Below are positions 1 through 64,000 of a DNA stretch of 64,000 nt, piece by piece. This stretch comes from Streptomyces sp. ERV7 (GTDB lineage: Bacteria; Actinomycetota; Actinomycetes; Streptomycetales; Streptomycetaceae): NCBI RefSeq assembly GCF_001653515.1, contig NZ_LYOY01000051.1, positions 1 through 64,000 on the forward strand. The letters run 5' to 3'. The notes under the pieces are model-generated. The model saw nothing but the letters and a program-made list of their open reading frames with translations. It had not been told where the DNA came from and searched no databases. Numbering within the stretch: position 1 is the first letter of the stretch; the number at the start of each line of letters is the position of its first letter. Position numbers and translations under genes: made by a program.

Positions 1-248
1 TCGCGGGGGAGTACGGGCGCCTCGTGGGAGCGTACGGGTGCGGGCGCGGCCCGTCCGGCGTGCGCGCCGCCGCCCGAGTCGGTGGTCACGTCGGCGAGCG
101 TGCCGGGGCCGTCGCCCTCGTCCCGTACGCCCTCGCCGTTGTGGCCGCACCCGGTGAGCAGCAGCGCCGCCAGGGTGAGCGCGGTCCAGGCGGCACGGGC
201 GGACCTGGGGCCCCTCTTCGCGGGGCGGCCGGCGGGAGCGGCGGTCAC
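1..248 (-). CDS. Secreted lipoprotein, 5' part only (runs off the left edge)
   Basis: Read on the minus strand, a GTG start at 248 opens a protein with an N-terminal Arg/Lys-rich stretch, a hydrophobic segment (AAWTALTLAALLLTGC) and a clear lipobox ending LLTGC at about residue 31-35. The following residues are Gly/Asp/Glu-rich. This predicts export by Sec and lipid anchoring at the outer face of the membrane. The GTG overlaps the stop of the upstream gene as GTGA, so it is translationally coupled third in the sigma-factor operon. The functional domain lies beyond the window, so no activity can be assigned. It may be a sensor or effector of the sigma system, but that is inferred from position only. 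Confidence 0.7.
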   Translation of the reverse strand, partial: MTAAPAGRPAKRGPRSARAAWTALTLAALLLTGCGHNGEGVRDEGDGPGTLADVTTDSGGGAHAGRAAPAPVRSHEAPVLPR

Positions 249-1129
249 CGGCCCCTCCTTTCGGGGGTGGGAGTGGGGTTCTCGGTGGACGCGGGAGTCG
301 CGGAGTCGTAGGTCGCGCCGTCCAGGAGCGCGGCGACCTCGGCGGCGCGCCGGTCGGATTCGGCGCCGTTGGTGCACAGGGCGGCGTACAGGACCGTCGA
401 GGAGTCGGCCGTCGCGCGCGTGGTGGTGTAGTAGGCGGTGGCGCCCATCCGGCGGCAGCCCACCGGCACGTCGCGGGAGCGTTCCATGGGCGTCCCCGGC
501 GGCAGCGCGTCGGTGCCGCCCTCGCCGCCCGGCAGCCCCCACAGCGAGAGCAGCAGGCCCCCGGGGACCAGCCGCTCCACCGGCTCGCACAGCACACCGG
601 ACCCGTCGGACTTCCGCAGATCCGAGCAGGCCTCCTCGTACGGCCTCAGCGGCTGCGCGGCCACATAGCCGGACGGCAGGGTCTTGGTCTTCTGCTCGGC
701 CCCGTCGGGCAGCCGCAGCGCGTCCCAGGAGGCGGGCAGCCGCAGCGCCAGACCGCCGAGCCCGGGGAAGGAGGCCCGCACCCCGGTGGGTTCGGTCACC
801 GCCTTCGGGGACGCGGCCGGGGACACCCGCTCCGGCTCGGTGCGCAGCGCGTCCGGCAGCAGCGCACCCGCCGCCACCAGCGAGACCACCGCGGCGGCCG
901 CGCCCCCGGCGGCCCGGCGGCGCCTGCGCCGCGCCAGCCGCTCGCGCACCTTCTCCAGGCGGGTCGCCGGGACCGGCAGCCGGGGTACGGCCCGCTCCAG
1001 CAGGACCCGCAGCGCCCGCTCGTCGTCGTCCGGTCCCAGGAGCCGGGGTACGGCCCGCTCCAGCAGGACCCGCAGCGCCCGCTCGTCGTCGTCCGGTCCC
1101 AGGGAGCCGGGAAAGCCCTCGTCAGTCAC
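245..1129 (-). CDS. Single-pass membrane protein encoded with a SigE-family sigma factor, with internal 21-residue duplication
   Basis: 294-residue protein. The GTG at 1129 overlaps the sigma gene stop by 8 bases, and its own stop overlaps the next GTG. The cytoplasmic N-terminus contains a 21-residue unit (LGPDDDERALRVLLERAVPR plus L) repeated exactly in tandem at residues 10-30 and 31-51. A basic stretch RRRRRR at about 67-72 is followed by one hydrophobic helix at about 74-92. About 200 exported residues follow without a fold I recognise. The topology and gene order resemble the regulatory partner genes often found beside ECF-like sigma factors, but no zinc-binding HxxxCxxC motif is visible. 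Calling it an anti-sigma factor is therefore inference. The duplication looks recent. Confidence 0.75.
   Translation of the reverse strand: MTDEGFPGSLGPDDDERALRVLLERAVPRLLGPDDDERALRVLLERAVPRLPVPATRLEKVRERLARRRRRRAAGGAAAAVVSLVAAGALLPDALRTEPERVSPAASPKAVTEPTGVRASFPGLGGLALRLPASWDALRLPDGAEQKTKTLPSGYVAAQPLRPYEEACSDLRKSDGSGVLCEPVERLVPGGLLLSLWGLPGGEGGTDALPPGTPMERSRDVPVGCRRMGATAYYTTTRATADSSTVLYAALCTNGAESDRRAAEVAALLDGATYDSATPASTENPTPTPERRGR
978..1103. repeat. Exact 63-bp tandem duplication (two copies)
   Basis: Copies at 978-1040 and 1041-1103 are identical base for base, and flanking bases differ at once on both sides. The unit length is a multiple of three, so the membrane-protein frame survives with 21 extra residues. 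Confidence 0.97.
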
Positions 1130-1628
1130 GGCGCTCCTCGGCCAGTACGGGCAGCAGCCCCCGCAGGGTGTGCAGGGCCTTGGCGGCCTGGCTCTTGACC
1201 GTGCCCGGCGCACAGCCGAGCACCGCCGCCGTCTCCTCCACGCCCAGGTCCTCGAAGTAGCGCAGCACCACCACCGCGCGCTGACGGGCGGGCAGCGCAC
1301 GGACGGCCGCCGCCAGCGACTGCTCCAGGTCCACGCCCTCGTACGCGTCGAACGGCCCGGCGGCGTCCGGGAGTTCGCCGTGCGGGACCTCGCCCCGCCA
1401 GCGCCGCCGCCACCAGGAGGTGTAGGTGGTCACCAGCGTCTTGCGCAGATACGCCTCGGGGTGGTCGTCGGCTATCCGGTGCCACTTGGGCCACACCTTG
1501 GCGAGCGCGGTCTGGAGCAGGTCCTCCGCCAGATGCGCGTCGCCGGTCAGCAGCCAGGCCACCCGCAGCAGCCGGGGTCCCCGGGCGGCGACGAACTCCT
1601 CGAATCCGTCGGGTCCCTCGGGGGCCAT
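1122..1628 (-). CDS. SigE-family RNA polymerase sigma factor (group 4/ECF-like)
   Basis: 168 residues, typical for this actinobacterial family. Region 2 lies at about residues 12-75, with the core-binding stretch AWLLTGDAHLAEDLLQTAL and WPKWHRI. Region 4 lies at about 110-160, with LPARQRAVVVLRYFEDLGV and the helix-turn-helix VEETAAVLGCAPGTVKSQAA. There is no sigma-3 domain. It should direct core polymerase to a small regulon. ATG at 1628 is the only start giving a complete region 2. It is the first gene of a coupled operon with a membrane protein and a lipoprotein, which suggests an envelope-related signal. The exact regulon cannot be read from the sequence. Confidence 0.92.
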   Translation of the reverse strand: MAPEGPDGFEEFVAARGPRLLRVAWLLTGDAHLAEDLLQTALAKVWPKWHRIADDHPEAYLRKTLVTTYTSWWRRRWRGEVPHGELPDAAGPFDAYEGVDLEQSLAAAVRALPARQRAVVVLRYFEDLGVEETAAVLGCAPGTVKSQAAKALHTLRGLLPVLAEERRD

Positions 1629-1704
1629 CGTCGTGTCCTCGTCTGTCTGTCCGGGCTCTCACACCTGTCGAACGCGGTGGGGGGCCCGGCGGGTTGCCCC
1701 GGAC

Positions 1705-1749
1705 ACGGAGAAGGACCCGGATCCGCAAGGGATCCGGGTCCTTCTCCGT
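1705..1749. terminator. Strong bidirectional hairpin terminator
   Basis: A perfect 20-bp stem pairs 1705-1724 with 1730-1749 around a 5-base loop. There is no long T run, as is usual in Streptomyces. It lies upstream of the sigma operon and can stop transcription approaching from either side. Confidence 0.75.
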
Positions 1750-1782
1750 ACGAGGAGTGCGTTTCGTCCGCGGGCCGGTGGG

Positions 1783-1889
1783 GGCTGGTCGCGCAGTTCC
1801 CCGCGCCCCTCAGATGCCGCTGCGCGGCAATCCCCTGGGCGGCCCGGAGGGGCGCGCTTGAGGGGCGCGGGGAACTGCGCGAGCAACCC
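1783..1889. repeat. Streptomyces-type intergenic inverted repeat (copy 1)
   Basis: The left arm 1783-1810 reads GGCTGGTCGCGCAGTTCCCC then GCGCCCCT. The right arm 1861-1889 is its near-exact complement, with 50 bases between. The outer flanks also share a 'gtctgcggg' tail. The same element recurs at 7139-7204, 7261-7288, 17030-17070 and 54118-54160. It lies downstream of aspS and may serve as its terminator. Confidence 0.85.
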
Positions 1890-1917
1890 ACCACTCACCC
1901 GCAGACAAAGACCGGGC

Positions 1918-3696
1918 TTACTTCTCCGCGGCCTTGGCCGCGACCGGCTTGCGCAGCTGGATGTTCAGCTCGCGCAGACGGGACTCCTCCAGCTCGCTCG
2001 GCGCGCCCATCATCAGGTCCTGCGCGTTGCCGTTGAGCGGGAACGCGATCGTCTCGCGGATGTTGGGCTCGTCCGCCAGCAGCATCACGATGCGGTCGAC
2101 ACCCGGGGCGATGCCGCCGTGCGGCGGGGCGCCGAGGCGGAACGCCTTGAGCATGCCGGAGAACTCGCGCTCCACGGTCTCCCGGTCGTAGCCCGCGACC
2201 TCGAACGCCTTGAACATGATGTCGGGCTCGTGGTTGCGGATCGCGCCCGAGGACAGCTCGATGCCGTTGCAGACGATGTCGTACTGCCAGCCGAGGACGT
2301 CCAGCGGGTCCTGGGTCTGAAGGGCCTCCAGGCCGCCCTGCGGCATCGAGAAGGGGTTGTGCGAGAAGTCGATCTTGCCGGTCTCCTCGTCCTTCTCGTA
2401 CATCGGGAAGTCGACGATCCAGCAGAACCGGAAGACGCCCTCCTCGAAGTGGCCGGCGCGCTTGGCGGCCTCGACGCGGACCGCGCCCATGATCTTGGAG
2501 ACCTCGTCGTACTCGCCCGCGCCGAAGAACACGGCGTGACCGGCCGCGAGGCCGAGGCGCTCGGTGAGGACCTTGACGTTCTCCTCGGTGAGGAACTTGG
2601 CGATCGGACCCGCGAAGGTGCCGTCCTCGCCGACGCGGATCCAGGCCAGGCCCTTGGCGCCGTGCTCCACCGCGTACTCGCCCAGGCCGTCGAAGAACTT
2701 GCGGGACTGGCCCGCGACGTCCGGCACCGGCAGCGCGCGCACGTGCTTGCCCGCGAACGCCTTGAACTCCGAGCCCTCGAAGACGTCGGTGATGTCGACG
2801 AGCTCCAGCTGGGCACGCAGGTCCGGCTTGTCGTTGCCGTACTTCAGCATCGACTCGCGGAACGGGATGCGCGGGAACGGCGAGGTGACGTGGCGGCCGC
2901 CGCCGAACTCCTCGAAGAGCTCGGTCATCAGCTTCTCGACCGGCCGGAAGATGTCCTCCTGCTCGACGAAGGACATCTCGATGTCGAGCTGGTAGAACTC
3001 GCCCGGCGAGCGGTCCGCGCGGGCGTCCTCGTCGCGGAAGCAGGGCGCGATCTGGAAGTAGCGGTCGAAGCCCGAGATCATCAGCAGCTGCTTGAACTGC
3101 TGCGGGGCCTGCGGCAGCGCGTAGAACTTGCCGGGGTTCAGACGCGAGGGCACCACGAAGTCGCGGGCGCCCTCGGGGGAGGTCGCGGCGAGGATCGGGG
3201 TCGCCATCTCGTTGAAGCCGAGCGCGGTCATCTTGTGGCGCATCGCCGAGATGACGGCGGAGCGCAGCATGATGTTGCGGTGCATGCGCTCGCGGCGCAG
3301 GTCGAGGAAGCGGTACTCCAGGCGCCGCTCCTCGTTGACGCCGTCCTCGGCGTTGATCGTGAACGGCAGCGGGCCGGCCGCGCCGAGCACCTCGACCTCG
3401 CCGACCTCGATCTCGATCTCACCGGTCGGCAGGTCCGCGTTCACGTTCTCCGCGCCGCGCGAGACGACCTTGCCGTCGATCCGGACGACGGTCTCCTTGG
3501 AGAGCTTGTCCAGGACCTCGGCGCCGGCCGTGCCGGGGCGGGCGACCAGCTGGGTGATGCCGTAGTGGTCGCGCAGATCGATGAAGAGGATGCCGCCCAG
3601 GTCTCGGCGATTGTGCAGCCAGCCGCTCAGCCGGACGTCGGTCTCGACGTCGGTGGCGCGGAGCTCGCCGCAGGTGTGGGACCTGTACCGATGCAT
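1918..3696 (-). CDS. aspS: Aspartyl-tRNA synthetase
   Basis: 592 residues, the normal length of bacterial-type AspRS. It charges tRNA-Asp with aspartate using ATP in the cytoplasm. It has the N-terminal OB-fold anticodon-binding domain (residues 1-110, [18 protein letters not shown]), class II motif 2 with [19 protein letters not shown], the bacterial GAD insertion in the middle (about 290-410), and motif 3 with [10 protein letters not shown] near the C-terminus. In actinobacteria lacking AsnRS this enzyme is often non-discriminating and works with GatCAB; whether that holds here cannot be read from the window. The ATG at 3696 diverges from the phosphatase gene at 3804. Tail residues are Ala/Lys-rich. 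Confidence 0.98.
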
Positions 3697-3803
3697 TTCT
3701 TCATCCAGTTCTTCGCGTGACAGGCGGGAAACAGTCCCTCCAGGTTACCGGCCGGGCCGAACACCTCTCGCCGGTATAAATCCGGCTGCTTAGAGTGGGG
3801 ATC
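3697..3803. promoter_or_regulatory. Divergent intergenic region aspS / PP2C regulator
   Basis: 107 bp shared by two divergent genes. A TATAAAT sequence at 3775-3781 is the only strongly AT-rich element and is a plausible -10 for the plus-strand gene, but no convincing -35 lies at the right distance. GTGGGG at 3795-3800 serves as ribosome site for the ATG at 3804. Confidence 0.35.
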
Positions 3804-5993
3804 ATGCGCACCGAGGACGTCCTGGCTGCGATCGCCACCGGGCTGTGGCGCTGGGACAACGCGTCCGGAACGGTCACGCTCGACGCCGAGGCCGCCCGCC
3901 TGCTCGGTCTGCCCCCCGAGCGGGCCGTGCTCAGCGAGGCCGCGGTGCGCTCCCGCTTCCACCCGGTCGACTGGAACGAGGTCGACCAGATCGTGGCCCT
4001 GGCCGTGGCGGAGGGCACCCTCGCCGAGGCCCGGATGCGGATCATGGACGAGAACGGCCGGGTCCTGCGTACCGTACGCAGCCGCTCCAAGCCGATCCGC
4101 AAGGAGAGCACGGAGAGCGCCGAGGGCCTGGACTACGTCCTGGTCGGCACCCTCCAGGAGGTCGCCGAGCCGCCGCCCGGCGCCACCGCCGCGCACACCC
4201 CCATCACCGGCGACTGGCGCCGCTCCCGGGAGGCGTTCCTGCTCGACGCGGGCCGGGCGCTGGCCGAGGCCCGCTCCACGGCCGAGGTGCTGCGGGTGGC
4301 GGCCTCGCTGTCCATGCCGGGCTTCTCGCCGGACGGGCTCGCCGTCTTCGGGGTCGCGGGCGACCGGCTGTCGATCATCGGCCACCACGGGCACAACCCG
4401 GGCGACGACGGCCCCTTCGCGGACATGCAGCTGGACACGGACTACCCGGCGGCGGACGTCGTCCGCACCGGCCGGGCCATCTATCTGCCCAGCCCCGAGG
4501 AGTACCGCCGCCGCTACCCGGCCACCTGGCCGCTCGCCCGGCGCTTCGACCGGCAGTCCTGGGCGTTCCTGCCGCTGATCGTGGCCGGGCGGACCATCGG
4601 CACCTGGATGGCGGCCTTCAAGCACCCGGTGGCGTTCACGCCCGACGAGCGCTCGGTCCTCACCACGGTGGCGCGCATGCTGGCCCAGGCGCTGGCCAGG
4701 GCGGGCGAGGCGGAGTCCGAGCGCGAGCTCTCGCTGGGGCTCCAGCGCTCGATGATGCCGACGCTGGGCCCCGAGATCCCGGGGATGACGGTCGCCGCAC
4801 GCTATGTGCCGACCGGCGGCGGGCTCCAGGTGGGCGGCGACTGGTACGACATGATCCCGCTGCCGTCGGGCCGGTTCGCCCTGGTCATCGGGGACGTCCA
4901 GGGCCATGACGTCCGGGCCGCGGGGCTGATGGGCCAGCTCCGCATCGCCCTGCGGGCGTACGCGAGCGAGGGCCACCGCCCCGACGCGGTCCTCTCCCGC
5001 GCCTCGCGCTTCCTGTACGGGATCACCGAGTCGTACGGGGAGTCCTACGGGGACGGCGACGAGCACCCGCGCTTCGCGACCTGCCTCTACATCGAGGTCG
5101 ACCCGGCGACCGGCACCCTCGACATCGCCCGGGCCGGGCACCCGGACCCGGTGATCCGCACGGCCGAGGGCACCGCGCTGATCCGCCAGACCTCGGGCGG
5201 GCTCCCCCTCGGCATCGAGGCGGACTCGGACTACCCGACCACCCGGCTCGTCCTGGAGCCGGGCGAGACGATGATGATCTGCACGGACGGGCTGATCGAG
5301 ACCGGCGGCCACGACATGGGCTCGGGCTGGACCCGGCTGCGCCCGGTCCTGGAGGAGGACACCGGGGAGAGTCTGGAGAAGCTGGCGGACGCGCTGGTCC
5401 AGGCGGTGCACGGGCCCTCCTCGCACCACACGGTGGGCCCGCTGGCCGACCGCCGCGAGGACGACATCGCGGTGCTGCTGCTGTGCCGCAACAGCGATGT
5501 GTGCGGCTGCGGGACGCTGCCGGGCCCCGGGGTCGTCCCGGCCCGCCGCACCGCCGTGACCGTCGCCCAGGCCGAGCCGCACCGGATCGCGGGGGTCCGG
5601 CGCCAGCTGCGCGAGCTGCTGCACGACTGGGCGGACGAGGAGCAGGTGGACTCGGCGGTCCTGATGGTCTCCGAGATGGTCACCAACGTGCTGGTCCACA
5701 CGGACGGCGACGCGCTCCTGGTCGCCGAGGCCACCGGCGCGCCCGGCACCCGCTGTCTGCGCGTGGAGGTGGCCGACGCCAGCGACGACCTGCCGCACAA
5801 GCGCCGCCCCGGCGAGATGGCGTCCAGCGGGCGGGGCCTGATCCTGATGGAGATGCTGGCGGACCGCTGGGGGGTCGACCCCAGGGGCGAGGGCAAGTCG
5901 ATCTGGTTCGAGCTCTACGAGGGGCCGGACGGGGCGCCGGGGGACCGGCCCGGCGGGCTGGTCGGGCCCGGCGGGGGCTCCCCCGTGGCGTAA
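3804..5993 (+). CDS. PAS-GAF-SpoIIE phosphatase with C-terminal HATPase kinase domain
   Basis: 729 residues if started at ATG 3804; an in-frame GTG at 3795 is an alternative. The order is PAS (about 1-110, starting AAIATGLWRWDNASGT), GAF (about 140-300), PP2C/SpoIIE (about 320-525: GGDWYDMIPLPSGR, VIGDVQGHDVRAAGLMGQLR, ICTDGLIETGG) and an RsbW-like HATPase (about 555-710: VSEMVTNVLVHTDGDA, GRGLILMEMLADRWGV). Such fusions dephosphorylate or phosphorylate anti-sigma-antagonists in the partner-switching control of alternative sigma factors. The acid residues binding Mn/Mg are present. Its 3' end overlaps the convergent AI-2E-family gene by 79 bp. The ligand is unknown. Confidence 0.93.
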   Translation: MRTEDVLAAIATGLWRWDNASGTVTLDAEAARLLGLPPERAVLSEAAVRSRFHPVDWNEVDQIVALAVAEGTLAEARMRIMDENGRVLRTVRSRSKPIRKESTESAEGLDYVLVGTLQEVAEPPPGATAAHTPITGDWRRSREAFLLDAGRALAEARSTAEVLRVAASLSMPGFSPDGLAVFGVAGDRLSIIGHHGHNPGDDGPFADMQLDTDYPAADVVRTGRAIYLPSPEEYRRRYPATWPLARRFDRQSWAFLPLIVAGRTIGTWMAAFKHPVAFTPDERSVLTTVARMLAQALARAGEAESERELSLGLQRSMMPTLGPEIPGMTVAARYVPTGGGLQVGGDWYDMIPLPSGRFALVIGDVQGHDVRAAGLMGQLRIALRAYASEGHRPDAVLSRASRFLYGITESYGESYGDGDEHPRFATCLYIEVDPATGTLDIARAGHPDPVIRTAEGTALIRQTSGGLPLGIEADSDYPTTRLVLEPGETMMICTDGLIETGGHDMGSGWTRLRPVLEEDTGESLEKLADALVQAVHGPSSHHTVGPLADRREDDIAVLLLCRNSDVCGCGTLPGPGVVPARRTAVTVAQAEPHRIAGVRRQLRELLHDWADEEQVDSAVLMVSEMVTNVLVHTDGDALLVAEATGAPGTRCLRVEVADASDDLPHKRRPGEMASSGRGLILMEMLADRWGVDPRGEGKSIWFELYEGPDGAPGDRPGGLVGPGGGSPVA

Positions 5994-7069
5994 CGCTTCC
6001 GCAGCTCGCCGAGGACGCCGAACCCGGCGGCCGCGACGGGCACGGCGAGCAGCATCCCGAGCAGCCCGGCGACGCCGGCTCCCGCCGTGATGGCGATCAT
6101 GACCATTGCCGGGTGCATCTGTACGGTCCGGCTCTGGATCATCGGCTGGAGGATGTGCCCCTCCAGCTGCTGTACGGCGAGGACGACCCCGAGCGTCCAC
6201 AGCGCGATGCCGATCCCCCGGTCGGCGAGCGCCACGAGGACGGCGACGGCGCCGGAGACGAAGGCGCCGAGGTAGGGGATGTACGCCCCGATGAAGACCA
6301 GGGCGCCGAGGCCGACGGCGCCGGGCACCCTCAGGATGAGCAGCCCGACCGTGATGCACAGGGCGTCGATGAGGGCGATGATCGTGGTCCCCCGCATAAA
6401 CCCCTCGACGGCCTCGAAGGCGCGGCGGGCCATGGCCTCCACGACGGGCCCGGTGCCGCGCGGGGCGAGGGAGTGGGCCAGGTGGACGGCCCGGTCGGAG
6501 TCCTTGAGGAAGAAGAACGTCAGCAGCAGCGACAGGACCCCGGTCGCGATGAGCGAGCCGATGATGCTGAGCCCGGTGAGCAGCCCCGACGCGGCGGTGG
6601 CGCCGAACTTCCCGAGCAGCGTCTTGGCGTTGTCGGCGAGGCTGGAGACGCCGTCGCCGCTCGCGACGCCGAAGTGGTCGGCGAGCCACCGGCCCGCCTG
6701 CCTCAGCGACTCGATGATCTGGTCCCCGGTGTCGATGAGGGCGCTGACGACGACGTACCCGGCGCCGCCGACCACCGCGACGAGCGCGACGCAGGTGAGC
6801 CCGGCGGCCAGCGACCGCTTCATCCGCAGCTTCAGCAGCTGCCGGAAGACGGGCCCGAGCAGGGCCGTGCCGAGCAGGGCGAGCAGTACGGGGGTGACGG
6901 CGGTCTTGAACACCACGCAGAGCCAGATGGCGACGGCGGCGACGCCGGTGACGAGCAGCACGACGACGCACCACGCGGCGAGACGCCGCGCGGGCTCGGG
7001 AAGTAGTGCCCTACCGCGCTCCACCCGCCCAGCGCACCACGCGCCACCACCCCCCGCGCCCCGGGTCAC
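5915..7069 (-). CDS. AI-2E family transporter (PF01594-type permease)
   Basis: 384 residues with about eight hydrophobic helices in the family's pattern: a pair near residues 30-70, one near 85-110, then five after 165. The conserved C-terminal region GALVFIGAYIPYLGAFVSGA and QQLEGHILQPMIQSRTVQMHP is diagnostic. Members export or take up small molecules, or act in Na/H exchange; autoinducer-2 is not a safe substrate assignment in Streptomyces. The ATG at 7069 gives an unusually Gly-rich lead-in, and the GTG at 7024 is a plausible alternative start. The last 26 codons overlap the convergent phosphatase gene, which is unusual for two unrelated genes. Confidence 0.9.
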   Translation of the reverse strand: MTRGAGGGGAWCAGRVERGRALLPEPARRLAAWCVVVLLVTGVAAVAIWLCVVFKTAVTPVLLALLGTALLGPVFRQLLKLRMKRSLAAGLTCVALVAVVGGAGYVVVSALIDTGDQIIESLRQAGRWLADHFGVASGDGVSSLADNAKTLLGKFGATAASGLLTGLSIIGSLIATGVLSLLLTFFFLKDSDRAVHLAHSLAPRGTGPVVEAMARRAFEAVEGFMRGTTIIALIDALCITVGLLILRVPGAVGLGALVFIGAYIPYLGAFVSGAVAVLVALADRGIGIALWTLGVVLAVQQLEGHILQPMIQSRTVQMHPAMVMIAITAGAGVAGLLGMLLAVPVAAAGFGVLGELRKRYATGEPPPGPTSPPGRSPGAPSGPS

Positions 7070-7138
7070 CCGCCCGGGTTGCGGGGCCCCGGCCGGGGGC
7101 TACGCCCCCGCACCCCGCTTTCGGCTGCGGACCGTGCT

Positions 7139-7204
7139 GGGTTGCTCGCGCAGTTCCCCGCGCCCCTGGGCACCTAGGGGCGCGGGGAACTGCGCGACCA
7201 GCCC
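7139..7204. repeat. Intergenic inverted repeat (copy 2)
   Basis: Arms 7146-7167 and 7176-7197 are complementary over 22 bases with a 8-base centre, giving a strong hairpin. The sequence matches the element at 1783-1889. Confidence 0.85.
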
Positions 7205-7260
7205 CCACGGTCCGCGGCCGAGAGACCACCTGTTTTTCCGTTTGTCTGCGGGCCGTCGTG

Positions 7261-7288
7261 GGCTGGTCGCGCAGTTCCCCGCGCCCCT
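7261..7288. repeat. Intergenic repeat, single arm (copy 3)
   Basis: GGCTGGTCGCGCAGTTCCCC plus GCGCCCCT appears again, only 57 bases beyond copy 2. It is preceded by the same 'tttgtctgcgggccgtcgtg' lead. It sits downstream of the chitinase gene. Confidence 0.85.
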
Positions 7289-7344
7289 AGATGCAGGGGG
7301 TCCGGGCAAGCGGGGGCGGGCCGCCTGCCCGGAATCTGGTTCGG

Positions 7345-9204
<1,860 letters not shown>

Positions 9205-9303
9205 GGAAGCTCCTCGAGTGAGGTCCGACGGGTGTGGGGTGGGACCCTGCTCCGCCCGGTGAGCACACGGCATAAGGGGGCACGCTCACCCAGCGGTGCC
9301 GTG

Positions 9304-9347
9304 AGCGTAGAAAGGTCTGGACCAAGCGTCAAGAGGTCCAGACCAAG
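9304..9347 (-). promoter_or_regulatory. Chitinase promoter with two DasR/chitinase-type operator repeats
   Basis: On the minus strand: -35 TTGACG (9332-9327), 17-base spacer, -10 TACGCT (9309-9304), leader about 95 nt. Two 14-base direct repeats, plus-strand AGGTCTGGACCAAG (9313-9326) and AGGTCCAGACCAAG (9334-9347), are exactly 21 bp apart. One fills the spacer and one abuts the -35. They match the GGTC(T/C)NGACC core known from Streptomyces chitinase promoters and DasR sites. Confidence 0.85.
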
Positions 9348-9362
9348 GGCCGGAAGTCGCCC

Positions 9363-10007
9363 TCAGACGCCCAACTCCTGTGCCAGTACGGCAGCCTGGA
9401 CCCGGCTGCGCAGCTCCAGCTTCCCCAGCAGTCGGCTGACGTGCGTCTTCACGGTGGCCTCGGCCATCGCCAGACGCTCGGCGATCTCCGCGTTCGACAG
9501 GCCCTCGCCCAGGCAGGACAGCACCTCGCGCTCGCGCCGGGTGAGCGTGCCCAGCGCGGCCGGCGGCTCGGCCGGGGTCCGCGCCGCCGGGGCCGCGAAC
9601 TCCGCGATCAGCCGCCGCGTCACAGCCGGGGCGATCATGCCCTCGCCGCGCGCCACCGTCCGTACCGCCTCGATCAGGTCCCTGGCGTCGGTGTTCTTCA
9701 GCAGGAACCCCGCGGCGCCCGCCCGCAGTGCCCCGAACACGTACTCGTCGAGGTCGAACGTCGTCAGCACCAGGACGTCCGCGAGCCGCTCCGCGACCAC
9801 CTGACGGGTCGCCGAGACCCCGTCGAGCCGGGGCATCTGCACATCCATCAGCACCAGATCGGGCCGCAGTTCACGCGCGAGGCGCACCGCCTCCTCGCCG
9901 TCCGCGGCCTCCCCGGCCACCTCGATGTCCGGGGCGCTCCCCAGGATCAGGACCAGACCGGCCCGTACCGACGACTGGTCCTCCGCGACCAGCACCCGGA
10001 TCGTCAT
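9363..10007 (-). CDS. chiR: NarL/LuxR-type response regulator beside the chitinase
   Basis: 214 residues. The receiver domain (1-120) starts MTIRVLVAEDQSSVRAGL and carries the phospho-acceptor Asp in LRPDLVLMDVQMPRLDG and the conserved Lys in GFLLKNTDA. The LuxR helix-turn-helix (about 150-210) has LTRREREVLSCLGEGLSNAE and MAEATVKTHVSRLLGKL. ATG at 10007 overlaps the kinase stop as ATGA, so kinase and regulator are co-translated. The earlier in-frame start at 10052 would add residues unrelated to a receiver. It lies directly upstream of the chitinase promoter, matching the chiR arrangement in S. coelicolor. Chitinase control is therefore the likely but untested role. Confidence 0.9.
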   Translation of the reverse strand: MTIRVLVAEDQSSVRAGLVLILGSAPDIEVAGEAADGEEAVRLARELRPDLVLMDVQMPRLDGVSATRQVVAERLADVLVLTTFDLDEYVFGALRAGAAGFLLKNTDARDLIEAVRTVARGEGMIAPAVTRRLIAEFAAPAARTPAEPPAALGTLTRREREVLSCLGEGLSNAEIAERLAMAEATVKTHVSRLLGKLELRSRVQAAVLAQELGV

Positions 10008-11218
10008 CTCTGCGACTCGCCTTCCTGGACGGGCAGTTCGGCCCGTACCCACCAGATCTCGCGGCCCTGCTCCGAGGGCTCGGGCCCCGACGCGAAGGTC
10101 CCGCCGAGCAGTACGGCCCGCTCCCGCATCCCCACGAGCCCCGCACCCGAGCCCGGCGCACGCGGCCCGGGACGCTCACCGTCACCGTACGGGCTGCTCA
10201 CCTCGACCGTCAGCGCCCGCCCGGTGTGCGCGAGCGCGGCGGTGACCGTGCCGGGGGAGGCGTGCTTGAGGGCGTTGGTCAGCGACTCCTGGACGATCCG
10301 GTACGCGGCGAGTTCGACGGGGGCGGGCAGCGCGGCCCCGGCCGGGCGCTCGTCCCGGAGCGTGAAGTCGAGTCCGCTGGAGGCGCCGTTGGTACGGGCC
10401 TGGGCGACCAGCGCGTCCAGCCCGGCGAGAGTGGGCGCGGCGGCCGGTTCGGTGGCGGCGCCGCTGTCCCGGAGCAGCCCGATCAGCCGGCGCATCTCGG
10501 CGAGCCCGTCCACGCTGTTCTCACGGATCACGGTGAGCGCCCGGCGGGTGGTGGCCGGCTCGTCGAGCGAGAGCGCCGCCGTGGAGTGGATCGCGATCGC
10601 CGAGAGGTGGTTGGCGACCATGTCGTGCAGCTCGCGGGCCATCCGGGCGCGCTCGGCCACCACCGCCTGGGCGCGGTCCATCTCGGCGAGCAGCGCCGTC
10701 TGCTCGGCGCGCAGGGTGGCCGCCTCGGCCGCGTCCCGGTGGTTGCGCACCAGGGCGCCGGTGGTGGCGGGCGCGAAGCAGACGAGGCCGGTGACGATGC
10801 CGAGGAGCAGGGCCTGGGGGGTGCGGAACCAGGCGAGGTAGCCGATGGTCGTGGTCACCGTGATCAGCCCGGTGGTGACCGGGATGCGGCGGGCCGCCGC
10901 CGGGGTGCCGTAGAGGACGGCGGCGTAGACGACGTCCGTGAACATCAGGACCGTCGCCAGGTTGCCCGAGGTGAACTGGTCGGCGACCACCGCGGCCGTA
11001 CCGCCGAGCAGGGCGATCCGCGGGCGGGTGCGGCGCAGCAGCTCCAGGGCCGCCATCGCGGTGAGCGGCACCAGCGTCCAGCCCCAGCGCAGGAGCCCGC
11101 TGCCCCCGGAGAACAGCCCGAGGGCCCACATCAGCAGACCGCCGGCCAGCCCGACGGCAGCGATGACGACGTCGAAGCGGTGGGGCCGGGGGAACGGGTT
11201 CACATACCCATGAAACAC
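10004..11218 (-). CDS. chiS: Sensor histidine kinase (DesK/NarX-type HisKA_3)
   Basis: 404 residues. Five or six membrane helices fill residues 18-165. The dimerisation/phosphotransfer helix then has ARELHDMVANHLSAIAIHS with the phosphorylatable His. A C-terminal HATPase follows (about 285-390: AAYRIVQESLTNALKHA, GAGLVGMRERAVLLGG). It autophosphorylates on His and passes phosphate to the response regulator encoded by the overlapping next gene. No separate extracellular sensing domain is present, so the signal is probably perceived in or at the membrane. Naming as chiS rests on synteny with chiC/chiR, not on a diagnostic residue. Confidence 0.88.
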   Translation of the reverse strand: MFHGYVNPFPRPHRFDVVIAAVGLAGGLLMWALGLFSGGSGLLRWGWTLVPLTAMAALELLRRTRPRIALLGGTAAVVADQFTSGNLATVLMFTDVVYAAVLYGTPAAARRIPVTTGLITVTTTIGYLAWFRTPQALLLGIVTGLVCFAPATTGALVRNHRDAAEAATLRAEQTALLAEMDRAQAVVAERARMARELHDMVANHLSAIAIHSTAALSLDEPATTRRALTVIRENSVDGLAEMRRLIGLLRDSGAATEPAAAPTLAGLDALVAQARTNGASSGLDFTLRDERPAGAALPAPVELAAYRIVQESLTNALKHASPGTVTAALAHTGRALTVEVSSPYGDGERPGPRAPGSGAGLVGMRERAVLLGGTFASGPEPSEQGREIWWVRAELPVQEGESQR

Positions 11219-11395
11219 GTGGTCGCGGCCCCGGGCGTCCTCGTACCGGGCGATCCGCCACTACATCGAAGGATGCAGTGGCGTTTCCTCAACGCCGACG
11301 ACGAGCGGGAGCGATCACGGGCCGACGCTGGAAGGGAGCCGGAAAAGGGAGCCCCGAAAGGGAGCCCGAAAGAGAGCCTGAGCGAGGAGAACGCC

Positions 11396-11845
11396 GTGAT
11401 CGTCACACTGATCGTCGTCTGCGAGGTCGGTTTCTGGGCGCTGCTGGCCGGTGGCCTGGCACTGCGCTACTTCGCGAAGATGCCCAGGGCGTCGGTGGCG
11501 GTGCTGCTCTGCGAGCCGCTGCTCGAACTGCTGCTCCTCGTCGTCACCGTGATCGACCTGAAGAACGGCGCCGAGCCGGACTGGAAGCACGGCCTCGCCG
11601 CCGTGTACATCGGCTTCTCGGTGGCGCTGGGCCACTCCATGGTGAAGTGGGGCGACGCCTGGTTCGCGTACCGCTTCGCGGGCGGGCCCCGTGGCGGGGC
11701 TGCTTCGCCGGGCGGGCACCAACCGGGTGCTCGTCGATCCCCGTCGCGAGGACGGCTCGGTGATCGAGGGCCGCGCCTTCGCGGCGGCCCCCGTCCCCAC
11801 CGGCACGCCCTGGTGACGTCGAGCCCCGCCCAGCGGCGGGGGTGA
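11396..11845 (+). CDS. Small integral membrane protein with a foreign-looking tail (probably broken)
   Basis: 149 residues from GTG 11396, which has GAGGAG six bases upstream; an earlier in-frame ATG at 11274 exists. Residues 1-70 contain two strong helices (VIVTLIVVCEVGFWALLAGG and a Leu/Val-rich one). A conserved-looking stretch follows, LKNGAEPDWKHGLAAVYIGF. After YRFAGGP near residue 96 the protein turns into an Arg/Pro/Gly-rich tail typical of an out-of-frame reading. In another frame the same DNA encodes a sensible C-terminus. My reading is that the gene was truncated by a deletion at about 11685-11690. Function unknown. Confidence 0.6.
   Translation: MIVTLIVVCEVGFWALLAGGLALRYFAKMPRASVAVLLCEPLLELLLLVVTVIDLKNGAEPDWKHGLAAVYIGFSVALGHSMVKWGDAWFAYRFAGGPRGGAASPGGHQPGARRSPSRGRLGDRGPRLRGGPRPHRHALVTSSPAQRRG
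11685..11816 (+). pseudogene. C-terminal remnant of an unidentified protein
   Basis: Frame +3 reads GLLRRAGTNRVLVDPRREDG followed by SVIEGRAFAAAPVPTGTPW and a stop. Codon use and composition are natural, unlike the tail in frame +2 over the same bases. It has no upstream start in its frame, so it looks like the 3' end of a gene whose body was deleted. I do not recognise the family. Confidence 0.45.
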
Positions 11846-11859
11846 CGCGAGAAACGAGC

Positions 11860-11892
11860 GGTGCCCGGACCCCTTGTGGGGGTCCGGGCACC
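11860..11892. terminator. Bidirectional terminator between convergent genes
   Basis: A 14-bp stem pairs 11860-11873 with 11879-11892 around a five-base loop and is followed by TTT. It lies between the convergent membrane gene and the metallopeptidase. Confidence 0.8.
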
Positions 11893-11920
11893 TTTCACGT
11901 TCCAGTCAGCCGCCTGACCG

Positions 11921-13960
11921 TCAGAACGTGAGCTTGAAGTTGTCGATGTAGCCGGTGTCGATCCGCGCCTTGTCCTGGACCTTCAGCTTCCACGTGCCGT
12001 TGGCGACCTCCGAGGAGGCGTTGACGGTGTACGTGGTGTCGATGTTGTCCGTCGAGCCGCCGGTGCCCGTGGTCTTCAGCGAGTACACCGAACCGTCGGG
12101 CGCCACCAGGTCGATCTGGAGGTCACCGATGTAGGTGTGGACGATCTTGACGCCGACCTTGAGGGTGCTGGGCGCGTTGCCCGTGACACCGGAGACGGTG
12201 ACCGACGAGGTGACCGCCGCTCCCGGGGAGTCCGGGATGTTGACGTTGGTGCCGTTCTCGAAGACCTTGCCGCCGCCCGGGTCGCCGCCGTGGCGGGCGC
12301 CGACCGCGATGGCCGCCCACGCGTCGGTGATGTTGTTGACCTCGGCGCTGCCGGCACCGTACAGCTCGGTCGCCGCGGCGATCGTGCCGTCGCGGGCGCC
12401 CTTGTAGTCGGTGGACGAGTTGAACTTGGTGGTGAGCGCCTTGTACCAGATCAGCTGGGCCTTGTCGCGGCCGATGCCGGTGACCGGCAGACCGTCGGAG
12501 GTCGGCGAGTTGTAGGTCACGCCGTTGATGACCTTGGTGCCGCTGCCCTCGGAGGCCAGGTAGAACCAGTGGTTCGCGGGGCCCGAGGAGTAGTGGACGT
12601 CCAGGTTGCCGATGCCGGCGTACCAGCTGTCCTTGGAGCCGCCGTCCTTGCTCGGCTTGTCCATGTAGCGCAGCGGGGTGCCGTCGCCGTTGATGTCGAT
12701 CTTCTCGCCGATGAGGTAGTCGCCGACGTCGGAGCTGTTGTTGGCGTAGAACTCCACCGCGGTGCCGAAGATGTCCGAGGTCGCCTCGTTGAGGCCGCCG
12801 GACTCGCCGCTGTACTCCAGGCCCGCCGTGTTGGAGGTGACGCCGTGCGTCATCTCGTGGCCGGCCACGTCCAGCGAGGTCAGCGGGTCGTTGTTGCCCG
12901 AGCCGTCGCCGTACGTCATGCAGAAGCAGCTGTCGTCCCAGAACGCGTTGACGTACGCGTTGCCGTAGTGGACGCGGGAGTACGCGCCGACACCGTCGCC
13001 CTTGATGCCGCTGCGGCCGAAGACGTTCTTGTAGAAGTCCCAGGTCTCGCCCGCGCCGTAGGCGGCGTCGGCGCCCGCGGTGGCGGCGTTGGAGTTGGTG
13101 CCGTCGCCCCAGGTGTCGTTGGTCTGGGAGAAGAGCGTGCCGGTGCCGGACGACCCGTGGTTCAGGTTGTACGTCTTGTGGCCGCCGCGCCCGCCGTCGG
13201 TCAGCGTGTAATTCGAGCCCGACTGCGTGGTGCCGAGTGTGACCTGGCCGCTGTAGTGGGTGTTGCCGACACCGGTCTCGATGCCCTGCCACTGGTACAG
13301 CTTCGCGCCGGTCGCCGCGTCCGTGATGACGTGCAGCTGGTTCGGGGTGCCGTCCTCCTGCAGACCGCCGACGACCGTCTCGTACGCGAGGGTCGGCGTG
13401 CCCTTGGCCATCCAGACGACCTTGCGCGGGGCGCGGTCGGCGGTGGCCTTCTTGGCGCCCTTGTCAGCGGCGGCCGCGAGGGCCAGCTTCTGCGCGCCGG
13501 CCGGGCCCTGCTTGGCGGTGGTGGCGATGTTCTTCAGCTCGGCGCGGTTCGCCTTGAGCACGTTCTGGGTCTGGCCGCTCGGGGCGGTGTCGACGACGAG
13601 GTCGCCGCCGAGGACCGGCAGTCCGGCGTAGGTGCGCTCGTACCGCGTGTGCGTGGTGCCGTTCTGGTCCTTGGTCACATCGCGGACGGCGAGCTTCTCC
13701 TGCGCGCCGAGGCCGAGGTTCTTGGCGGTCTCCGCCGTCTTGGTGCCGGCCTGGCGTATGAGCTCGGCCCGCTGCGAGGGCGAGAGCTTGGCGGGCAGAG
13801 CGCCCGGGTTGCGTACGGCCTGCGCCTTGACGGCGTTGGCGGACGCGGAGTCGTCGGGACGTGCGCTGGCGCTGCCGGCCTGGACTCCGACGGTGAGCAT
13901 GGCGGCTGCGGAGAGCAGAGCGGCGGTGGCGGTGGCACGACGACGGTGCGTGGATCTCAC
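11921..13960 (-). CDS. Secreted M4 (thermolysin-family) neutral zinc metallopeptidase with C-terminal P-domain
   Basis: 679 residues from GTG at 13960, with AAGGAG seven bases upstream. Signal peptide 1-34 ends GSASA. The FTP/PepSY propeptide spans about 35-210. The M4 catalytic domain follows with the zinc site LDVAGHEMTHGVTS and the third ligand in GGLNEATSDIFG. The last 115 residues form a proprotein-convertase P-domain (from VNIPDSPGAAVTSSV). It is made as a pro-enzyme, removes its own propeptide outside the cell and digests proteins. A secreted inhibitor of the I36 class, known from the SMI prototype to block thermolysin-type enzymes, is encoded at 26230. Confidence 0.96.
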   Translation of the reverse strand: MRSTHRRRATATAALLSAAAMLTVGVQAGSASARPDDSASANAVKAQAVRNPGALPAKLSPSQRAELIRQAGTKTAETAKNLGLGAQEKLAVRDVTKDQNGTTHTRYERTYAGLPVLGGDLVVDTAPSGQTQNVLKANRAELKNIATTAKQGPAGAQKLALAAAADKGAKKATADRAPRKVVWMAKGTPTLAYETVVGGLQEDGTPNQLHVITDAATGAKLYQWQGIETGVGNTHYSGQVTLGTTQSGSNYTLTDGGRGGHKTYNLNHGSSGTGTLFSQTNDTWGDGTNSNAATAGADAAYGAGETWDFYKNVFGRSGIKGDGVGAYSRVHYGNAYVNAFWDDSCFCMTYGDGSGNNDPLTSLDVAGHEMTHGVTSNTAGLEYSGESGGLNEATSDIFGTAVEFYANNSSDVGDYLIGEKIDINGDGTPLRYMDKPSKDGGSKDSWYAGIGNLDVHYSSGPANHWFYLASEGSGTKVINGVTYNSPTSDGLPVTGIGRDKAQLIWYKALTTKFNSSTDYKGARDGTIAAATELYGAGSAEVNNITDAWAAIAVGARHGGDPGGGKVFENGTNVNIPDSPGAAVTSSVTVSGVTGNAPSTLKVGVKIVHTYIGDLQIDLVAPDGSVYSLKTTGTGGSTDNIDTTYTVNASSEVANGTWKLKVQDKARIDTGYIDNFKLTF

Positions 13961-14366
13961 GCGAACTCCTTCTGCGAGGGGGGTACCGGCGGCTGGGTGG
14001 GGCCGTCCGGGCGGAGCATGCGGAGCGGTGGTTCTTGGATCGGGGAGAGAGTGCCAGGAGTGACCTGCCGCTGTCAGGAGCGCGTCAAGAAGATGGCTGG
14101 AAATCGTTCGTTGTATGAAAGTTGGCGTTCGTTAAGCGGACGTTTCCTTTGTCAACGCCGTGTGTCCACTGAGCAGTTGGGGGCGTCACGATCGACGGGA
14201 GTGTCCGGATACGCACCCTGTCCCACCAGCACGAAAGGTGTCCATAGGGGGTGCGGAAGCCGCTCTCGACAATGGCCGCAATGCGACTCCGCACTTGCCG
14301 CCGCGGCTCCCGCCCGGCGTCCGCCTGGCGGACGGTGCGACGCGCACGGCGATGAGGTGTGACGGC
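13961..14366. promoter_or_regulatory. Upstream region of the metallopeptidase with 21-bp-spaced direct repeats
   Basis: About 400 bp without a credible gene. On the minus strand TTGACA occurs at 14155-14150. Downstream of it two exact AACGAACG octamers (plus-strand CGTTCGTT at 14105-14112 and 14126-14133) sit 21 bp apart, an operator-like arrangement. A second TTGACG lies at about 14090-14085. No confident -10 was found. Confidence 0.4.
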
Positions 14367-14395
14367 TACGGCGGCGGATCGGTTCCGCCGCCGTA
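14367..14395 (-). terminator. Terminator of the ABC exporter genes
   Basis: A perfect 12-bp stem pairs TACGGCGGCGGA (14367-14378) with 14384-14395 around a five-base loop. It lies just downstream of the ABC stop codon at 14406. Confidence 0.8.
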
Positions 14396-14405
14396 CTCCT
14401 TCCGG

Positions 14406-16271
14406 CTAGGCCAGGCTCTCCCGCCAGGCCCGGTGCAGATCCGCGAACCGGCCCGTTCCCGCGATGAGTTCGGCGGGGGAGCCGTCCTCGACGATGCGGC
14501 CGCGGTCCATCACCAGCACCCGGTCCGCGATCTCCACGGTCGACAGCCGGTGGGCGATGACGACGGCGGTACGGCCGCGCAGCACCGTGTGCATCGCGCG
14601 CTGGACCGCCCGTTCGCCCGGGATGTCCAGGGACGAGGTCGCCTCGTCGAGGATCAGCACCGCCGGGTCGGCGAGCAGCGCCCGGGCGAAGGCGACCAGC
14701 TGGCGCTGACCCGCCGAGATGCGCCCGCCCCGCTTGCGCACGTCCGTGTCGTAGCCGTCCGGCAGCAGGGTGATGAAGTCGTGCGCGCCGATCGCCTTCG
14801 CGGCCCGCTCGATCTCCTCGCGACTCGCCTCGGGGCGGCCGATGGCGATGTTGTCGGCGACCGTCCCGGAGAAGAGGAACGCCTCCTGGGTGACCATCAC
14901 GACCCCGCGCCGCAGCTCGGGCACGGCCAGCTCGCGCAGGTCGACGCCGTCGAGCAGCACCTCTCCCGTGGAGGGGTCGTAGAAGCGGGCGAGCAGCTTG
15001 GCGAGGGTGGACTTTCCCGCTCCGGTCGAGCCGACCACGGCCACGGTCTGCCCGGCCGGGATCGTCAGATCGAAGCGGGGCAGCACCTCCCCGCCGGTAC
15101 GGTACGAGAAGCCCACGCCCTCGAACACGACCTGGCGGCCCGGCAGTTCGCCCGGGCGCTCCGGCAGCGGCACCGGCCGTCCGGGCTCGGGCACGGTCGG
15201 CGTCTGGGCGAGCAGCCCGGCGATCTTCCCCAGCGAGGAGACGGCGGCCTCGTAGGAGTTGAGGAACATCCCGAGCCGGTCGATCGGGTCGTACAGCCGC
15301 CGCAGATAGAGCACGGCGGCGGCCAGCACACCGAGGGCGAGGGTGCCGTCGGCGACCCGGTAGGAGCCCCACAGCACCATCGCGGCGACGGCGGTGTTGG
15401 CCACCAGCCGCGAGCCCACCACGTACTGGGCCATCTCCAGGATCGCGTCGCCGTTGGTGCGCTCGTGCACCCGGTTGAGCTTCTGGAACTCCTCGTCGTT
15501 GGCGCGCTCGCGGCGGAACGCCTGGACCGGCCGGATGCCGTTGAGGGTCTCCGCGAACTTGACGATGACGGCCGCGATCGCCGTGGAGCGGGCGTCGAAC
15601 GCGCGCGAGGCGCGGCGCCGGTAGCGGCGGATCAGCAGGTGCAGCGGCGCGTACGAGGCGACCGCGAGCGCGCCGGTGCCCCAGTCCAGCCAGAGCAGCA
15701 TCACGCAGATGTACACGGCGGAGAGGACGACGCCGATGAGCTCCTGGAGCCCCTCGTTGAAGAGCTCGCGCAGCGACTCCACGTCGGAGGTGGAGCGGGA
15801 GATGAGCCGGCCCGAGGTGTAGCGCTCGTGGAAGTCCACGCTCAGCGCCTGCGCGTGCCGGAAGATCCGCCCGCGCAGATCGAGCAGCACGTCCTGGCCG
15901 ACGCGGGTGGAGGCGCTGATGAACGCGTACTGGAGCAGCCCGGCCCCCAGCGCGCAGACGAGGTACCCGGAGCCGACGGCGATCAGCGGCCCGTAGTCGT
16001 GCGCCCGGAACGCGGGCACGCCCCGGTCGATCGCGTACGCGACGAGCAGCGGCCCCGCCTGTACGGCGGCCTGCTGCAACAGGATGAGCAGCGCGGTGAC
16101 GACGACGCGCCGCCGCATGGGGCGCAGCAGGTCGAGCAGGAGGGCGCGGGTGGCGCCGGCGGCGGAGGGGAGTTCGTCGCGGTCGAAGGGGTCGGTGGGT
16201 GCCGGGCCGCCGCCCGGCCCTTGCGGTTCCTCCGGCTCGGCCTGCCGCTCCGCACCCAAGGTGGTGGTCAT
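14406..16271 (-). CDS. ABC exporter half-transporter (TMD-NBD), subunit with consensus Walker B
   Basis: 621 residues. A six-helix exporter membrane domain spans about 45-340. The NBD spans about 375-610: Walker A GSTGAGKS, Walker [12 protein letters not shown] with catalytic Glu, H-loop VIAHRLST. Its signature is degenerate, ISAGQ instead of LSGGQ. ATG at 16271 overlaps the stop of the upstream ABC gene as ATGA. In heterodimeric exporters of the BmrCD/TM287-288 type, one subunit supplies Glu and a poor signature and the other supplies Asp and a good signature. That is exactly the pattern with the neighbour. Substrate (drug, lipid or peptide) unknown. With its partner broken, function of the pair is doubtful. 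Confidence 0.93.
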
Positions 16272-17077
16272 CGCTTCTCCCCCTCGTCCTGTGCACCGGA
16301 CATCAGCCAGGCGTACTCGGTGTTGCCGCGCAGCAGTTCCTGATGGGTGCCGACGGCGGCGACGCGCCCGCCGGACAGCAGCGCCACCCGGTCGGCGAGC
16401 ATCACGGTCGACGGCCGGTGGGCGACGACCAGCGCGGTGGTCTCGCGCAGGACGTCGCGCAGAGCCGCCTCGACACGGGCCTCGGTGTGCACGTCGAGCG
16501 CGGAGAGCGGGTCGTCGAGCACCAGGAACCTGGGCCGCCCGACGACCGCCCGCGCCAGCGCGAGCCGCTGGCGCTGCCCACCGGAGAGGCTGAGCCCCTG
16601 CTCACCGACCTGGGTGTCGACGCCGTGCGGCAACTCCCGTACGAACCCGGCCTGCGCGACGCCCAGCGCGCGGTCGAGGTCCTCGGCCCTGCCGCCGCCC
16701 ATGAGAACGTTCTCACCCACCGAGGCGGAGAAGAGGGTCGGCTCCTCGAACGCCACGGCGACGAGCGCGCGGAGCTCTTCGCGCGGCATGGAGGCGATGT
16801 CGACCCCGTCGAGCGTGATCCGCCCCCCGGTGGCTTCGTACAGCCTCGGCACAAGGGCGGTGAGGGTGGTCTTCCCGGACCCCGTCCCCCCGACGACGGC
16901 CATGGTCTCGCCGCTGCGGATGTGCAGATCGATGTCGAGGAGGAGGGGCGGGCTGTCCGGCGGAGCGTCGGGGTAACGAAAGGCGACCCGATCGAACCGG
17001 ATCCCGAGGCCGGGGTCGGGGGTATGTCTGCGGGTCGTCTGTGGCTGGTCTCGCAGTTCCCCGCGCCCCTTGGGCAC
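16268..17077 (-). pseudogene. ABC exporter partner subunit reduced to its NBD (membrane domain deleted)
   Basis: Only the nucleotide-binding domain remains: [16 protein letters not shown], Walker A GGTGSGKT, signature LSGGQRQR, and Walker [13 protein letters not shown] with Asp in place of the catalytic Glu. A normal subunit has about 320 further N-terminal residues. Here, upstream of about 17020, the frame instead runs into translated intergenic-repeat sequence ([20 protein letters not shown]). The original start and all six helices are lost. The remaining frame is intact to a stop that overlaps the next gene, suggesting a recent event. It could still be translated but cannot form a canonical heterodimer. 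Confidence 0.88.
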
Positions 17078-17110
17078 ATCCAGCCCCTCCGGCGTTTGAG
17101 GAGCGGGGTC
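17026..17110. repeat. Composite of two intergenic repeat elements at a deletion junction (copy 4)
   Basis: 17030-17070 carries the familiar 'gtctgcgggtcgt..tggctggtctcgcagttccccgcgcccctt' element. Directly after it, 17082-17108 carries a second motif, CAGCCCCTCCGGCGTTTGAG plus GAGCGGG, which I recognise as common in Streptomyces intergenic DNA. The block separates two genes that have both lost their 5' ends. Confidence 0.75.
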
Positions 17111-17112
17111 CG

Positions 17113-17376
17113 ATGCGCCTGTCCAGCTCGGGCACCTTCCTCCACGGCAACTACTGGGGCGACCCCTCGGTGTTCGGCAACACCAACACCAGCCACGGCT
17201 GCGTGGGTCTGCGCGACGCGCGCGGCGCGGGCGACTCCTCGACCCCGGCGGCCTGGTTCTACGACCGCTCGCTCATCGGTGACGTGGTCATCGTGAAGAA
17301 CTCCAAGGACAAGCAGATCCAGCCCGACAACGGCCTCAACGGCTGGAACATGTCCTGGGCGGAGTGGACGAAGTAA
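17113..17376 (+). pseudogene. C-terminal fragment of an L,D-transpeptidase (YkuD domain)
   Basis: About 87 residues from ATG 17113, starting [20 protein letters not shown]. They include the YkuD active-site segment [13 protein letters not shown] with the catalytic Cys and its preceding His/Ser. Actinobacterial enzymes of this class make 3-3 peptidoglycan cross-links and are usually 380-420-residue lipoproteins with Ig-like domains before the YkuD domain. Here the signal peptide, Ig domains and first half of the catalytic domain are missing. DNA immediately upstream is the repeat block at 17026-17110. It is not expected to be exported or active. Confidence 0.85.
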
Positions 17377-17391
17377 CACCCCCCCTCGTGT

Positions 17392-17434
17392 GCGAAGGAC
17401 CCGGTGCTGTGACCAACGGCACCGGGTCCTTCGC
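17392..17434 (+). terminator. Terminator after the transpeptidase fragment
   Basis: A perfect 16-bp stem pairs 17392-17407 with 17419-17434 around an 11-base loop. It lies 16 bp after the TAA stop and upstream of the enoyl-CoA hydratase start. Confidence 0.85.
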
Positions 17435-17459
17435 CGTTAACGGCCACTAACCTGCTGCC

Positions 17460-18227
17460 ATGACTGTGACCCTCGAAGTCTCCGAAGGCGTCGGCACCCT
17501 CCGCCTGGACCGCCCCCCGATGAACGCCCTGGACATCGCGATCCAGGACCGGCTGCGCGAGCTCGCCGAAGAGGCCTCCCGGCGTGACGACGTACGCGCC
17601 GTGGTGATCTACGGCGGCGAGAAGGTGTTCGCGGCGGGCGCGGACATCAAGGAGATGCAGGCGATGGACCACGCCGCGATGGTGGTGCGGTCCCGCGCGC
17701 TCCAGGAGTCGTTCACCGCCGTCGCGCGCATCCCCAAGCCCGTCGTCGCCGCCGTCACGGGGTACGCGCTGGGCGGCGGCTGCGAGCTCGCGCTCTGCGC
17801 CGACATCCGGATCGCCGCCGACAACGCCAAGCTGGGCCAGCCCGAGATCCTGCTCGGCCTGATCCCGGGCGCGGGCGGCACCCAGCGCCTGTCCCGGCTG
17901 ATCGGCCCGTCCAAGGCCAAGGACCTCATCTTCACCGGCCGGATGGTCAAGGCGGACGAGGCGCTGGCGCTGGGCCTCGTCGACCGCGTGGTCGCGGCGG
18001 ACAAGGTGTACGAGGAGGCGCACGCCTGGGCGGCGAAGCTCGCCCAGGGCCCGGCGCTCGCGCTGCGCGCCGCCAAGGAGTCCATCGACGCGGGTCTGGA
18101 GACGGACATCGAGACCGGCCTCGCCATCGAACGGAACTGGTTCGCGGGGCTGTTCGCGACCGAGGACCGCGAGCGCGGGATGCGCAGCTTCGTCGAGGAG
18201 GGCCCGGGCAAGGCCAAGTTCCTCTGA
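17460..18227 (+). CDS. Enoyl-CoA hydratase/isomerase family protein
   Basis: 255 residues, the standard crotonase length. The oxyanion-hole segments are AAGADIKEM and GYALGGGCELALCADIRIA. Both catalytic glutamates of true hydratases appear to be present, one in GGGCELAL and one in GQPEILLGLIPGAGGTQRL. It should add water across trans-2-enoyl-CoA in fatty-acid or branched-chain acyl-CoA oxidation in the cytoplasm. ATG at 17460 starts the first conserved strand. It stands alone after a terminator; the next gene starts 264 bp on. The chain-length preference cannot be judged. Confidence 0.95.
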   Translation: MTVTLEVSEGVGTLRLDRPPMNALDIAIQDRLRELAEEASRRDDVRAVVIYGGEKVFAAGADIKEMQAMDHAAMVVRSRALQESFTAVARIPKPVVAAVTGYALGGGCELALCADIRIAADNAKLGQPEILLGLIPGAGGTQRLSRLIGPSKAKDLIFTGRMVKADEALALGLVDRVVAADKVYEEAHAWAAKLAQGPALALRAAKESIDAGLETDIETGLAIERNWFAGLFATEDRERGMRSFVEEGPGKAKFL

Positions 18228-18490
18228 CGGCACCCCGGTTGGCGGCGGGTCGGGACGGGCCGTACACCCTGCGGGTGGATTAGCCTGGCCTTAATGGAGC
18301 CTTAAGTACGACCGCGTCCGAACGCTTGGTGATCAGTCGATCGCGGCCCGTCATCGCAGCTCGTGAGCGGTTTGGGCGTGATCCACTGCCATCGGCATAT
18401 GCTGAACGAGCTCCCCGGAACCTCTGGTTCCGGGGGCCGTTTTCCCCGGGAACGGCCCCGGAGACGCCTCGGGGCGGCCATGATGGGGGC
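18228..18490 (+). promoter_or_regulatory. Leader with strong hairpin before the HATPase gene
   Basis: A 10-bp perfect hairpin at 18413-18435 (CCCCGGAACC-tct-GGTTCCGGGG) is followed by GCCGTTTT and a second weak stem. It could be a leader attenuator or terminator. Direct GCCTTAA repeats at 18288 and 18299 (11 bp apart) lie further upstream. No gene is credible here. Confidence 0.4.
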
Positions 18491-18994
18491 ATGGCGGGGC
18501 TGGAGGGTGTGGAACAACCGCGGCAGCGCGGCAGCGCGACCGCGGCTCGGTGGTCGCCGGCGGTCGAGGACGAACGGGCGCTCAAGGCACTGGAGTTGTT
18601 CGGCAACCCGACGGACGAAGAGGTACGGCTGCCGTCCCGGCCCGAGTCCGCGGCGACCGCGCGCCGGCTCACCCAGTGCGTGATACTGCGCCAGTGGGCG
18701 CTCTCCCCGGCCCTCGCGGAGCAGGCGATCCTGCTCGTCTCCGAGCTGGTCGGCAACGCCGTGCGGCACACCGGTGCCCGCGCCTTCGGGCTGCGGATGA
18801 TGAGACGTCGGGGCTGGATCCGGATCGAGGTGCGCGACCCCTCGCGCGGACTGCCCTGTCTGATGCCGGTCCACGAGATGGACACGAGCGGGCGCGGCCT
18901 CTTCCTCGTCGACAAGCTCTCCGACCGCTGGGGCGTGGATCTGCTGCCGCGCGGCAAGACCACCTGGTTCGAGATGCGGGTCGCCGACCGCTGA
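18491..18994 (+). CDS. ATP-binding regulatory kinase (RsbW/anti-sigma-type HATPase)
   Basis: 167 residues from ATG 18491 (GGGGG just upstream); an in-frame start at 18326 would add leader-like residues through the hairpin. A single HATPase_c fold carries the N-box in LLVSELVGNAVRHTGARAFG, IRIEVRDPSRGLP, and the lid TSGRGLFLVDKLSDRWGVDL. Streptomyces encodes dozens of these one-domain kinases, thought to bind or phosphorylate anti-sigma antagonists. No cognate antagonist is adjacent, so the partner is unknown. It is followed by a terminator at 19021-19064. Confidence 0.88.
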   Translation: MAGLEGVEQPRQRGSATAARWSPAVEDERALKALELFGNPTDEEVRLPSRPESAATARRLTQCVILRQWALSPALAEQAILLVSELVGNAVRHTGARAFGLRMMRRRGWIRIEVRDPSRGLPCLMPVHEMDTSGRGLFLVDKLSDRWGVDLLPRGKTTWFEMRVADR

Positions 18995-19020
18995 CCCCCG
19001 CGCACGCCCCCGGACGCGCC

Positions 19021-19064
19021 GAAGCCCCCGTGCCTGCCGGGTACGGCCTGCCTGCGGGGGCTTC
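19021..19064 (+). terminator. Terminator after the HATPase gene
   Basis: GAAGCCCCCG (19021-19030) pairs with CGGGGGCTTC (19055-19064). The 24-base loop contains a small stem of its own. It starts 27 bp after the stop. Confidence 0.7.
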
Positions 19065-19099
19065 TGCGGAGCGCCGCCGCGGATCGAAGGGGGTGTGAT

Positions 19100-19398
19100 C
19101 CACGGCGACTGAAGACGACCGAGCTCGGGTCAATGAGGGGTCGTGTCTCCGACTATGGCAGACGGGGGGCCTTCACGCCAAAAGTTCTTACTCGGACAAA
19201 CTTCCCCATACCGTCATAGTTTAGCTGTGAATCGTAGGTGAGCTAGAGCACGCACCTTCTAAATGCTGAATAAGTATCGGTATCAGTGAGTGATTCATCG
19301 AACCGACCGTCGCGATCAGTGGCGTGTCTCCGGCGACCCGTAAAGGTCCTGAAATGGGTCAATCATTACCTTCCGCCCGTCGTGGCACTTAACTGTCC
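19100..19398. promoter_or_regulatory. AT-richer intergenic stretch before a truncated lipoprotein gene
   Basis: About 300 bp of distinctly lower GC than the rest of the window (for example 19180-19300), typical of a promoter region. No coding frame is credible. I could not settle on a -35/-10 pair. It presumably once drove the Tat lipoprotein gene at 19401. Confidence 0.4.
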
Positions 19399-19400
19399 AT

Positions 19401-19560
19401 GTGCTCAATCCATCTCCCCGTGGGGTCGACCGCCGCAGCGCACTGCGTGCCGGGGCGGGGGCGGCCGTAGTGGGGGCCTTCGCGGCCGGCTGCACGGACG
19501 ACGAGGGCGGCGCGGGACCGCCGCCCACCGACCTGCGGCGGGTTCGCGGTGCGGGACACG
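19401..19560 (+). pseudogene. N-terminal fragment of a Tat-exported lipoprotein
   Basis: From GTG 19401 the frame reads a twin-arginine signal (VDRRSALRAGAGAAVVGAFA) ending in a lipobox AAGC, then an Asp/Gly/Pro-rich linker (TDDEGGAGPPPTDLRRV). After about residue 45-50 it becomes antisense to the 3' end of the convergent serine hydrolase, and composition loses protein character. Only the export signal of a larger secreted enzyme is left. The family of the lost domain cannot be read. It is another gene cut at a junction, here at about 19545-19560. Confidence 0.7.
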
Positions 19561-19566
19561 GACGCG

Positions 19567-20559
19567 TCAGCGGCTCGGGACCACCGAGACGAGGTCGCGT
19601 CCCGCGGGGGCCTCGGGCACCGGCGGGATGGCCTCGCTGGCCACCGTCGGCCGCTGCCACTTCGGCGGGTGCCAGGGCTTGCCGCCCTCGGCCGGGCGGC
19701 CGAGGTTCGCGTGGACCGCGCGGGCGACGGCCTCGATGGTGTTGACGCCCTGGTCCATCGAGCTGTTGTCCTCGGTGAGGACGGCCAGGGCGTAGTCGTG
19801 GCCGCCGTCCGTGAAGGCGCCGATGCTGTGCACCCGCCAGCCGTGCGTGGCGCGCGGCAGCCAGCCGTTCTTGACGTGCACGGTCGTACCGCCCTGGACG
19901 CCCGCGGGCGTGCCCCAGCGCTGGCTGGCGATGACGCGGTTCATCAGGCCCAGCTCGTACTCGCGGGCGTCGTCGCTGAGCACCGAGTTGCGGGAGGTCA
20001 GCAGCGCGAGCAGCTTGGCCTGGTCGCGGGCGGTGATGCGGGTCAGGCCCCAGTAGCCGTCGGCGCCCGGCGTCGTCTGGGTCATCCCGGCGGCCTTGAG
20101 GAAGCCGGACACCTTGGAGGTGCCGAGCTGCTTCCACAGCGCCGACGTCGACTCGTTGTGCGACTCGGTGATCATCCTGGTGGCCAGGGCGCGCTCGTTG
20201 GAGGTGAGCGAGCGGTGCTGCTTGCCCGCGTCCCACAGCAGCGTCGCGAGCACGGTGGCCTTGACCACGCTCGCGGAGTCGAAGGTGTCGGTCGCCCGCA
20301 GCTCGCACTTGGTGCCGGTGGAGCGGTCGTACAGCGCCACGGCCGTCAGCGACGAACGGCCGCTGAGCGCGGAGGTGATGTCCTTGGACAGCTTGGCCGC
20401 GAGACCGGCCTTGGCGGAGGTGCAGCTCACCGTCGTCGCGGCGGCGGCCGGCGCCGCACCCGCGGCCACCGGCGCGAGCACGCCCGCGGCGACCGCCACG
20501 GAGAGCGCGCCGCGGCGGGCGCGGCGGGATATCCGGGCTGTGCGGAGTTGTCTGGGCAA
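19567..20559 (-). CDS. Secreted serine hydrolase, class A beta-lactamase-like
   Basis: 330 residues from TTG at 20559 with a G-rich ribosome site. The signal peptide (1-41) ends AAPAAAA. The penicillin-recognising fold shows an SxxK box in FDSASVVKATVL, an SDN-like motif in ITESHNESTSAL and a KTG-like motif in VHVKNGWLP. The third box reads K-N-G and the conserved omega-loop Glu of class A enzymes is not evident, so true beta-lactamase activity is uncertain. It may be a peptidoglycan-associated DD-peptidase/transpeptidase-like or inactive homologue. The C-terminus is Pro-rich (KPWHPPKWQRP). Its 3' end is only a few bases from the truncated lipoprotein, so its tail may itself be affected by the junction. 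Confidence 0.88.
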   Translation of the reverse strand: MPRQLRTARISRRARRGALSVAVAAGVLAPVAAGAAPAAAATTVSCTSAKAGLAAKLSKDITSALSGRSSLTAVALYDRSTGTKCELRATDTFDSASVVKATVLATLLWDAGKQHRSLTSNERALATRMITESHNESTSALWKQLGTSKVSGFLKAAGMTQTTPGADGYWGLTRITARDQAKLLALLTSRNSVLSDDAREYELGLMNRVIASQRWGTPAGVQGGTTVHVKNGWLPRATHGWRVHSIGAFTDGGHDYALAVLTEDNSSMDQGVNTIEAVARAVHANLGRPAEGGKPWHPPKWQRPTVASEAIPPVPEAPAGRDLVSVVPSR

Positions 20560-20734
20560 AGCGTCCCCGTCCCCTGTAAGTCGTGAGGTGGGCGCACCAC
20601 CGTGGCGCGCCCACCTGAGATGACTCGTCGAGGACGGGAAAGTTGTGCCTCGAAATCGTTGAACTCTGTCACAGCTCTGTCACTGGCGGACACCTACCGA
20701 CCGATACCGGACGGTTACGGGCCAGATACGGGCA

Positions 20735-22545
20735 TCACAGATGAGTCGGGGCGAACATCTTCAGCACGGCCGGCAGCACCAGCACCGAGGGGCCGGGGGT
20801 GGCCAGGGCCTTGGCGAGGTCGGCGGCGAGGCTCTCCGGGGTGGTGCGGGCGGCCGGTACGCCGAAGGACTCGGCAAGGGCGGTGAAGTCGGGCCGGGCC
20901 AGCTCGGTGCCGGTGGCGCGGCCGAAGGCGTCGGTCATGTACTCGCGCAGGATGCCGTAGCCGCCGTCGTCCACGATCAGCCAGGTGACGTCCAGATCGT
21001 GCTGGCGGGCGGTGGCGAGTTCGGCGATCGAGTACATGGCGCCGCCGTCGCCGGAGACGGCGAGGACGGGGGTGCCGGGCTCGGCGACGGCCGCGCCGAG
21101 GGCGGCCGGGAAGGCGTAGCCGAGGCCGCCGGCGCCCTGGGCGGAGTGCATGGTGTTGGGGTGCCCGGCGTCGAAGGCCGACCAGGCCCAGTAACCGAGG
21201 ACCGTCATGTCCCAGAAGGACGGGGAGCGGGGCGGCAGCGCCGAGCGGATCGAGGCCAGGAGCGACTGCTCAAGGTCCAGGTCCTGGCCGGCGAGGCGGG
21301 CCTGGACCTCGGCGAGGACCATCTGCACCCGGGCCGGGGCGTACGGGTCCTGGCGCTCGCCGACGGTCTCCAGAAGGGCCTGGAGGGCGAGCCGGGCGTC
21401 GGCGTGGATGCCGAGGGCGGTGTGGTTGGACTCCAGCTTGCCGAGGTCGGCCTCGATCTGGATCACCCGGCCGCCGGGGAAGAAGGTGTGGTAGTTCGAG
21501 GACAGCTCACCCAGGCCCGACCCGACGACGAGGAGGACGTCGGCGTCCTCCAGGAAGTCGGTCATGTGCCGGTCCTCCAGCCAGGACTGGAGGGAGAGCG
21601 GATGGTTCCAGGGGAAGGCGCCCTTGCCGCCGAAGGTGGTGACGACGGGGGCGTTCAGGCGCTCGGCGAGCTGCCGGAGCTTGCCGGAGGCGTCGGACCG
21701 TACGACACCGCCGCCCGCGATGATCACGGGACGGGCGGCGTTCTCCAGCCAGTGGGCCGCGAGGGCGGTCAGCTCGGGGCGCGGCGCGAGCTCGTGCGGG
21801 GTCGCGTCCACGCCCGTGACCTGCGGGATCACGGTCTCGGCGCGGAGCACGTCCTCGGGGATCTCCACCCAGACCGGGCCGTGCGGGACGGTCAGCGCGG
21901 ACTCCCAGGCGGCGGCGATCGCCGACGGGATCTGGGACTGGGTACGAGCGGGGTGCACCGACTTCACGACGTCGCGGAAGGACGCCGCCTGGTCGCGCAG
22001 CTCGTGCAGATGGCCCTGCCGGCCGCCGCCCAGACCCGCCACCGGGACCTGGGAGGAGATGGCCACGACCGGGGCGGAGGCGGCGGCCGCCTCCTGGAGG
22101 GCGGCCAGCGAGGTGAGCGCGCCGGGCCCGGTGGAGAGCAGCAGCGGGCGCCGCCCAGACCCGCCACCGGGACCTGGGAGGAGATGGCCACGACCGGGGC
22201 GGAGGCGGCGGCCGCCTCCTGGAGGGCGGCCAGCGAGGTGAGCGCGCCGGGCCCGGTGGAGAGCAGCAGCGGGGCCGCCTCGCCGGTGATCCGCCCGTAG
22301 GCGTCGGCGGCGAAGCCCGCGTTGTTCTCCATCCGCAGCCCGACGAAGGTCAGGTCGGAGCGGCGCAGGGCGTCGAAGACGCCGAGCGCGTGCTGGCCGG
22401 GCAACCCGAAGACGGTGGTGGCGCCGAGTCCCTGGAGGGTCTCGACGACGAGGTCGCCGCCGATGCGGCCGGGCGGCGGATCGAGGGCCGCCTGCGTCTG
22501 GCGTGGCGTGGGTCGAAGCACCAAGTCGTGGTGGTCGTGGGTCAC
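20735..22545 (-). pseudogene. ThDP-dependent acetolactate-synthase-like enzyme, frameshifted by a 125-bp tandem duplication
   Basis: Two overlapping frames encode one enzyme. From ATG 22545 the first gives the ThDP N-domain (GGDLVVETLQGLGATTVFGL, MENNAGFAADAYGRITGEAA) up to AISSQVPVAGLGG. It then shifts out of frame and stops at 21964. The second frame (21964-22066 down to 20735) repeats AISSQVPVAGLGG and continues through the FAD/ThDP-type central domain to the ThDP-binding GDGGAMYSIAELATA and a C-terminus. The break is the 125-bp exact tandem repeat at 22024-22273. Removing one copy gives an uninterrupted protein of about 561 residues, the family's normal size. It lies next to agmatinase, so a role in guanidino-compound carbon metabolism is possible. 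If the duplication is real the gene is broken; if an assembly error, the gene is intact. Confidence 0.9.
22024..22273. repeat. Exact 125-bp tandem duplication (two copies)
   Basis: 22024-22148 and 22149-22273 appear identical over the full length, and the next bases on each side differ. 125 is not divisible by three, so it shifts the reading frame of the enzyme gene. Confidence 0.97.
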
Positions 22546-22570
22546 TTCGCGTCCTCTCCCCGGAGCCGGG

Positions 22571-22612
22571 CCTGCCGCCGGGCAGCCGAAACGTCAGCCG
22601 CCCGGCGGCAGG
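22571..22612 (-). terminator. Hairpin between agmatinase and the ThDP enzyme
   Basis: CCTGCCGCCGGGC (22571-22583) pairs perfectly with 22600-22612 around a 16-base loop. Both genes read on the minus strand, so it would reduce read-through from agmatinase into the ThDP gene. Confidence 0.7.
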
Positions 22613-22618
22613 TGAAGG

Positions 22619-23608
22619 TCACTTCCCGGTCTGCCCCGTGCCTTCGGCGCGGCTCGCGGCGATCTGGCGGCTCATGATCGTGGTCAGCTCGTACGCGGTG
22701 TGCGAGGCCGCGACCGAGGTGATCTCGGCGTGATCGTACGCCGGGGCGACCTCGACGACGTCGGCCGAGACCAGGTTGCAGGAGGCCAGGCCGCGCAGGA
22801 TCTCCAGGAGCTCGCGGGAGGTCATGCCGCCCGCCTCCGGGGTGCCGGTGCCGGGGGCGTGCGCCGGGTCGAGGCAGTCGATGTCGATCGAGATGTACAG
22901 CGGGCGGTCGCCGATGCGCTGGCGCAGCTGGTCGGCGACCTCGTCGGCGCCGCGGCGGTAGACGTCGGCCGAGGTGACGATGCCGAAGCCCATCTTCTCG
23001 TCGTCGGTCAGGTCCTGCTTGCCGTAGAGCGGGCCGCGGGTGCCGACGTGGGAGAGCGCCTCGGTGTCGAGGATGCCCTCCTCGACCGCGCGGCGGAACG
23101 GGGTGCCGTGGGTGTACTCGGCGCCGAAGTAGGTGTCCCAGGTGTCCAGGTGCGCGTCGAAGTGGAGCAGCGCGACCGGGCCGTGCTTCTTGGCGACCGA
23201 GCGCAGCAGCGGCAGCGCGATGGTGTGGTCGCCGCCGAGCGTCATCAGCCGGGCGCCGGTGCCGAGCAGGTCGTCGGCGGCGGCCTCGATGGTGTCCACG
23301 GCCTCGTTGATGTTGAACGGGTTGGCCGCGATGTCACCGGCGTCGGCGACCTGGGCGAGCGCGAACGGCGAGGCGTCCTGTGCCGGGTTGTACGGGCGCA
23401 GCAGCCGGGAGGCCTCGCGGATGGCGTTGCCGCCGAAGCGGGCGCCCGGGCGGTAGGAGACACCGCTGTCGAAGGGCACACCGACCACGGCGACATCGGC
23501 GGTGCCGACCTCGTCGAGGCGGGGCAGCCGGGCGAAGGTCGCGGGGCCGGCGTACCGCGGGATGCGGGACGAGTCGATCGGACCGCGCGGCGTTTCGTTG
23601 CTGCTCAT
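22619..23608 (-). CDS. speB: Agmatinase / ureohydrolase family enzyme
   Basis: 329 residues of the arginase-agmatinase fold. The binuclear Mn ligands are present in the usual order: [20 protein letters not shown] and [19 protein letters not shown]. The family hydrolyses guanidino groups to urea plus an amine. SpeB proper makes putrescine from agmatine, but closely similar Streptomyces proteins can be guanidinobutyrases or guanidinopropionases. The substrate is therefore not certain. ATG at 23608 follows a plausible promoter at 23718-23690. It diverges from a PucR-type regulator, and the next gene on its strand is the ThDP enzyme. Together they suggest a locus for breakdown of a guanidino compound or purine-derived product. 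Confidence 0.9.
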
Positions 23609-23764
23609 GTCGGAGTGCCCTTCGTGATCGGCCTGCGTACGGGCCCGACGGCCCGTGGTTCCTCCGGGCCGGTGCGGCCCACGCTCGCCACCCTAGGTGG
23701 CCGTCCAGCGATACTGAAGTGTACGTTTCCTCCACTTACGGCCCCTCTGATGTACGGAGTGCCC
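23609..23764. promoter_or_regulatory. Divergent promoter region agmatinase / PucR regulator
   Basis: For agmatinase (minus strand): TTCAGT (23718-23713), 17-base spacer, TAGGGT (23695-23690), inside the palindrome CCACCCTAGGTGG. An inverted repeat AAGTG-n11-CACTT at about 23717-23737 is a candidate operator for the regulator. Confidence 0.5.
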
Positions 23765-24335
23765 ATGCCTGCCGAGCCCGCGGCGGCCCCGCCCACCACT
23801 CCCGTCCCGCTCTCCGCCCTCCTTGCCCGCGCGGACCTGGGCCTGCGGCACATCGCCGGGCCGCCGGAGGCCGCCGTGCACGGGGTGCACGCCTCGGAGA
23901 TGGCCGACCCGTATCCGTATCTGCTCGGCGGCGAGCTGCTGCTGACGGCGGGCGTGCAGCTCACCGACCCCGGGCGGTACGCGGCACGGGTCGCCGAGGC
24001 CGGGGCGGCCGCGCTGGGCTTCGGGCTCGCGCCGGTGTACGACACCGTCCCGGCCGGGCTGGTCGCCGCCTGCGAGCGGCACGGGCTGCCGCTGGTGGAG
24101 GTGCCGCCGCCGACCACGTTCACGGCGATCGCCCGCGCGGTGTGGGGCCTGCTGACCGAGGCCCGCCACCACGAGCTGCGCCGGGTCTCCCGGGCCCAAC
24201 AGGCCCTCGCCTCGGCCGCCGCCCACCCCGACCCCGTTCCGGCGGTGCTGCACCAGCTGGCGACACGCCTGGGCGGCTGGGCGGCGCTGCTCGACCCGGA
24301 GGGGGCGGTGGTGCGCTCGGCGGGCCCCGAGCCCG
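23765..24335 (+). pseudogene. PucR-family regulator, N-terminal part only
   Basis: ATG 23765 has GGAG five bases upstream. The first about 190 residues match a PucR N-terminal ligand domain: LSALLARADLGLRHIAG, ASEMADPYPYLLGGELLLTA, LPLVEVPPPTTFTAIARAVW. A linker follows (ALLDPEGAVVRSAGPEP). At about 24325-24340 the frame stops making sense; the open frame runs to 24724 but only as a shadow of a cupin. The CdaR/HTH_30 DNA-binding half is missing, so it should not bind DNA. It lies divergent from agmatinase, where such regulators normally control purine/guanidino catabolism. Confidence 0.85.
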
Positions 24336-24337
24336 TT

Positions 24338-24849
24338 ACCCCGACCCCCGTTACTTCGGCGACAGCGGCGAGATCAGCGCTGCCTTCCGGCCCTCCACCG
24401 CCCCGCCGGACTTCGTTTCCGCGCCCGTCGCCTCGTCCGGTCCGAACCTGGCGGGCGGCACCGCGTACCACTACCTGTCCACGACGATCTCCACCAAGGG
24501 CGATTACGGTCTGTACCGCGTGGACATGGGCCCGGAGGTCGCCGGTGCCAACACGCACTTCCACAAGGCGATGTCGGAGTCGTTCTTCGTCCTCTCCGGC
24601 ACCATGCGGCTGTACGACGGCGACCGCTGGGTCAACGCGACCGCGGGCGACTACCTCTACGTACCCCCCGGCGGGCTCCACGGCTTCCGCAACGAGTCCG
24701 GCGACCCGGCGTCCATGCTCATGATCTTCGCCCCCGGCGCGCCGCGCGAGGAGTACTTCGAGGGCATCACCCGCCTGGCCGACCTCACCGACGAGGAACG
24801 CGCCCAGTTCTTCCTCCACCACGACAGCTTCTTCGTACCGGACAACTGA
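24338..24849 (+). pseudogene. Cupin-domain protein, 5' end lost
   Basis: Frame +1 reads RYPDPRYFGDSGEISAAFRP and then a complete cupin barrel: TAYHYLSTTISTKGDYGLYR, motif 1 GANTHFHKAMSESFFVLSG, motif 2 GDYLYVPPGGLHGFRN, ending SFFVPDN. About 170 residues remain, apparently lacking only the first few. No start codon lies in frame near the fusion with the PucR fragment, and the first in-frame ATG (24528) would cut into the barrel. Metal-binding His/Glu residues are present, so the fold was functional before the deletion. The substrate is unknown. Confidence 0.82.
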
Positions 24850-24880
24850 CCCCCACCGGCGGGTACGCGAGAATCACGGC

Positions 24881-26029
24881 ATGGTGATCTCCGCGCGTGC
24901 CCTCAACCGTGCCACGCTCGCCCGGCAGTTGCTGCTCGGGCGCGAGCCGCTCGATGCCGTGGAGGCTCTGCGGCGCGTGGTCGCCCTTCAGGCGCAGCAG
25001 GCCGCCTCGCCGTACATCGCTCTGTGGAACCGGCTGCGCGACTTCGATCCGGCGCGGCTCGACGCGGCGCTGGCCGACCGCCGGATCGTGAAGGCGACCC
25101 TCATGCGCCTCACCCTGCACGCGGTGCATGCCGAGGACTACCAGGGCTTTCGCGAGGCCATGGAACCGACGCTGCGCTCCTCCCGGCTCGGCGACGCGCG
25201 CTTCCGCTCGTCCGGGCTCACCGGCGATGACGCCGACGCCCTGGTCGCCGGCCTCCTGAAATACACGGAAGAGCAGCGCAGCAGCGCCGAGTTGGGGGAC
25301 TGGTTCGAGAAGCGCCTCGGCCGGCCCCTGGAGACGGGGGCGCAGCGGATGCTGCGGCAGTACGCGCCGCTGTGGCACGCACCGACGGGCGGGCCCTGGT
25401 CGTTCACCCACCGGCTCTCGTACGTCGCGGCCGCCGAGCGGCCCGCCCTGGGGGATCCCGAGGCGGCCGACAAGGGCCTGCGGACCCTGATCCTGCGCTA
25501 TCTGGCGGGCTTCGGGCCGGCGTCGTCGGCCGACATGGCGCAGTTCGCGCTGGTCCACCGGCCGCGGGTCAAGGCGGCCGTGAACGCCCTCGCGGACGAG
25601 CTGGAGCAACTGGAGGGTCCCGACGGCACGGTGCTGTACGACCTTCCCGGCGCGCTCCGGCCGGAGGAGGACACGCCCGCCCCGGCGCGGCTGATGGCGA
25701 TGTGGGACAGCGTCCTGCTGGCGCACGCCGACCGCAGCCGCGTGATCCCGACCGCCTACCGCAAGCATGTGACCCGGGTGAACGGCGACGTACTGCCCAC
25801 CCTGCTGGTCGACGGCCAGGTCGCCGGAGTCTGGCGCGCCGCCGACGGCGGCATCGAGGCCAGTGCCTTCCATCCGCTGCCCAAGCACGTCTGGGAGGAG
25901 CTGGCGGGCGAGGCCCGGTCCCTCGTCGCCTTCCTCGCCGCCCGCGACCCGCGTGCCTACGCCCGCTACGACCACTGGTGGACCAAGGGCGTACCCGCCG
26001 CCGAGACCCGGCTGCTCCCCGGCGACTGA
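24881..26029 (+). CDS. Winged-helix HTH_42 protein, AlkZ-like DNA glycosylase candidate
   Basis: 382 residues of the PF06224 (HTH_42) family, typical length. Residues 37-39 read Gln-Ala-Gln within VVALQAQQAASPY. The bacterial DNA glycosylase AlkZ uses a QxQ pair at these same positions; the YcaQ branch has QxD. Three winged-helix-like units follow (about 50-130, 190-280, 290-370). AlkZ-type enzymes remove bulky alkylated bases and unhook interstrand crosslinks, some giving self-resistance to a natural product. No biosynthetic cluster is visible here, so a housekeeping repair role is as likely. ATG at 24881 has only a weak ribosome site. It follows the cupin fragment by 31 bp. Confidence 0.85.
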   Translation: MVISARALNRATLARQLLLGREPLDAVEALRRVVALQAQQAASPYIALWNRLRDFDPARLDAALADRRIVKATLMRLTLHAVHAEDYQGFREAMEPTLRSSRLGDARFRSSGLTGDDADALVAGLLKYTEEQRSSAELGDWFEKRLGRPLETGAQRMLRQYAPLWHAPTGGPWSFTHRLSYVAAAERPALGDPEAADKGLRTLILRYLAGFGPASSADMAQFALVHRPRVKAAVNALADELEQLEGPDGTVLYDLPGALRPEEDTPAPARLMAMWDSVLLAHADRSRVIPTAYRKHVTRVNGDVLPTLLVDGQVAGVWRAADGGIEASAFHPLPKHVWEELAGEARSLVAFLAARDPRAYARYDHWWTKGVPAAETRLLPGD

Positions 26030-26073
26030 CCCGGCGCCCACGCGCACGCGCACGGCGGGGCGTGCGTTTCCCC

Positions 26074-26102
26074 GTTTCCCGTTCGCACGGTCAGCGGGAA
26101 AC
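26074..26102 (+). terminator. Weak terminator after the glycosylase gene
   Basis: GTTTCCCG (26074-26081) pairs with CGGGAAAC (26095-26102). The surrounding 26030-26229 holds no gene. Confidence 0.5.
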
Positions 26103-26229
26103 CCGTCGACGCCACCGGGGGCGAGGGCGAGGCTTGGGCCCACGGAGGCTCACCGGCGCATCCGTTCATCGGCCCGTCCGTCCCTCGCCTCCCTCCACGC
26201 GTCGCCTCACCCGCTCATCGAGGAGTTCC

Positions 26230-26589
26230 ATGAAGCTGCGTTCCTGGTCGTCGACCGCCGCCCTTTCGCTGATCGCCGTACTCATGCCGGCCTCGGACGC
26301 GCTGGCGGCCCCGGCCGCGGCGGCCGTGCCCTCCTGTACCGGCGGATCGATCTGCTTCTTCACCGGATCCGACTACAACGGCCGCAGCTGGGAGTGGGTC
26401 GCCAAGGACGGGTACCACGACATGCCCGCCGACTTCCACGACAAGGTGGGCTCGTTCGTGGCGAACACCGACGGTTGCTTCATCAACTGGGACCCGAAGG
26501 AGACCCGGGTGGTGCGCAACGGCGACAACCGGATCAACTACCGCAGCGACTTCGGCGGCCGCATCGACGGCGTCGGCAACACCTGCTGA
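26230..26589 (+). CDS. Secreted peptidase inhibitor, family I36 (beta/gamma-crystallin fold)
   Basis: 119 residues from ATG 26230, with GAGGAG just upstream. The signal peptide (1-27) ends SDALAAPA. The mature part of about 90 residues shows the I36 pattern: CTGGSICFFTGSDYNGRSWE, DKVGSFVANTDGCF and a C-terminal Cys. Cys36, 42, 83 and 119 could form two disulfides. The prototype, Streptomyces metalloproteinase inhibitor, blocks thermolysin-type (M4) enzymes. Such an enzyme is encoded at 11921-13960 in this window, although not adjacent. It probably protects the cell or modulates its own secreted protease; other crystallin-like roles are possible. Confidence 0.88.
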   Translation: MKLRSWSSTAALSLIAVLMPASDALAAPAAAAVPSCTGGSICFFTGSDYNGRSWEWVAKDGYHDMPADFHDKVGSFVANTDGCFINWDPKETRVVRNGDNRINYRSDFGGRIDGVGNTC

Positions 26590-26611
26590 ACCGGCTGCCG
26601 CGCCCGCGGCC

Positions 26612-29503
26612 TCATAGGGACGCCGCCGCGTTCGTGGGCCGGTCCCCCTCCAGCGCGTCGGCCAGCTCGGTCCGGCGTCGGATCCGCAACTTCCGGTAGG
26701 CGCTGGTCAGATGGGTCTCCACGGTGCGGCGCGCCAGATGCAGCAGATCGGCGATCTCGCTGTTGGTCAGGCCGTCGGCGGCCAGTTCGGCGATGCGGCG
26801 CTCGCTGCCGGTCAGCGACCCGGGGCCGGTGTGCACCACCACGGGGCTGCGGGCGCCGCTCTGGTGCAGGGCCTGCCCGACCGCGGTGGCCATGCCCACG
26901 GCGCCCCTGCCCTCGGCCAGCTCGGCCGCCTCGCGCAGGCAGTCGCGGGCGTGGACGCGTTCACCGGCGGCATGGAGCTGACGGCCCTGGGCCAGCAGGG
27001 CCCGGACCAGCTCCATGCCCGTGTCGGCGGACGCCGACCGCAGGGTCTCCACGGCCTCCTCGGCCAGCTCCAGACCGCGCCGGCCCCCGGTGGCGGCGCC
27101 CAGTACGCGCAGGGCGCGGCCCACCGTGCGCGGGGTGTTCCACACCCGGGCCAGCCGCAGCTCCTCCGCCGCCAGGGTCAGCGCGTCCGCGCCGCCGCCC
27201 AGCGCCAGCCGGCACTGCGCCGCGGCCGTGCGCCACGGGGTGACGATCGGGCTGAGCACATCGCGGGCGGACTGGCGGCGTCCGCACTCCAGGAAGTCGT
27301 GCAGCGCGCCCGCCGGGTCGCCGGCGGTGACCCGCAGCGCGCCGCGCGCGTAGAGGAACCGGTTCAGCTCGAAGTTCGCCGTCGGGTCGTGCAGGTCGAA
27401 CCCGGCGGCGAACCGTTTTGCCTCGTCGAGGCGGCCGTTGTGGACGAGCGCCAGCAGAGCAGTGGCGTCCCGGTTGGTCGGGCTGGTGCGGGACTCCACG
27501 GGGAGCTGGGGCGGAGTGCCGTCGCCGAAGTGGTCGGAGAGCAGTCGGTCGGCATCGCCTCGGGAAGCGGCGATGTCGGCGCGGGTGTTGAGGAGTGCGT
27601 GCCGCATCGGATGCAGCAGGAGCGGGTGCTGTCCGGAGAGACCGTGGTCGACGAGCCGGTCCGCCTCGTCGAGTTCGTCGGCCCACTGGGCCACCGCGGC
27701 CGCCGTCCCCAGCAGGAACGGCTCGGCGAGCGGGTCGGTGGGCTGGGCGAGCAGGTCCCGTATCCGCGTCATCGCCTCCTGGGCCGAGATCAGCGCGGCC
27801 GTCGCCGCGTACCGCACGAGCAGGGCCTGCCCGGCGGTGCCCACCAGCTCCGGGGAGTACTGCGCCGCCTCGCACAGCCACCGGTAGACCTGCTGGCGGG
27901 TCTCGGGGTCCGCGTCGGACATGAGGGCGGCCGCGGTCTGCACGGTACGGGCCAGGTCCGGGTGGTCTGAGGAGAGCCGGCCCTCCGTGCGGCGCAGGAC
28001 CTCCAGGGCCGTACGGATCTCGCCGCGGCTCACCAGGGCGGTGCCGAGGGCGACAGCGGTACGCACCCGGGTCCGGGGCTCGGCCGCCAGGTGGTGCGCC
28101 TCGGCGAGGCGCGCGATGGCCGCCGGGACGTCGGACGACGCGTAGTGCAGGGAGCCCAGTTCGGTGAGCAGCCGCTGTCGCAGGCCGTCGGGGAGTGGTT
28201 CGTCCAGGGCGCGGCGCAGATAGTCGACGGCGTCCTCGTGCCGGGCGTCGTGCATCGCCACCGTCACCGCGTCCCGCAGCACGCGCACCACCCACGGCAG
28301 ATCGCCGCCCGGCACCCGCAGCAGATGCCGGGCGACCGGCTCGGCCCGCTCGCCCCGGCGCATCATGGCCCGCGCGGCCGCCCGGTGCGCCGCCTGCCGG
28401 CTCGCCTCGGGCCAGCCGGTGAGCACCGCGTCGCGCAGCAGGGGATGCGCGTAGCGGGGGCGGCCGGTGGCGTCGGGACGCAGCAGGCCGAGCCGCGTCG
28501 CCGCGGTGAGCCAGCCGGCGATCCGGACGGGGTCGCCACCGGTTGCCTCGGCCAGGAGGTGCACCGGATCGCTCGCCGCCTCGTCGGCGCCGTCCGCCGA
28601 GGGGTGCCCGGCTGCCTCCTGACCGCTCGGGTCGTCCACGGTGGTGCCCACGGGGTCCACCGGCCACGCCTGTTCCAGCGCCGCCAGACAACGGGCCACC
28701 TCGGCCGTGGCGGGACCGGCGCTGTGCAGCCACCAGGCGACGGCCGCCGGATAGGACCCGGGATACAGCTCGGCGCAGGTCTCGGGCACGGGCGCGGGTC
28801 CGCCGTCCCCGGGAGGATCGTGCCGCTGGGCGTCGCCCAGGTCGTCGAGAAGGGCGTGCAGCAGCAGCGGACTGCCCGCGGCGGCGCGCACACACGCCGC
28901 CGTCCACTGTGGCCCGGCCCCCGGGAAAGCCTCCCGGACCAGGTCGTCGGCCGCCGCGTTGCCGACCGGGGCGAGGGTGTGGGTGCGGACGAGGGAGGGG
29001 GGCAGCGGCTGGGTGAGTCCGGCGGGCCCTGCCTCGATGTCGTACTGGCTGCGCTCGGTGGCCACCACCAGGACGGGTAACCGGTCGACACGCCGGGCCG
29101 CGTCGCGCAGCCAGCGGCACGAGGCGGCGTCGGCCAGGTGCACGTCGTCGACGGCCAGCAGCAGCGGGCCCCCGTCGGCGTACGAGCGCAGCAGCCGCCA
29201 CAGCCGGTCCGCGGTGCCGTGCTCGTCCTCGGCGGGCGCGAGGCCCGTGAACTCCGGTACGGGGTCCAGCAGACGCAGCACCGCGGCGAAGGGCACCGCG
29301 GTGTCCTCCGCCGAGCAGCGCACGCGCAGCACCCGCAGACCGCGCCCTTCGGCGTGTTCGGCGGCCGCCTCCAGCACGGCGGTACGGCCGGTGCCCGTGG
29401 CGCCGCGCAGCACGACCAGCCCGCCGGTGCCGCCCCGGGCGCGCTCGGTCTCCTCCGCGACCAGCGCCTGGGCGCGGTCGCGTTCGCGGAGCGGTCCGCT
29501 CAT
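26612..29503 (-). CDS. Large ATP-binding LuxR-family regulator (LAL)
   Basis: 963 residues. The N-terminal AAA/STAND ATPase (about 1-330) has a Walker A variant GATGTGRT and Walker B LLLAVDDVHLAD. A long helical TPR-like region follows (about 400-880). The C-terminal LuxR helix-turn-helix (about 895-950) has LTGSERRIAELAADGLTNSE and ARRTVETHLTSAYRKLRIR. LAL proteins are signal-responsive activators. It is divergent from a second LuxR-type gene and the DUF4255/AAA genes. This is the arrangement at the regulatory end of Streptomyces contractile-injection-system loci, which suggests it once controlled that system. Its ribosome site is doubled by a 15-bp duplication at 29506-29535. Confidence 0.92.
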   Translation of the reverse strand: MSGPLRERDRAQALVAEETERARGGTGGLVVLRGATGTGRTAVLEAAAEHAEGRGLRVLRVRCSAEDTAVPFAAVLRLLDPVPEFTGLAPAEDEHGTADRLWRLLRSYADGGPLLLAVDDVHLADAASCRWLRDAARRVDRLPVLVVATERSQYDIEAGPAGLTQPLPPSLVRTHTLAPVGNAAADDLVREAFPGAGPQWTAACVRAAAGSPLLLHALLDDLGDAQRHDPPGDGGPAPVPETCAELYPGSYPAAVAWWLHSAGPATAEVARCLAALEQAWPVDPVGTTVDDPSGQEAAGHPSADGADEAASDPVHLLAEATGGDPVRIAGWLTAATRLGLLRPDATGRPRYAHPLLRDAVLTGWPEASRQAAHRAAARAMMRRGERAEPVARHLLRVPGGDLPWVVRVLRDAVTVAMHDARHEDAVDYLRRALDEPLPDGLRQRLLTELGSLHYASSDVPAAIARLAEAHHLAAEPRTRVRTAVALGTALVSRGEIRTALEVLRRTEGRLSSDHPDLARTVQTAAALMSDADPETRQQVYRWLCEAAQYSPELVGTAGQALLVRYAATAALISAQEAMTRIRDLLAQPTDPLAEPFLLGTAAAVAQWADELDEADRLVDHGLSGQHPLLLHPMRHALLNTRADIAASRGDADRLLSDHFGDGTPPQLPVESRTSPTNRDATALLALVHNGRLDEAKRFAAGFDLHDPTANFELNRFLYARGALRVTAGDPAGALHDFLECGRRQSARDVLSPIVTPWRTAAAQCRLALGGGADALTLAAEELRLARVWNTPRTVGRALRVLGAATGGRRGLELAEEAVETLRSASADTGMELVRALLAQGRQLHAAGERVHARDCLREAAELAEGRGAVGMATAVGQALHQSGARSPVVVHTGPGSLTGSERRIAELAADGLTNSEIADLLHLARRTVETHLTSAYRKLRIRRRTELADALEGDRPTNAAASL

Positions 29504-29650
29504 CGGTGCCTCCTGATCCTGTGCCTCCTGATCTTGGTGCTTCCCCCTGGTTAGACGCGGGAAGGCCGCCGGAAGTGAGGGTGAGATGGGTCACGCGAGG
29601 CGAAGTGGGATGCCTCGGGGCCCTGTTCGCGGGGGCGGCGCGAAGCTCTC
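29504..29650. promoter_or_regulatory. Divergent region with duplicated Shine-Dalgarno
   Basis: On the minus strand GATCAGGAGGCAC occurs twice with a 15-bp period (plus coordinates 29506-29518 and 29521-29533). Two AGGAGG sites thus precede the ATG at 29503; the nearer is five bases away. No promoter was identified with confidence. Confidence 0.7.
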
Positions 29651-30442
29651 GTGGTGTGTCTCGTGGTGGTCCACGATTGCGCGCGCCACCACGGCCGAAG
29701 AAGGGTGAGGGCAAGCCATTCGCTGCCGGACGCACTCGTACGGCAGGCTCGTGAACAGGGGAAACGGTTGCTCAACTCACCACGGACCGCGGTCGCGTCC
29801 GATACGGGAGAGGGCGGTGCGGCCCGTCGGCGCGTCGCGGTGGCGGTCACCGCCCCGGACCCGATCAGCCGCGAGGGAGCCGTCAGCCAGTTACGCCGGC
29901 ACCCGGAGATCGAGCTGCGCGAGAAGACCGGTCCCGACACGGTCGCCCTGTTCATCGAGAACACGCTCGACGAGGCCGCGCTCAGCAGGCTGCGCCGGAT
30001 CGTGCGCAGCGAGGGCGCGCGGGCCGTGGTCGTGGTCGACGCGATCCGTGAGACGGAGCTCCTGGACGTCGTCGGGTGCGGCATCGGCGCCATTGTGTGG
30101 CGCCACGAAGCCACCGCCCACCGCCTCGTGCAGGCGGTCCTCGCCGCCTCCCGCGGCGACGGAGACCTCCCGGCCGACCTGCTCGGACGGCTCATCAGCC
30201 AGGTGGGCAGCCTGCACCGGGGCACGGAGGGCCGCCTCGGCGCCCCCTCGCTGGGCCTCGTACCGCGCGAGGTGGACGTACTGCGGCTGATAGCCGACGG
30301 CCTCGACACCGGGGAGATCGCCGGCAAGCTGTCGTACTCCGAACGCACCGTCAAGAACGTCATCCACGCCCTCACCACCCGGCTGCATCTGCGCAACCGC
30401 GCCCATGCGGTGGCCTACGCCCTGCGGGAGGGCTACATCTGA
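29651..30442 (+). CDS. LuxR-type regulator with degenerate receiver domain (CIS-locus regulator)
   Basis: 263 residues if started at GTG 29651; TTG 29768 after AGGGGAAA is a good alternative and would remove a basic lead. The middle (RRRVAVAVTAPDPISREGAV to about 180) resembles a receiver domain. However, the usual phospho-acceptor Asp site is replaced by hydrophobic strand sequence (ARAVVVVDAIRETELLD), so phosphorylation control is doubtful. The C-terminal helix-turn-helix is clear: LVPREVDVLRLIADGLDTGE, YSERTVKNVIHALTTRLHLR. It is immediately upstream of the DUF4255 and AAA+ genes and divergent from the LAL regulator. A similar pair flanks the contractile-injection locus in S. coelicolor as far as I recall. 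Confidence 0.85.
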   Translation: MVCLVVVHDCARHHGRRRVRASHSLPDALVRQAREQGKRLLNSPRTAVASDTGEGGAARRRVAVAVTAPDPISREGAVSQLRRHPEIELREKTGPDTVALFIENTLDEAALSRLRRIVRSEGARAVVVVDAIRETELLDVVGCGIGAIVWRHEATAHRLVQAVLAASRGDGDLPADLLGRLISQVGSLHRGTEGRLGAPSLGLVPREVDVLRLIADGLDTGEIAGKLSYSERTVKNVIHALTTRLHLRNRAHAVAYALREGYI

Positions 30443-30606
30443 CCGAACGGGCAAGCCGCGGCGGCCTTGTGGGGCCGCAGGGGCAAGGACCTCTGCCCGG
30501 CCGTCGGTCCGGCCGTGCCTGCGGGCGGGGCGTCGCGCGAGGCACGATCGGTGGGAGAAGGCGGACAGCGAGGGAGCCGGCGGACCGGCATGGCGGGAGC
30601 GCGAGC

Positions 30607-31284
30607 GTGATCCACGAGGTGGACGAGGTACTCAAACGCCTCCTCGGCGGGGGAGCGCTGGCCGGCTCCGGCATCGACGTGTCCTTCGAGGCACCCACCC
30701 GGGACTGGGCGGCCCGGCGCAACGCCCCCGTGGTCAACACCTATCTGTACGACATCCGGGAGGACACCGAGCGGCGCCAGCGCGGTCAGATGCCGGTGCG
30801 CGACGAGCGGGACATCGTGGTGCGCCGCCGCCGGCCACCGCGCTGGTTCCGCCTGTCGTACCTGGTGACGGCCTGGACCAAGACCCCGCATGACGAACAC
30901 CGGCTGCTGTCCGCCGTACTGGCGACCCTGCTGCCGCACGAGCTCGTCCCGTCGGCCGAACTCCCCGCCTCCCTCGCGGCGCTGGGCCTGTCGGTGCCGG
31001 TGACGGTGGCAGGCAGCCGGACGGAGTCCCGCTCGCTCGCCGAGATCTGGTCCGCCCTGGGCGGCGAACTGAAACCGTCCCTCGATCTGGCGGTGACCGT
31101 GCCCTTCCCCTCCTATCCGGAGTACGACGCCGGGCCTGCGGTCACCGAGGGGGCGACCGTGCGGCTGCGCGGCCCCGACGACGGTCCACCGCAGTCCTCC
31201 GAGCGCTCCCACCGGCCGCACCAGGTGGCCGCCGCCCGCGCCGCCCGTGACGCCGCCGCCGCTGACAGCGCGGACGCGCGGTGA
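30607..31284 (+). CDS. DUF4255 (Pvc16 N-terminal-type) protein: contractile injection system cap/terminator
   Basis: 225 residues from GTG 30607 (GGGAG nearby). The DUF4255 core lies at about 1-185: IHEVDEVLKRLLGGGALAGS, VVNTYLYDIREDTERRQRGQ, FRLSYLVTAWTKTPHDEHRL, LDLAVTVPFPSYPE. A His/Ala-rich tail follows. Proteins of this family cap the sheath-tube of phage-tail-like particles and occur almost only in extracellular/cytoplasmic contractile injection loci. The stop overlaps the ATPase GTG as GTGA, so the two are coupled. The sheath, tube and baseplate partners it needs are not in this window, so it is probably without function here. Confidence 0.9.
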   Translation: MIHEVDEVLKRLLGGGALAGSGIDVSFEAPTRDWAARRNAPVVNTYLYDIREDTERRQRGQMPVRDERDIVVRRRRPPRWFRLSYLVTAWTKTPHDEHRLLSAVLATLLPHELVPSAELPASLAALGLSVPVTVAGSRTESRSLAEIWSALGGELKPSLDLAVTVPFPSYPEYDAGPAVTEGATVRLRGPDDGPPQSSERSHRPHQVAAARAARDAAAADSADAR

Positions 31285-33449
31285 ACGCCCGGTTCGCCGG
31301 GACACCGGCCGCCGTCCACGGCCCACCGGTGCCGGGACCGCACGACGACCCCGCCCACGCGTTGGTCGCCCGCCTCGCCGTCCTGCGGGAACAGGTGGCC
31401 GCGCTGGTCGCGCACCGCGCGGCCACCGACGCCACCGCCGAGGACCCGCTGCGCGGCCTCTACCTGTCCGACGAGGCCGTGCACCACCTGCTGCACACCA
31501 CGGCCGACGGCGTCTCCGGCATCGCCGTCCCCTTGACGGACACGGGCCATGGCGCACCGCCGTCAGCCGCCCTCGGCTTCTCCGGCGGTCCCGACGGCCG
31601 CGCCCACCACGACCCCGCCGACCGGCTGGCGCGGCTGGCCGAGCGGACGGGGCTGACCGAGTGGGACACCACTGTCCTGCTCATCGCCCTCGCCCCGGAC
31701 ATCGACCGCACCTTCGAGTCGCTCTACGGCTACCTCAACGACGACGTGAGCCGGCGCCGCGCCACCGCGGGCCTGGCCCTCGATCTGTGCGGGCTGCCCG
31801 CGTCCACGGCGGGAGCACGTGCCCGCCTCCACGCGTCGGCGCCGCTGCGCGCCCTCGGGCTGCTGGAGGACGAGGAGCCCGAACGCCCCTTCCTCAGCCG
31901 TGTGTTGCGCGTGCCCGACCGGCTGATCGGCCATCTTCTCGGTGACGACACCCCGGACGCCGCCCTGATCGGACGGCTGGACCCGCTGCCGGACCCCCTG
32001 CCGGCCGCCCCCGGCACCGAGGACTTCACCGACCGGCTGGCCGCCCGGCTGCGTACCGGCCCGCTCCTCGCCTATCTGCGCGAACCACGCGAGGGGGACG
32101 GCCTGGCCGCCCTCGCCACCGCCCTGCGCGCGGCGGGCCTCGACGCGCTGCGCTGCGCGGACCCGGCGGAGCACGTTCCCGAGCTGCTGCGCGAGGCACG
32201 TCTGAGCGGGCGGGCCGTCGTCGTGCCGGGCCTGCCCGAACGCCCCGGCGAGCTGGTCCGGGCGCTCACCGCCGCACCGGACGTGACCGTACTGCTGACG
32301 GACCCCCGCCCCTACGACCCGCACTGGTCCCCGCACGACCCGCTCGTCCTGGAAGCCCCGGGCCGCCGGGCCGGGGGAACGGCCGCCTGGCAGGCCGCGC
32401 TGGGCGCGGACGCCGACGGCTTCGACCTGGCCGCCACCGTCGCCCCCTACCGCCTCGGCGGCGACCGCGTCCAGCGGGCCGCGCAGGCCGCCCGCGCCCT
32501 CGCGGCCTTCGAGGGCACCCCGGTGACCGCCGCCCATGTGCGCCGCGCCGCCCGCCGCCAGTCGGCCTCGGGTCTGGAACGGCACGCCCGGCGGATCCGG
32601 CCCGACGTGGACTGGCGGGACCTCGTCCTGCCCGAAGGGCCCCTCACCCAGCTGCGCGAACTCGCCCTGCGCGCCCGCCACCGCGACCGCGTGCTGGGCG
32701 ACTGGCGGCTCAGCGCGGGCGGTGGACGAGGCAGGGGCGTCCTCGGTCTGTTCGCGGGCGAGTCCGGCACCGGAAAGACCCTGTCGGCCGAAGTGGTCGC
32801 GGCCGACCTCGGCCTCGACCTCTACGTCGTCCAGCTGTCCTCCGTCGTCGACAAGTACGTGGGCGAGACCGAGAAGAACCTGGAGCGGATCTTCACCGAG
32901 GCCGACCGCACCGACGCCGTACTCCTCTTCGACGAGGCCGACGCCGTCTTCGGCAAGCGCTCCGAGGTGAAGGACGCGCACGACCGTTACGCCAACATGG
33001 AAAGCGCCTATCTGCTCCAGCGCCTGGAGTCCTTCGACGGCATCGCGCTGCTCACCACCAACCTGCGCGCCAACATCGACGAGGCGTTCACCCGGCGTTT
33101 GGACCTGGTGGTCGACTTCCCGTTCCCCGACGCCGGGCAGCGCCTGGCCCTGTGGCGGCACGGTCTCGTGCACGTCCCCTCCGCCGACGGCATCGATCTG
33201 GCCCCGCTGGCGCGGGACTTCGAGATGGCCGGCGGGTCGATCCGCAGCGCGGTCGTCTCCGCCGCGTATCTGGCCGCCGGCCGCGGTGACGAGGTCACCG
33301 CGGCCGACCTGCTGGAGGGCGCCCGCCGCGAGTACCGCAAGGCGGGCCGGGCGGCGCCGATTGAGCAGGCGGGATCGGGCCGACCAACGTGGGGTTCCGG
33401 CCACCACGCGCGGGGAGTTGTCCGCGATCTCTCCCGGAAATGTCCGTGA
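31281..33449 (+). CDS. AAA+ ATPase of a contractile injection system, C-terminus altered
   Basis: 722 residues. A long N-terminal winged-helix/regulatory part (about 20-430) precedes an AAA+ core (about 455-690) with Walker A GLFAGESGTGKTLSAE, Walker B AVLLFDEADAVFGKRS, sensor LLTTNLRANIDEAF and arginine finger FTRRLDLVVDFPF. CIS ATPases of the Pvc15 type have this build and aid particle assembly or disassembly. The family-like sequence stops at REYRKAGRAAP (about 33355). The remaining 30 residues (SGRPTWGSGHHARGVVRD) look like translated non-coding DNA, marking the edge of the deleted CIS structural genes. The native end was probably within a few residues of the junction, so the enzyme may still fold. 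Confidence 0.88.
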   Translation: MNARFAGTPAAVHGPPVPGPHDDPAHALVARLAVLREQVAALVAHRAATDATAEDPLRGLYLSDEAVHHLLHTTADGVSGIAVPLTDTGHGAPPSAALGFSGGPDGRAHHDPADRLARLAERTGLTEWDTTVLLIALAPDIDRTFESLYGYLNDDVSRRRATAGLALDLCGLPASTAGARARLHASAPLRALGLLEDEEPERPFLSRVLRVPDRLIGHLLGDDTPDAALIGRLDPLPDPLPAAPGTEDFTDRLAARLRTGPLLAYLREPREGDGLAALATALRAAGLDALRCADPAEHVPELLREARLSGRAVVVPGLPERPGELVRALTAAPDVTVLLTDPRPYDPHWSPHDPLVLEAPGRRAGGTAAWQAALGADADGFDLAATVAPYRLGGDRVQRAAQAARALAAFEGTPVTAAHVRRAARRQSASGLERHARRIRPDVDWRDLVLPEGPLTQLRELALRARHRDRVLGDWRLSAGGGRGRGVLGLFAGESGTGKTLSAEVVAADLGLDLYVVQLSSVVDKYVGETEKNLERIFTEADRTDAVLLFDEADAVFGKRSEVKDAHDRYANMESAYLLQRLESFDGIALLTTNLRANIDEAFTRRLDLVVDFPFPDAGQRLALWRHGLVHVPSADGIDLAPLARDFEMAGGSIRSAVVSAAYLAAGRGDEVTAADLLEGARREYRKAGRAAPIEQAGSGRPTWGSGHHARGVVRDLSRKCP

Positions 33450-33545
33450 TCCGTAACAGACGCATCCCTTCGCCTCGATGTCTCGTCCTGCCAGGTGGTC
33501 GCAAGGCGACCGGGGATCGGCGAGGAACTGCGCAAAGGGGCGGAC

Positions 33546-34319
33546 ATGGCACGGCACGGCGGCGGGCGGGTCTGGTACGGCAAGGTCGTCGGGGCGGCGA
33601 TCGGGGTGACGATGCTCGCCACGGGTGCCTCGGTATGGACCGCGCAGGCCGGTGGCGCGGGCGAATCGTCACCGAAGGCGACCGCGCCGACCAAGCCGGC
33701 CAGTGACGTCAAGCCGGTCGAGACGAGCATCGCGCACGCCTCGGAGGCGGGAGCGCGCGGCGTCAACATCACCATCGACGACGGCCCCGACCCCCGGTGG
33801 ACCCCTCAAGTGCTCGACCTGCTGCGGGAGTACGGGGTGAGGGCCACGTTCTGCATGGTGGGGACGCAGGCGCAGGCCCACCCCGACCTCGTGAAGAAGG
33901 TGGTCGCGGCCGGGCACCGGCTGTGCGACCACTCGGTGTCGCACAACACCGCCATGGACAAGAAGTCCCAGGCCTACCAGTCACAGCAGATACTCGACGC
34001 CGAACGCATGATCACCGAGGCGTCCGGGGGCGTACGGCCGATGTACTACCGGGCGCCCGGTGGGGCCTTCACCCCCTACAGCCGCCAGCTCGCCGCTTCC
34101 CGGGGCATGCGCCCGCTGGGCTGGAACGTGGACAGCAAGGACTTCGAACGCCCGGGTACGAACGCCATCGTCGCCACCGTCGAGCGGGAGCTGCACAACG
34201 GACCGACGCTCCTCTTCCACGACGCGGGCGGCGACCGCACGCAGACCGTCCAGGCCCTGCGCCGCCTCCTCCCTTGGCTCAAGGAGCAGGGCTACTCCTT
34301 CGGCTTCCCGGTGCGCTGA
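33546..34319 (+). CDS. Secreted polysaccharide deacetylase (NodB domain)
   Basis: 257 residues from ATG 33546, with AAAGGGG nine bases upstream. The signal sequence (GKVVGAAIGVTMLATGASVW) is followed by a linker. The NodB domain (about 75-255) has catalytic motif 1 VNITIDDGPDPRWTP, metal-binding His pair in CDHSVSHNTAM, motif 3 YYRAPGGAF and motif 4 LLFHDAGGDR. It removes N- or O-acetyl groups from extracellular glycans such as peptidoglycan or chitin-type polymers. Its upstream DNA abuts the truncated CIS ATPase. Its last 28 bases overlap a convergent permease fragment. Confidence 0.92.
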   Translation: MARHGGGRVWYGKVVGAAIGVTMLATGASVWTAQAGGAGESSPKATAPTKPASDVKPVETSIAHASEAGARGVNITIDDGPDPRWTPQVLDLLREYGVRATFCMVGTQAQAHPDLVKKVVAAGHRLCDHSVSHNTAMDKKSQAYQSQQILDAERMITEASGGVRPMYYRAPGGAFTPYSRQLAASRGMRPLGWNVDSKDFERPGTNAIVATVERELHNGPTLLFHDAGGDRTQTVQALRRLLPWLKEQGYSFGFPVR

Positions 34320-34714
34320 ACCGAACGCCGACGCGATGGCGAGGGCCGTGCGCCGTCACTGGAGGCAGGTATCCGCACGCGACCGATGGCGACGGCGAGA
34401 AGGGCCACGGTCAGGCACACGGCCACCACGGCAGGGAGCACGTACGCGTCCAGGCCCTCCTTGCCGGACAGCAGAGGATCAGCACTCTGCGCCAGAGCCT
34501 GAGGAGTCCACGACCTGATGGAGTCCACGGCCGCGAGGCCGGGCAGCACCCCCAGGAGCACCCCGAGCGAGCAGCCGACGGCCGCCAGCACGCTCCGCAG
34601 CATCGAGGCGATGGCTGCGACGGTCGCGACGGCGAAGGCCAGAGCACAGTCCACGCGGGCTACGACGCCGGGGATTCCACGCTCGCCGTGGTCCATGACC
34701 GACTGAACTCGCAC
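34292..34714 (-). pseudogene. C-terminal fragment of an ABC-2-type permease
   Basis: Up to 140 residues. The middle reads as the last helices of a permease: AFAVATVAAIASMLRSVLAA, LGVLLGVLPGLAAVDSIRSW, and LPAVVAVCLTVALLAVAIGR. These are joined by an extracellular-looking loop ending GLDAYV. The first 25 residues of the frame do not belong to any such family and there is no ATPase gene nearby. A complete permease would have about 120-150 further residues. It overlaps the deacetylase stop by 28 bases. I read it as a deletion remnant. Confidence 0.6.
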
Positions 34715-34732
34715 AAACCCCTTTGAGGTTCT

Positions 34733-36781
34733 TCACGTCCGCTCGGGTACGGCCTGGGTGTGGAGGGTCGCGTCGGGGGCCAGTCGGGCGAGGACGGGAC
34801 GGTTGGCGGAGTCCGTTGCCAGGGAGGCCGCGCCGACCACGGCCCCGGGGACGGTGTTCCAGCGCGGGAGGCGGCCGGTGCCCAGGCGGGCCAGGCTCGT
34901 ACTGCCGTCGTTGTCGCGGGCGGCCAGAAGCACTCCGCCGGGTATGGGCTGCAGGGCGAGCGGGCCATAGCCGCGGCTGCCCAGATTGACGCGTTCGTCG
35001 CGCCACCTGTCGCCGTTGGCCGGGAGCGTGCGGACCAGCGGACGGGCCGTCCTGGCCTCGCGGAAGGCGAGGAGGAGCGAACCGTCGGGCCGGGCCAGCG
35101 CCGTGGGCGGATCGGCCGGTGCGGGCAGCCCGGTGGGGACGAGGACGAAGGGTCCCCCCGGCTTCTGCTGCGCCCAGTGGCAGACGGTGCGGTGTCCGGC
35201 GCCGAAGACGTGGACAGCCCCCTTGGCGTCGGTGACGGCGCTGAGTCCTTCTTGGACTTCGGCGCCGCCCAGGTCCCTCCAGTCGCTCCAGATACCGTCG
35301 GCTCGCTGGGTGCGGACGGAGACGCCCTTGGCCCAGTTGCGTGCGAACAGCCAGGTGGTGCCGTCGGCGCCGCGGGTCACGACGGGCCCGCCGACCCGGC
35401 GGGCGCGCTCGGGGTCGTGGTCGGGGGCGCCCAGTGAGCTCCATGCGGGGAACGGTCCGCCCTGGCGCGGCTGCTCCGTCGTGACGATCTCGCGGCGGTT
35501 GTCCTTCGCTCCGGGGCCGAGGGAGACAACGCGCTCGGCGAACAGCTGTCGGCGTCCGTCCTTCGTCAGCAAGGCAGTCAGGCCCGGCAGCAGCCCCTTG
35601 CCGGCCAGCAGCTTCGGCGCTGTCCACTTTCCGCTGCCGGGCTCGGTCTCCTGCCACATGGCGGCCTGCCCGCCGAGGACGGCGAACGCGGTCAGCCGCC
35701 CGTCCGGTGCCTGCCCCAGCTGCGGGGCGGCGGTGGGGTAGCGCAGCGAGGTGCGCTGGAGCCAGCCGGTGCCGTACGAGCGGTCCCGGCCGACGTCGTA
35801 GTCTCCGCAGCCGCCGGACGCCTTGTTGTCACAGCCCTTCGGGGAGCCTCCGTAGGCGTTGAGGACGTTCGCCTTGCCGCGGACGATCTGCGCCGGGAGC
35901 GCCTGCGGCCAGCGCTCGTTGTAGTAGCCGCGGAAGGCGGTGACGGCGTGCGGGGCCCGGTAGCGGTCGAGGGCCGCGTAGGTGAACAGCGCGGTGGCGG
36001 TGTGGTCGGGGTGGTCGGAGTAACCGCGCTGGTCGTGGTGGGCGCGGTGCTTCGCGTCGTGGACCTGCAGGTCCGGGTCGGGGTCCATGGTGCGTACGAG
36101 CGTGGGCCGGTAGCTGTCCATCAGGTAGGCCAGCGTGTCTATCAGCCCGGCGCGGGTGACCTGGTGTGATGCCCGCACGGGGGAACCGGTGCTGATGAGG
36201 GTCGGGGTGACCGTGTGGGGGGTCTCCCAGAGATGCCGCAGGTCACCGTTGGGGGTTGTGCCGCGCGAGGAGTGCTGGGACACGCCGAGAAAGATCAGTC
36301 GGATGCCGGGGCGGTGGCTCAGGACGTCCACTTCGATGGGGGTGCCGTCGGGCAGGGCGGTGGCCTGCCTCGCCCACGGTGCCCTGGTGTCACCGGTCGC
36401 CATGAGCGCGTACGCCTGGCGCAGGCCCTGCCTGCGGGCACCGGCGTAGTCGGCGACATTGGGCTTGGCGGACGACTTGCGGCCGGGGACCTTGTTGCGG
36501 CCGTCGGCCTCACCGCTGGTCACATAGACGCTGACGAGCTGGTCGTTGGCATCGATGGACTGCTGGAGATCGGGGTTCATGAAGTACAGGTCGTCGTCCG
36601 GGTGGGCGAGGATCTGCATGACCCGGGCACCGCTCGCACCGTCCCGGGACGCCTGCACCGTGCCGCGCTTGTGGACCGTTGGGGCGGCGAGCGTCGACGA
36701 GGCGGGAGTGCAGGCCGATATCGCCGCGGCAAGGGCTATGAGGCCGGCGATGAGGGCGCGGCGAGCAGGCTGTGACGGCAC
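34733..36781 (-). CDS. PIG-L family deacetylase lipoprotein with C-terminal beta-propeller-like region
   Basis: 682 residues from GTG 36781 (GAGAGA upstream); an ATG at 36874 adds 31 residues without a signal character. The signal ends in ISAC (Cys24), a plausible lipobox. The PIG-L/LmbE zinc domain (about 50-310) has QILAHPDDDLYFMNPDLQQS and the distal His cluster GYSDHPDHTATALFTYAAL. The C-terminal about 330 residues show repeated W/G-rich strands (DGRLTAFAVLGGQAAMW, RADGIWSDWRDLG), consistent with a propeller that may bind glycans. It should deacetylate an N-acetylglucosamine-containing substrate at the cell surface. The gene is unpaired. Confidence 0.88.
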   Translation of the reverse strand: MPSQPARRALIAGLIALAAAISACTPASSTLAAPTVHKRGTVQASRDGASGARVMQILAHPDDDLYFMNPDLQQSIDANDQLVSVYVTSGEADGRNKVPGRKSSAKPNVADYAGARRQGLRQAYALMATGDTRAPWARQATALPDGTPIEVDVLSHRPGIRLIFLGVSQHSSRGTTPNGDLRHLWETPHTVTPTLISTGSPVRASHQVTRAGLIDTLAYLMDSYRPTLVRTMDPDPDLQVHDAKHRAHHDQRGYSDHPDHTATALFTYAALDRYRAPHAVTAFRGYYNERWPQALPAQIVRGKANVLNAYGGSPKGCDNKASGGCGDYDVGRDRSYGTGWLQRTSLRYPTAAPQLGQAPDGRLTAFAVLGGQAAMWQETEPGSGKWTAPKLLAGKGLLPGLTALLTKDGRRQLFAERVVSLGPGAKDNRREIVTTEQPRQGGPFPAWSSLGAPDHDPERARRVGGPVVTRGADGTTWLFARNWAKGVSVRTQRADGIWSDWRDLGGAEVQEGLSAVTDAKGAVHVFGAGHRTVCHWAQQKPGGPFVLVPTGLPAPADPPTALARPDGSLLLAFREARTARPLVRTLPANGDRWRDERVNLGSRGYGPLALQPIPGGVLLAARDNDGSTSLARLGTGRLPRWNTVPGAVVGAASLATDSANRPVLARLAPDATLHTQAVPERT

Positions 36782-37257
36782 AGGGGATCTCTCACAGGTG
36801 GGCGGGCAGTTCGTACGGGCCGGGGCGCGGGACACGAAAAGACGTGCACCGGCACGGCGGTCTGCCCGAGGCACAGCACGGCGTTGACCGGGGTCGGTGA
36901 GACTTCGTCGAGCCGATCAGTGGCGCTGGGTGCGAGCAACCGTGGAGACGCTACAAAGAGCGCACGTAGGTATTCCCTCGGCTGTGTAACGACTGTCCGG
37001 ACATTGCCGTGCGAAGCTGTTAAGTCGCCGCCCTGCCCCACTGTTGAGGCCGGGTGTTTTCACGTGCTGGGCACAGCTGTGACCTGGGCCCAGGAAGCCG
37101 ATCTGTCGCCCGCGAAGACCCGACGACTCCCCCATGGTGCCCGCACGCACCCCACCACCCAGAACTATGGTGCCCCACCACATACGCCCCTGACCTGCGC
37201 ATTCCTACGGTATGGCCACACACAACCGTCCCCGCCAACCGCCAGGAAGTGCTGCTG
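36782..37257. promoter_or_regulatory. 476-bp intergenic region between divergent genes
   Basis: Two divergent genes start here (36781 and 37258). GC is slightly reduced. Open frames across it have no protein-like composition. AGGAAG at 37244-37249 is the ribosome site for the transporter ATG. No convincing promoter or operator was seen. Confidence 0.5.
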
Positions 37258-38625
37258 ATGTCCTCCCCAGCGACCTCTCCCCCAGCCCGCTCCACCCTCC
37301 CCCGCATCGTCGCCGCGAGCCTCATCGGGACGACGATCGAGTGGTACGACTTCTTTCTGTACGGGTCGGCCGCCGCGCTCGTCTTCAACAAGCTGTTCTT
37401 TCCCGGGTCCGACCCGCTCGTCGGCACGCTGCTCTCGTTCCTGACGTACGCCGTCGGGTTCGCCGCCCGGCCTCTGGGTGCGCTGGTCTTCGGGCACTTC
37501 GGGGATCGGGTCGGGCGCAAGAAGCTGCTCGTGCTGAGTCTGCTCATGATGGGTGGGGCGACCTTCTCGATCGGGCTGCTGCCGACGCATGCCACGGTCG
37601 GCTCCGCCGCGCCCGTGCTGCTCACCGCCCTGCGGCTGGTGCAGGGCTTCGCGCTCGGCGGCGAGTGGGGCGGGGCCGTGCTGCTGGTGTCGGAGCACGG
37701 GGACGCGCGGCGGCGCGGGTTCTGGGCATCCTGGCCGCAGACCGGGGCGCCCGCCGGGCAGTTGCTCGCGACCGGCGTGCTCTCCGCGCTCACCGCGCTG
37801 CTCTCCGACGACGCCTTCCTCTCCTGGGGCTGGCGGGTGCCGTTCCTGCTGTCCGGGGTGCTGGTCCTCGTAGGGCTGTGGATACGGCTGTCGGTCGATG
37901 AATCACCCCTGTTCAAGGCCGCGTTGGAGCAAGCGGAGGCGCGTCGGGCCGCCGAGCCCGACCGGGTGGCGGAGAAGCTGCCGCTCGTCGCCGTGCTGCG
38001 CGACCACTGGCGCGACGTACTGGTCGCGATGGGCGCCCGCATGGCGGAGAACATCAGCTACTACGTGATCACCGCGTTCATCCTCGTGTACGCGACGACC
38101 TCGGCCGGGATGGCCAAGCAGACCGCGCTGAACGCCGTACTGATCGCCTCCGCCGTGCACTTCGCGGTGATCCCCGCCTGGGGCGCGCTCTCCGACCGGA
38201 TCGGGCGGCGGCCCGTCTATCTGATCGGCGCGGTGGGTGTCGGCGCCTGGATGTTCCCCTTCTTCTCGCTGATCGACACGGGCGACTTCGGCAACCTCGT
38301 CCTCGCCGTCACCGTCGGGCTGGTGTTCCACGGGGCCATGTACGCGCCCCAGGCCGCTTTCTTCACCGAGATGTTCGCGACCCGGATGCGCTATTCGGGA
38401 GCCTCGATCGGCGCCCAGTTCGCCTCGGTCGCCGCAGGCGCGCCCGCCCCGCTCATCGCCACCGCCCTCCTCAAGGACTACGACAGCTCCACCCCCATCG
38501 CCCTCTATGTGATCGCGGCCGCCCTCCTCACGGTGATCGCGCTGATCTGTGCCCACGAGACGCGCCACCGCGACCTCGCGGAGGTCGACGCCGAGAGCCG
38601 CCCCCAGGACTCCGTCAGCGTCTGA
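37258..38625 (+). CDS. MFS transporter, metabolite:H+ symporter (MHS) family
   Basis: 455 residues with twelve predicted helices. The family hallmarks are at the start: IVAASLIGTTIEWYDFFLYG, FGHFGDRVGRKKLLVLSLLMMGG (loop 2-3 signature), GGEWGGAVLLVSEH, and GALSDRIGRRPVYLIG in the second half. MHS members import organic acids, betaines or shikimate with protons. The gene converges, with an 11-base overlap, on a GAF/PucR regulator that heads 3-hydroxybutyrate dehydrogenase. A carboxylate such as 3-hydroxybutyrate is therefore an attractive but unproven substrate. Confidence 0.92.
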   Translation: MSSPATSPPARSTLPRIVAASLIGTTIEWYDFFLYGSAAALVFNKLFFPGSDPLVGTLLSFLTYAVGFAARPLGALVFGHFGDRVGRKKLLVLSLLMMGGATFSIGLLPTHATVGSAAPVLLTALRLVQGFALGGEWGGAVLLVSEHGDARRRGFWASWPQTGAPAGQLLATGVLSALTALLSDDAFLSWGWRVPFLLSGVLVLVGLWIRLSVDESPLFKAALEQAEARRAAEPDRVAEKLPLVAVLRDHWRDVLVAMGARMAENISYYVITAFILVYATTSAGMAKQTALNAVLIASAVHFAVIPAWGALSDRIGRRPVYLIGAVGVGAWMFPFFSLIDTGDFGNLVLAVTVGLVFHGAMYAPQAAFFTEMFATRMRYSGASIGAQFASVAAGAPAPLIATALLKDYDSSTPIALYVIAAALLTVIALICAHETRHRDLAEVDAESRPQDSVSV

Positions 38626-40531
38626 CGGCCGCCGACATCAGATGGAGCCGCAGCGCCAGCTGGATCTCCAGCGCTCGGGCCGGACACTGCCAGTCCGGCC
38701 CGAGCAGCCTGCCTATCCGCTCCAGCCGCTGGGCCACCGTGTTCACATGGACGTGCAGATCGTCCTTGGTACGCGCGGGGCTCATCCCGCTCGCGAAGTA
38801 CGCGTCGAGGGTGCGCACCAAGTCGGTGCCGCGCCTCTCGTCGTACGCCACGACCGCGCCCAGTGTCCGGTCGACGAAGCCCTCGATGTCCCGGGTGTCC
38901 GCGAGGAGCAGCCCGAGGAAGCCGAGGTCCTGGGCGGCCGCGCCCTCGCCGGGGCGGCCGAGCAGCCGCAGCGCCTCCAGGCAGCGGCGCGCCTCCGCGT
39001 ACGCCTCGGATATCTCGCCGGGCCGGGCCGCCGGGGCTTCGACGGGGGCCGAGGCGCCCACCGTGACCCGCTCGTGCAGGGCGCCGCCGAGTTGCCTGGC
39101 CAGCTGCCGGGCGACCTCGGCCGGGGTGTCGGCCGGGCCCAGCGGCAGCAGCAGGACCGTCCCTCCGTCACGGGTCGCGGCCAGGCCGTGCCGGGTCGCC
39201 GCCAGATGCGCGGCGGCCGAGCCCATCCGCTGCCGGTCGGCGGTCCGCCGCTCCGCGGTGCCGTCCTCGGGGCTCTCGATCCGGGCGGCGAGGACCACGT
39301 GCGGCGCGTCCAGGTCGGCCCGCAGCCGGGCTGCCCGGTCGCGCAGCAGCCGGGGGTCGCGGCCGGGTGCGTCCAGGAGGTCGTCCAGGAGCTCGCCGCG
39401 CACGCGCTGTTCGGCCTCGCCCGCCGAGCGCCGGGCGAGCAGCAGCAGTGAGGTGACCATCGCGGCCCGCTCCAGGGTGCGGCGGTCCACCGGGTCGAGC
39501 GCCGGGTGGCCGCGCAGCACCAGTGCGCCCAGCACCTCGTCGCCCGCCGCGACCGTGGCCACCCAGTCCCTTCCGTTGCGGACCGCGTGGCCGTCCGTGC
39601 CCGTCAGCTCCAGGGCGGTGAAGGCCGCCGAGTCGGCGTCGGCGAACTCGACCGTGCCGTCCAGGACTTCGGAGACGGCGCTCGCCACGTCGTGCACCCC
39701 GCCGCCGCGCAGCACCAGTTCGGTGAGCCGGTCGTGGACCTCGGAGGCGCGCTCCAGGACCGCGCTGTGGTCCCGGATGATCTCGTTGGCCCGCTCCAGC
39801 TCGGCCAGCGCCGACCGGGTCTCGGCGAGCAGGTTGGCGGTGTCTATGGCCACGGCGGCGTGTGCGGCGAAGGAGCCGAGCAGGGCGATCTCCTCGCGCG
39901 CGAAGACGCGGCTGTGCCGGTCGGCGGCGAACAGCACGCCGATCACGCTGCTGCCGAGCATCAGCGGTACGCCGAGGATCGCGACCAGGCCCTCGTCGCG
40001 CACTCCGGTGTCGATCGTCCGGGTGTGCTGGAAGCGCTCGTCGTCGAAGTAGCTCGACGTCACATACGGTCTGGCGGTCTGGGCCACGAGGCCGCCCAGG
40101 CCCTCGCCCATGCCGAGCCGCAGCTGCTGGAAGCGGGCGGCCACCGACCCTTCGGTGACGCGCATATAAGTGTCGCCCGCCACCGGGTCGTTGAGGCTGA
40201 GGTAGGCGACCTCGGTGCCCAGCAGGGAACGCGCGCGCTGCACGATCGCACGCAGCACCGCGTCCAGGTCGCGCAGCCCCGCGAGGTCGTGGGCGGTCTC
40301 GAAGAGCGCCGACAGCTCGGCCCCTCTGCGCCGTCTGCCCTCCAGGTCGGCGCGGACCCGCAGGGCGAGCTGCCGGGCGGACTCCAGGGCGGCCAGCGCC
40401 TCGGGTCCGGCGCCGTCGGCGCGGGCGAGCAGCGCGGGCCGGTCGTACGCCTCGGCGGCCGCGCCGCGCGCCAGAAGCTCCAGGTAGGGAGCCTCCGCGT
40501 ACTCGGTGGACTGCGGGTGATCGTGGGACAT
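38615..40531 (-). CDS. GAF-domain PucR/CdaR-type transcriptional regulator
   Basis: 638 residues from ATG 40531; a longer frame to 40663 adds an Arg-rich lead. The GAF domain is at about 85-225 (RDLDAVLRAIVQRARSLLGT, VLFAADRHSRVFAREEIALL). A coiled linker (about 225-270) and a CdaR_GGDEF-like region (about 400-520) follow. The C-terminal HTH_30 reads LVRTLDAYFASGMSPARTKD then LHVHVNTVAQRLERIGRLLG. It probably binds a small ligand through GAF and regulates the adjacent 3-hydroxybutyrate dehydrogenase on the same strand and/or the convergent MHS transporter. Upstream DNA has a run of GCGGTC motifs and one DnaA box. Confidence 0.9.
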   Translation of the reverse strand: MSHDHPQSTEYAEAPYLELLARGAAAEAYDRPALLARADGAGPEALAALESARQLALRVRADLEGRRRRGAELSALFETAHDLAGLRDLDAVLRAIVQRARSLLGTEVAYLSLNDPVAGDTYMRVTEGSVAARFQQLRLGMGEGLGGLVAQTARPYVTSSYFDDERFQHTRTIDTGVRDEGLVAILGVPLMLGSSVIGVLFAADRHSRVFAREEIALLGSFAAHAAVAIDTANLLAETRSALAELERANEIIRDHSAVLERASEVHDRLTELVLRGGGVHDVASAVSEVLDGTVEFADADSAAFTALELTGTDGHAVRNGRDWVATVAAGDEVLGALVLRGHPALDPVDRRTLERAAMVTSLLLLARRSAGEAEQRVRGELLDDLLDAPGRDPRLLRDRAARLRADLDAPHVVLAARIESPEDGTAERRTADRQRMGSAAAHLAATRHGLAATRDGGTVLLLPLGPADTPAEVARQLARQLGGALHERVTVGASAPVEAPAARPGEISEAYAEARRCLEALRLLGRPGEGAAAQDLGFLGLLLADTRDIEGFVDRTLGAVVAYDERRGTDLVRTLDAYFASGMSPARTKDDLHVHVNTVAQRLERIGRLLGPDWQCPARALEIQLALRLHLMSAAVRR

Positions 40532-40572
40532 GTTCACAGGGATACCTGCCGTACGGGCGGCCGCGCCAGCCC

Positions 40573-40697
40573 TGTGGACAACTGTTGGCAGGCGCCGGTC
40601 AAGAAGCGGAGGTGCGGTGGTGGCGCGGCGGCGCGCGGTCCGGTTCGACGCGCGGTCGGTCACGCGGTCAGGTCGCGCGGTCGGGTCAGTGCGCGGT
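40573..40697. promoter_or_regulatory. GCGGTC motif cluster and a single DnaA box upstream of the GAF regulator
   Basis: GCGGTC occurs at 40635, 40652, 40664, 40677 and 40692. TGTGGACAA at 40573-40581 is, on the minus strand, a perfect TTGTCCACA DnaA box. The cluster spans the 3' end of the dehydrogenase gene and the space before the regulator. Confidence 0.4.
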
Positions 40698-41489
40698 CCA
40701 GCCGCCGTCCAGGGCGAGCGAGGTGCCGGTGATGAACGAGGCCTGCGGGGCGCAGAGGTAGGCGACGGCCTCGGCGACCTCGGACGGCTCGACCAGCCGT
40801 TTGAGCGCCGAGTCCTTGAGGAGCACCTCGGTCAGGACACGTTCCTCGGGGATGCCGTGGGCGGCCGCCTGGTCGGCGATCTGCCGCTCGACGAGCGGGG
40901 TGCGCACATAGCCGGGGCTGACGCAGTTCGAGGTGACGCCGTGCTGTGCGCCTTCCAGAGCGGCGGTCTTGGAGAGCCCTTCGAGGCCGTGCTTGGCGGC
41001 GACATAGGCCGACTTGTACGCGGAGGCCCGCAGCCCGTGCACCGAGGAGATGTTGACGATGCGGCCCCAGCCCTGCCCGTACATGTGCGGAAGCGACCCT
41101 CTGATCAGCCGGAACGGCGCTTCCAGCATCACCGTGAGCACGGTGTGGAACACCTCGGGCGGGAACTCCTCGATGGGGCGCACGAGTTGCAGCCCCGCGT
41201 TGTTCACCAGGATGTCGGTGCCGGTGGCGGCCTGCTCGGCGGCTTCGAGGTCGGTCAGGTCCAGGACCAGCGGCTCGATGGATCCGGCGAGGCCCGCGCC
41301 CTGTGCGGCGAGGGCGTCGAGGCCCGCGCCGTCCCGGTCGACGGCCCGCACCTTGGCGCCGGCGGCCACCAGGCGCAGGGCGCAGGCCCGGCCGATGCCG
41401 CCTGCGGCCCCGGTGACCAGGGCGGTGCGGCCGCCCAGGTCGAGCTCGACGGACGGGGGGACGGGACCCGGTGTGGTGGGCGTGGTCAT
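40686..41489 (-). CDS. 3-Hydroxybutyrate dehydrogenase-type short-chain dehydrogenase
   Basis: 267 residues from ATG 41489. Rossmann motif TGAAGGIGRACALRL, NNAG in ILVNNAGLQLV, catalytic Ser in INISSVHGLRAS and the YxxxK pair in YKSAYVAAKHGLEGLSKTAA. The segment LVRPIEEFPPEVFHTVLTVM and the C-terminal SFITGTSLALDGGWTAH are typical of BDH1-type 3-hydroxybutyrate dehydrogenases, which oxidise (R)-3-hydroxybutyrate to acetoacetate with NAD. It precedes, on the same strand, the GAF/PucR regulator. A nearby MHS transporter may supply substrate. Confidence 0.9.
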   Translation of the reverse strand: MTTPTTPGPVPPSVELDLGGRTALVTGAAGGIGRACALRLVAAGAKVRAVDRDGAGLDALAAQGAGLAGSIEPLVLDLTDLEAAEQAATGTDILVNNAGLQLVRPIEEFPPEVFHTVLTVMLEAPFRLIRGSLPHMYGQGWGRIVNISSVHGLRASAYKSAYVAAKHGLEGLSKTAALEGAQHGVTSNCVSPGYVRTPLVERQIADQAAAHGIPEERVLTEVLLKDSALKRLVEPSEVAEAVAYLCAPQASFITGTSLALDGGWTAH

Positions 41490-41545
41490 GTTCTCGACCC
41501 TAGGCAGTGCGCCCGCCCACCACCCATGTGGTCCGGGCCCACACT

Positions 41546-42025
41546 TCAGTGCTCGGTCATAGGCGCGAACCATGTCGGTTCATCGGTCATCGCCTGTTTG
41601 ATCCGGAAGAGCGAGGACTCATCCAGCTCCGGCAGCGCGTCGACGGAGAACCAGCCGACCTCCAGGGACTCGTCGTCGTTGACGCGCGCCTCGCCGCCGA
41701 CGGCCCGGCACTTGAGGCAGATGTCCATGAACTGGCAGCGGTCGCCGTTGGGGTAGGTGACCGGGCGCAGCGCGTCCACCAGGACGACCCTCTCCACGAC
41801 GCACCGCACGGCGGTCTCTTCGTACACCTCGCGCACGGCGGTCTCGGCGGGCTGTTCGCCGGGCTCGGGTATCCCGCCGAGGATCGCCCACTCGCCGGTG
41901 TCGACGCGTCGGCAGAGCAGCACCCGGCCCTCGTCGTCGAAGACCACCATGCTGATGCCCGGGAGGAACAGCAGCTGGTGGCCGGCCGAGGCACGGATCT
42001 CGCGGATGAAGTCTGGTGTCGCCAT
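41546..42025 (-). CDS. NUDIX hydrolase
   Basis: 159 residues. The Nudix box reads GGIPEPGEQPAETAVREVYE followed by ETAV. The usual Gly near the end of the box is Ala, but all acidic metal ligands (REVYEE) are kept. It hydrolyses a nucleoside-diphosphate-linked compound; the substrate is not evident. The N-terminal FIREIRASAGHQLLFLPGIS resembles a large group of actinobacterial Nudix proteins of unknown substrate. It lies 10 bp after lnt and 56 bp before the dehydrogenase on the same strand, suggesting co-transcription. Confidence 0.92.
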   Translation of the reverse strand: MATPDFIREIRASAGHQLLFLPGISMVVFDDEGRVLLCRRVDTGEWAILGGIPEPGEQPAETAVREVYEETAVRCVVERVVLVDALRPVTYPNGDRCQFMDICLKCRAVGGEARVNDDESLEVGWFSVDALPELDESSLFRIKQAMTDEPTWFAPMTEH

Positions 42026-42035
42026 GCCCTCGACC

Positions 42036-43670
42036 CTAACTAGCCTGTGCCGCGTCGTTCTCCGGGGCGCGACGCGCGCGTACGGTACGGCTCACCGCCC
42101 AGCCGAGGCCCGCCGCCGCGAGCGCCACCAGGGTCCACTCGGGTGCGGTGCCGAGCCGGGTGGCCGGGGTCTCGGAGGAGCGCAGCGGCACCTTGGCGAC
42201 CAGCGAGTCGGGCGTGAACATCTTCGTCTTCTGGACGACTTCCCCGTCCGGCATGATCACCGCGCTGACCCCGCTGGTCACCGGGACGGTGACGGTCCGG
42301 CTGTGCTCGACCGCGCGCACCCGCGACATGGCGAGCTGCTGGTAGGTCATCTCGCTGCGGTCGAAGGTCGCGTTGTTGCTGGGTACGGAGATGATCTGCG
42401 CGCCATGGGTGACGGTGTCGCGCACGGCCCAGTCGAACGCCGCCTCGTAGCAGGTGGCGATGCCGACCCGGGTGCCCGCCATGTCGAACACACCGGCCTC
42501 GGTGCCGCGGCTGAAGTCCTGGCGGACCATGGAGACATAGCCCGGGCCGAACTTCTTGATGAGGCCGCGCAGCGGGATGTACTCGCCGAAGGGCTGGATC
42601 TGCCGCTTGTCGTAGGTGGCTCCGGGACCCGTCCTCGGGTCCCACAGCACCTGCTCGTTGAAGAGCTGTCCGTCGGGGCGCTCGACGACCGCGCCCACCG
42701 AGATGGGCGCGCCGATCGCCTTGGCGGCCCGGTCGATGTCGGTGTACGCCTGCGCGTCGGTGTACGGGTCGACGTCCGAGGAGTTCTCCGGCCAGAGCAC
42801 GAAGTCGGGCTTGGCGGCCTTGCCCGCCTCGACCCGGTCGGCGAGGCGCAGGGTCTCGCGCACGTGGTAGTCGAGCACCGCGCGGCGCTGCTCGTTGAAG
42901 TCGAGGCCCAGGCGCGGCACATTGCCCTGGATCACGGCGACGGTGGCGGTGCCGTTCTCGGCCGCGTCGCTGACCAGCGGGGTCGCGGCGAAGGCGGCGG
43001 CGACCGGGGCGAGCAGGGTGGCCAGGGCGGCGGCCGCGGCCCCCTTGCGCAGGGCGCCGGTGGCGCGCGGGCGCAGGGCCTGGCGCACGCACTCGTAGAG
43101 CCCGAAGCCGCAGAGCACGACGGCGAAGCCGAGGACGGGAGTGCCGCCGAGGGCGGCGAGCGGCAGGAACACGCCGTCCGCCTGGCCGAAGGCGAGCTTG
43201 CCCCAGGGGAAGCCGCCGAACGGCACGCGCGCGCGTGCCGCCTCGGAGGCGATCCACATCGCCGCGCCCCACACCGGCCACCCGGGCAGCCGCGAGACGA
43301 CCGCCATCCCGGCACCGGCGGCGGCTACCCCGACCGCCTCGATGGCCGCGAGGGCCAGCCACGGGCCGGGGCCGACCTCCACACCGGTCCAGACGAGCAG
43401 CGGCAGCAGGAAGCCGAGACCGAAGAGGTAGCCGAGACCGAACCCGGCCTTCCAGGTCCGCCCGCGCAGACACCAGCCGAGGAGTGCGAAGGCGGGCACC
43501 GCCAGCCACCACAGGGGCCGGGGCGGGAAGCTCAGGTACAGGAGCACACCGGACAGCGCGGCCGTGGCGGGCCGTACGAGCCGGTGCAGCAGCCGACGTC
43601 CGCGCGAGGCGGTGGCGGGCTGCGGTTCGAGCTGCTCTGGCTCGGCTGTGGGGGTGGTGGTCGTGCTCAC
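42036..43670 (-). CDS. lnt: Apolipoprotein N-acyltransferase
   Basis: 544 residues from GTG 43670; ATG 43733 is an alternative that would run through an operator-like repeat, so I prefer the shorter form. Six to seven helices (about 30-215) precede a nitrilase-type catalytic domain. Its triad members Glu, Lys and Cys fall in VLWPENSSDV, ATYDKRQIQPFGEYIPL and VGIATCYEAAFDW. A last helix lies at the C-terminus. It transfers a third acyl chain to the N-terminal Cys of lipoproteins. This is noteworthy in a Gram-positive but established for Streptomyces. Several lipoproteins in the window are possible substrates. The gene is followed at 10 bp by NUDIX. Confidence 0.93.
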   Translation of the reverse strand: MSTTTTPTAEPEQLEPQPATASRGRRLLHRLVRPATAALSGVLLYLSFPPRPLWWLAVPAFALLGWCLRGRTWKAGFGLGYLFGLGFLLPLLVWTGVEVGPGPWLALAAIEAVGVAAAGAGMAVVSRLPGWPVWGAAMWIASEAARARVPFGGFPWGKLAFGQADGVFLPLAALGGTPVLGFAVVLCGFGLYECVRQALRPRATGALRKGAAAAALATLLAPVAAAFAATPLVSDAAENGTATVAVIQGNVPRLGLDFNEQRRAVLDYHVRETLRLADRVEAGKAAKPDFVLWPENSSDVDPYTDAQAYTDIDRAAKAIGAPISVGAVVERPDGQLFNEQVLWDPRTGPGATYDKRQIQPFGEYIPLRGLIKKFGPGYVSMVRQDFSRGTEAGVFDMAGTRVGIATCYEAAFDWAVRDTVTHGAQIISVPSNNATFDRSEMTYQQLAMSRVRAVEHSRTVTVPVTSGVSAVIMPDGEVVQKTKMFTPDSLVAKVPLRSSETPATRLGTAPEWTLVALAAAGLGWAVSRTVRARRAPENDAAQAS

Positions 43671-43731
43671 CCGGCGGAGTCTACGGCCGCGAGCTGTGCC
43701 TGCGTCAGACCGGTTCGTACAGTAACCGTCC

Positions 43732-43843
43732 ATATGCGCACGATCACCGTCGATATGCGCACGATCGGTACGTCCACACGCGTACGGGCATCGGACCACA
43801 CCCCAGCCGGAACGTTTCCGCACGATCTGTACCCAGATCGTGC
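43732..43843. promoter_or_regulatory. GCACGATC operator-like cluster (direct and inverted repeats)
   Basis: ATATGCGCACGATC occurs at 43732-43745 and 43753-43766, exactly 21 bp apart. GCACGATCTG at 43820-43829 pairs perfectly with 43834-43843 around a 4-base loop. The shared core GCACGATC thus appears three times directly and once inverted, between the divergent lnt and O-antigen-ligase-like genes. Confidence 0.65.
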
Positions 43844-44006
43844 CCGACGCCACTACGGTGTGCGCAGTCCGTAAGACGGCCGGGGGGCGGGGATGAGCGC
43901 ACAGACAGGCCGGTCCGCCGTACCCCCGACGCCACTACGGTGTGCGCAGTCCGTAAGACGGCCGGGGGGCGGGGATGAGCGCACAGACAGGCCGGTCCGC
44001 CGTACC
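43843..44006. repeat. Exact 82-bp tandem duplication (two copies)
   Basis: 43843-43924 and 43925-44006 are identical. Each contains the ribosome site GGGGCGGGG and the ATGAGCGCACAGACAGGCCG start of the downstream gene. Only the second copy is in frame with the body of the gene. Confidence 0.96.
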
Positions 44007-45036
44007 CGAACGCCGGTCCGGGCCGGATCTCGCCGGTGTCCTGGTGCTGGGCGCCTGCGCGGGCTGGTCCCTGATCGCGGCGGCGGGCCGGGAGGCCAGA
44101 CCCGAGGGCGTGCTGCTGGCCGTGCTCGCGGTGGCCGCCGGATACGCGCTGGGCCGGATCAGCGGCAGTCTGGTGCCCGTGGCGGCGGCGACCTGCGCCG
44201 CGACCGCGGGCCTGCTGCTGGCGTACTTCTCCAGGGACGGAGTCCCTGGAGCCACCGTGGACCCGCTGCCGGGCCACATCGGCGTCTCCGCCGCGCTTCC
44301 CGCACTCGCCGCCGGGGCGGCCTGCTGCGGCGCCTGGGCGGCCCGTACGGCCGCGGTCCGCCTCGCGCTGCGACTGCTCGCCGTGGGGTGCGCGGGCACC
44401 GCCCTCGCGCTCGGCTCGGCGGCGGGCTGTGCGGCGGCGCTCGGCGTACTGCTGTGCTCCCTGGCAGCGGCCCGGATGCGGCACCGGACGGTGGGCCTCG
44501 CGGGGCTCGCGGCGGTCGCCGCCCTCGTGGCGGTGGGGTCGGTCGCCGTGGCCGAGGACGTACTGCCCGACGGGCTCACCGTCTCCCTCGAGGGCCAGCT
44601 GACGCCGGAGCGCGTGCTGCTGTGGCGGGACGCGGTGGACCTGGCCGAGGAGCATCCCGTGCGGGGCACCGGGCCCGACCGGTTCGGCGGTCTCAGCCCG
44701 GTGGCACGGCAGTCACCGGTCGCCGCCGGCAAGCCCCACTCCGCGCTGCTCCAGCAGGCGTCCGAGCAGGGCGCGGTGGGCGCCACGCTGCTCGGGGCCA
44801 CCTATGGCTGGATCCTGTACGCGCTGTGGCGCTCGCCCCGCGCCACACCGGTCGTGCTCACGGCGGGCGCCGCGCTCACCGCGCTGGCCGCGTTCGCCTG
44901 TGTCGGCAACGCGCTGAGCTTCACCCCGGTGACGATGGGCGCGGGCCTGCTGGCGGGCCTGGCCACCGCACGGCCGCCGGGGGACGGGCAGCAGGAGGCG
45001 GGGTGCGACACGGCCGTCGTCCACGCGCGGCGGTGA
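43975..45036 (+). CDS. O-antigen ligase/polymerase-like membrane protein (Wzy_C type)
   Basis: 353 residues with about nine hydrophobic helices. The family's functional loop is near residues 215-265: LTPERVLLWRDAVDLAEEHP, VRGTGPDRFGGL and KPHSALLQQASEQG. The Arg and His there are the residues expected for glycan polymerase/ligase activity. It likely handles a cell-wall or exported polysaccharide. ATG 43975 is the second-copy start of an 82-bp duplication; the first-copy ATG at 43893 leads into another frame and would compete for ribosomes. Divergent from lnt, with the GCACGATC cluster in between. Confidence 0.8.
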   Translation: MSAQTGRSAVPERRSGPDLAGVLVLGACAGWSLIAAAGREARPEGVLLAVLAVAAGYALGRISGSLVPVAAATCAATAGLLLAYFSRDGVPGATVDPLPGHIGVSAALPALAAGAACCGAWAARTAAVRLALRLLAVGCAGTALALGSAAGCAAALGVLLCSLAAARMRHRTVGLAGLAAVAALVAVGSVAVAEDVLPDGLTVSLEGQLTPERVLLWRDAVDLAEEHPVRGTGPDRFGGLSPVARQSPVAAGKPHSALLQQASEQGAVGATLLGATYGWILYALWRSPRATPVVLTAGAALTALAAFACVGNALSFTPVTMGAGLLAGLATARPPGDGQQEAGCDTAVVHARR

Positions 45037-45079
45037 CGCCGGTGGAGGTGATGCGTACGCGCGCGTGGGTGAGGTCGGC

Positions 45080-45130
45080 GTCGCCTACGTGGTGAGGTTC
45101 GCGTCGCATACGTATGGAGGTCGCATACGT
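45080..45130. repeat. Three GTCGC(A/C)TACGT repeats
   Basis: GTCGCCTACGT (45080), GTCGCATACGT (45103) and GTCGCATACGT (45120) occur in the 128-bp gap after the O-antigen-ligase-like gene. Spacing is irregular (23 and 17). A short GC-rich palindrome follows at 45155-45170. Confidence 0.5.
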
Positions 45131-45165
45131 ACGAAGGAGGGCGCCGGTGAGCGCCTCCGGAGGCG

Positions 45166-45744
45166 TCAGGCCTCGGCGTGCTTGGCGGCGCCGAGCAGGC
45201 GCAGCCGGTCGCGGATGACGCGGACCGCCGCCTCGGCGTCGTCCACCGTCACGGTGAAGACGCGGCCGTCCCCGAGCCGCAGCACCAGCCCCTCACCCCG
45301 GCGTACGACGACCGCTGTGCCCTTCTCCGGGCGCCAGCGGTAACCCCAGCCGCCCCACTGGCGCGGGGTGACGCGCGGCGCGAAGTCCGCGCCCACCACG
45401 TCGTCGAGCGAGATCCGGCGGCGCGGCAGGCCGATGTGGCCGCAGCGCACTTCGAGGGAGTCGTCGTCGACCTTCACGGCCACATGGACGAAGGCGAGCG
45501 TTCCGTAGATCACCAGGAGCCCGGCCGCGACGCAGCCGATCACCGACATGAGCAGCGGGGCGACGCCGGACGTCCACGTGGAGTCGACGGCCAGCTCGAC
45601 GCCGAGCGCCACACACGCCGCGCCTCCGGCGGCGAGCAGCCACTGGACGCGGTTGGTCGCGCGACCGGTCCAGATCGCCGGCTGCGGGGTGGCCACCGGG
45701 TCACCGCTGTCGTGCGCCGGGGGCTCGGGGGGGAATTCCCTCAT
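45166..45744 (-). CDS. Two-helix membrane protein with PH-like domain (DUF3093-like)
   Basis: 192 residues from ATG 45744; an in-frame start 45 bp upstream is possible. Two helices lie at about residues 35-60 and 65-90 (VIYGTLAFVHVAVKV). A cytoplasmic beta-rich domain follows with RCGHIGLPRRRISLDDVVGA, a Trp-rich turn QWGGWGYRWRPEKGTAVVVR and VFTVTVDDAEAAVRVI. The layout is that of actinobacterial DUF3093 / bacterial PH-domain proteins of unknown function. It stands alone and converges on the O-antigen-ligase-like gene. I assign no role. Confidence 0.82.
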   Translation of the reverse strand: MREFPPEPPAHDSGDPVATPQPAIWTGRATNRVQWLLAAGGAACVALGVELAVDSTWTSGVAPLLMSVIGCVAAGLLVIYGTLAFVHVAVKVDDDSLEVRCGHIGLPRRRISLDDVVGADFAPRVTPRQWGGWGYRWRPEKGTAVVVRRGEGLVLRLGDGRVFTVTVDDAEAAVRVIRDRLRLLGAAKHAEA

Positions 45745-45814
45745 GCTTAGCAGAGTACTCAGAATCCACAGAACCGACAGTGACGCCACTCTCAGTGAGC
45801 GGGGCCGCCCGCGG

Positions 45815-46600
45815 TCAGCGGGAGGCGGTGACCGTCTGCAGCAGTCGGCCTTCCGGGTAGCCGAGCGCGATGTCCGGAAGGACGCCGGTCCGGCCGTTGA
45901 GCAGCACGGTCACCGTGCCGGTGGGCGCCGCGTCGGGGTCGGCTTCCACACCGGCCCGGCGGAGCGCCTGGGCGGCGACGGCCGAGGCGCTGCCGTACAG
46001 GACGGGCGCGGCCAGGCCGGGCTGCCGCACTGCGTCGCGGACCCGCTCGGCGACCAGCTCGTAATGGGTGCAACCCAGGACGACACCCCTTACGTCCTTG
46101 GGGGTCCGCTCGGCCGCGGCGGCGATGGCCAGCTCGATGGCGGGCTCGTCGCCGTGCTCGATCGCGTCCGCGAGCCCGGGGCAGGGGACCTCGGAGACGT
46201 CGACGCCGTCGGCGAACTCACGGATAAGACCGCGCTGGTACGGGCTGCCGGTGGTGGCCGGGGTGGCCCAGATCGCGACGGGTCCGCCACTGGCGGCGGC
46301 CGGCTTGATCGCCGGTACGGTCCCGATCACCGGGATCCGCGGCTCCAGGTCGGCGCGCAGCGCCGGAAGCGCGCGCACCGAGGCGGTGTTGCAGGCCACG
46401 ATCAGGACGTCCGGACCGAGCTCGGCGGCGGCGCGCGCCACGGCGAGCGCGCGCTCGGTGACGTCCTCGGGCGTGCGGGGGCCCCACGGCATGCTGTCCG
46501 GGGCGGAGGAGAGGACAAGGTCGGCGTCCGGCCGCAGCCGGCGCACGACGGCGGCCGCCGCCAGCAGGCCGATTCCGGAGTCCATGAGCGCGATCTTCAC
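45815..46600 (-). CDS. Aspartate/glutamate racemase-superfamily protein
   Basis: 261 residues from GTG 46600. The glutamate-racemase-like fold shows VKIALMDSGIGLLAAAAVVR, the first catalytic Cys in VLIVACNTASVRALP, GTVPAIKPAA, and the second in GVVLGCTHYELVAERV. It should interconvert L- and D-Glu by two-base Cys chemistry. The N-terminal stretch (PDADLVLSSAPDSMPWGPRT) departs from classical MurI, where the first conserved Asp-Ser-Gly-xGG motif is stricter (here DSGIGLL). A MurI paralogue or a different amino-acid racemase is therefore possible. It diverges from the glycosyltransferase at 46659 with only 58 bp between. Confidence 0.85.
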   Translation of the reverse strand: MKIALMDSGIGLLAAAAVVRRLRPDADLVLSSAPDSMPWGPRTPEDVTERALAVARAAAELGPDVLIVACNTASVRALPALRADLEPRIPVIGTVPAIKPAAASGGPVAIWATPATTGSPYQRGLIREFADGVDVSEVPCPGLADAIEHGDEPAIELAIAAAAERTPKDVRGVVLGCTHYELVAERVRDAVRQPGLAAPVLYGSASAVAAQALRRAGVEADPDAAPTGTVTVLLNGRTGVLPDIALGYPEGRLLQTVTASR

Positions 46601-46658
46601 TCGGTCACCATAGTCGACCGCCCTTGCGCACCGGCTCAGGTGGTGCAGACTGCGGCGG

Positions 46659-47657
46659 ATGAGCGCCCTCGCATGGATCGCCGTGGTGTCCCTGGTCTGC
46701 TGGCTCTGGCTGCTGCTCGGACAGGGCTTCTTCTGGCGGACGGACCAGCGTCTGCCCGACCGTTCCGCCCCGGCCGACTGGCCGTATGTCGCCGTCGTCG
46801 TACCGGCCAGGGACGAGGCCCAGGTGTTGCCGCGCAGCCTGCCCACGCTGCTCGCCCAGGACTATCCGGGCGAGGCGGAGATCTTCCTGGTCGACGACGG
46901 GAGTTCGGACGGCACGGGTGAGCTGGCGCGGGCGCTCGCCGCGCGGGAGGAGTGCGCGCTGCCGCTGACCGTGGTCGAGCCGGGCGAGCCGGAGCCCGGC
47001 TGGACCGGGAAGCTGTGGGCGCTGCGCCACGGCATCGCGTCGGCACTCGCGCGAGAGCCCGAGTACCTGCTGCTCACCGACGCCGATATCGCCCATGAGC
47101 CGGACAGTCTGCGGGAGTTGGTGGCCGCGGCCCGCTCCAACGGGCTCGACCTGGTGTCGCAGATGGCCCGGCTGCGGGTGGCGAGCGGCTGGGAGCGCCT
47201 GGTGGTGCCGGCGTTCGTCTACTTCTTCGCGCAGCTGTACCCCTTCCGCTGGATCAACCGGCCGGGGGCGCGTACGGCGGCGGCCGCGGGCGGCTGCGTC
47301 CTGCTGCGGACGGAGGCGGCCGAGCGGGCGCGGATTCCGGAGTCGGTGCGCCAGGCGGTCATCGACGACGTGTCGGTGGCGCGCGCGGTGAGCAGCTCGG
47401 GCGGGCGGATCTGGCTGGGGCTCGCGGAGCGCGTGGACAGCGTGCGCCCCTATCCGCGCCTCGCCGACCTCTGGCGCATGATCGCCCGCAGCGCCTACGC
47501 CCAGCTCCGGCACAGCCCGCTCCTGCTGCTCGGGACGGTCGTGGGGCTCGCGCTCATCTATCTCGCGCCGCCGGTCGCGCTCTTCGCCGGGATGGCGCGG
47601 GAGGACGCCGTGGCGGCCGGGCGCCGTACGGCGAGGGCGCGGGGCCGGTTAGTCTGA
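46659..47657 (+). CDS. Family 2 glycosyltransferase (HpnB-like), C-terminus apparently truncated
   Basis: 332 residues. One N-terminal helix (1-24) is followed by a GT-A domain with VVVPARDEAQVLPRSL, IFLVDDGSSDGTGELAR, LLTDADIAHEPDSLRE and the acceptor-site pair VIDDVSVARAV. The sequence follows hopanoid-associated glycosyltransferase HpnB into the first C-terminal helix (LLLGTVVGLALIYLAPPVAL). It then changes at about 47595 to a basic Arg/Ala tail (AAGRRTARARGRLV). Family members continue with two more helices and are nearer 380 residues, so I infer loss of about 50 residues. It may transfer a sugar to a lipid. No hopanoid genes are nearby. Confidence 0.8.
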   Translation: MSALAWIAVVSLVCWLWLLLGQGFFWRTDQRLPDRSAPADWPYVAVVVPARDEAQVLPRSLPTLLAQDYPGEAEIFLVDDGSSDGTGELARALAAREECALPLTVVEPGEPEPGWTGKLWALRHGIASALAREPEYLLLTDADIAHEPDSLRELVAAARSNGLDLVSQMARLRVASGWERLVVPAFVYFFAQLYPFRWINRPGARTAAAAGGCVLLRTEAAERARIPESVRQAVIDDVSVARAVSSSGGRIWLGLAERVDSVRPYPRLADLWRMIARSAYAQLRHSPLLLLGTVVGLALIYLAPPVALFAGMAREDAVAAGRRTARARGRLV

Positions 47658-47694
47658 CCCCCGTCAAAAACGCACCAAGATAGGGGTGGACCCA

Positions 47695-47907
47695 GTGGCG
47701 GACATCGAAGAGGCCCGCAAGGCGTTCGCGCGGCTCGACGTCGACGGCAACGGCGAGGTGACGGCGACGGAGTACAAGCAGGTCATGGCCCAGCTGGGCG
47801 ACTTCCACGTCACCGAGACCGTGGCCCAGGCCATCATCAGGGCCAAGGACGCCAACGGCGACGGCAAGCTCTCCTTCGAGGAGTTCTGGGCGTCCCTCGA
47901 CAAGTGA
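47695..47907 (+). CDS. cabC: Two-EF-hand calcium-binding protein (CabC-like)
   Basis: 70 residues from GTG 47695 (AGGGG upstream). Two canonical EF-hand loops: DVDGNGEVTATE and DANGDGKLSFEE, each with acidic residues at positions 1, 3, 5 and 12. There is no signal peptide. Size and sequence match Streptomyces CabC, a cytoplasmic calcium buffer that influences aerial hyphae and spore formation. In S. coelicolor cabC lies near the glycine-cleavage genes, as it does here, which supports the name. It is followed by a terminator at 47920-47949. Confidence 0.9.
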   Translation: MADIEEARKAFARLDVDGNGEVTATEYKQVMAQLGDFHVTETVAQAIIRAKDANGDGKLSFEEFWASLDK

Positions 47908-47919
47908 CCCCGAACCCGC

Positions 47920-47949
47920 CCGCCGGCCCGCTGTGACGGGGGCCGGCGG
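47920..47949 (+). terminator. Terminator after cabC
   Basis: CCGCCGGCCC (47920-47929) pairs with GGGCCGGCGG (47940-47949) around a 10-base loop, 12 bp after the stop. Confidence 0.75.
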
Positions 47950-48083
47950 ACGACGTTCCCCACCGGGCCCCGCGGCTCCGCCGACGCGACGCGCCGCCCG
48001 TACCGCCATCCCGCGTGACCGCCGACGGTGCCGTCCCCCGTCGCGGCGAACCGCAGGGCGGACCAGGTGATTCCGCGATGTCA
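47950..48083. other. Gap without recognised feature
   Basis: No coding frame, promoter or repeat was recognised here. It is bounded by the cabC terminator and the end of an AIR-synthase fragment. Confidence 0.4.
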
Positions 48084-48645
48084 TCAAGACCGATCGCGCG
48101 ATCGGACCAACTGGAGTCGCTCACATGTCGATATGCGAAACGACTCCGGCGGCATGGTCGCCTTGAGCCCGTCCGAGGTGTCCTGGCAGGCCGTCGCGTA
48201 CGCCTTCGCACCGAGGATCCTTCCCTCGGCGACGCGTGCCCGAGGGCGCTTCCAGCCGTCCAGGAGCCGTCGCTCGACCTCCTCGGGGAGGCTCTTCTCG
48301 AAGGTGTCCCGCCGGGGGAAGTAGGCCACGGCCGCGCCGAGGAGCCCGCAGGGGCCGGTCACACAGAGCAGATCACCCGGGCGGGCGCCGCTCCGCATCA
48401 GCGCGCTCCCCGGTCTGCAGACGCCGAACGCGGTGGCCGAGAGGATGATCCGTTCGGCGTTCCCGATGTCGCCGCCGACGTTCAGCGTGCCGCAGTCCGT
48501 ACAGCCCTGGTGGATGCCCGCCATCACCTCACGGAACTCCGCGTCGTCCACCTCCTGGGGATAGCGGACCACGCTCAGCAGACCGATCGGGGTGGCTCCC
48601 ATGGCGGCGATGTCGCTGATGTTGGCGACGGCCAGGTAGTGGTCT
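48084..48645 (-). pseudogene. Internal fragment of a ThiL/AIR-synthase-related protein
   Basis: On the minus strand the frame reads GDHYLAVANISDIAAMGATP, then IGLLSVVRYPQEVDDAEFRE, NVGGDIGNAERIILSATAFG, PGDLLCVTGPCGLLGAAVAY and ATACQDTSDGLKATM. These are consecutive motifs of the PurM/ThiL ATP-binding fold. The N-terminal substrate segment (before GDHYLA, about 48645) and the last part of the C-terminal domain (after about 48155, where sequence becomes PPESFRISTCERLQ) are both missing. It is cut at both ends and lies tightly against sdaA. The original enzyme could be a thiamine-phosphate-kinase-like or specialised-metabolism AIR synthase. Confidence 0.72.
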
Positions 48646-48680
48646 CCCCGCCGCCGCCCTGCCGGAGCGCTACGCCGCCG

Positions 48681-50051
48681 TCAGCACTCGATGATGTTCA
48701 CGGCCAGGCCGCCGCGGGCGGTCTCCTTGTACTTGACCGACATGTCCGCGCCGGTCTCCTTCATGGTCTTGATGACCTTGTCCAGGGACACCTTGTGGCT
48801 GCCGTCGCCGCGCATCGCCATCTTCGCGGCCGTGACGGCCTTGACCGCCGCCATGCCGTTGCGCTCGATGCACGGGATCTGGACCAGGCCGCCGACCGGG
48901 TCGCAGGTCAGGCCCAGGTTGTGCTCCATGCCGATCTCCGCGGCGTTCTCGACCTGCTCGGGGGTGCCGCCCAGGACCTCGGCCAGGGCGCCCGCCGCCA
49001 TCGAGCAGGCCGAGCCGACCTCGCCCTGGCAGCCGACCTCGGCGCCGGAGATCGAGGCGTTCTCCTTGAAGAGCATGCCGATGGCGCCGGCCGCCAGCAG
49101 GAAGCGCACCACGCCCTCGTCGTCCGCGCCGGGCACGAAGTTCATGTAGTAGTGCAGCACGGCCGGGATGATGCCCGCGGCGCCGTTGGTGGGCGCGGTG
49201 ACCACACGGCCGCCCGCCGCGTTCTCCTCGTTCACCGCCATCGCGTACAGCGTCGCCCACTCCATCGCGTGCGCGTCCGGGTTGCCCTCGGCGCGCAGCT
49301 GGCGGGCGGTGGTGGCGGCGCGGCGGCGGACCTTCAGGCCGCCCGGCAGGATGCCCTCGCGGGACATGCCGCGCGAGACGCACGCCTGCATCACGCGCCA
49401 GATCTCAAGGAGCCCGGTACGGATCTCGTCCTCGGTGCGCCAGGCCTTCTCGTTCTCCAGCATCATCGCGGAGATCGACAGACCGGTCTCCTTGGCGAGG
49501 CGCAGCAGCTCGTCACCGGTGCGGAAGGGGTACTTCAGGACCGTGTCGTCCGGCACGATCGGGTTCTCCCCGGCCACCGCGTCCTCGTCGACGACGAAGC
49601 CGCCGCCGACCGAGTAGTACGTCTTCTCCAGGACCGGCGCGCCCTCGCTGTCGTACGCGAAGATCGTCATGCCGTTGGCGTGGTACGGCAGCGCCTTGCG
49701 GCGGTGCAGGATCAGGTCCTCGTCGAAGTCGAAGGGGATCTCGTGGGCGCCGAGCAGGTTGATCCGCCCGTCCGCCTTGATCCGCTCCACCTGCTCGTCG
49801 GCGCTCTCCACGTCGACCGTGCGCGGAGAGTTGCCCTCCAGGCCGAGGAGGACGGCCTTGGGGGTGCCATGGCCGTGGCCGGTGGCGCCCAGCGAGCCGT
49901 ACAGCTCGGCCCGTATCGAGGCGGTGTGGGCCAGCAGGCCCTCGTTCTTCAGGCGGCGCGCGAACATCCGGGCAGCGCGCATCGGGCCGACCGTGTGGGA
50001 GCTGGACGGGCCGATGCCGATCGAGAACAGGTCGAAGACCGAGATGGCCAC
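48681..50051 (-). CDS. sdaA: L-serine dehydratase (iron-sulfur, single-chain)
   Basis: 456 residues from GTG 50051, with AAGGAG six bases upstream; the longer frame to 50144 would cover the leader. The beta domain begins [20 protein letters not shown]. The catalytic alpha domain carries [18 protein letters not shown] and the [4Fe-4S] cysteines in [27 protein letters not shown] and [10 protein letters not shown]. The protein ends in Cys, as in enzymes where the C-terminal Cys tail caps the cluster. It deaminates serine to pyruvate and ammonia. It is last in the gcvT-gcvH-glyA order, so glycine-derived serine can be burned. A terminator at 50131-50172 separates it from glyA. Confidence 0.97.
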
Positions 50052-50130
50052 GAGAGACTCCTTGGAGAGGTAGACGCCGTTGTCTGCCAGGTGGTGCAGA
50101 GCGAGCAGGTGAAACGGGCGGTGCAAGGGT

Positions 50131-50172
50131 TCGGGGCACCGCACTCACTGTCCAGTGTGCGCGGTGCCCCGA
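50131..50172 (-). terminator. Terminator between glyA and sdaA
   Basis: TCGGGGCACCGC (50131-50142) pairs perfectly with GCGGTGCCCCGA (50161-50172) around an 18-base loop, 29 bp after the glyA stop. Confidence 0.8.
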
Positions 50173-50200
50173 AGGTTCGTACGAATAAAAGGGTACGAAA

Positions 50201-51478
50201 CTACTTCAGGCCGGGGTACAGCGGGTGCTTCGCGGCCAGGGCCGAGACCCGGGCGGCGAGGGCGTCCTTGTCAGAACCCCCGAAGGGAGAGGCAGCCTTC
50301 AGCGTCTCGGCGATGATGTCGGCGACCTCACGGAAGTCGTCCGCGCCGAAACCGCGGGTGGCCAGCGCCGGGGTGCCGATCCGCAGGCCCGAGGTGGTCA
50401 TCGGGGGCCGCGGGTCGTTCGGGACGGCGTTGCGGTTGACCGTGATGCCGACCTCGTGGAGGCGGTCCTCGGCCTGCTGGCCGTCGAGCTCGGAGTTGCG
50501 CAGGTCCACCAGGACCAGGTGCACATCCGTGCCGCCGGACAGGACCGAGACGCCGTGCGCGGTGACGTCGTCCTGGACCAGGCGCTCGGCCAGGATACGG
50601 GCGCCGTCCAGGGTGCGCTGCTGGCGCTCCTTGAACTCCTCGGAGGCCGCGACCTTGAAGGACACCGCCTTGGCCGCGATCACGTGCTCCAGGGGGCCGC
50701 CCTGGAAGCCCGGGAAGACCGCGGAGTTCAGCTTCTTCGCGAAGTCCTTGTTCCGGGCCAGGATGATGCCGCCGCGCGGGCCGCCGAGCGTCTTGTGCGT
50801 GGTGGAGGTGACCACGTCCGCGAACGGCACCGGGTTCGGGTGCAGCCCGGCCGCGACCAGGCCGGCGAAGTGCGCCATGTCGACCCACAGGAGGGCCTCG
50901 ACCTCGTCCGCGATGCGGCGGAACTCGGCGAAGTCCAGCTGCCGCGGGTACGCGGACCAGCCCGCGATGATCACCTTGGGGCGGTGCTCCTTGGCCAGGC
51001 GCTCGACCTCGGCCATGTCGACCAGACCGGCCTCGTCGACGTGGTACGGGACCACGTTGAACTGCTTGCCGGAGAAGTTCAGGCGCATGCCGTGGGTGAG
51101 GTGGCCGCCGTGCGCCAGGTCCAGGCCGAGGATCGTGTCGCCGGGCTGGGCGATCGCGAAGAGGGCGGCCTGGTTGGCGGAGGCGCCGGAGTGCGGCTGG
51201 ACGTTGGCGTACTCCGCGCCGAACAGGTCCTTGACGCGGTCGATCGCGATCTGCTCGGTCACGTCGACGTGCTCGCAGCCGCCGTAGTAGCGGCGTCCCG
51301 GGTAGCCCTCGGCGTACTTGTTGGTGAGGACCGTGCCCTGGGCCTCCATGACCGCGACCGGAGCGAAGTTCTCCGAGGCGATCATTTCGAGGGTGGACTG
51401 CTGACGGTTCAGCTCGGCGTCGACGGCCGCGGCGACGTCCGGGTCGAGCTCGTGGAGGGGCTGGTTCAGAAGCGACAT
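50201..51478 (-). CDS. glyA: Serine hydroxymethyltransferase
   Basis: 425 residues, full length. The PLP-binding Lys is in [20 protein letters not shown]. Substrate and cofactor residues appear in [40 protein letters not shown] and [15 protein letters not shown]. It interconverts serine and glycine with tetrahydrofolate, working with the glycine-cleavage genes just upstream. ATG 51478 is 25 bp after gcvH on the same strand. Placed behind the glycine riboswitch, it should be switched on by glycine along with gcvT and gcvH. It is followed by a terminator that limits read-through to sdaA. Confidence 0.98.
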
Positions 51479-51502
51479 CAGAAGATCCCTGGAGGTCGTG
51501 GG

Positions 51503-51880
51503 TCAGCCGGCGGTGAAGGCGGTGTACTCGTCGGAGGAGAGCAGGTCGTCCGGCTCGCCATCGATCTTCACCTTGAACAGCCAGCCGCCCTCGAAGGGGG
51601 CGGAGTTCACCAGCGACGGGTCGTCGACGACGTCCTGGTTGGCCGCGACGACCTCGCCCGTGACCGGGGAGTACAGGTCGCTGACCGACTTGGTCGACTC
51701 CAGCTCGCCGCAGGTCTCGCCCGCGGTCACCGTGTCACCGACCGCCGGGAGCTGGACGAACACCACGTCACCGAGCGCGTTGGCCGCGTGCTCCGTGATG
51801 CCGACCGTCGAGACGCCCTCCTCGGCGACCGACAGCCACTCGTGCTCCTTGCTGTAACGCAGCTGCTGGGGGTTGCTCAT
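51503..51880 (-). CDS. gcvH: Glycine cleavage system H protein
   Basis: 125 residues. The lipoyl-attachment Lys64 sits in [20 protein letters not shown], within the usual biotinyl-lipoyl fold ([39 protein letters not shown]). It carries the aminomethyl intermediate among the P, T and L proteins. It lies between gcvT and glyA, all on the minus strand, with 69 bp to gcvT. gcvP is not in this window and must be elsewhere. Confidence 0.98.
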
Positions 51881-51949
51881 GACCTGAATTCTCCTGTACG
51901 AGGGGGAGTGGTGGTGAACGGAAAAGTCATGCGGTGCGTGTGCGAGGGG

Positions 51950-53065
51950 TCACTTCTGGCGCTTGTAGAACGGCAGCGCCACGACCTCGTACGGCTCATG
52001 CGTACCGCGAATGTCCACGCCGACGCCGGAGGTGCCCGGTGCGGCGTGCGCGGCGTCCACGTACGCCATGGCGATCGGCTTGCCGAGGGTCGGGGACGGG
52101 GCGCCCGAGGTGATCTCGCCGACGACCTGGCCGTCGGCCACCACGGAGAACCCGGCGCGCGGCACCCGGCGGCCCTCGGCGATCAGGCCGACCAGCTTGC
52201 GCGGGGCCCGGGCGGCGGCGCGCTCGGCGGCGGCCTCCAGGGCGGCGCGCCCCACGAAGTCGCCCTCCTTCTCGAACTTCACGACCCGGCCGAGCCCCGC
52301 GTCGAACGGGGTGAGCGCGGTGGTCAGCTCGTGCCCGTACAGCGGCATGCCCGCCTCCAGGCGCAGCGTGTCGCGGCAGGACAGACCGCACGGCACCAGG
52401 CCCGCGTCCTTGCCCGCCTCGGTGAGCGCCTGCCACAGCTTCTCGGCGTCGGCCGGGGCCACGAAGAGCTCGAAGCCGTCCTCACCGGTGTAGCCCGTAC
52501 GGGCGATCAGCGCCGGGACGCCGGCCACGGTGCCGGGCAGGCCCGCGTAGTACTTCAGGCCGTCCAGGTCGGCGTCGGTGAGCGACTTCAGGATGCCGGG
52601 GGACTCGGGGCCCTGGACGGCGAGCAGCGCGTACGCGTCCCGGTCGTCGCGCACCTCGACGCCCTCGAAGCCGGCCGCGCGCTCGGTGATCGCGTCCAGG
52701 ACGACCTGGGCGTTGCCCGCGTTGGCGACGACCATGTACTCGTCCTCGCCGAGGCGGTACACGATCAGGTCGTCGACGATGCCGCCGTCCTCCTGGCAGA
52801 TCATCGTGTAGCGGGCGCGGCCCACGCCGATGGTGCTCATGTTGCCGACCAGCGCGTAGTCCAGCGCCCGCACGGCCTGCGGGCCGGTGACGGTGATCTC
52901 GCCCATGTGGGAGAGGTCGAAGAGACCGGCCCTGGTGCGGACGGCGGTGTGCTCGTCGCGCTCGCTGCCGTAGCGCAGCGGCATGTCCCAGCCGGCGAAG
53001 TCGGTCATGGTCGCGCCCAGCGAACGGTGCGTTGCGTCAAGGGCGGTGAGACGGGGATTGCTCAT
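51950..53065 (-). CDS. gcvT: Glycine cleavage system aminomethyltransferase (T protein)
   Basis: 371 residues, normal length. GCV_T folate-binding domain: LGATMTDFAGWDMPLRYGSE, AGLFDLSHMGEITVTGPQAV and GYTGEDGFELFVAP. C-terminal barrel: ITSGAPSPTLGKPIAMAYVD ending in ALPFYKRQK. It transfers the methylene unit from the lipoylated H protein to tetrahydrofolate and releases ammonia. It is the first gene of the riboswitch-controlled set; its ATG at 53065 lies about 35 bp after the aptamers. Confidence 0.98.
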   Translation of the reverse strand: MSNPRLTALDATHRSLGATMTDFAGWDMPLRYGSERDEHTAVRTRAGLFDLSHMGEITVTGPQAVRALDYALVGNMSTIGVGRARYTMICQEDGGIVDDLIVYRLGEDEYMVVANAGNAQVVLDAITERAAGFEGVEVRDDRDAYALLAVQGPESPGILKSLTDADLDGLKYYAGLPGTVAGVPALIARTGYTGEDGFELFVAPADAEKLWQALTEAGKDAGLVPCGLSCRDTLRLEAGMPLYGHELTTALTPFDAGLGRVVKFEKEGDFVGRAALEAAAERAAARAPRKLVGLIAEGRRVPRAGFSVVADGQVVGEITSGAPSPTLGKPIAMAYVDAAHAAPGTSGVGVDIRGTHEPYEVVALPFYKRQK

Positions 53066-53098
53066 GAGGGTGTGGCTCCCAGGGCATGACGGCGAGGA

Positions 53099-53325
53099 CG
53101 ATCCTCCCCATCTGTCATCGGAACCTGAGAGGTTCGCCGGGAGACCCGGCTTGCACCTTGGGTGGGGCCGCGCCGTCCGGGAACGCGCGACCCGCTTTTC
53201 AGATCTGCCTCATCCACGCGGTACGGGGCCTGAGAGATTCAAGGGAGGGACTTGCTCCTTCGGCGCCCCGCGATCCTCCCGGCCCGCTGGGGCCTTGGGG
53301 GAACTGCCGGGGACTCTCCCGCGTG
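53099..53325 (-). ncRNA. Tandem glycine riboswitch
   Basis: On the minus strand, the first aptamer runs from GCGGGAGAGTCCCCGGCA (about 53322) through GCCGAAGGAGCAAGTCCCTC and AATCTCTCAGGCCCCGTACC to GGCAGATCTGAAAAG. The second has GGTGCAAGCCGGGTCTCCCG, GCGAACCTCTCAGGTTCCG and ATGACAGATGGGGAGG. Each holds the conserved 'CTCTCAGG' and 'gacAGA..GGgGAGg'-type elements, the classic two-aptamer glycine class. It lies in the gcvT leader and should raise expression when glycine is abundant. Confidence 0.93.
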
Positions 53326-53460
53326 GATTCAAGCGGCCGGTATGCAGTTTGGCGCGCACATCATTGCACGCCTCCCGCGGGCATCACATCACCTGAGTCT
53401 CATTACCATCCTTTTACGCGCATGGGGAAAGGGTCGTCCGACCCGGCAGGGGGAGCACCG

Positions 53461-54090
53461 ATGACGGTTCACACGACGGCGGCGGCGCAGGCGGAGGCCG
53501 CAGTTCCGGCGGTCCGGGACCTGCGCGGCCGGGACGGTCGCTCTCCGCACACGCTCCGGTTCGCCGAGGGGGACGTGGTGGTCGTCTCCGGCCTGCCCGG
53601 CAGCGGCAAGACGACCCTGCTGCGCCGGGCGGTCACCGGCCTCGGCATCGACTCGCAGGACACCCGCCGCGCCTGGGAGGCCAGGATGGGCGGTGTGCCG
53701 TACGCGCTGTACCGCCCGGTGGTGCGGGTCGCCCACTTCCTCCGGATGCACCGGGCGCTGCGGTCGGGCGGGGGCCTGGCCGTCCACGACTGCGGCACCC
53801 ACGCCTGGGTGCGCTGGTCGCTGGCGAAGGGTGCGGCACGCACCGGCCGCTCGCTGCACCTGGTGCTCCTCGACGTCACCCCGGAGACCGCCCTGGCGGG
53901 CCAGGTGGCCCGCGGCCGCAAGGTCTCCGGGTACGCCTTCGCCCGCCACTCCAGGGCGGTGCCCCGCCTGATAGCCGCGGTGGCGGAGGGCCGCCTGCCC
54001 CGGGGGGTGGCCTCGGCGGTCCTGCTGGACAGGCCGGCGGCGGAGACGGTGGACCGGATCGCCTTCGGGCCGGGCCCCGCTCGCCGCTAA
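53461..54090 (+). CDS. P-loop AAA-family ATP-binding protein
   Basis: 209 residues from ATG 53461 (GGGGGAG upstream). Walker A GLPGSGKTTLLRRAV at about residue 46-53 and a possible Walker B LHLVLLDVTPETALAG. The overall size resembles small nucleoside/zeta-toxin-like kinases (AAA_33). No toxin-antitoxin partner is adjacent, and the phosphorylated substrate is unknown. It diverges from the gcv operon. In S. coelicolor a similar gene occupies the same position, as I recall. Confidence 0.82.
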   Translation: MTVHTTAAAQAEAAVPAVRDLRGRDGRSPHTLRFAEGDVVVVSGLPGSGKTTLLRRAVTGLGIDSQDTRRAWEARMGGVPYALYRPVVRVAHFLRMHRALRSGGGLAVHDCGTHAWVRWSLAKGAARTGRSLHLVLLDVTPETALAGQVARGRKVSGYAFARHSRAVPRLIAAVAEGRLPRGVASAVLLDRPAAETVDRIAFGPGPARR

Positions 54091-54113
54091 GGTTTCCGTG
54101 CGGGGGATCCACA

Positions 54114-54162
54114 CCCCCTCCAGGGGCGCGGACAACCGCGCGACCAGCCCACGACGGCCCGC
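54114..54162. repeat. Intergenic repeat, divergent copy (copy 5)
   Basis: Reverse complement reads 'ccgcgggccgtcgtgggctggtcgcgcggttgtccgcgcccct', matching the 1783, 7139, 7261 and 17030 elements with a few substitutions. It lies between the P-loop gene and the first sseB. Confidence 0.7.
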
Positions 54163-54179
54163 GGAAAAAGGACTGGCAC

Positions 54180-54938
54180 ATGGAATTCCCGCACCCCCAG
54201 GGCGGCGGCTGGCCGGGCAACGAGCTGGAGGAGGCGCTGTCCGCCTCGCTCGGCGTCCCGGGCGCGGGCCCCCGGCTGATAGAGGTCCTGGGCCGCAACC
54301 CCGTCTGGGTCCCCCTCCCCAACGGCGGCGGCCGCGACAGCGCCGACCTCGATCTGCCCACCATGGAGATCGCCGGCGCCCCCTACGTCCCGGTCTACAG
54401 CTCCGAGCAGCAGTTCCTCCAGTGCGTCGGCCCGCACATGTCGTTCGCCGTCGCGCCCGCCGTCGAGTTCGCCCGGGGGCTGCCGCCGCAGCTGGGCATC
54501 GCGCTGAACCCGGAGGGCGCGATCGGCGTACCGCTGCCGCCGCCCGCCGTCGCCGAGCTGTGCCGCACCGGGCGCACCGTCCTCGACGGGCCCGCCTCCG
54601 GCGCCCGGGTGCGGCTCTTCGAGCCCGACTGGCAGGAGGACCCGGTGGACTTCCTGACCGCCGCGGCCGCCGAGTTCGAGGCCACCGGTGTGGTGCGCAC
54701 CGCCCGTCGTGCGCTCGCCTCCATCGAGGGGGACGAGCCGACCCTGTTCATCGGCGTGGAGTTCTCCACCTGGGACGGTGCCGGGCGCAACGCCCCCATG
54801 GAGGCGCTGGGCCGGGCGCTGGGCCGGGTCCCGGTGGGCCGGCCGGTGAACCTGGTGCTGCTCGACGTGGCCCAGGACCCGGTGGGCGACTGGATGCGGG
54901 AGCGAGTGCGCCCCTTCTACACGCGGGCCACCCCTTAG
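54180..54938 (+). CDS. SseB-family protein (first)
   Basis: 252 residues from ATG 54180. SseB N-domain features: NELEEALSASLGVPGAGPRL, VWVPLPNGG, AGAPYVPVYSSEQQFLQCVG, GIALNPEGAIGVPLPPPAVA. C-domain: TLFIGVEFSTWDGAG and VNLVLLDVAQDPVGDWMRER followed by VRPFY. The family name comes from an E. coli enhanced-serine-sensitivity factor, and the molecular role is unknown. It is notable that it lies 3 kb from serine/glycine metabolism genes. A second family member follows 124 bp downstream. Confidence 0.88.
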   Translation: MEFPHPQGGGWPGNELEEALSASLGVPGAGPRLIEVLGRNPVWVPLPNGGGRDSADLDLPTMEIAGAPYVPVYSSEQQFLQCVGPHMSFAVAPAVEFARGLPPQLGIALNPEGAIGVPLPPPAVAELCRTGRTVLDGPASGARVRLFEPDWQEDPVDFLTAAAAEFEATGVVRTARRALASIEGDEPTLFIGVEFSTWDGAGRNAPMEALGRALGRVPVGRPVNLVLLDVAQDPVGDWMRERVRPFYTRATP

Positions 54939-55061
54939 TCCGCCCACGCGCGGGCCACCCGCCAGGACTCCCGCATAAGCTGGTTTCATATCCGTAGACC
55001 CTCCACGGCGGCACGCCTGTGCACCGGCGGCGCGGGGGAACGAAGAGGGGCGGGACCCAGG

Positions 55062-55859
55062 GTGAGTGCGTCAGGCACCGCGGCGGCCGGGCAGGTCGAG
55101 CACATGCTGCGCCAGGTGGCCCCCGGACGCTACGACGCGTACGAGGCGCTGCTGCACGCCCTCGCCGACCCCTCGTCCGGCCGGCTGTGGATGCTGCTGT
55201 GGCACGGCGGCCCCGGCGCCCCCGACGCCCAGTACGGGAACATGGAGGTCGACGGGGTGGCGTACGCGCCCTGTGTGACCTCCGCCCAGGAGCTCGCCAC
55301 CAGTGGCTGGAACCGGGCCCACGAGGTGGTCACCGGCCGTGACATCGCCCGCGCCCTCTACCCCGACCGGTACGGGATCTGGCTCAACCCGCACGCCCCC
55401 GGCGGCGGGGTCGGCATCCCCTGGCCGGATCTGCGCCGGATCGCCACCGGCCTCGACCGGATGCCCGCGGGCCCGCTGCGGATCACCGAACCGGCTGTGG
55501 AGATCCCGCAGTTCTACGCCCTGCTCGCGCAGCACGCGCACCGCACCCCGGCGGTCCGGGCGCTGCGCCGCGCCTGGGTGCAGCCCGCGCTCGGCACGCC
55601 GTATCTGGCCATCGGCCTCGATCTCTACGACACCGGGCCGCAGTCCGTCGACGCGGTGCGCGCGATGATGCAGCAGTCGGTCGCCGCCGTCCCCGACGGG
55701 CTGCCGGTCTCCACGGTCGCCCTGTCCGACGAGTACGACCCGGTCGGGATGTGGCTGCGGGCCCACGGGCGCCCCTTCTACGACCGTGAGGCGCACGCGG
55801 CCCCCGCGGCCCCCGCGGGCGGGTACGGCTACCCTCCGGCCGCCCCGCGCGCCTACTGA
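55062..55859 (+). CDS. SseB-family protein (second)
   Basis: 265 residues from GTG 55062. It has the same fold as the preceding gene: ALADPSSGRLWMLLWHGGPG, VAYAPCVTSAQELATSGWNR, YGIWLNPHAPGGGVGIPWPD, TPYLAIGLDLYDTGPQSVDA and a matching end YDPVGMWLRAHGRPFYDREA. A Pro/Ala/Tyr tail follows. The two proteins share the motif DPVG-W-R--(V/G)RPFY near the C-terminus, indicating an old tandem duplication. Function unknown. Confidence 0.87.
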   Translation: MSASGTAAAGQVEHMLRQVAPGRYDAYEALLHALADPSSGRLWMLLWHGGPGAPDAQYGNMEVDGVAYAPCVTSAQELATSGWNRAHEVVTGRDIARALYPDRYGIWLNPHAPGGGVGIPWPDLRRIATGLDRMPAGPLRITEPAVEIPQFYALLAQHAHRTPAVRALRRAWVQPALGTPYLAIGLDLYDTGPQSVDAVRAMMQQSVAAVPDGLPVSTVALSDEYDPVGMWLRAHGRPFYDREAHAAPAAPAGGYGYPPAAPRAY

Positions 55860-56279
55860 ACGCCATACGCGTCACACAACCCCCTAAAGCCGCACAAGGT
55901 CCACATATCAGGGGCATCACACGCCTCACGTGCACCACGCGTATCCCTATCCGGTGCTCCTGTCCCGGTTGCCCCGACTGGTCCACCCAATTCGGCCGTT
56001 CATCAAGGCAGTTGGGCGACATGACCGATCTGGTCGGTTAGTGCCCGACTGATCCGCTCAGACGATCACGACGTCCGCATAACGGAAGTCATCTGACCGC
56101 ATCACGTTTAGGCAACCATTCACCGTCAGGTCTGGCGGGTGATCGCGAACGCGTTGAAGACTCCCGGCTAACAAGGGCCGGTTGGCCCGTCGCAGATCAC
56201 CGCACCACCTGATGGAACAAGCCGCCACAGCGGCTGGTACGGGCCGGCCATCCGCCGGCCGGGAGGGGTCAGAGGCACT
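55860..56279 (+). promoter_or_regulatory. 420-bp leader region of the oligopeptide ABC operon
   Basis: No gene seen. The GC content is clearly lower around 55990-56160. An imperfect palindrome GACCGATCTGGTC at 56022-56034 and a small GGGCC-ggtt-GGCCC stem near 56174 are present. The true promoter was not identified. Confidence 0.4.
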
Positions 56280-57278
56280 GTGACCGCACCGCTCGAGACC
56301 ACCGGATCGGCTGCCGAGGTGCCGCCGGAGGCAGTACTCACGGGGGCCAAGCAGAGCCAGATCGAGGGCCGTTCACTCGGACAGATCGCCTGGACGCGCT
56401 TCAAGCGCGACAAACTCGCGGTCGCCGGTGGCGTCGTCGTCGTCCTGCTCGTCCTGCTCGCCGTTCTCTCCAAGCCCATCCAGTGGGCGTTCGGGATGGA
56501 TCCGAACGAGTTCCACCAGGATCTGATCGACCCGGCCCTGCTGGCGCCCAAGGGTGCCTGGGGCGGGATGAGTTGGGAGCACCCGCTGGGTGTCGACCCG
56601 CAGTACGGGCGCGACATCCTGTCCCGGATCATCGAGGGCTCCTGGGTGTCGCTGCTCGTCGCGGGCGGCGCCACGCTGCTCTCGGTCGTCATCGGCGTGA
56701 TCATGGGTGTCACGGCCGGCTTCTACGGCGGCTGGGCGGACACCCTGATCAGCCGTGCGATGGACGTCTTCCTGGCGTTCCCGCTCCTGCTCTTCGCCAT
56801 CTCGATCTCCGCGTCCCTCCAGGACGGGGCGTTCGGACTGACCGGGCTGCCACTGAGGATCAGCGTGCTGATCTTCGTGATCGGCTTCTTCAGCTGGCCG
56901 TACATGGGCCGCATCGTCCGGGCCCAGACGCTCAGCCTGCGCGAACGCGAGTTCGTCGAGGCCGCCAAGAGCCTCGGCGCCCGCGGTCCCTTCATCCTGA
57001 TCCGGGAACTGCTGCCGAACCTGGTCGCACCGATCCTGGTCTACTCCACGCTCCTGATCCCCACGAACATCCTGTTCGAGGCCGGACTCAGCTTCCTCGG
57101 CGTCGGCATCTCGCCGCCGCAGGCATCGTGGGGCGGAATGCTCTCCACCGCGACCGACCTCTACGAGGCGGACCCGCAGTACATGATCGTGCCGGGCCTG
57201 GCGATCTTCATCACGGTCCTGGCGTTCAACCTGCTGGGCGACGGGCTGCGAGACGCCCTCGACCCGCGAGGAAAGTAA
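56280..57278 (+). CDS. Oligopeptide/dipeptide ABC permease (OppC-type)
   Basis: 332 residues from GTG 56280. N-terminal cytoplasmic lead, first helix AVAGGVVVVLLVLLAVL, a long periplasmic-type loop with EHPLGVDPQYGRDILSRIIE, then five helices. The EAA loop reads EFVEAAKSLGARGPFILIRE. The C-terminal end GLRDALDPRGK is a family hallmark. It forms the channel with the OppB-type permease encoded at 59206. Unusually, it precedes the binding-protein gene, giving the order C-A-B-D-F, which matches one Streptomyces opp operon as I recall. Confidence 0.94.
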   Translation: MTAPLETTGSAAEVPPEAVLTGAKQSQIEGRSLGQIAWTRFKRDKLAVAGGVVVVLLVLLAVLSKPIQWAFGMDPNEFHQDLIDPALLAPKGAWGGMSWEHPLGVDPQYGRDILSRIIEGSWVSLLVAGGATLLSVVIGVIMGVTAGFYGGWADTLISRAMDVFLAFPLLLFAISISASLQDGAFGLTGLPLRISVLIFVIGFFSWPYMGRIVRAQTLSLREREFVEAAKSLGARGPFILIRELLPNLVAPILVYSTLLIPTNILFEAGLSFLGVGISPPQASWGGMLSTATDLYEADPQYMIVPGLAIFITVLAFNLLGDGLRDALDPRGK

Positions 57279-57343
57279 GCACGCGGCACCTGCCACACAA
57301 CGACACATCTGCCGCAACCATCCATAGAGGGGGCATTCCTCAG

Positions 57344-59104
57344 GTGAAGACGAGAAAAGCGACCGTTCTGATCGCTACCGCCGTGGCGCTGACACTGGGG
57401 GCCACCGCGTGCAACGACTCCAAGGACGACGACAAGGGCAGCGGCAAGGGCGGCAAGTCCGTCACTGACGCGGGCCTCAGCCAGATCGTGAACAAGTCCG
57501 ACAAGAAGGGTGGCACCGCCACCTACGCCATGTCGGACGTCCCGGACTCCCTGGACCCGGGCAACACGTACTACGGCTGGGTGCAGAACTTCTCCCGCCT
57601 GTACGGCCGTACGCTCACCACGTTCAAGCCGGCCGCCGGCAAGGACGGCCTGACCGTGGTCCCGGACCTCGCGGAGTCGCTCGGCAAGCCCAGCGCCGAC
57701 GCGAAGACCTGGACGTACACCCTGCGCAAGGGCCTGAAGTTCGAGGACGGCACGCCGATCACCTCGAAGGACGTCAAGTACGCCGTCGAGCGTTCGAACT
57801 TCGCCCCCGAGGCGCTGTCCAACGGTCCGACGTACTTCAAGTCCCACCTGGAGGGCGGCGACAAGTACGAGGGTCCGTACAAGAACAAGGACCCCAAGGG
57901 CATCGCGTCGATCGAGACCCCGGACGACACCACCATCGTCTTCAAGCTGAAGGACGCCTTCGCGGACTTCGACTACCTGGCGACCTTCTCGCAGACGGCT
58001 CCCGTGCCGCGCGACAAGGACAAGGGCGCGACCTACGTCCAGCACATCGTCTCCTCCGGCCCGTACAAGTTCGAGTCGTACGAGGAGGGCAAGGGCGCGA
58101 CCCTCGTCCGCAACACGCAGTGGGACCAGAAGACCGACCCGGTCCGCCCGGCCCTGCCGGACAAGATCAGCATCCGGTTCAAGGTCAACGCGGTCACGGT
58201 CGACAACGACCTGCTCGCCGACAACCTGACCGTCGACGCGGCCGGCACCGGTGTCTCCCCGCAGACCCAGCCGAAGGTCCTCACCAACCCGAAGTACAAG
58301 TCGCAGACGGACGGCTCGTACGCCGGCGCGACCTCGTACATCGGTCTGAACGTGAACGTCGCCCCCTTCGACAACATCCACTGCCGCAAGGCGGTCCAGT
58401 GGGGCATCGACAAGGCGTCGATCCAGGCCGCCGCGGGTGGCGCGCCCAAGGGTGACGTCGCCTCGACGCTGCTGCCGCCGTCGGTCAACGGCTACGCCAA
58501 GTTCAACCAGTACGAGACCCCGGGCGACAAGGGCGACGAGGCCAAGGCCAAGGACGAGCTCAAGCAGTGCGGGCAGCCGAACGGCTTCTCGACCAGCCTG
58601 ACGGCCCGCTCCGACCGCCCGTCCGAGATGGCCATGGCCACCGCGGTCCAGGCGTCGCTGAAGAAGCTCAACATCAACGCTGAGATCAAGTCCTTCCCCG
58701 CGGGCAAGTACTTCCAGAACTTCGCCGGCAACCCGCAGTACGTGCACGACCACAAGCTCGGCATGATCATGACCGCGTGGGGTGCCGACTGGCCGACCGG
58801 CTTCGGCTTCCTGGACCAGATCATCAACGGCTCGGCCATCAAGCCGTCCGGTGGCAACAACGTCCAGGAGCTGAACGACCCGGCGATCAACAAGGCACTG
58901 AACGACGCCATCGCCAACACGGACAAGGCCGCCCGTGAGAAGGCCTGGGGCGACATCGACAAGATGGTCGCCGAGAACGCCTCCGCCGTTCCGCTGATCT
59001 ACCGCAAGAACCTGCTGTTCCGCCCGGCGTCGGCCACCAACGTCACCGTCACCCAGGCGTACCTCGGTATGTACGACTACCTGCTGATGGGTTCCTCCAA
59101 GTAA
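57344..59104 (+). CDS. Oligopeptide-binding lipoprotein (OppA-type, SBP family 5)
   Basis: 586 residues from GTG 57344, with AGAGGGGG upstream. The signal ends in lipobox LGATAC. SBP_5 landmarks: GGTATYAMSDVPDSLDPGNT, VVPDLAESLGKPSADAKTWT, YTLRKGLKFEDGTPITSKDV, and CRKAVQWGIDKASIQAAAGG. It captures peptides outside the cell and delivers them to the permeases. The stop is followed by a strong hairpin that should leave binding protein in excess over the rest of the transporter. Codons are strikingly biased to the preferred set, suggesting high expression. Confidence 0.95.
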   Translation: MKTRKATVLIATAVALTLGATACNDSKDDDKGSGKGGKSVTDAGLSQIVNKSDKKGGTATYAMSDVPDSLDPGNTYYGWVQNFSRLYGRTLTTFKPAAGKDGLTVVPDLAESLGKPSADAKTWTYTLRKGLKFEDGTPITSKDVKYAVERSNFAPEALSNGPTYFKSHLEGGDKYEGPYKNKDPKGIASIETPDDTTIVFKLKDAFADFDYLATFSQTAPVPRDKDKGATYVQHIVSSGPYKFESYEEGKGATLVRNTQWDQKTDPVRPALPDKISIRFKVNAVTVDNDLLADNLTVDAAGTGVSPQTQPKVLTNPKYKSQTDGSYAGATSYIGLNVNVAPFDNIHCRKAVQWGIDKASIQAAAGGAPKGDVASTLLPPSVNGYAKFNQYETPGDKGDEAKAKDELKQCGQPNGFSTSLTARSDRPSEMAMATAVQASLKKLNINAEIKSFPAGKYFQNFAGNPQYVHDHKLGMIMTAWGADWPTGFGFLDQIINGSAIKPSGGNNVQELNDPAINKALNDAIANTDKAAREKAWGDIDKMVAENASAVPLIYRKNLLFRPASATNVTVTQAYLGMYDYLLMGSSK

Positions 59105-59146
59105 AGCGGTTGAACCCCCGAGTTCTTTGAAAGGCAGGTGAAGGCT

Positions 59147-59192
59147 CCGGTGCCCGCCGGGTCGGGAAGACCCCCGGCCTGGCGGGCACCGG
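59147..59192 (+). terminator. Attenuating hairpin between binding protein and permease genes
   Basis: CCGGTGCCCGCC (59147-59158) pairs perfectly with GGCGGGCACCGG (59181-59192). The loop holds a second GGGTC/GACCC stem. No T run follows, and the next gene starts 14 bases later, so it is more likely a partial stop or 3'-end stabiliser. Confidence 0.75.
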
Positions 59193-59205
59193 TTGCCGGA
59201 CAGCT

Positions 59206-60212
<1,007 letters not shown>

Positions 60213-60216
<4 letters not shown>

Positions 60217-61307
60217 GCGACCTGAACAAGACCGGCGCGGCCGTCGGCGAGCCGGTGGCCGAGCGCCCCGCCGACGCCGGGGAGGCCTTCCTCTCCGTAC
60301 GGGACCTGCGCATCCACTTCGACACCGACGACGGCCTGGTCAAGTCCGTCGACGGGGTCAGCTTCGACATCAAGCCCGGCAAGACCCTTGGCATCGTGGG
60401 CGAGTCCGGCTCCGGCAAGTCGGTGACCTCGCTCGGAGTGATGGGGCTGCACCGCAGCGCCAACGCGAAGATCTCCGGCGAGGTGTGGCTGGACGGCGAG
60501 GAGCTGATCGGCGCCGACGCGGACCACGTACGGCGCCTGCGCGGCCGGAAGATGGCCATGATCTTCCAGGACCCGCTCTCCGCGATGCACCCGTACTACT
60601 CGGTCGGCGCGCAGATCGTGGAGGCCTACCGGGTCCACAACGCCGTCTCCAAGAAGGTCGCCAAGACCAGGGCCGTCGAGATGCTCGACCGGGTCGGCAT
60701 CCCCGAGCCCGGCAAGCGCGTGGACTCGTATCCGCATGAGTTCTCCGGCGGTATGCGCCAGCGCGCGATGATCGCGATGGCGCTGGTCAACAACCCGGAG
60801 CTGCTGATCGCGGACGAGCCGACCACCGCCCTGGACGTCACCGTCCAGGCGCAGATCCTGGACCTGATCCGGGATCTGCAGAAGGAGTTCGGCTCCGCCG
60901 TCATCATGATCACGCACGATCTGGGCGTGGTCGCCGAGATGGCGGACGACCTCCTGGTGATGTACGGCGGCCGGTGCATCGAGCGGGGACCCGCCGAGAA
61001 GGTCTTCTACGAGCCCCAGCACCCCTACACCTGGGGCCTGTTGGGGTCCATGCCGCGCATCGACCGCGAGGAGACGGACCGGCTGATCCCGGTCAAGGGC
61101 CAGCCGCCGTCGCTGATCAACGTGCCGTCCGGCTGCGCCTTCAACCCGCGCTGCCCGTACGCGGACCTGCCCAAGGACAACGTCACGCGCACCGTGCGTC
61201 CCGAGCTCAAGCAGTGGGACGACGCCGAAGGGCACTTCTCGGCCTGCCATATGTCGCAGGAGGAGCGGACCCGTATCTGGACCGAAGAGATTGCGCCGAA
61301 GCTGTGA
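60213..61307 (+). CDS. Oligopeptide ABC ATPase (OppD-type)
   Basis: 364 residues from GTG 60213. Walker [19 protein letters not shown]-loop [16 protein letters not shown], signature [16 protein letters not shown], Walker [14 protein letters not shown], and H-loop in [12 protein letters not shown]. The oligo_HPY domain has [10 protein letters not shown], where the Cys residues may bind an Fe-S cluster as in Dpp/Opp ATPases. It couples ATP hydrolysis to peptide uptake with the OppF-type partner. Confidence 0.96.
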
Positions 61308-62623
61308 GCGAGAAGAAGTCCACGGAGGGCTCCAAGGGCCCTGAGACGGCGATTCCTGAGCAGTCGGCCTCCTCGCCCGAGCCGCTTCTCAAGGTGGAGG
61401 GGCTCACCAAGCACTTCCCCATCAAGAAGGGGCTGCTCGGCCGGCAGACCGGCGCGGTCAAGGCGGTCGACGGCGTGTCCTTCGACGTCCGCGCGGGCGA
61501 GACCCTCGGCGTGGTGGGCGAGTCGGGCTGCGGCAAGTCGACGATGGGCCGGCTCGTCACCCGGCTGCTCGAACCGACGGGCGGCAAGGTCGAGTTCCAG
61601 GGCCACGACATCACGCACATGTCCGCCGGGCGGATGCGTCCGCTCCGCCGCGACATGCAGATGATCTTCCAGGACCCGTACGGCTCGCTGAACCCGCGCC
61701 ACACCATCGGCGGGATCGTCTCCACCCCCTTCCGGCTCCAGGGCGTCACGCCCGAGGGCGGGGTGAAGAAGGAGGTCCAGCGGCTGATGGAGCTGGTGGG
61801 CCTCAACCCCGAGCACTACAACCGCTATCCGCACGAGTTCTCCGGCGGCCAGCGCCAGCGCATCGGCATCGCCCGCGCGCTCGCGCTCAACCCGAAGCTG
61901 GTCGTGGCGGACGAGCCGGTCTCGGCGCTCGACGTGTCGATCCAGGCGCAGGTGGTCAACCTCCTCGACGACCTCCAGACCGAGCTGGGCCTCACCTATG
62001 TGATCATCGCCCACGACCTGTCGGTCATCCGGCACGTCTCGGACCGGATCGCGGTGATGTACCTCGGCAAGATCGTGGAGCTCGCCGACCGCAAGTCGCT
62101 GTACTCGGCCCCCATGCACCCGTACACCAAGGCGCTGCTGTCGGCCGTGCCGGTGCCGGACCCCAAGCGCAAGGGCGTCAAGAGCGAGCGGATCCTGCTC
62201 AAGGGCGATGTGCCCTCGCCCATCTCACCGCCGAGCGGCTGCCGCTTCCACACCCGGTGCTGGAAGGCGACGGAGGTCTGCAAGACGCAGGAGCCGCCGC
62301 TGATCGCCCTGAAGACCGGCCACCAGGTGGCCTGCCACCACCCGGAGAACGCACCGGACCAGGCTCCCGGCGAAGCGGTGCTGCCGCAGGCGCGGGAGAC
62401 GGTCGAGGTGGTGTCGGTGTCGGTGACGAAGACCGAGGCCGCCGCGGACGCGGACACCGACACGGAGGCTCCGGCGGAGGCCGTGGCCGAGGCGGCCGAG
62501 ACCGAGGTCGTCGAAGCCGAGGCGGCCACCGGGGCGGCGGAGGCCGAAGCGACCGCCGAGGCCGCCGAGACACCCGACGCATCCGGACCGGACGCCCCCG
62601 TTCAGGAGTCAACCGACAAGTAA
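61304..62623 (+). CDS. Oligopeptide ABC ATPase (OppF-type) with an acidic Ala/Glu tail
   Basis: 439 residues from GTG 61304 (GTGA overlap). ATPase core at about 30-290: Walker [22 protein letters not shown]-loop [16 protein letters not shown], signature [20 protein letters not shown], Walker [15 protein letters not shown]. The oligo_HPY part has [14 protein letters not shown]. After about residue 355 the protein gains a tail of about 85 residues, almost entirely Ala, Glu, Thr, Val and Asp ([20 protein letters not shown]). The tail is not part of the normal family and is probably disordered. The repetitive codons suggest slippage growth. Confidence 0.95.
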
Positions 62624-62653
62624 CGCATGACGGTTCGGCAAAGTCATGTTCAC

Positions 62654-62739
62654 GCCGAAACGGGAGAGTGCAGAGTCTGCCTGTCCGTACGCACGGAAAC
62701 GCGTTCGAAGGGCAGACTCATGGCACTCTCCCGTTCGGC
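62654..62739 (+). promoter_or_regulatory. Long hairpin enclosing the start codon of the M1 peptidase gene
   Basis: The left arm 62654-62681 (GCCGAAACGGGAGAGTGCAG then AGTCTGCC) pairs with 62711-62739 (GGCAGACTCATGGCACTCTC then CCGTTCGGC). About 26 base pairs form, with one bulged A and a small internal loop. The internal loop contains exactly the start codon ATG (62720-62722). The 29-base apical loop carries GAAGG. It could hide the start codon from ribosomes or act as a terminator for the opp operon. Confidence 0.8.
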
Positions 62740-64000
62740 ACGTCGTACCTCGCGGCTGCTCGCCCTCGCCACCGCGGCGGCCTCGGCCTTCACCATCGCC
62801 GCCGCACCCGGCGGCGGCTCGCCCGGCGCGGCCGGGATCGGCGACCCCTACTTTCCCGACCTGGGCAACGGCGGCTACGACGCCCTCCACTACGACCTCG
62901 GCGTCAGCTACCACCCGGACTCCGGGCGGCTCGACGGACGTACGACGATCACCGCCCGCGCCACCCAGACCCTCACCCGCTTCGACCTCGACCTCCAGAA
63001 GCTCACGGTCGACGCGATACGGGTGAACGGCAGACCCGCCGACTTCACCCGCAACGGGGACGAGATCGTCGTGACACCCCGTCACAAGCTGCGCAAGGGG
63101 CAGGAGTTCGAGGTCACCGTCGCCTACGGCGGAGTGCCCGTCGCCCTCAACGGCCCCATCGTCTTCGGCTCCGACTACGGCTGGATGAAGACCAAGGACG
63201 GCGTCTTCGTGGCCTGCGAGCCGAACGCCGCCTCCACCTGGTTCCCCTCCAGCGACCACCCCGCCGACAAGGCCACCTACGACATCCGCATCGACGCCCC
63301 CAAGGGCCTGACCGGAGTCTCCAACGGCCGGCTGGTCTCGTCGTACGACCGGGGCGACCGCTCGTACTTCCACTGGCGCGAGAAGCGGCCGATGGCGACC
63401 TATCTGGCCACGGCGACCATCGGCAAGTTCGACGTGCGGACCGGGAAGACCCCGGCAGGCACGCCGATCTACGTGGCCGTCGACCCGGTGCTCAAGGGGC
63501 AGAACCAGGTCGACGTGTACGCGGTGACCGCCGAGGCCACCGACTACTGGTCCCAGGTCTTCGGCCCGTACCCGTTCGAGGAGACGGGCGCGATCGTCGA
63601 CGACATGCCCCAGGCGGGCTTCTCGCTCGAAGTGCAGTCCAAGCCCGCGTACTCGGCGGTCCGCAACGAGACCACCATCGTCCACGAGCTCGCCCACCAG
63701 TGGTTCGGCGACTCGGTCTCGGTGGCGCAGTGGAAGGACATCTGGCTCAACGAGGGCTTCGCGAGCTACGCGCAGTGGCTGTGGGAGGAGCACAAGGGCC
63801 GGGGGACCGCCCATGACCTGGCCCGCGCCTACTACGACCGGGTCCCGGCCGACAACCCGTTCTGGCAGCGGGAGGTCGCGGACCCGCAGCGCGACACGAT
63901 GTTCGACGGGGCCGTCTACCGGCGCGGCGCGCTGACCCTCCAGGCGCTGCGCGAGCGCATCGGCGACGGCGCGTTCTTCAAGCTGCTGCCCACCTGGACC
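62720..64000 (+). CDS. Secreted M1-family zinc aminopeptidase (partial, runs off the right edge)
   Basis: At least 427 residues from ATG 62720. The signal peptide has SRLLALATAAASAFTIAAAP. The N-terminal beta-domain (DPYFPDLGNGGYDALHYDLG) leads to the catalytic region with the zinc site TTIVHELAHQWFGDSV, the third ligand in WLNEGFASYAQWLWEE and an AGFSLEVQ segment. The last has SLE in place of the usual GAMEN exopeptidase motif, which may change specificity. It would release N-terminal residues from peptides outside the cell, supplying the adjacent opp transporter. The C-terminal domain is beyond the window. Confidence 0.93.
   Translation, partial: MALSRSARRTSRLLALATAAASAFTIAAAPGGGSPGAAGIGDPYFPDLGNGGYDALHYDLGVSYHPDSGRLDGRTTITARATQTLTRFDLDLQKLTVDAIRVNGRPADFTRNGDEIVVTPRHKLRKGQEFEVTVAYGGVPVALNGPIVFGSDYGWMKTKDGVFVACEPNAASTWFPSSDHPADKATYDIRIDAPKGLTGVSNGRLVSSYDRGDRSYFHWREKRPMATYLATATIGKFDVRTGKTPAGTPIYVAVDPVLKGQNQVDVYAVTAEATDYWSQVFGPYPFEETGAIVDDMPQAGFSLEVQSKPAYSAVRNETTIVHELAHQWFGDSVSVAQWKDIWLNEGFASYAQWLWEEHKGRGTAHDLARAYYDRVPADNPFWQREVADPQRDTMFDGAVYRRGALTLQALRERIGDGAFFKLLPTWT

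Follow-up and report, generated by a model that had tools for sequence, protein, structure and literature searches.

The control end of a contractile injection cluster in Streptomyces sp. ERV7, cut within its ATPase gene at what may be an assembly join

Four genes of Streptomyces sp. ERV7, lying within a window of 64,000 nucleotides (the whole stretch of DNA analysed, at the start of contig NZ_LYOY01000051.1), are the control end of a Streptomyces contractile injection cluster of the bldA-linked sco4242-sco4263 type, with matching gene order. The last of them, encoding an AAA+ ATPase, loses its homology at position 33350, shortly before its usual end, and searches of the whole assembly detected no sheath, gp25 or baseplate gene. 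We infer, with moderate confidence, that the break is an assembly join and that the rest of the cluster is absent from the assembly but not from the organism; we rank this above a true recent deletion, which we regard as a serious but lesser possibility.

The first gene of the set (26612-29503, minus strand, 963 aa) encodes a LAL-type regulator with Pfam matches to AAA_16 (1.5e-14) and GerE (3.1e-13) and a TTA triplet at codon 142, and judging by position and type it is presumably the counterpart of SCO4263/SlpR. Divergently from it follow, all on the plus strand, a LuxR-type regulator (29840-30442, 200 aa; GerE 5e-12), a Pvc16_N/DUF4255 cap protein or tail terminator (30607-31284, 225 aa; PF14065 4.1e-43) and the AAA+ ATPase, whose homologous part spans 31281-33350 (variant winged helix 6e-24, AAA 3.2e-22 in Pfam). 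Coding bias and comparison with relatives point to 29840, 30607 and either 31281 or 31329 as the likely starts of LuxR, cap and ATPase, respectively. Protein identities to seven relatives are 59-76% for the LAL regulator, 76-88% for the LuxR regulator, 77-83% for the cap protein and 70-81% for the ATPase, and search listings give for the latter 83% to G136 and 81% to Streptomyces coelicoflavus NBRC 15399 (L046). The same four genes stand in the same order in the clusters of all seven relatives, with the LAL gene of G118 split into two ORFs, so the Pfam matches and these relatives agree with the sequence-only reading, in which divergent LAL and LuxR regulators, a DUF4255 cap and an AAA+ ATPase had been recognised in cluster order. 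Matches of the ATPase in PADLOC and NCBIfam (IetA/IteA, CDC48) span the AAA region, those in NCBIfam lying far under the cut-offs, and a blastn search of a phage collection returned no match to suggest a phage origin. The TTA at codon 142 of the LAL gene also occurs in G136, G118 and G038. A second TTA, at codon 18 of the LuxR gene (29891-29893), is absent from all seven relatives and possibly constitutes an extra bldA gate.

Among the features by which eCIS subtype IId is recognised, the window contains a Pvc16_N terminator gene, a cluster-type AAA+ ATPase gene (its C-terminus missing) and a TTA-containing regulator gene, this last being a common but not universal trait. The likeness to the S. 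coelicolor cluster sco4242-sco4263 (CIS-Sc, eCIS IId; SLP in S. lividans), which rests on published descriptions, thus extends to terminator, AAA+ ATPase and TTA-containing regulator; unlike that cluster, the window has no sheath, tube or baseplate genes and the end of its ATPase is cut. Clusters of this kind are common and already known, potential ones being reported for 94 of 116 Streptomyces genomes in PMC10066040. Among the literature matches listed on incomplete clusters, none was on point.

How the locus looks when complete is evident from its relatives. In each of the seven, between one and five other genes follow the four-gene set and then come the sheath and further structural genes; apart from the sheath, we take these structural proteins to be what their position and size suggest. 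S. coelicoflavus NBRC 15399 and G136 have the same four genes as the window, but, unlike it, a sheath gene downstream (at 19457 in L046; in G136 roughly 10 kb away from the ATPase). Part of the region is also matched by 114 plasmid records, and the one inspected, plasmid NZ_CP108387.1 of Streptomyces sp. NBC_01324, bears a complete cluster. LuxR, DUF4255 protein and ATPase have there the order seen in the window, although a hypothetical gene separates the first two and the annotation shows no LAL gene beside them; immediately behind the ATPase come sheath, tail proteins, LysM, VgrG-related protein, PAAR, gp25 and baseplate proteins.

In the window these structural genes are missing. Nine structural proteins of G136 gave no match in the window at E 1e-3, whereas eight of the same nine match the clusters of all seven relatives and the ninth those of six, which bears out the earlier statement that sheath, tube and baseplate genes are lacking there. 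The sequence-only reading had also proposed a search of the full genome. In the source assembly (G000; 7,105,287 bases in 116 contigs, completeness 95.95, contamination 5.04) neither the sheath domain PF04984 nor the gp25 domain PF04965 was found in 7.1 Mb, in searches whose controls worked (positive in three and two of 14 control genomes, respectively), and the G136 baseplate protein, which matches all seven relatives, had no match in the whole assembly. The tube domain PF06841 likewise gave no match, but as it gave none in the 14 control genomes either, this result is uninformative. Small contigs were also compared, 32 being readable among 40 fetched from a total of 112 (the other eight, all shorter than 3 kb, read as N and were dropped), and none of the nine structural proteins matched in these 32. 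The earlier suggestion that the structural genes have moved elsewhere in the same genome is therefore not supported as far as this assembly goes, and although the location of complete clusters does vary, with one on a linear plasmid, we consider such a relocation extremely improbable.

A further suggestion was that regulators and ATPase have been kept for another use. Close relatives of the ATPase are, however, almost always accompanied by a sheath. Within a sample drawn evenly from the genus (150 genomes, among them G000), 27 others contain an ATPase of at least 68% identity in one long match, and 26 of these have the sheath domain. Five more (G023, G077, G084, G091 and G108) have the ATPase in two pieces, all with a sheath. 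Among the best 80 of 413 relatives, a set that may share species with the genus sample, a sheath was found in every case, in 65 within the fetched stretch and in 15 elsewhere in the genome. The single exception in the genus sample is G073, where the ATPase was found and a sheath was not, as expected of a stand-alone module in which regulators, cap and ATPase serve another task without an injection particle; its assembly, however, consists of about 1140 contigs, and a contig edge is 2.4 kb from the ATPase. Intact frames in all four genes of the window and the retained TTA codon of the LAL gene would also fit such a module; the lack of the usual C-terminus in the ATPase speaks against it. With a sheath present in 26 of the 27 and in all 80, we rejected this explanation as very unlikely, and a four-gene module conserved alone in many genomes was not seen. 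We give equally little credence to an orphan control module, in which the machine would have been lost and the bldA-gated regulators, terminator and ATPase would have taken other genes as targets, perhaps the deacetylase alongside.

The break itself can be placed exactly. Homology of the ATPase stops at 33350 with the residues EYRKAGR, about eight residues short of the usual stop. In all 80 orthologous ATPase loci a short conserved tail follows EYRKAGR, ending in W or F in 79 and reading LVPGTWA in one, and this tail is absent from the window, where AAPIEQAG follows and the frame runs on to a stop at 33449, making 33351-33449 read-through. The change of character noticed earlier in the ATPase frame at about 33355 is therefore real, alignment of the C-terminus to homologues, a check then proposed, placing it at 33350/33351, close to that estimate. 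Between the end of ATPase homology and the beginning of homology on the other side lies an interval of at most 33351-33362.

On that other side, outside the cluster, stand the upstream region and gene of a polysaccharide deacetylase (33363-34319, plus strand, with the gene at 33546-34319; PF01522 8.4e-31), and the domain match confirms the next gene as the unrelated deacetylase first proposed. This region is 89% identical in DNA to G299, the match beginning at 33363, and as a query it found some match, often weak, in 378 of 392 genomes. Strong conservation of both gene and upstream region extends to many Streptomyces. Across the 12 inspected stretches the neighbours of the gene differ from one to the next, although G136 and G118 are alike; the surroundings of this gene thus change often, as a deletion that brought it next to the ATPase would allow, and the gene is perhaps mobile as a single-gene unit. 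Stretches around the deacetylase in relatives (10, then 13 mapped) were surveyed for a pre-deletion or empty site, and none has the order of the window across 24-37 kb. Farther right, several relatives share a block of about eight genes (37249-47657) in the same order, unlike all that precedes it in the window, which is variable, and an exact 83-bp tandem repeat occupies 43843-44007.

A reason to doubt the break lies to its left, where the contig begins as a mosaic of near-identical copies. Positions 1898-7160 are 100% identical to the final 5263 bases of contig C29 and carry a class II tRNA synthetase gene with a GAD domain, 7176-11691 are a 99.96% copy of a segment standing twice in tandem in contig C40, and 19528-24333 are a 99.95-99.96% copy of C29:1110465-1115145. 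The last copy is damaged. Two ORFs that are whole in C29, 1111672-1113357 (561 aa) and 1114562-1116046 (494 aa), are in the window split and cut at the right edge, 24333, respectively, and at the left edge, 19528, a frame whose start resembles a signal peptide seems to be interrupted. What splits the first of these ORFs is an additional tandem duplication of about 125 bp at 22020-22279. In C40 itself (1671017-1680173; L200), the tandem consists of a 4579-bp segment present twice at 99.96% identity, and the palindromic repeat of window positions 7148-7195 recurs at the junction inside it. From 24334 onwards there follow an ORF that is presumably cupin-like, an AlkZ-like gene recognised by Pfam, another small ORF and then the four cluster genes. 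The copies within 1898-24333 are probably an assembly error. Exact or near-exact duplication is also found among the 32 small contigs, where C8 equals C45, C52 lies within C15, and C15, C116 and C31 have tandem copies, whereas a search of the assembly with the small contig C50 gave no near-identical copy, which counts against wholesale duplication.

A mosaic start, cut genes and exact duplicates together make false joins or false copies likely, crowded at this contig end, and the interruption at 33350, where the first cut gene beyond the mosaic is met, may on these grounds be an assembly join. The control stretch 44001-64000, in which no near-identical copy was found and the best other match reached 75%, agrees with this reading, as do the contamination and completeness values of the assembly, the sheath found in all 80 genomes with an ortholog and the lack of clear decay in the four genes. 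Several observations stand against it. The segment 24334-40537 had no near-identical copy among the best four of 1271 candidates scored, so 33350 is not itself the edge of a copied segment; 1-1897, 11692-19527 and 24334-33350 lack a second near-identical copy, which most chimeras of random reads would be expected to have; and the edges at 1898 and 7160/7176 adjoin copies of a dispersed palindromic repeat, but 33350 does not. Moreover, three structural markers are missing throughout the assembly, as would be expected had the cluster been deleted.

By such a deletion the last ATPase codons and everything through the structural genes would have been lost, bringing the deacetylase alongside and leaving the control end as an undecayed remnant. 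The apparent single-copy state of 24334-40537 is compatible with it, yet the proposed breakpoint sits near a contig end where many joins are suspect, and, as a sheath accompanies the orthologous ATPase in 80 of 80 genomes, a loss that spares the control end is rare. The four genes would also have to have lost their partners recently. Measured against G038, dN/dS for the window and for G136, respectively, is 0.408 and 0.341 for LAL, 0.174 and 0.148 for LuxR, 0.252 and 0.238 for the cap and 0.278 and 0.260 for the ATPase (pairwise values, without a significance test), and the corresponding dN values are 0.214 and 0.173, 0.104 and 0.067, 0.138 and 0.117, and 0.126 and 0.124. Constraint on the four genes is relaxed slightly at most, which is compatible with deletion and with an assembly join, and there is no clear decay. 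We accordingly keep to the assembly join as the better supported reading and put the chance of a true deletion well short of even. In the sequence-only reading of a reduced locus, the control end, the broken ATPase and the missing structural genes have stood, relocation and a new use have not, and a join made in assembly had not been considered.

What the four genes would do in an intact cluster can be suggested by analogy with work on S. coelicolor and S. lividans. In PMC10020575, eCIS regions are said to invariably encode such an ATPase together with a Pvc16_N terminator, an S. coelicolor ATPase mutant is described in which particles look normal and biological activity is absent, and sco4263 is given as bldA-dependent through a TTA codon; PMC8505568 reports that slpR, the S. 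lividans counterpart of sco4263, is required for particles. By analogy, the LAL regulator would switch on the operon, the bldA tRNA being needed because of the TTA codon, the cap would terminate the tube and the sheath, and activity would depend on the ATPase. With its TTA at codon 142, the piece looks like a switch under bldA control followed by the two leading genes of the operon, and because it includes no sheath, tube or baseplate gene, it would build no particle alone. At 33350, some eight codons short of the usual ATPase stop, the sequence gives way to the upstream region of the unrelated deacetylase gene.

Under either reading, no new system is shown. If the deletion is not real, the locus warns against accepting a 'reduced' cluster near a contig end in one genome before reads support it. 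Should the deletion be real, a widespread Streptomyces cell-death machine would be naturally knocked out in this strain, and recently so.
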